A stretch of DNA of 16,575 nucleotides from Roseobacter denitrificans OCh 114 (lineage in GTDB: Bacteria > Pseudomonadota > Alphaproteobacteria > Rhodobacterales > Rhodobacteraceae): contig NC_008388.1 in NCBI RefSeq assembly GCF_000014045.1, positions 1 through 16,575 on the forward strand, written 5' to 3'. How positions within the stretch are numbered: position 1 is the stretch's first letter; each line of letters starts with the position of its first letter. The position numbers were made by a program, and so were the translations under genes. Below the pieces are notes generated by a model. That model did not search any database. It saw only the letters and a list, made by a program, of their open reading frames with translations, and had not been told where the DNA came from. This document shows, one piece after another, positions 1 through 16,575 of this stretch.

Positions 1-391
1 CCAATGCATCGAGAAGGGACTGATACTCCCGGCCACTTGTGCCGCGATTTGTGAAGATAAGCAGTTCTCTGGAATTGATCCGTACGCGGGGCGAAACCGG
101 AAGGCCATCCTTCAGTTTCGCCATGATCTGGCTGATGCAGTAGATCAAAATGTCTTTGTCGTAGATCGTTGCGAGACCCTTCACACTTGGCGTGATCTGC
201 AACCACTTATTACCATTTTCGTATCGCTTGACCGTCGTTTCGGGCTTCTTTGAAAGCGAATAGAACGGATGCTCCATATGCTGCATCACGTCCTTCAAGA
301 CAGCATCAGCGACATCACAGATGAACAGATCATGCTGCGGATGACGATCCGGCAGGAGCGGGGCGAGAGCATTCGTGTTATCAGTTACCAT
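1..391 (-). CDS. repA: Replication initiator RepA (RPA family), N-terminal part of a gene crossing the window ends
   Basis: Codons 1-130 of the initiator, which binds origin iterons and starts plasmid replication. Reading down from the ATG at 391-389, the product starts MVTDNTNALAPLLPDRHPQH and continues with segments typical of the alphaproteobacterial RPA family: HDLFICDVADAV, MEHPFYSLSKKPET, PSVKGLATIYDKDILIYCIS and LLIFTNRGTSG. The frame is open to position 1. The last base joins 16575-16574 to make GAC (Asp), and the frame continues through 15932, giving 344 residues, a normal family length. No good Shine-Dalgarno precedes the ATG, but the family-like sequence begins right there. The first iteron lies inside codons 1-7, so initiator binding could repress its own transcription or translation. 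I am very sure of the family and confident of the start. Confidence 0.93.
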   Translation of the reverse strand, partial: MVTDNTNALAPLLPDRHPQHDLFICDVADAVLKDVMQHMEHPFYSLSKKPETTVKRYENGNKWLQITPSVKGLATIYDKDILIYCISQIMAKLKDGLPVSPRVRINSRELLIFTNRGTSGREYQSLLDAL

Positions 392-489
392 GAGTCGACA
401 TTCGTGGTTTTAGTTACCGCAGTCAAGATTCGTGTTATCAGTTACCGAAAGCAGGATTTCAGTTACCAAGATTCGTGTTATCAGTTACC
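371..489. repeat. Iteron array of the replication origin
   Basis: Direct repeats of ATTCGTGTTATCAGTTACC occur at 371-389, 428-446 and 471-489 (identical). A variant, ATTCGTGGTTTTAGTTACC, lies at 400-418, and a partial copy ending in GATTTCAGTTACC at 455-467. Repeat ends are 21-29 bp apart. Placed directly upstream of and into repA, these are the expected binding sites of an RPA-type initiator. They would define the origin and incompatibility. An AT-rich tract follows at about 500-580. Confidence 0.9.
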
Positions 490-590
490 ATCCTTCAAGA
501 AAATGGATTTAATTTCAATCTTCTAGGTGAAATTTCCGGACCCGTAACACAGATTCTAACACATATATAACACCCAACCTTTCAGGAAGA
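490..590. other. AT-rich tract beside the iterons, probable strand-opening region
   Basis: This stretch is AT-rich by eye (runs such as GGATTTAATTTCAATCTTCT and CACATATATAACACC) and directly adjoins the iteron array, as is usual for the melting region of iteron plasmids. I saw no perfect DnaA box. The repA promoter probably lies here or among the iterons, but no convincing -35/-10 pair could be fixed. The assignment is inferred from position and composition only. Confidence 0.45.
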
Positions 591-616
591 ACCGTCCACC
601 ATCAGCACATCACCGC

Positions 617-1168
617 TCACTGTTGGTAGAACACGCAGGCATCAACACCCGTGGTTGTCGTCGTCCAGGAAGCCCCAAGGACAGCGCACATGGAAGCGTT
701 GCTGGCCAAGAAACGAGGAAGCGTCACCGTCAAAACAAGAGCCAGAACGACAGCACAGAGACCGATCCATGGAAGACGGCTTTTGAAGCGGTCCAGCTTT
801 TGTTCCCGTTCCCAAAGTTGGCGCATGGTGTCTGCCTTGGCATCTTCAGCTTTCTTAAGAACCTCTTGGGTATGGTTGGACGCCCGTAGCAGATCACTTG
901 CCATCTGACCTACGCGGGTGAGGGTATCGCCGATCCTGCCGTCGATGGTCGCGCCGACAATCTCGCCATAGTGTTCCGGGTCTGTCTGCTTTTGCGCGGC
1001 GAAGGCAGCAGAGCGGGCTTCCGTCGCTGTCTTGTTCACGCGGTCGAGCACCCGTGTCTGATCATCCACGCGATCCGAAATGCTGGCGACAGCCGTGGCG
1101 AGAAGATCGAGCGTCTCGCGCAGATCATCATCTGAGAGCGGGGTAGGGGAGGCAGGCGTGTCGGACAT
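617..1168 (-). CDS. Coiled-coil, single-pass membrane protein at the end of the tra operon
   Basis: I do not recognise a named family. The 183-residue product has a charged, helix-rich N-terminal region (about 10-130) with heptad-like hydrophobic spacing. One strong membrane segment follows at about 133-152 (WIGLCAVVLALVLTVTLP), and then a short tail containing Cys161 and Cys178. The layout suggests a cytoplasmic coiled coil anchored in the inner membrane, with a small periplasmic tail that could form a disulfide. Its ATG at 1168 lies 20 nt after the traG stop on the same strand, so it is probably the last gene of a traD-traG operon. A helper of the coupling protein, or an anchor for the relaxosome, is the likeliest role, but that is inference from position. 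It ends before the origin region with no obvious terminator. Confidence 0.75.
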   Translation of the reverse strand: MSDTPASPTPLSDDDLRETLDLLATAVASISDRVDDQTRVLDRVNKTATEARSAAFAAQKQTDPEHYGEIVGATIDGRIGDTLTRVGQMASDLLRASNHTQEVLKKAEDAKADTMRQLWEREQKLDRFKSRLPWIGLCAVVLALVLTVTLPRFLASNASMCAVLGASWTTTTTGVDACVFYQQ

Positions 1169-1188
1169 AGCGGTGTGCTTTCAGGTTA

Positions 1189-2841
1189 TCAGGCTTCAGG
1201 TGTGAACAGCCCGGCAAATTCAGGATCAGCGAAGTAACGCAGCTTTTGCGCGACGGCAGTGGCCTGTCCCTGGACGCGCAGGAGCTGACGATCCGGGGGA
1301 AGCTGCATGATTTCATCGGGGGTCAGTAGATCACGGCCCGTGAGGTTGTTCGAAAAGCTGGGGCCATCGCCGGGCTTGAAGCTGTCAGTCTGGAACCCGG
1401 CGGTTTCCTGGCCGATCATCTGGCTCAGCCATTTCGCTGTCTCGAAATCGTTCACACCGAAGACCTGTTGCACCCCGGCATTTGCGATGAAGGTGTTTGC
1501 TCGGTCGCCGTAGAGGTCTTTGAGCTGGCTCATGTCCTGCAGGATCGGCCAGAGCTGAAGCCCATAGCCTGCCATCAGCCCCATAGCGCGCTCTACGGCC
1601 TCCAGACGGCCCAGAGCAGCGAATTCATCGAGCATGAAGAGGGCTGGGGTCTTGAGACGCTGAGAATGGCCGTCAGATGCGCCCTGAGGCCGCTCAGCGT
1701 CCCGCGCAACGTCTTGGAGGGCCTGAGATACCAGGAGGCGCAGCCAACGGCTGTAGGCGTCCATCCGGTTGGGTGGCAGGACCAGAAACACGGACGTTAT
1801 CCGATGGCGCAGATCGGAGAAGGCAAAGTCCGACCGCGCCAGGCATCGAGCGATGCGCGGGCTGTCGAGGAAATGGGTGTGTCGCTGCGCGTTCGACAGG
1901 ACCGAAGCGGCTTCCCGGTCGGCCTTGCCGAGGAAGCGGTTGGCGGCGCGGGCAATCAGCCCGCCTGCCTCGTCGCTGTCCTGCATCAGCTCCAACAACG
2001 CCCGAAGTTTTTCCGGGGGTAGGGTGAGATATTCCCGGACGGTGGCGAGAGACCGGCGGTCGCGATCCTCGTGACAGACGCAAAACATGATCAGACCGCC
2101 GAGGATGGCCTTGGCCTCCTCGTTCCAGTGCGCTTCAGTCACCTGGCCCGGCGGGTCCATGACCAGCGCCTCTGTCAGGGAGGCGGCATCCTCACCCAGA
2201 TCGAGGCTGTCCGGTGTCAGCCGGTCGAGCGGGTTGTAGGCGGCGGAGGGATGGCCGCTGACCTCAAACGGATCGAGGACATAAACCGTCCCGAAGCGCC
2301 GCCGGGCTTCCCCGGCGATCCGGGCATTCTCGCCCTTGGGGTCGATGACCAGGACGGAGCGTTCCGCCGCCAGCAGGTTCGGGATCACGGTGCCGACGCC
2401 TTTCCCTGCCCGTGTCGGGGCGAGGGTGATCAGATGCGCCGGGCCGTCATAGTGAAGCAACCGACCTGTGTGAGGATTGCGCCCGATCAGGAGACCGTCT
2501 TGCCGCTGAAGCTTCTTCAGCTCCTTACGGTTCGCAAACCGGGCCGAACCGTGGCTGTCGCCCGTCAGCCCGAAATAGGCATCGGCCCCGGAGGCCATGC
2601 GCCAGTACTGAAACCCGAAGACAGCGCCCACAAACATGAAGGGACCGAAGACCAGCCATTGCCAGCCGCTTTCACCCGGCGTCTGATCGAAGAAGGCGAA
2701 GATGAACGGGGTGGCCACCAGAGAGCCGAGCATCGCCCCGAAGGCCATCGCTCCGATCAACCATCCGAGCATGATGGGCGTGAAAACCAGCCGACCGAAG
2801 AAGCGGAACAGACCCCCGAAGACGAGCATGACACCCCGCAT
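1189..2841 (-). CDS. traG: Type IV coupling protein, VirD4/TraG family
   Basis: Inner-membrane ATPase that links the relaxosome to a type IV secretion channel. The N-terminus has two hydrophobic regions (about residues 17-50 and 62-80). The Walker A motif is APTRAGKGVG with its lysine near residue 147. VLVIDPKGENARIAGE follows, and then Walker B in ALFMLDEFAALG near 400-410. PDRQLLRVQGQA near the C-terminus is also typical of TraG/VirD4. At 550 residues it is slightly short for the family but has all core motifs. I chose the ATG at 2841, which overlaps the traD stop as TGATG and implies translational coupling, over a TTG one codon earlier. No virB-like genes are present, so it must work with a secretion channel encoded elsewhere. 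Confidence 0.93.
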   Translation of the reverse strand: MRGVMLVFGGLFRFFGRLVFTPIMLGWLIGAMAFGAMLGSLVATPFIFAFFDQTPGESGWQWLVFGPFMFVGAVFGFQYWRMASGADAYFGLTGDSHGSARFANRKELKKLQRQDGLLIGRNPHTGRLLHYDGPAHLITLAPTRAGKGVGTVIPNLLAAERSVLVIDPKGENARIAGEARRRFGTVYVLDPFEVSGHPSAAYNPLDRLTPDSLDLGEDAASLTEALVMDPPGQVTEAHWNEEAKAILGGLIMFCVCHEDRDRRSLATVREYLTLPPEKLRALLELMQDSDEAGGLIARAANRFLGKADREAASVLSNAQRHTHFLDSPRIARCLARSDFAFSDLRHRITSVFLVLPPNRMDAYSRWLRLLVSQALQDVARDAERPQGASDGHSQRLKTPALFMLDEFAALGRLEAVERAMGLMAGYGLQLWPILQDMSQLKDLYGDRANTFIANAGVQQVFGVNDFETAKWLSQMIGQETAGFQTDSFKPGDGPSFSNNLTGRDLLTPDEIMQLPPDRQLLRVQGQATAVAQKLRYFADPEFAGLFTPEA

Positions 2842-3137
2842 CAAGAGGCACCGTCATCGCTTGGGGCCGGGGAGGGCGTCTCCCATTCCGCGAAGGCTTT
2901 GCGGTCCTGTTCGCGGGAGAGGTTACGGATCAGCCGGTCGAGCATCGCGGTAGCGCTGGAATCCCGTTCCGCCAGGTCCATGAGCGCCCCGCCCAGGATC
3001 ACCTTGCGCCGTGTATCCAGCTTGCGCTGTCTGGTGGCTTCCCTGTTCTTCAGTGCCTGCAGGCGGGCCTTGGCCTGGGCGTAGCGTTTCTCGGCGCGTT
3101 CAAGCTCAGTCTCAGCCAATTCGGGAATCCACTTCAA
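2841..3137 (-). CDS. traD: TraD-like conjugal transfer accessory protein
   Basis: A 98-residue, highly charged protein resembling the small TraD proteins of Ti-type and other alphaproteobacterial plasmids (not the F-plasmid ATPase of the same name). The N-terminal 40 residues are a probable coiled coil (ELERAEKRYAQAKARLQAL). The segment LDTRRKVILGGALMDLA (about 41-57) is the family hallmark. Family members are thought to be relaxosome or oriT accessory proteins. The gene starts about 70 bp from the oriT core and reads away from it, and its stop overlaps the traG ATG. The start is probably TTG at 3137 with a poor Shine-Dalgarno. A second in-frame TTG lies a few codons inside, and a stop lies upstream, so the start is uncertain by a few residues. 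Confidence 0.85.
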   Translation of the reverse strand: MKWIPELAETELERAEKRYAQAKARLQALKNREATRQRKLDTRRKVILGGALMDLAERDSSATAMLDRLIRNLSREQDRKAFAEWETPSPAPSDDGAS

Positions 3138-3147
3138 AGAGGGCAGG

Positions 3148-3204
3148 TGTAAAGGTTAGACTTGTCACAACCAGCGATAGCGCTTACCCGTAGGCCTGTA
3201 AAGG
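3148..3204. repeat. Short repeats flanking the oriT core
   Basis: TGTAAAGG occurs twice in the same orientation (3148-3155 and 3197-3204). CCGTAGG (3188-3194) is mirrored by CCTACGG at 3233-3239 across the nick region, and AGCG/CGCT arms lie at 3173-3184. They may be binding sites for TraD or another accessory protein, since they sit between the traD start and the nick region. They are short, so some could be chance. Confidence 0.4.
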
Positions 3205-3206
3205 AC

Positions 3207-3252
3207 AAGGGCGCACTTATGCAAACTCTTCACCTACGGTTCCGAGATTTGC
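3207..3252 (-). other. oriT: Origin of transfer (oriT), MobQ/RSF1010 type
   Basis: On the minus strand the sequence reads GCAAATCTC, a loop of 15 nt, GAGTTTGC, then ATAAGTGCGCCCTTG. The core (plus 3207-3220) matches from memory the RSF1010 nick region (GTAAATGCGCCCT) and the Ti-plasmid one (TATAATTGCGCCCTTGG). An imperfect inverted repeat (3221-3228 with 3244-3252, one unpaired base) directly abuts it on the 5' side, as in RSF1010. It lies between the traD-traG operon and a MobA/MobL relaxase gene, where an oriT is expected. By analogy the transferred strand would enter with traD-traG first and the relaxase gene last. Confidence 0.87.
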
Positions 3253-3716
3253 GTGCGATCTCCTTGAGGCAGGGCCTCAGCCGATGGCGAACTCCGTCCG
3301 ACGCGATGCGCGCCGGAATGGGAGGTGCTTTCGCCCTCCCACACCCTCCAGAACCAACCTCGGCGGTTGGATCGCGTCCCGCAATATTGCGCCAGCGTGT
3401 CGCCCGATGCCCCTTTATGGGGGCCGGTCTGCCGCTGGCGTCTCCCTTGCGGGAGGTATCGCGCCCAGGTGCTGACGCCCCTTCGCGATACCGGGTTTGC
3501 CCCCGGCAAACCGCCAGTGATCTGTCCCCATGTCCCGCCCCCCATGAGGCTGGGGATTTGGGGGCAGATCACTGGCAAGCCCGCGCCTCAGAGGTGCGTC
3601 GCGCCCCTTCAACCGGGCTGTCTTTCCCCCTCCGGCCCCAGCGTTCTGGGGCGCGGGCCTTCGGGAAAAAGACGGCTGACCCGGTGGCCCATGTTCGGGC
3701 ATGGGCCGGAGTCAGC
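3244..3716. repeat. Dense array of abutting inverted repeats between oriT and the relaxase gene
   Basis: About 470 bp without a credible gene, nearly tiled by hairpins. Arms are at 3244/3262 (GAGAT), 3265-3279 (TGAGGC/GCCTCA), 3320-3340 (GGGAGG/CCTCCC), 3354-3370 (CCAACC/GGTTGG) and 3380-3391 (CGCAATATTGCG). Next come 3390-3397 with 3433-3440 (CGCCAGCG/CGCTGGCG) enclosing 3409-3424 (GCCCC/GGGGC), then 3442-3455 (CTCCC/GGGAG), 3455-3463 with 3484-3492 (GGTATCGCG/CGCGATACC) and 3494-3512 (GGTTTGCC/GGCAAACC). The last are 3513-3529 with 3560-3576 (16 of 17 pairs), 3578-3583 with 3614-3619, 3635-3652 (GCCCCAG/CTGGGGC) and 3675-3716. It could be a folded single-stranded DNA element, a structured RNA leader of the relaxase mRNA, or a cluster of palindromic insertions. 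Confidence 0.75.
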
Positions 3717-3760
3717 AGCGGCGCGCATGATTATTCGCATCACGGGCGAGGGGAGGGCGT

Positions 3761-5044
3761 ATGGCCAGCTACCACCTCTCCGTGAAGACGATCAAACGCA
3801 GCGCCGGGCGCTCCGCCACGGCGGCGGCCGCCTACCGTGTCGGCGAGCGCATCGAGTGCCAGCGGGAAGGCCGTGTCCACGATTACACCCGCAAGAAAGG
3901 CATCGAGGAGACCTTCATCCTGACCCCGAAGGACGCGCCGGATTGGGCCACGGACCGGTCCCGTCTCTGGAACGAGGTCGAGGCCAGCGAGACCCGCCGC
4001 AACTCCGTCACCGCCCGTGAGTGGGAGCTGGCCTTGCCGTCCGAGATCAGCGCCGAGGACCGGTCCCAGATCACCCGCGACTTTGCCCAGGAGCTGGTCA
4101 GCCGCTACGGCGTGGCCGTCGATGTTGCGATCCATGCACCGCACCGCGAGGGCGACCAGCGGAACCACCATGCTCACGTTCTGACCAGCACCCGGAAGCT
4201 GGAACCCGAGGGCTTCACGGCCAAGACGCGCGTACTCGACTCCGCCAAGACCGGTGGCGTCGAGATCGAGCAAATGCGTGGCCTCTGGGCCGAGTTGCAG
4301 AACCGCGCCCTGGAGCGGGCAGGGGAGGTGGAGCGCGTCGATCACCGGTCGCTCGAAGCGCAGCGGGAAGCGGCGCTGGAGCGAGGCGATCAACTCTCCG
4401 CCGAGGAGCTGGACCGCGATCCGGAGCTGAAGCTGGGGCCAGCCGCCAACTCCATGGAACGCCGGGCCAAGGCGATGGCCGAGCGGGAGGGGCGGGAATA
4501 TGTCCCCGTCACAGAGCGCGGCGCGGTTGTTCATGCCGCCCGCCAGGCACGCGCCGCTTTCCGCGAAATGCGTGAACGCTTGGACATCGCGCGGGAGACT
4601 TATGGGTCCGAACGCGAGGCAGGGCAGGGGCGTGTGTCTGCCGGTCTGGCGGCACTACGGGCTGCAACCACAAAAGATCGCAACCGCACCCCGGATGACT
4701 TCCGGGAACGCCTGGCGCGTGTCGTGGGTCATTCACGGGATCAGGACGACACGCCGAAACCGGAAAGTCGCAATTATGCGCGGGAGCGGCTGAAAGAGAT
4801 CATGGAGAAAGACGCGGGCCGGGACGGCCAGTCGGCGGTTCAAAAGCTTGATGGTCACAGCGAGTATGGTTTGGGCGAGGACACCGGGCGCGAGGCGCGC
4901 AAGCCGTCTGTCAACGAGCGCCTGAAGAACGTGTTGAACAAGCCGCGTGAGAAGCTGGAGATCGAGGACGAGCGCGATCAGGAGAAGGATCAGGAGGTCG
5001 AGAAGGACCGGGACATCGACCGCGATCCAGGCCTCAGTCACTGA
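3761..5044 (+). CDS. mobA: MobA/MobL (MobQ) family relaxase
   Basis: DNA-nicking transesterase that cuts oriT, stays attached to the 5' end and pilots the strand into the recipient. The N-terminus starts MASYHLSVKT, and Tyr25 (in AAAAYRVGE) sits where RSF1010 MobA has its catalytic tyrosine. The metal-binding histidines are in motif III, HAPHREGDQRNHHAHV (125-140). The nuclease domain takes roughly the first 220 residues. The rest is charged and helical and ends in a Glu/Asp/Arg-rich low-complexity tail (about 400-425). No primase or helicase domain is visible, so at 427 residues it is a relaxase-only version. A strong Shine-Dalgarno (GAGGGGAGGG, 3748-3757) fixes the ATG at 3761. The gene is GC-rich and its end overlaps the end of the opposite-strand gene by 7 bp. 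Confidence 0.95.
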   Translation: MASYHLSVKTIKRSAGRSATAAAAYRVGERIECQREGRVHDYTRKKGIEETFILTPKDAPDWATDRSRLWNEVEASETRRNSVTAREWELALPSEISAEDRSQITRDFAQELVSRYGVAVDVAIHAPHREGDQRNHHAHVLTSTRKLEPEGFTAKTRVLDSAKTGGVEIEQMRGLWAELQNRALERAGEVERVDHRSLEAQREAALERGDQLSAEELDRDPELKLGPAANSMERRAKAMAEREGREYVPVTERGAVVHAARQARAAFREMRERLDIARETYGSEREAGQGRVSAGLAALRAATTKDRNRTPDDFRERLARVVGHSRDQDDTPKPESRNYARERLKEIMEKDAGRDGQSAVQKLDGHSEYGLGEDTGREARKPSVNERLKNVLNKPREKLEIEDERDQEKDQEVEKDRDIDRDPGLSH

Positions 5045-5385
5045 GCAAGGCGATGTGAAGTCGTTTCTCCGCTCTTCATGGGAATGCTCGCTTGAGAGAA
5101 CCCGACACCAACCAGAAAGGAGATCACGCCAGTCGCGGTTTTGAACTCGCGAACCTTGATGGCATTCTGCGTCAGGCGCGTCCTAGCGGTGACAAGGATT
5201 TTCTCGTTTCCGTCCTTGCCGACAGTCCGCATGATCCACAGGCCGTACCAGCTTGGGCCTTTACGTTCAGGGTCTGTCTTGCAAAGCACTTCGACCGAAT
5301 GGCCCTGCTCGGCGAGCGCACGAAGACCTTGTTCCGTAGTCACATTTGGTTCGAGTTTGGGTTCAAAGTTCAACGCGCTCTCCAA
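5038..5385 (-). CDS. Small protein of unknown function, convergent with the relaxase gene
   Basis: Not assigned to a family with confidence. The product is about 115 residues, soluble, with an N-terminal stretch VTTEQGLRALAEQGHSVEVL, then GPSWYGLWIMRTVGKDGNEK and LVTARTRLTQNAIKVREFKT. It ends with a hydrophobic GVISFLVGVGFSQASIPM. No signal peptide or membrane helix is clear. The start is uncertain: the most upstream candidate is TTG at 5385, with AAGGTGAAG about 13 nt upstream and an in-frame stop just before it. A second TTG lies four codons in. A plausible promoter lies 50-77 bp upstream. It converges on the relaxase gene with a 7-bp overlap of the stop regions, so antisense interplay at the 3' ends is possible. 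The coding call rests on a long open frame and protein-like composition. Confidence 0.62.
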   Translation of the reverse strand: MESALNFEPKLEPNVTTEQGLRALAEQGHSVEVLCKTDPERKGPSWYGLWIMRTVGKDGNEKILVTARTRLTQNAIKVREFKTATGVISFLVGVGFSQASIPMKSGETTSHRLAQ

Positions 5386-5434
5386 GTCGATGCAGGAGCT
5401 TCACCTTGTGGAGCAACGCTGCCCTTCTATCAAT

Positions 5435-5462
5435 AGTATATTAATGGCGAATGAGAAATCAA
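5435..5462 (-). promoter_or_regulatory. Probable sigma70-type promoter for the 5038-5385 gene
   Basis: On the minus strand TTGATT (5462-5457) and TATACT (5440-5435) are separated by 16 bp, close to the vegetative consensus. The -10 lies about 50 bp before the probable TTG start. Called by eye only. Confidence 0.45.
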
Positions 5463-5587
5463 ATCGTCGTCGGCTTCGAGAACTCGGAATGAACGGCTCA
5501 TATTTCCATCTTGACGCATATCTATCGGTACCATCAACTTTGATGGGAGCCTAGGATCACCCTAGCGCAAAGTTTTTTATGAAAGCA

Positions 5588-5602
5588 GCCAAAATATTTG
5601 GC
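5588..5602. promoter_or_regulatory. Inverted repeat upstream of the exported-protein genes, possible operator
   Basis: GCCAAA-ATA-TTTGGC is a perfect 6-bp-arm inverted repeat ending 20 bp before the ATG of the gene at 5623, just ahead of its AGGAGG. That position suits a repressor site or an mRNA hairpin limiting ribosome access. No binding protein can be named. The rest of the divergent intergenic region (5386-5622) shows only weak promoter-like matches in this direction. Confidence 0.4.
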
Positions 5603-5622
5603 CTTGGTGCAGGAGGATTTTG

Positions 5623-7875
5623 ATGAGGACCGCGTTTTTCGGACTGAGCTTATTTTTATTTTGGTCGCAGCAATCAATAGCACAAGAGAATGCGCTCGAC
5701 ATAGAGGTTTTGGCCACGAGTCAGCAGAATTATGAAGTTGATCTTCCTATACGCAGTGGTGAAGAAATTCGAGATTTGACGATCTATGGACACACATTCG
5801 CTGAATGCGTTGGAAGTGATCAGGCGACCTCACTGGGTTTGCAATTGCCAAGTCAGCTTCAACCCATCCGGTATGGTGTACTTGCTTCATTAGGGCTTAA
5901 CCTAACCCCAGAAAAAGTAAGTAAAACTGTACTGCGTCGCCTCGACTCGGAGCGGACCTTTTACGTGGCATATGATCTATTGGCTGACGACAGGGCACGC
6001 CACTCTTTCCATGTCTTCGAAAGAAGTGAACCGCCGTTCACGGATCAAGACACTATCTCAACCTCTGTGCTATTACGATTTGCGTGTGGTTATGATCGTC
6101 GCAATGAAGACTTTTATCTAGCTCTTTGGAAGAACTCGTTTGAGAGAGACGGAGGGTACGACGACAAAATATCCATCCGTTACGCCTTCTCGAACTGGTC
6201 GGTATTTGGCGGTATTCAGCTACCTAATTCACCATCGATGGTTGATGTTCACGGTAACATTATTCTTCAGCACCTTAGCGCCGACATAGATGATTACATA
6301 GATGGTTTGGAGAAAATCTCAGAATACTGGCGGTATGTTGGTAGGAGGCAGCTGTATAGCTGGGACGATTTTCTCTTTTTAGAACAAGTTGCTTCAGGGC
6401 CATTTTTTGAAGCAGTAGATGCCAACGTTGTTTTCGAGCGTCCTGGCTCACCGGAAGCAGAGACGGCTGTGCAATCGGAATTTGCGCGGCTTGATGCCAT
6501 CGCCGCGACCATTGTTGAAAATGCACGGACGACAGTTTCTGTACTGGAAAGCCTTCAAAGCGATACTCGCCCGGCAACAGAATTCTTGGATGATTTGCCC
6601 AGGCGTAAGGCCGAAGCTGCTAGTGAAACAGCTTCTGAAACTTGGCAATCATTGCACTCAAACCTGTCGGGGCTAGGGCCAGACGAGGAGTCTGCACTCT
6701 ATGATAGGCTCGCTGATTATCAGAGGACCATCAATAATCGAGACAACAGGGAAAGAGTTTCGGTCGAGGAGCAGTTTGAACGCTGGTCTGGTTCGCAGAA
6801 ACGCTCATTCGAAGAGCTCCGGATTCTTTATGATGTGAGAGTACTAGAAAGAGAGATGGGCCAGAGGGTTCAGGCGCTTAGAGAAGAGGCGCAACAAACG
6901 AACTTTGATAATCGCTGGCGGCTGCTGCAGAGGAAGGTCGATATTGTTGGGAGCTGCTTTGCTGTATTGAGTGCTTCCGGTGAGGTTTCGCAGGAGAACA
7001 TCACGGTGCTTCGAGCGCTCTTGAATTCGTTTGAAGAGAATGTTCGTGGCGGTGTGTTCCTGCTTGGATCGACCTTTGAGGTCGAGAACTATCGAGACTG
7101 TGCTCTAAGCCTTGAACTTGGCTACGAACATAGGCTGGCAGATATTCAACGGGAGACCCTTCTTCCCTTTGATCGCGCGATGTTTCTCAGACTGAATGAA
7201 CTGATACTTGCCCGCGAGAGGTACTTAACGGGGCTTGCTGACTTTGACGAAATACCAGGTGGGCTTTCAAGCCATCTTCAAACCCTTAGGCGTGAGCGCG
7301 GGCTTGCTTTTGCTTTGCGCAGTATGCTGACGCCTCTTGTCTACGAACTCTATTGGGGACGAACAGTTGAAGCGAGTCAGACATTCAATCGCACGAACAT
7401 TCTACTGCCATCTGCTACTCACGATCTCAGAGCCAATGAGATAGATGTTTTCTTTCCAGAGACATCTTCAGTCAGTACTGGGCCAAATCGCGAAACGCTG
7501 ATCGTTCAGCCGACATTTTCTCGCAGAGTGTCGGCGGTAGCTGATGAAAGACAAGCCCTGGCGTTTCGTGAAGTCTGGCGTGAGAGGTCAGGCTCTCCCG
7601 TTCGAGTCCAAATTCGTGACCTACCAATGCCCCTGGCAAGATGCCCAATTTTTCTCACTGACGTAGAGCTAGGAGCGGTGCAAGGTACAGTGGTCGTCGC
7701 ACTGGAATGGGATCATCTCTGCAGAACCGCAGAAGAGGCTGGCTTGCCATTCGTAGACTTCGTCAGCCTACCCTACGATGAACTCAGCGAAATTGATCTT
7801 TCTGAGGTCGCCCATGAAGTTGGTGATTGGATAGATTCTCAAGATGGTCAGGTTGTCCATGTTCAGATCGATTAG
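5623..7875 (+). CDS. Large exported protein of unknown function
   Basis: I do not recognise it. The ATG at 5623 is fixed by AGGAGG at 5611-5616; a TTG one codon earlier is the longest alternative. Residues 1-20 form a Sec signal peptide (MRTAFFGLSLFLF core, cleavage likely after SIA), so the mature 730-residue protein should be periplasmic or secreted. The mature part has six cysteines in three sequence-adjacent pairs: about 62 and 155, 445 and 493, 674 and 700. This suggests three disulfide-bonded modules. Residues about 280-440 are charged and helical, probably coiled coil, rich in Glu/Arg. No catalytic motif or membrane segment beyond the signal is seen. Its 3' end overlaps the next exported-protein gene, which implies co-expression. 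GC is clearly lower than in the transfer genes, suggesting separate acquisition. Confidence 0.85.
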   Translation: MRTAFFGLSLFLFWSQQSIAQENALDIEVLATSQQNYEVDLPIRSGEEIRDLTIYGHTFAECVGSDQATSLGLQLPSQLQPIRYGVLASLGLNLTPEKVSKTVLRRLDSERTFYVAYDLLADDRARHSFHVFERSEPPFTDQDTISTSVLLRFACGYDRRNEDFYLALWKNSFERDGGYDDKISIRYAFSNWSVFGGIQLPNSPSMVDVHGNIILQHLSADIDDYIDGLEKISEYWRYVGRRQLYSWDDFLFLEQVASGPFFEAVDANVVFERPGSPEAETAVQSEFARLDAIAATIVENARTTVSVLESLQSDTRPATEFLDDLPRRKAEAASETASETWQSLHSNLSGLGPDEESALYDRLADYQRTINNRDNRERVSVEEQFERWSGSQKRSFEELRILYDVRVLEREMGQRVQALREEAQQTNFDNRWRLLQRKVDIVGSCFAVLSASGEVSQENITVLRALLNSFEENVRGGVFLLGSTFEVENYRDCALSLELGYEHRLADIQRETLLPFDRAMFLRLNELILARERYLTGLADFDEIPGGLSSHLQTLRRERGLAFALRSMLTPLVYELYWGRTVEASQTFNRTNILLPSATHDLRANEIDVFFPETSSVSTGPNRETLIVQPTFSRRVSAVADERQALAFREVWRERSGSPVRVQIRDLPMPLARCPIFLTDVELGAVQGTVVVALEWDHLCRTAEEAGLPFVDFVSLPYDELSEIDLSEVAHEVGDWIDSQDGQVVHVQID

Positions 7876-8755
7876 CATAGCTGTTGTCGCCACAATTGGG
7901 GTATTCGAGCGAGCACAAGCAGATCCCCATCTTTACTGTGCAATAAATGACACGCCGTACTGTGGTACGCCGAGTGAGGCCATGCGTGCATACAACGAAC
8001 TGCACCAGAGAACGAGTATTGTTTCGGACCTCAACTTTGAACTTATGGAGGCGCGGACTGACTTTCTTAGGGACCTAATTGATGCTCGTACAAACGAGTT
8101 CTGGCTTTCCGAATGGTTGCCAGACCAAGCACGGTTCATCCAAGCAAACATAACGTTCTATCAGTACTTCAAGCCAGGTTCGTATTTTGATCCTAACTCG
8201 GTCGATCCGTTGGCCGACTCCAGCGTTACTGACCGGTTTGGGAACGCTGCCTTGATCCATGCAAACGCTGAGCTGGCTTGGGGAAATGCTAACGTATTCG
8301 GAAGCCGAATGGGTAGTTGGGTTGCGGGAGGAGCGGAACTTCTCCAACGATCAAGGGAACTCTATGGCTCAATTACAGGTGATGGGGAGCTTAGCTCTCG
8401 AACACGTGATTATTTCCAAGACATGTTTTGGTCTCCAGGGGAGGCCTTCTCGAGGGCCTTTGACAACGATCCCTTTGACTACCTGATAAATGAGGAAATT
8501 GGCAGATTTCATGAGTTTGAAAATCGCTTCTATGCTGATCAGCTCATTAGCCAGTGGACGTCTCACTTTGAGTCACCGTACTCGACACTCGGAGTGGATT
8601 ACGGGTTTGACGATCCAGGCTTTGGAGTTCCGTATTACCCGCTAGACGAAGGATATTTTCCAGATAGTGACCTATTCTTCGATGATTTTTATGATTTTCC
8701 TTACGGAATAGAAGATGATCTGCCCGATTGGGAGTTGGAACTACAATACCTCTAA
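7844..8755 (+). CDS. Second exported protein of unknown function, overlapping the first
   Basis: Not recognised. The start is ATG 7844, overlapping the upstream gene by 32 bp, or ATG 7859 (MFRSISIAVV), which has AGG about 7 nt upstream. Either gives a signal peptide ending near AQA at residue 26 (numbered from 7844), so the product is exported. Mature Cys32 and Cys40 (YCAINDTPYCG) could form a disulfide. The middle (about 60-230) is mostly helical, with many aromatic residues. The last 60 residues are strikingly rich in Asp, Glu, Phe, Tyr and Pro (for example DLFFDDFYDFPYG), strongly acidic and probably an extended binding tail. Tight overlap with the 750-residue exported protein suggests the two form a complex or act in one pathway. 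A terminator-like hairpin follows at 8781-8813. Confidence 0.82.
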   Translation: MVRLSMFRSISIAVVATIGVFERAQADPHLYCAINDTPYCGTPSEAMRAYNELHQRTSIVSDLNFELMEARTDFLRDLIDARTNEFWLSEWLPDQARFIQANITFYQYFKPGSYFDPNSVDPLADSSVTDRFGNAALIHANAELAWGNANVFGSRMGSWVAGGAELLQRSRELYGSITGDGELSSRTRDYFQDMFWSPGEAFSRAFDNDPFDYLINEEIGRFHEFENRFYADQLISQWTSHFESPYSTLGVDYGFDDPGFGVPYYPLDEGYFPDSDLFFDDFYDFPYGIEDDLPDWELELQYL

Positions 8756-8780
8756 TGTTCCTTGGGAGGGTGGAAAGGTC

Positions 8781-8813
8781 CACTGGCGGCAAAAACGGTC
8801 GTTATCGCCGGTG
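8781..8813. terminator. Hairpin between convergent genes, possible bidirectional terminator
   Basis: CACTGGCG (8781-8788) pairs with CGCCGGTG (8806-8813) with one G-T pair, around a loop holding the near-palindrome AACGGTCGTT. It lies 26 bp after the stop at 8755 and before the end of the opposite gene at 8866. There is no U-run, so factor-independent termination is doubtful. The loop shares 14 bases with the resolvase upstream region. Confidence 0.45.
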
Positions 8814-8865
8814 ACAGAAACGATTGAGTTTTGGCATGCCCCCGCCCGCGACTACTCTGTTTTCA

Positions 8866-9456
8866 CTAACGATCAGCTTCAGAAAGTCCAAGCACGTCAC
8901 GCCCGAACAACGACGAAAGAGGCTCCTTTATGAGTACGCCGCTCGGGTTTTCGACATGCTGGGTCAGTCCTACATCAGGGAGGCTTAGAATGCCTATTGC
9001 GCCCAAGGTAAGCCCGACTTCGAACTCACACATTCTAAGTGCCTCATTCATGCTTAATAGATTGGTCCCTTGTCGGTCTTGTGAAACGATCTCGCTGACG
9101 TACTGATCAAAAGCGGATGTACTACTCTCCGGACTCGCTGCTTCTCGATTTGACTCAGGTTCCGATAGCTCTGTGACTGCGCGCTCTATGCACTTGCTTG
9201 CTAGATGAGAGCTAATTTTCGAGCGAGTTTCTTCTGAAATCTCCTCTATCCCAGACATTTGATCTTGGAGGAATTCCTCCACGAGCACTAGGGCTAAGCC
9301 CTTGTCGAATGGAGGGTCGGACTCCTCTTGAAGAAGAGCCGAAAGGTTTTGAGGGAACCGTACTATGTTCTCAAGCGTGTCAGGGTTGGTCACTGTGACC
9401 ACAACACCAAACACGGCCCCTAGTGCGCCAAAGATATATGCTGCTCTCTCAGACAT
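8866..9456 (-). CDS. Single-pass membrane protein of unknown function
   Basis: Not recognised. The 196-residue product begins MSERAAYIFGALGAVFGVVV. One hydrophobic segment (about 5-24) lacks a clear cleavage site, so it is probably an N-terminal anchor. A hydrophilic, acidic domain follows, with helical stretches such as LVLVEEFLQDQMSGIEEIS, a Ser/Glu-rich linker near 100-115 and a more hydrophobic C-terminal third (VGLTLGAIGILSLPD). Two cysteines are seen, in SKCIER and LRMCEF. The start at 9456 has only a weak Shine-Dalgarno. It converges with the exported-protein operon and diverges from the resolvase. It may be a lone cargo gene. No function can be assigned. Confidence 0.7.
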   Translation of the reverse strand: MSERAAYIFGALGAVFGVVVTVTNPDTLENIVRFPQNLSALLQEESDPPFDKGLALVLVEEFLQDQMSGIEEISEETRSKISSHLASKCIERAVTELSEPESNREAASPESSTSAFDQYVSEIVSQDRQGTNLLSMNEALRMCEFEVGLTLGAIGILSLPDVGLTQHVENPSGVLIKEPLSSLFGRDVLGLSEADR

Positions 9457-9579
9457 CTGTAACCCAAACTGAACCCTTCGTATGCTTATGCCGCTAATAG
9501 TGAATTAGCTCCAGCCTTCTTTGCCCGTCTCAGTGTATGCAACAATTATATGGTAGCCACAGATGGGAAATGTTCTGTC

Positions 9580-9752
9580 GGCTCCGGAGCCCATGCGGTT
9601 AACTGAACAGCGTATGACACAAACCTACTGACAAAACCCATGGGTCAAAAACGGTCGTTTTTGTCCGGATGCCCTGCCCTACCCAGGATCAACCGCTTAG
9701 CTATGACAAAAACTCCCGGCAAAACCTTTGCGGTTTTGGCAGGTTTTTGTCA
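9580..9752. other. Palindrome cluster upstream of the resolvase gene, probable res site and operator
   Basis: Ahead of the serine resolvase are GGCTCCGGAGCC (9580-9591, perfect), ACCCATGGGT (9636-9645), CAAAAACG-GT-CGTTTTTG (9646-9663), and a large two-level inverted repeat. The large repeat's outer arms are TGACAAAAAC (9704-9713) and GTTTTTGTCA (9743-9752). Its inner arms are GGCAAAACC (9718-9726) and GGTTTTGGC (9732-9740). Several share the element ACAAAA/TTTTGT. Resolvases of this family act at multi-subsite res sites just upstream of their own gene and repress it, and these palindromes have that position. Which one is the crossover site cannot be told by eye. The wider gap 9457-9761 also holds GCTAAT/ATTAGC at 9493-9509. 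Confidence 0.6.
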
Positions 9753-9761
9753 CACTGAGAC

Positions 9762-10301
9762 ATGATCATCGGATATGCCCGCGTCAGCACTGACGACCAG
9801 AACCTGGATTCACAGACGGATGCCCTGTCGGCAGCCGGTGTCGAGAAGGTCTTCGCAGACAAGATCAGCGGATCGAGGCGCGCCCGCCCAGAACTGGACA
9901 GAATGCTGGAGCAGCTCCGCGACGGCGACGTTGTAGCTGTCACGAAGTATGACCGCCTGGCGCGATCTCTGAAGGACCTCTTGGAGATCGTAGAGGCGAT
10001 CGGGGAGCGCGGTGCCGGCTTCCGGTCCCTGGCCGAAGACATCGACACGACAACGCCGGCAGGCCGCCTAGTGTTTCACGTGTTCGCGTCCATCGCCCAA
10101 TTTGAGCGCGAGCGGATTTCGGAACGGACCAGGGAAGGGCTAACTTCAGCCCGCAAGCGAGGTCGAGTCGGTGGCAGGCCCCCTGCCCTTTCAGCAGCAC
10201 AGAAGAAGGAAGTGAGACGGATGCGAGATGAAGAGCAGCGCGCCATTGCAGAGATTGCACGGTTGTTCAAAGTTAGCGAGCGGACAGTGCGGCGCGCGTG
10301 A
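9762..10301 (+). CDS. Serine recombinase, resolvase/invertase family
   Basis: Site-specific recombinase that most likely resolves plasmid multimers. The catalytic N-terminal domain starts MIIGYARVSTDDQNLDSQ, with nucleophile Ser9 and Arg7. TKYDRLARS (61-69) supplies further active-site arginines, and AGRLVFHVFASIAQFERERI (100-119) leads into helix E. A hinge with GGRPPALS (137-144) precedes a helix-turn-helix, AIAEIARLFKVSERTVRR (161-178). At 179 residues it is a full-length small resolvase, with no transposase or terminal inverted repeat nearby. It is therefore probably a plasmid maintenance gene and not part of an intact transposon. No strong Shine-Dalgarno is seen. The large palindrome ending 9 bp before the ATG suggests autoregulation. 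An invertase role cannot be excluded. Confidence 0.93.
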   Translation: MIIGYARVSTDDQNLDSQTDALSAAGVEKVFADKISGSRRARPELDRMLEQLRDGDVVAVTKYDRLARSLKDLLEIVEAIGERGAGFRSLAEDIDTTTPAGRLVFHVFASIAQFERERISERTREGLTSARKRGRVGGRPPALSAAQKKEVRRMRDEEQRAIAEIARLFKVSERTVRRA

Positions 10302-10361
10302 GAGGTTTGGAAGTAGTCGGAGACGATAAACGAAACAGGTGTGGGAGCGTTTGCCGATGTA

Positions 10362-10377
10362 GCGGCGTTTCCGCCGC
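10362..10377. terminator. GC-rich hairpin after the resolvase gene
   Basis: GCGGCG (10362-10367) and CGCCGC (10372-10377) form a perfect 6-bp stem with a TTTC loop, 60 bp after the resolvase stop and about 85 bp before the next likely start codon. No T-run follows, so termination is only possible. The rest of 10302-10463 shows no convincing promoter. Confidence 0.4.
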
Positions 10378-10463
10378 GAAATCAAATGGTGCAGAAGACG
10401 GGCACAGCTAAAGGTGATAGCTTCCGTCTATGCCAGCGAACGCTGATCGAAAGACAACAAATA

Positions 10464-11681
10464 ATGACGACATCTATTGACCACACACTTCTGCATGACC
10501 AACGGGTCAACTGCACTTCTATTATGACGGCGATGACCGTTGGCGATTACATTGAGCTGGTGGATTCCGCCTATCAAAAACGTGGTGGCTTGGCTCATCA
10601 ACGGGATGCACTCAAGACTACGACGGCCCGAAGAATTCGTTCTCGGATGGTCGATGACATCGTAAAAGGGGCGGTTTTGCCGCCGGTTGTCGTCGGCGTC
10701 GTCGCCAACAATGACTTTATCACGTCTATCCAAGAAGATTCGACTCCCGACACGGTTGCGGCAATCAGTAGTGATTATTCTGAGGCCCTTTCAATTATTG
10801 ACGGTATGCAGCGTACAACTGCGCTGTTGGAGGCTTTGGACCAGGACCGCGATAGTGTCGAAGAGCGCCCTATGCGGGTCGAGTTCTGGATCGCTGACAC
10901 CACGGAAAGCCTCATATACAGAATGCTGGTTCTTAACACAGGGCAAGTGCCTTGGAACCTTAGCCGCCAGCTTCAAGTCGTCTACGCGCCGTTGATCGAG
11001 GAAATGAAAGGTCAGGTCGATTTTGAGCGCGTGTTAGACACAAATGCAGGCGAAAGAAGATCGAAAGCGGGAGAGTATGCTCCAGATAATTTGGTTGAGC
11101 TTTACATCGCCTTCGGCCTTCGAAAGACCGACATAGATACTCAAGAGACTTTGGCGGACGAGTTTTCGCGGCTTGATATGACTGAGGCGCTCTCGTCACA
11201 CCAGTATCGCGACTTTTTCTATCCGGTCGTTCAAATGATGGTCGACCTAGACAAGGCCTTCTCCAGGTTCGATGCAGACATCGAAGCTGCTATCGCGGCT
11301 CAGGTTGATGACACTGCCCAAAAATTGAAAAAGGGGCGCAGCATCTTCGATAGCAAACCAGCGCGGATCGGTTTTGTCGTTGCTGCAGCAACAACAATTC
11401 TTGGCCGTGTTGGTATGGAACAAGATGACGATCCCGATGCAACGAATGCAAAGTTGGCCGGAATTCAGAGCAGTCTTAAGGCGCTGATAGACAAGCTAAA
11501 CGGTTACGATAGCGATGAACTTCAAACGTTCTTAAAGCTGGATGTTCTTTCAGAGCGGCTTTACGGACAGAAGCGATCCGCGGTTGGTCGCTATGAAAGG
11601 GCGTTTTTCGACTCTGCCTTCAAGGTCCTGTTTGAAGAGGACTTCGAGGTACCAAGTATGGAGCCATGTTGGCGGGCCTAG
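10464..11681 (+). CDS. DGQHR/DUF262-like protein (ParB/sulfiredoxin-fold superfamily), putative defence component
   Basis: Resembles the DGQHR and DUF262 group, whose members occur in defence systems such as the nucleotide-dependent GmrSD restriction enzymes and DndB. Key features of the 405-residue protein are LPPVVVGVV (72-80), the signature IIDGMQRTTALLEA (111-124, Asp113-Gly114-Met115-Gln116-Arg117) and LVLNTGQVPWNLSRQ (155-169), which resembles the Asn-x-Gly element of DUF262. The rest is helical, ending with RSAVGRYERAFFDSAFKVLF. No HNH or DUF1524 nuclease end is visible, so any nuclease activity may come from its partner. I chose ATG 10464 because the frame upstream to ATG 10341 crosses a GC hairpin and looks non-coding. 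Its stop overlaps the start of the HEPN-like gene, implying translational coupling. The superfamily assignment is by motif; the function is inference. Confidence 0.78.
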   Translation: MTTSIDHTLLHDQRVNCTSIMTAMTVGDYIELVDSAYQKRGGLAHQRDALKTTTARRIRSRMVDDIVKGAVLPPVVVGVVANNDFITSIQEDSTPDTVAAISSDYSEALSIIDGMQRTTALLEALDQDRDSVEERPMRVEFWIADTTESLIYRMLVLNTGQVPWNLSRQLQVVYAPLIEEMKGQVDFERVLDTNAGERRSKAGEYAPDNLVELYIAFGLRKTDIDTQETLADEFSRLDMTEALSSHQYRDFFYPVVQMMVDLDKAFSRFDADIEAAIAAQVDDTAQKLKKGRSIFDSKPARIGFVVAAATTILGRVGMEQDDDPDATNAKLAGIQSSLKALIDKLNGYDSDELQTFLKLDVLSERLYGQKRSAVGRYERAFFDSAFKVLFEEDFEVPSMEPCWRA

Positions 11682-12763
11682 GCATGGCCAATCGTTCACG
11701 AATTCAGATGAGCCAACAGATTTTCGAGCGCTTAATTGCGCATGCAAGTGATGACGGCGTTGTCATACCTGACACCGACCAAAAGAGATGGATAAGCAGG
11801 CTTAATAACGCTGACGCGTCACTGATGGCTGAGGCCGACGTCTTTGGTCATCAACAGATCACCAGACAGATCAGGGCCATCTACTTCGAGCATGACGCTG
11901 TGCGCTACTTTGCTGTCTTGGGAATCGGTGAGGCAGAAAGTGTTCCGGATGGATTGGCGCCGACCGAACTCACTCCGGGAACTCTTTCTGTTGCACTAAC
12001 GCAATCGGACATCCAGCCGAGTGCAAAGGGTTTAGAAATTCTGGAAGCCATTGGCGACTTGCATGGAGGAGTTGAAGGCTTCGACGGATACGAACTTTCC
12101 GCTATCGCAGAACTTTTCCCAAGCGTTGAGATGTTTGAGGCGGATCAGAATTACGAGTATACCTCAAATGTGGTCCGAGTGCTTGGGGCACTAATCGCAC
12201 GGTCCTACAGCGATGGTCCGATAGCGCCCTCAAACATAACGTTGAACAAGGTCTCGGACCTTTTTCAGTCTGGCTCTGAGCACGTTCCATTCGAAAACGT
12301 TTTACAGGGCATGTTGTCGATTTCTTGGGGCGGTTTCTTTTTGGAGCTCTATCGAGCGATCGAACAGCTCTATGCGGTTCCCAGGCTCGCTGCGTTGGTC
12401 GAGGCGTGGCCAACCTCCCTGCCCTACCGCAGCCTAGCTGACTTGTTGGAGAGCCACCTTGCTTGGCGCCCAAAAGAAGACGACGCGCTAGCCAAAATTA
12501 TTGCTGAATGCGACGACACGATAGTCGCCCCACTGAGAGAAAGTTTCTCAGGTCACCGTGATGGCGATCAAGAGATTACCCCAGAAAAAGTCGCGGCAGA
12601 CATATACAAAGTCCGAAACAGCTTGGTTCATTTCCGCGCAGCTTTAGGAACAGTTCAGCGCACCAATGAAGAGTGGGATGATATGATTTCGGCAATGCTC
12701 GATTTCGTCAAAGACGTTTACCAGCGCCATGGTGCCCGCTTCAACTTGGAGCCAGAAGCGTAG
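11666..12763 (+). CDS. Putative HEPN-domain protein (RxxxxH), partner of the DGQHR-like protein
   Basis: A 365-residue protein with a C-terminal region that fits HEPN ribonucleases. FFLELYRAIEQLYAVPRL (224-241) looks like the first helix. KVRNSLVHFR (316-325) carries Arg317-Asn318-Ser-Leu-Val-His322, the Rx4H motif that forms the RNase active site of toxic HEPN proteins. The N-terminal about 200 residues (RSRIQMSQQIFERLIAH, then a probable mixed alpha/beta sensor region) are not recognised. The gene overlaps the upstream stop by 16 bp. ATG 11666 has GGAG very close, and ATG 11684 is an alternative, so the start is uncertain by six codons. As a downstream partner of a DGQHR/DUF262-like protein beside a restriction-modification operon, an abortive-infection effector is the natural guess. 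The HEPN call comes from one motif and helix pattern. Confidence 0.72.
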   Translation: MLAGLGMANRSRIQMSQQIFERLIAHASDDGVVIPDTDQKRWISRLNNADASLMAEADVFGHQQITRQIRAIYFEHDAVRYFAVLGIGEAESVPDGLAPTELTPGTLSVALTQSDIQPSAKGLEILEAIGDLHGGVEGFDGYELSAIAELFPSVEMFEADQNYEYTSNVVRVLGALIARSYSDGPIAPSNITLNKVSDLFQSGSEHVPFENVLQGMLSISWGGFFLELYRAIEQLYAVPRLAALVEAWPTSLPYRSLADLLESHLAWRPKEDDALAKIIAECDDTIVAPLRESFSGHRDGDQEITPEKVAADIYKVRNSLVHFRAALGTVQRTNEEWDDMISAMLDFVKDVYQRHGARFNLEPEA

Positions 12764-12769
12764 TCAATC

Positions 12770-13630
12770 CTAGGATCGACGGATGGGGGTAGGTTTTGAC
12801 TCTCTGCGGACAATGCCATCCCTGACAATCTTTGTTGTTCTTACCAAATCGACCCCATTCATGGCAGCTTCGAAATGGACTTTGTTCAGTTCGTTTTCAT
12901 CGCCCCCGAAGCAACGATGCATTGCATCAAGAATACCAACGTCGTTGATGTTCTGCGGACGTGGGGTCGGATTGTTCCGAGGACTCGGGATCGTGCCAGG
13001 AAAGAGATAGATGCATGGCGGCGGTAGTCTATATGGACCCACTTCAGTAATGCGGTCTTCTCTACCAGCGATTTTTGGGCAGACGCGTGCTGCGGTTCCG
13101 CACAGCCAGTCCCAGACGACCAAGCCGTCCACCCGCTTTTCTTCAGCAATAATATCTGCGGAGAAGCGAGTGTGGATGCCAGACCAGACGTTGTGTCGAG
13201 GATCGGCACCCTTATTCTGGCATACACTCCACACGATGAACTCGTTTGCGTGAGGTGGTCGAGCAGAGATGTTCGTGTTGTTCCCGTCGAGGCAGCCCTT
13301 TAATTCGATAGCCGCAATTTTTCCATCGTTCAGCGTAACTGAGTAGTCGTGCCTATTGGAACCACCGGCTTCGATCCATTCTTGAATGAAACCCCCATCC
13401 TGCATGTGATTCAGAATGTGCTTAACAAAGGTCTTCTTTTCCCCCATGGACGCAGAGATTTGACCACGCACCCGCTGGATCGAACCTTCAAATATCCCGC
13501 TATCGTAGAAGTCTTGCTCGGTCATCCCAAAGGGATCGAGACGATGCGCTTGTGTCTTCAAGACCTCTGAGAATTGCTCGATGCGCTCTGTAAGCTGAGG
13601 GTCTTTCTGACACGGTATCTCGTCGTTCAT
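12770..13630 (-). CDS. Putative type II restriction endonuclease, PD-(D/E)XK-like
   Basis: Probable restriction partner of the upstream methyltransferase. The 286-residue protein has a core GGSNRHDYSV (89-98) followed by KIAAIELKGC (104-113). Asp95 with Glu109-x-Lys111 matches the D-X(10-20)-(D/E)XK metal-binding site of many restriction nucleases. WSVCQNKGADPRHNVWSGIH (134-153) and DGLVVWDWLCGTAARVCP (168-185) follow, and the last 70 residues are Pro/Arg-rich with a basic tail. Its ATG overlaps the methyltransferase stop as ATGA (13630-13627), a coupling that would keep methylase made first. It ends only 6 bp from the end of the convergent HEPN-like gene. Recognition sequence cannot be read from the protein. 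The nuclease call depends on motif plus context. Confidence 0.78.
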   Translation of the reverse strand: MNDEIPCQKDPQLTERIEQFSEVLKTQAHRLDPFGMTEQDFYDSGIFEGSIQRVRGQISASMGEKKTFVKHILNHMQDGGFIQEWIEAGGSNRHDYSVTLNDGKIAAIELKGCLDGNNTNISARPPHANEFIVWSVCQNKGADPRHNVWSGIHTRFSADIIAEEKRVDGLVVWDWLCGTAARVCPKIAGREDRITEVGPYRLPPPCIYLFPGTIPSPRNNPTPRPQNINDVGILDAMHRCFGGDENELNKVHFEAAMNGVDLVRTTKIVRDGIVRRESKPTPIRRS

Positions 13631-14784
13631 GTTGCCTTCGCTGTGGGCGCCTTTGCTGGTGGCATTGAGGCGCGCGCGCCCTTAACCACCGGTTCCAAAA
13701 TGTGTTTTGCAATGTATCGCACAACTGGAACAGCAACGCCATCACCAGTCAAATGATAGGCTTCGTTATATGCCTGTGGCAGCTCGTAGCTGTCGGGTAA
13801 GCCCATCAAGCGGGCCGTCTCACGTGTGGAGATCAGCCGTGAACGGATACGCACGCCATCCACCACAAGAATGAGCTGGCGAGACGACCCGCCTGCGGGT
13901 GTTCTTAGGCACCCTGCAACGTCATCAAAGCGCACTTCCGCGCGTTGAACCTTGATGCCGTGGTGATAGCGCGTGCGTTTGTAGACACCACCAACCATAA
14001 CCACACCAGCAGCCTTAGCGGTTTCGACTTTGGCGAGATTCACATCGCTCATCATGGACAACAGCGCCCGCGTTTCAGCCGCTGTATGCCATTTCACTGA
14101 TGCGGGTTTTGCCTCGATTACATCAGCGAAACGCATCTCGCGCTTTGGAGGCTTCGGCATATGCCACCATAGCCAAGACTGCTTTAGATGTTCCGGGAGT
14201 TGGCTATACGCTTTCTTCAACGCGGCCGTGTGCCACGGTGCCGTTGGCTCCGGACCCGTTTTCAACGGTTCCACGTTCTTCTCGATAGCGATCACAAATA
14301 GCCTTGGCCGGGATTGCGGAACGAAATGTGAGGCGTCGGCGATGAAAGCGCCATACCGATAGCCGAGGTTGTCCAGCGCTTCGCAGATGGCGGTGAAATC
14401 CGCACCCTTATGTGAGGTCAGAGTTCCAACAACATTCTCAACTGCAATCACGGTTGGGGCACGTCCGGCTATCTTCAGTTCTTCGAGTTGTGCAATGAAA
14501 GGCCAGAAGGTCCCCGAGCGGTCGCCGCGTAACCCCGCCCCACCACCCGCTAGAGAAAGGTCTTGGCAGGGGAAGGAACCCCACACGAGGTCAGCGTGTC
14601 CCGGAAGATCATCGAGACCAATGTTGCGGATGTCGTCCACGATCATCTCGCCGTCGCCCCAGTTCTTCTTGTAAGTTGCGCCCTTCTTCCGGTCGAAGTC
14701 GTTGGCGAACTCGCATTTCCAGCCTTCGCCCAGTCCGGCTCGCGCCATACCTCCGCCAGCAAAAAATTCGTAGAATTTAAACAT
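13627..14784 (-). CDS. DNA (cytosine-5) methyltransferase of a type II restriction-modification system
   Basis: Transfers a methyl group from S-adenosylmethionine to C5 of cytosine in a recognition site. Ordered motifs are FYEFFAGGGMARAGL (I, 4-18), GSFPCQDLS (IV, 69-77, catalytic Cys73), AVENVVG (VI, 114-120), QSRPRLFVIAI (VIII, 157-167), RTPAGGSSRQ (IX, 294-303) and GDGVAVPVVRYIA (X, 347-359). The target recognition region lies between about 185 and 290. Length (385 residues) is normal and all catalytic elements are present. I chose ATG 14784, with AGGG 6 nt upstream and motif I beginning at residue 4. A TTG at 14811 would add nine residues. It is coupled to the nuclease gene downstream. 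Two tiny overlapping ORFs in its leader may influence translation. Confidence 0.95.
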   Translation of the reverse strand: MFKFYEFFAGGGMARAGLGEGWKCEFANDFDRKKGATYKKNWGDGEMIVDDIRNIGLDDLPGHADLVWGSFPCQDLSLAGGGAGLRGDRSGTFWPFIAQLEELKIAGRAPTVIAVENVVGTLTSHKGADFTAICEALDNLGYRYGAFIADASHFVPQSRPRLFVIAIEKNVEPLKTGPEPTAPWHTAALKKAYSQLPEHLKQSWLWWHMPKPPKREMRFADVIEAKPASVKWHTAAETRALLSMMSDVNLAKVETAKAAGVVMVGGVYKRTRYHHGIKVQRAEVRFDDVAGCLRTPAGGSSRQLILVVDGVRIRSRLISTRETARLMGLPDSYELPQAYNEAYHLTGDGVAVPVVRYIAKHILEPVVKGARASMPPAKAPTAKAT

Positions 14785-14838
14785 TGGATTCCCTGTATTG
14801 CTGACGGGCAAGTCCGCATTTTCTCATTTTGTTCTCAT
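14777..14838 (-). promoter_or_regulatory. Two tiny overlapping leader ORFs running into the methyltransferase start
   Basis: An ATG at 14838 encodes only M-R-T-K, and its TGA overlaps an ATG at 14827. That second frame encodes 16 residues (MRKCGLARQQYRESNV), and its TAA (14779-14777) lies just inside the methyltransferase gene, after its ATG. The chain could couple or throttle translation of the methyltransferase. Neither has a strong Shine-Dalgarno, so chance is quite possible. Confidence 0.3.
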
Positions 14839-14889
14839 CTAGCACATGATTTCTTTCGAGGCCATGAATCTGTTCAAGGCCCTGATAAC

Positions 14890-15168
14890 TCACGGCTTGT
14901 TCTTGTATATAGACCACATCTCTTCAATTAGCTGACCTTGCGTGATTCCGAGACGTTCGGCTTCAGCAGCGATTTCCTGTCCCACCGTAGGGAAAACCTT
15001 TGGATGCAGCTGATGGGTTCGAGGGCTAGGTTTGCGCCCAGGCTTTTTGCGAGGCGTCCGGTCGAGAAACCCCCTCGCCTCTCCAACTTCGTCCACGCGC
15101 CGGACTTCTTCAACGGTCGTCCCTTTCGGACGAGCTTTCAGTCCCGCAAGCCTATTTGAGCCGGTCAT
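14890..15168 (-). CDS. Small ParA partner, putative centromere-binding protein
   Basis: A 92-residue basic protein whose gene overlaps the parA end by 17 bp, with a good GGAGG 6 nt before its ATG. The N-terminal half is Arg/Lys-rich and probably disordered (GRKPSPRTHQLHPKVF). The C-terminal third (VGQEIAAEAERLGITQGQLIEEMWSIY) looks like the helices of a ribbon-helix-helix or similar small DNA-binding fold. In type Ib partition cassettes the gene right after a short ParA encodes such a protein, which binds the centromere and stimulates the ATPase. It probably binds the 18-bp array at 15837-15926. Family membership is not certain from sequence, so the function rests mainly on position and size. 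Confidence 0.75.
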   Translation of the reverse strand: MTGSNRLAGLKARPKGTTVEEVRRVDEVGEARGFLDRTPRKKPGRKPSPRTHQLHPKVFPTVGQEIAAEAERLGITQGQLIEEMWSIYKNKP

Positions 15169-15820
15169 ATACAGCCTCCGTGAATGCCTCAGCGTTTGCC
15201 AACGCCTTGTCTACCTTACCGCCCGTGACCATTTCGGGGTCATTCATCATCGCTGTCAGGTCGCCCCCGTAAGCGAAGAGTTCGGAGAATGCCGCACGGG
15301 CCACCAGTGACGGTTCGATTACATCGATCCCTGCCCCACTAAGCTGTCCCTCTAGCTCCTTCTGAACGCGGCTTTTGACAGCAGCGCTGGTCTTGGTCAG
15401 CACCACAGCATGCCGAATTGAGCGCCCAAGCGCTTCTTCCTCTTCACGAACCAGCGCCAGTGCTTCGGAGCCGATTTCAGCGTCGAGCGCTGTCGGCTGC
15501 ATCGGGACTATCACCAGGTCGGCCTGGGAGATCGCGCGACTAACAAGCTGGGACGCAACCCCTTCCAGGTCCACGATGACGATCTTGCCGTCACCATCCG
15601 CGTTCCGAATGGTGGGAACGATTTCTGAACGGCCAATCTCACTCTTGAGGGTCACGCCACCGGGCATGCCATGCGAAGCCCACCTGGTCAGAGACTTGTT
15701 CGGGTCACAGTCCAGCACCGTGACATCCGCTCCCATGCGGGCGAATTCAGACGCTAGCAGTACAGCGCAAGTTGATTTGCCTACCCCGCCTTTGGGGCTT
15801 GCCATGACGATAACGGGCAT
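15152..15820 (-). CDS. parA: ParA-type partition ATPase (short, type Ib-like)
   Basis: Walker-type ATPase that distributes plasmid copies over the nucleoid. MPVIVMASPKGGVGKST carries the deviant Walker A motif (K10-GGVGKS/T) at the very N-terminus. VLDCDPNKSL (36-44) is motif A' and KIVIVDLEG (79-87) is Walker B. LVIVPMQPTALDAE (102-115) is the next conserved block. At 222 residues with no N-terminal helix-turn-helix, it is of the small type Ib class, where autoregulation usually comes from the small partner and not from ParA itself. AGGA lies about 8 nt before the ATG. It follows repA on the same strand, separated by the 18-bp repeat array, and overlaps the partner gene downstream. Confidence 0.95.
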   Translation of the reverse strand: MPVIVMASPKGGVGKSTCAVLLASEFARMGADVTVLDCDPNKSLTRWASHGMPGGVTLKSEIGRSEIVPTIRNADGDGKIVIVDLEGVASQLVSRAISQADLVIVPMQPTALDAEIGSEALALVREEEEALGRSIRHAVVLTKTSAAVKSRVQKELEGQLSGAGIDVIEPSLVARAAFSELFAYGGDLTAMMNDPEMVTGGKVDKALANAEAFTEAVYDRLK

Positions 15821-15836
15821 TGCTCAATCCTGCCAT

Positions 15837-15926
15837 TTTGTTGTTACCGGATTTATATCTCGCACCGGAAAAATATCCAATACCTGTTTTAAATCCATAA
15901 CCGGATTTATTTGTATTACCGGTTTT
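15837..15926. repeat. Five tandem 18-bp repeats between repA and parA, probable centromere/operator
   Basis: On the minus strand the five contiguous units read AAAACCGGTAATACAAAT, AAATCCGGTTATGGATTT, AAAACAGGTATTGGATAT, TTTTCCGGTGCGAGATAT and AAATCCGGTAACAACAAA (15926 down to 15837). The core is A-A-x-C-C-G-G-T, damaged in unit 3 (ACAGGT). The array fills the whole repA-parA gap except a few bases, so it also overlaps the parA promoter. This is where type Ib systems keep a partition site that doubles as operator, and the small partner is the likely binder. Confidence 0.82.
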
Positions 15927-15931
15927 TAACC

Positions 15932-16575
15932 TTAAGGCCTTCCACGCTTTTCGAACCATTTTCGGCAAAACCCTACAAAGGCTCGATCAGCGTTGCGAGG
16001 CGGCTCCACACACCAGTCGCGCCACTCGCGTTCAAGAAAGCGTACATCCCATCCGGGAGCCGCATGGCGTGCTTCTTCGTAGGTATCCGACTGCAAAGGA
16101 GGAATGCTGCCTTCAATGAGCGGGGCAGGAGACATCGTGCCGCGATTGGTGAAAACCACCATGTCGGCTTCATCCTCGAAGGTAACATGGTAATCCGGCA
16201 AATGGTCGTGCTCTGCGAGTTGCCGGATCATCTGCCGGAAGCGCTTCTGCGGACTTTGAGAACCAGTCTTGAGAAGAAGTTTGGCCAGCGTGATACGCCA
16301 AGACTTCTGTTGGCCACAGTGTTTTCGAGCAATTTCGTATACCCGCCGTTCAATGGGCTTGCGCAGACGGAAGTAGTCCCTATGCAGAGTCAGAACTTCT
16401 TCGTTCCGGATCGCGTTGAAGACCCAATCCGACAGCTTCACTTCGCACCACAGCAGGCGACCGTCGAGACCATGCTTGCGGCGGATTGAGGAAGCGTCGA
16501 TCAGGCCGAACCCATCGACCTGTTCTTCATCCCCGGTCACAATATTCGTCCTGATCCGGGTTCCTTCAAGGCGGT
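15932..16575 (-). CDS. repA: Replication initiator RepA (RPA family), C-terminal part, continuous with 1-391
   Basis: The remaining 213 codons and TAA stop (15934-15932) of the initiator that starts at 391. Taken alone this stretch would be miscalled as a 202-residue protein from a GTG at 16540. The frame stays open upstream to the window end and joins the N-terminal part as LLDAL-D-RLEGTRIRTNI. Visible segments include DGFGLIDASSI, WVFNAIRNEEVLTLHRDYF, RLRKPIERRVYEIARKHCG and the C-terminal RAFVGFCRKWFEKRGRP, all consistent with the winged-helix DNA-binding RPA replication proteins. The gene ends a few bases before the 18-bp repeat array, with parA next on the same strand, the usual replication-partition arrangement of small alphaproteobacterial plasmids. 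Confidence 0.93.
   Translation of the reverse strand, partial: RLEGTRIRTNIVTGDEEQVDGFGLIDASSIRRKHGLDGRLLWCEVKLSDWVFNAIRNEEVLTLHRDYFRLRKPIERRVYEIARKHCGQQKSWRITLAKLLLKTGSQSPQKRFRQMIRQLAEHDHLPDYHVTFEDEADMVVFTNRGTMSPAPLIEGSIPPLQSDTYEEARHAAPGWDVRFLEREWRDWCVEPPRNADRAFVGFCRKWFEKRGRP

Follow-up and report, generated by a model that had tools for sequence, protein, structure and literature searches.

A plasmid-borne, divergent Dazbog system with a candidate HEPN-type effector, linked to an m5C restriction-modification operon in Roseobacter denitrificans

In this study, we identified a two-gene system of Roseobacter denitrificans OCh 114 as Dazbog, a known system found here in a divergent, plasmid-borne form that is linked to restriction-modification (R-M) genes. 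The window, meaning the whole stretch of DNA analysed, is one entire contig of 16,575 bases in a genome of 4.33 Mb and five contigs. The best explanation, with a probability of about 72%, is that the product of the first gene, DzbA, is a sensor that activates or releases the product of the second, the HEPN RNase DzbB. The parts worth testing are the HEPN assignment of DzbB and the linkage to m5C methylases. A conserved HEPN-type active site would give the Dazbog effector a concrete, mutable chemistry, and the pairing with m5C R-M poses a self/non-self question, in which a sensor thought to be methylation-reactive lives beside its own methylase.

A first-pass annotation of this DNA had found no named system for the pair, a view overturned by comparison with the PADLOC models. 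The first protein matched the DzbA model (PDLC03835) at E 2.9e-52 over residues 10-404 of 405, and the second matched the DzbB model (PDLC03836) partially, over residues 225-336, at 0.0013. No other PADLOC model matched the pair at E 1 or less. Pairs from Bacillus and Sporosarcina matched the same two models, with DzbB at 7.4e-4 and 4.2e-6, respectively. Furthermore, a profile of the window's DzbB group (29 rows) aligned with six DzbB from cyanobacteria, Bacteroidota and Bacillota, the Bacillus DzbB among them, at E 1.1e-60 over 347 columns. Based on the matches to both models and this full-length profile homology, the pair is assigned by sequence comparison to Dazbog, in a divergent and plasmid-borne form. 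Annotation tools may miss such pairs, given a DzbB model that scores weakly and spans no more than a portion of the protein.

In 200 genomes of the phylum, the PADLOC DzbB model gave no match, the window's own DzbB included. Because of this insensitivity, the DzbA alignment was used for surveys, and it yielded 80 genome loci (the best 80 of 94) and 18 loci on viral contigs. L048 and L092 are the same DNA, leaving 97 distinct loci out of 98. They come from phyla that include Pseudomonadota, Actinomycetota, Bacillota, Bacteroidota, Cyanobacteriota and Myxococcota. DzbB is encoded directly downstream of DzbA on the same strand, and a DzbB match was present in 90 of the 98 DzbA loci, so the pair does co-occur in other genomes. 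Among the eight loci without a match, three (L071, L079, L101) end at a contig edge, and DzbB is absent from five (L022, L025, L027, L042, L080). By eye, the genes downstream of DzbA in these five look housekeeping or unrelated and give no sign of an effector swap. When viral contigs were searched for dzbB without dzbA, DzbB found five distinct contigs, all of which are also in the DzbA list. PHROG 27603 matches DzbA at 7.8e-135, and the INPHARED phages scanned with DzbA gave no match. DzbB is truncated or split beside a whole DzbA match in L034, L036, L059, L062 and L074, and DzbA is split in L040; this tally is biased by the finding of loci through DzbA, and sequencing errors may contribute to it.

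The window is a circular plasmid with transfer genes. This follows from a replication-protein ORF that spans both contig ends once they are joined, from the circular Sulfitobacter dubius plasmid (15.1 kb), where the window ends adjoin at 14678 and 14679, and from genes for a T4SS coupling protein, a MobA/MobL relaxase and a ParA-like ATPase (Pfam). Positions 460-5355 and 9648-16575 align to the S. dubius plasmid with 82% and 91% identity, and the plasmid of Sulfitobacter sp. THAF37 (17.2 kb) aligns in like manner. The stretch between, 5356-9647, is variable cargo: unmatched in both Sulfitobacter plasmids, it holds two + strand ORFs of 751 and 303 aa with no significant Pfam match and, by eye, signal-like starts. 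The THAF37 plasmid also carries, at 11595-13352, a second annotated DUF262 protein besides Dazbog.

Both Sulfitobacter plasmids share with the window a block of five genes. It begins with a serine resolvase/recombinase (9762..10301, + strand; PF00239, 1.3e-46) just upstream of dzbA (10464..11681, + strand), which is followed by dzbB (11684..12763, + strand). On the opposite strand lie a type II restriction enzyme (REase) of 286 aa (12770..13630, - strand; PADLOC REase_II PDLC03501, 2.6e-127) and a C-5 cytosine methyltransferase (13627..14784, - strand; PF00145, 6.8e-49), supported also by the S. dubius annotation. The methyltransferase ORF is open to a TTG at 14811, and the start at 14784 matches the 1158-bp length annotated in S. 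dubius. As had been described, dzbB and the R-M operon converge with 6 bp between their stops, at 12763 and 12770.

The 16-bp overlap of dzbA and dzbB in the first-pass annotation holds if dzbB starts at ATG 11666, which is possible, and gives way to a 2-bp gap if it starts at ATG 11684. The residue encoded by ATG 11684 corresponds to the first residue of many DzbB homologues and to the start in the S. dubius annotation. This start, 2 bp past the dzbA stop, is thus favoured by the sequence comparison, and the overlap is likely a start-codon artefact. For dzbA, the longest reading starts at GTG 10341, the start used in the S. dubius annotation; the start at 10464 is backed by most aligned homologues and the THAF37 annotation.

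DzbA resembles known DUF262 sensors in sequence and predicted fold. Two motifs had been noticed in the ORF from 10464, IIDGMQRTTALLEA and LVLNTGQVPWNLSRQ, and both are present at the places claimed for them. The residues D113-G-M-Q-R117 (10800-10814) are invariant in 26 of 26 aligned rows (the window and 25 picked among the 120 matches listed of 1948), and the text of PMC10952713 available to us gives a DG-x-Q-R loop as a motif of the known DUF262 family. In Pfam, DzbA matched GmrSD_N at 1.4e-4 (22.4 bits, cut-off 33.2) and DndB at 0.014, both below cut-off. The predicted fold is closest to ParB, Noc, Srx, BrxU and SspE, and the ParB/Srx/BrxU/SspE fold occupied rows 1-21 of the VIA-align result. 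Foldseek gave no match in the PDB at E 0.001 or better for the DzbA or the DzbB model, so the fold assignments are drawn from the VIA-align rows and how well these agree. On the strength of the model, DzbA is placed in the ParB/Srx fold class of the DUF262 kind, in agreement with the sensor-like character first proposed for it. It had also been said to lack a visible HNH nuclease; Pfam indeed shows no HNH or other nuclease domain in DzbA, and DUF1524/HNH is absent from both proteins at E 1 or less.

The second ORF contains KVRNSLVHFR, with the RxxxxH spacing of HEPN proteins that was originally reported. Numbering residues from 11666, R317 (12614-12616), N318 and H322 (12629-12631) are invariant in 29 of 29 aligned rows, comprising the window and 28 picked from 42 matches. 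In the wider set, R and H are kept in all 92 loci whose match reaches the motif, far beyond chance, as is the upstream acidic residue E233 (12362-12364); these 92 loci were found by a DzbB profile of 55 rows, 54 of them already seen with the motif. Counted without that profile, the motif is present in 84 of 98 loci. The residue after the Arg is N in 83 of the 92, H in 7 and C in 2. Mean identity over the 55 rows is 21%, and the retention of R, H and E despite this divergence fits a catalytic site. As excerpts of PMC3710099 define it, a HEPN RNase carries Rx4-6H with a polar residue after the Arg, which DzbB has (RNSLVH), and one form of the upstream acidic motif is named Ex3[KR]. In three loci (L072, L073, L098), DzbB is enlarged to about 640-660 aa, with a partly repeated DzbB-profile match and the motif RNSNVH.

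Evidence for the HEPN fold itself was mixed. The window DzbB matched no HEPN model of Pfam, and HEPN_Apea matched 10 of 55 DzbB relatives at E 0.1 or less (best 0.0015). Solved structures searched with the DzbB profile returned one weak, unrelated match, BzdO (E 0.6), and hhalign against one RnlA sequence gave a probability of 0.6% and E 0.09. The DzbB model has a HEPN-like C-terminal bundle with a weak fold score. The helical bundle predicted in the first-pass annotation is supported by motif and helix layout, and the fold score falls short of securing it. DzbB is a candidate HEPN-type RNase. Our literature search, covering few subscription papers, listed none whose listing presents DzbB as a HEPN RNase; the assignment may already be in print in the original Dazbog description or in the trigger-screen paper that the reviews cite.

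Next to Dazbog, the window's REase and m5C methylase are found repeatedly, arranged in one of two ways. The order is convergent in the window, both Sulfitobacter plasmids and L125, and also in L010, where Vsr and GIY-YIG genes occupy an intervening stretch of about 1.2 kb. A co-directional order, dzbA-dzbB-methylase-REase, was found in L002, L003, L004 and L086, and L005 has the methylase plus a GIY-YIG protein in place of the window-type REase. In a tree of 97 DzbA, which left out short or split sequences (L040, L055, L069, L079) and one of the identical L048/L092, these ten rows form one clade (support 96/93), and all ten adjoin an m5C methylase. Outside the clade, the window REase was not found in the available flanks, some of them short, and the best match to the window methylase was 3e-27. 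DzbA occurs in 4 of 390 genomes of the order (full-length in 2, a weak partial match in the other 2) and in 2 of 385 genomes of the class; all three distinct full-length DzbA from these samples have a window-type REase close by. The REase itself occurs in 12 of the 390 (8 full-length, at least 59% identity) and 2 of the 385, and 3 of 9 distinct full-length window-type REases adjoin Dazbog. Seventeen plasmid records match it, two being the Sulfitobacter plasmids, and no DzbA was present in the stretches fetched from 10 of the other 15. One relative of the window R-M, on Paracoccus tegillarcae plasmid pBM152 (2872-7503), is followed by a recombinase and annotated RnlA-RnlB.

The clade's R-M partners are not one clade on either the methylase or the REase tree, with 4 changes on each, of which well-supported branches force 4 and 3, respectively. 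The partners do branch in an order broadly similar to that of the DzbA tree. A single ancient association followed by losses of Dazbog would fit as well, and repeated independent recruitment of R-M genes in the clade is not established.

Linkage to m5C R-M extends beyond this clade. Systems of other families directly adjoin Dazbog, namely HpaII-type (L031, L065), Eco29kI-type (L016), NaeI-type (L032) and, by a weak match that stays below the cut-off, BsaWI-like (L068); in L023 the neighbour is a convergent m5C methylase with no REase recognised beside it. The REase family differs between Dazbog clades. Several loci have a REase or methylase gene immediately next to dzbA or dzbB and in the same orientation. 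Genes for Vsr mismatch endonucleases (PF03852) occur close to Dazbog and the m5C methylase in L010, L016, L031 and L068. On the DzbA tree, m5C linkage changes 5 times, all forced by well-supported branches, with the six outside loci and the ten clade rows labelled and L096 unlabelled.

Flanks were scanned up to 6 kb a side, as available, with profiles built from the methylases of related genomes. The scan found m5C methylases at 16 of 97 distinct Dazbog loci, CcrM-type N6 methylases at 1 and HsdM-type at 2; a motif scan for N6 likewise found only 1 of 97, and the N6 profiles drew on CcrM-like and HsdM-like sequences, so that N6 methylases of other families may have been overlooked. The adjacent cases already named account for twelve of the 16. 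Of the remaining four, L038 (at the locus edge) and L048 have the methylase at a distance of 4 to 6 kb, and L096 and L097 are viral-contig loci that nearly copy each other; L096 has a PF00145 gene next to dzbA, on the opposite strand. In 19 related genomes, PF00145 gave 15 matches, PF01555 30 and PF02384 32 (many of these weak), hence N6 genes are not rarer there than m5C genes. Type II REase families make up at least 4 of 67 nearest upstream neighbours (HpaII 2, Eco29kI 1, NaeI 1; 25 of 75 families listed), and m5C methylases at least 1 of 63 nearest downstream neighbours (25 of 80 listed). These neighbour lists omit the six clade members among the 98 loci as well as L092, L095, L097 and L101, and with one near-copy dropped from each, 67 of 68 and 63 of 64 neighbours were scanned. 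Taken together, Dazbog is recurrently linked to m5C R-M, the counts being from Dazbog flanks only.

How would such a pair work? According to the available text of PMC10952713, Dazbog contains a DUF262 protein whose mutation or deletion abolished defence and which likely recognises methylated DNA. Methylases can activate Dazbog by a mechanism called unclear in the accessible part of PMC12409349 and given as unknown in that of PMC12926258. We propose that the DGMQR loop of DzbA most likely serves to bind a nucleotide, and that DzbA would recognise foreign or modified DNA and would then activate or release DzbB. DzbB would act as a HEPN-type, metal-independent RNase with an active site of R317-N-x3-H322 and E233, cutting host or phage RNA so that the infected cell stops. 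A sensor coupled to a toxic RNase, the abortive-infection design envisaged at the outset, thus stays plausible, with an outcome that we infer. The adjoining m5C type II R-M system would deal with DNA lacking modification, leaving to Dazbog the phages that evade it through methylation of their own. This division of labour would parallel BrxU beside BREX, where the same DUF262 family complements a methylation-based system (PMC10952713, in part). For the linked methylase not to trigger Dazbog, DzbA would either ignore the cognate mark or be restrained by it.

A closer union of the two systems is a tentative idea. HpaII, NaeI, Eco29kI and BsaWI all recognise sites with a CG in them. Conceivably, Dazbog and m5C R-M act as one composite immune unit. 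DzbA would then read cytosine methylation in the CG-containing context of the linked methylase and unleash the HEPN RNase in response to a phage with wrong methylation or to one that disables R-M, and in the window's clade this unit would be hard-wired as four genes. We consider it rather unlikely that the linkage is mere defence-island clustering and uninformative on function. Defence genes generally cluster and R-M genes are mobile, and 81 of 91 distinct loci outside the clade lack an m5C methylase in the available Dazbog flanks, the only source of these counts. However, nearby methylases are mostly m5C (16 loci versus 3) even though N6 families are commoner in the 19 related genomes, several loci have an R-M gene abutting the pair on the same strand, and the link is kept across two gene orders in the clade.

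The constant methylase of the clade would also suit a guard or addiction arrangement, which we judge improbable. DzbA would hold DzbB inactive while R-M works, and anti-restriction proteins of phages, or a loss of the plasmid's methylation, would free the RNase, much as PrrC guards EcoprrI. The excess of m5C over N6 methylases in the flanks fits this arrangement, as do the Paracoccus plasmid on which a relative of the window R-M precedes an annotated HEPN toxin pair of another kind, RnlAB, and the kinship of PrrC's own RNase with HEPN proteins (PMC3710099, in part). The 81 loci without the methylase in the available flanks speak against it, and because the REase family varies between clades, no single protein could be the guarded partner; moreover, the reported activators of Dazbog are methylases (PMC12409349, in part). 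Very improbable, in our view, is a direct restriction of the type IV kind, with DzbAB cutting or blocking modified phage DNA and the helical domain of DzbB binding nucleic acid without cutting RNA. Neither protein has a DUF1524/HNH match at E 1 or less, and the R, H and E kept in 92 of 92 DzbB loci fit a catalytic site instead.

The preferred reading, a DzbA sensor with a HEPN RNase effector, can be set beside known systems. The window pair shares with Dazbog the two-gene order, a DzbA profile over the full length and a DzbB profile over the C-terminal part; it differs in its divergent sequence, its plasmid location, its link to m5C type II R-M and a DzbB near the detection limit of the PADLOC model. 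With GmrSD, BrxU and SspE (DUF262 plus DUF1524), it has in common the predicted ParB/Srx-fold DUF262 sensor domain and the DG-x-Q-R loop, whereas the presumed effector is a separate HEPN-type protein and DUF1524/HNH is lacking. RnlA-RnlB (RNase LS) and other HEPN toxins resemble it in the modelled HEPN-like C-terminal bundle, the RxxxxH motif and an anti-phage role, presumed for the window pair, but no sequence similarity was found between DzbB and the one RnlA compared, and its partner is of the ParB fold, not an RnlB-type antitoxin. Finally, PD-T4-2, likened here by description, has been assigned both DUF262 and HEPN in the available text of PMC10952713, so the combination has precedent.
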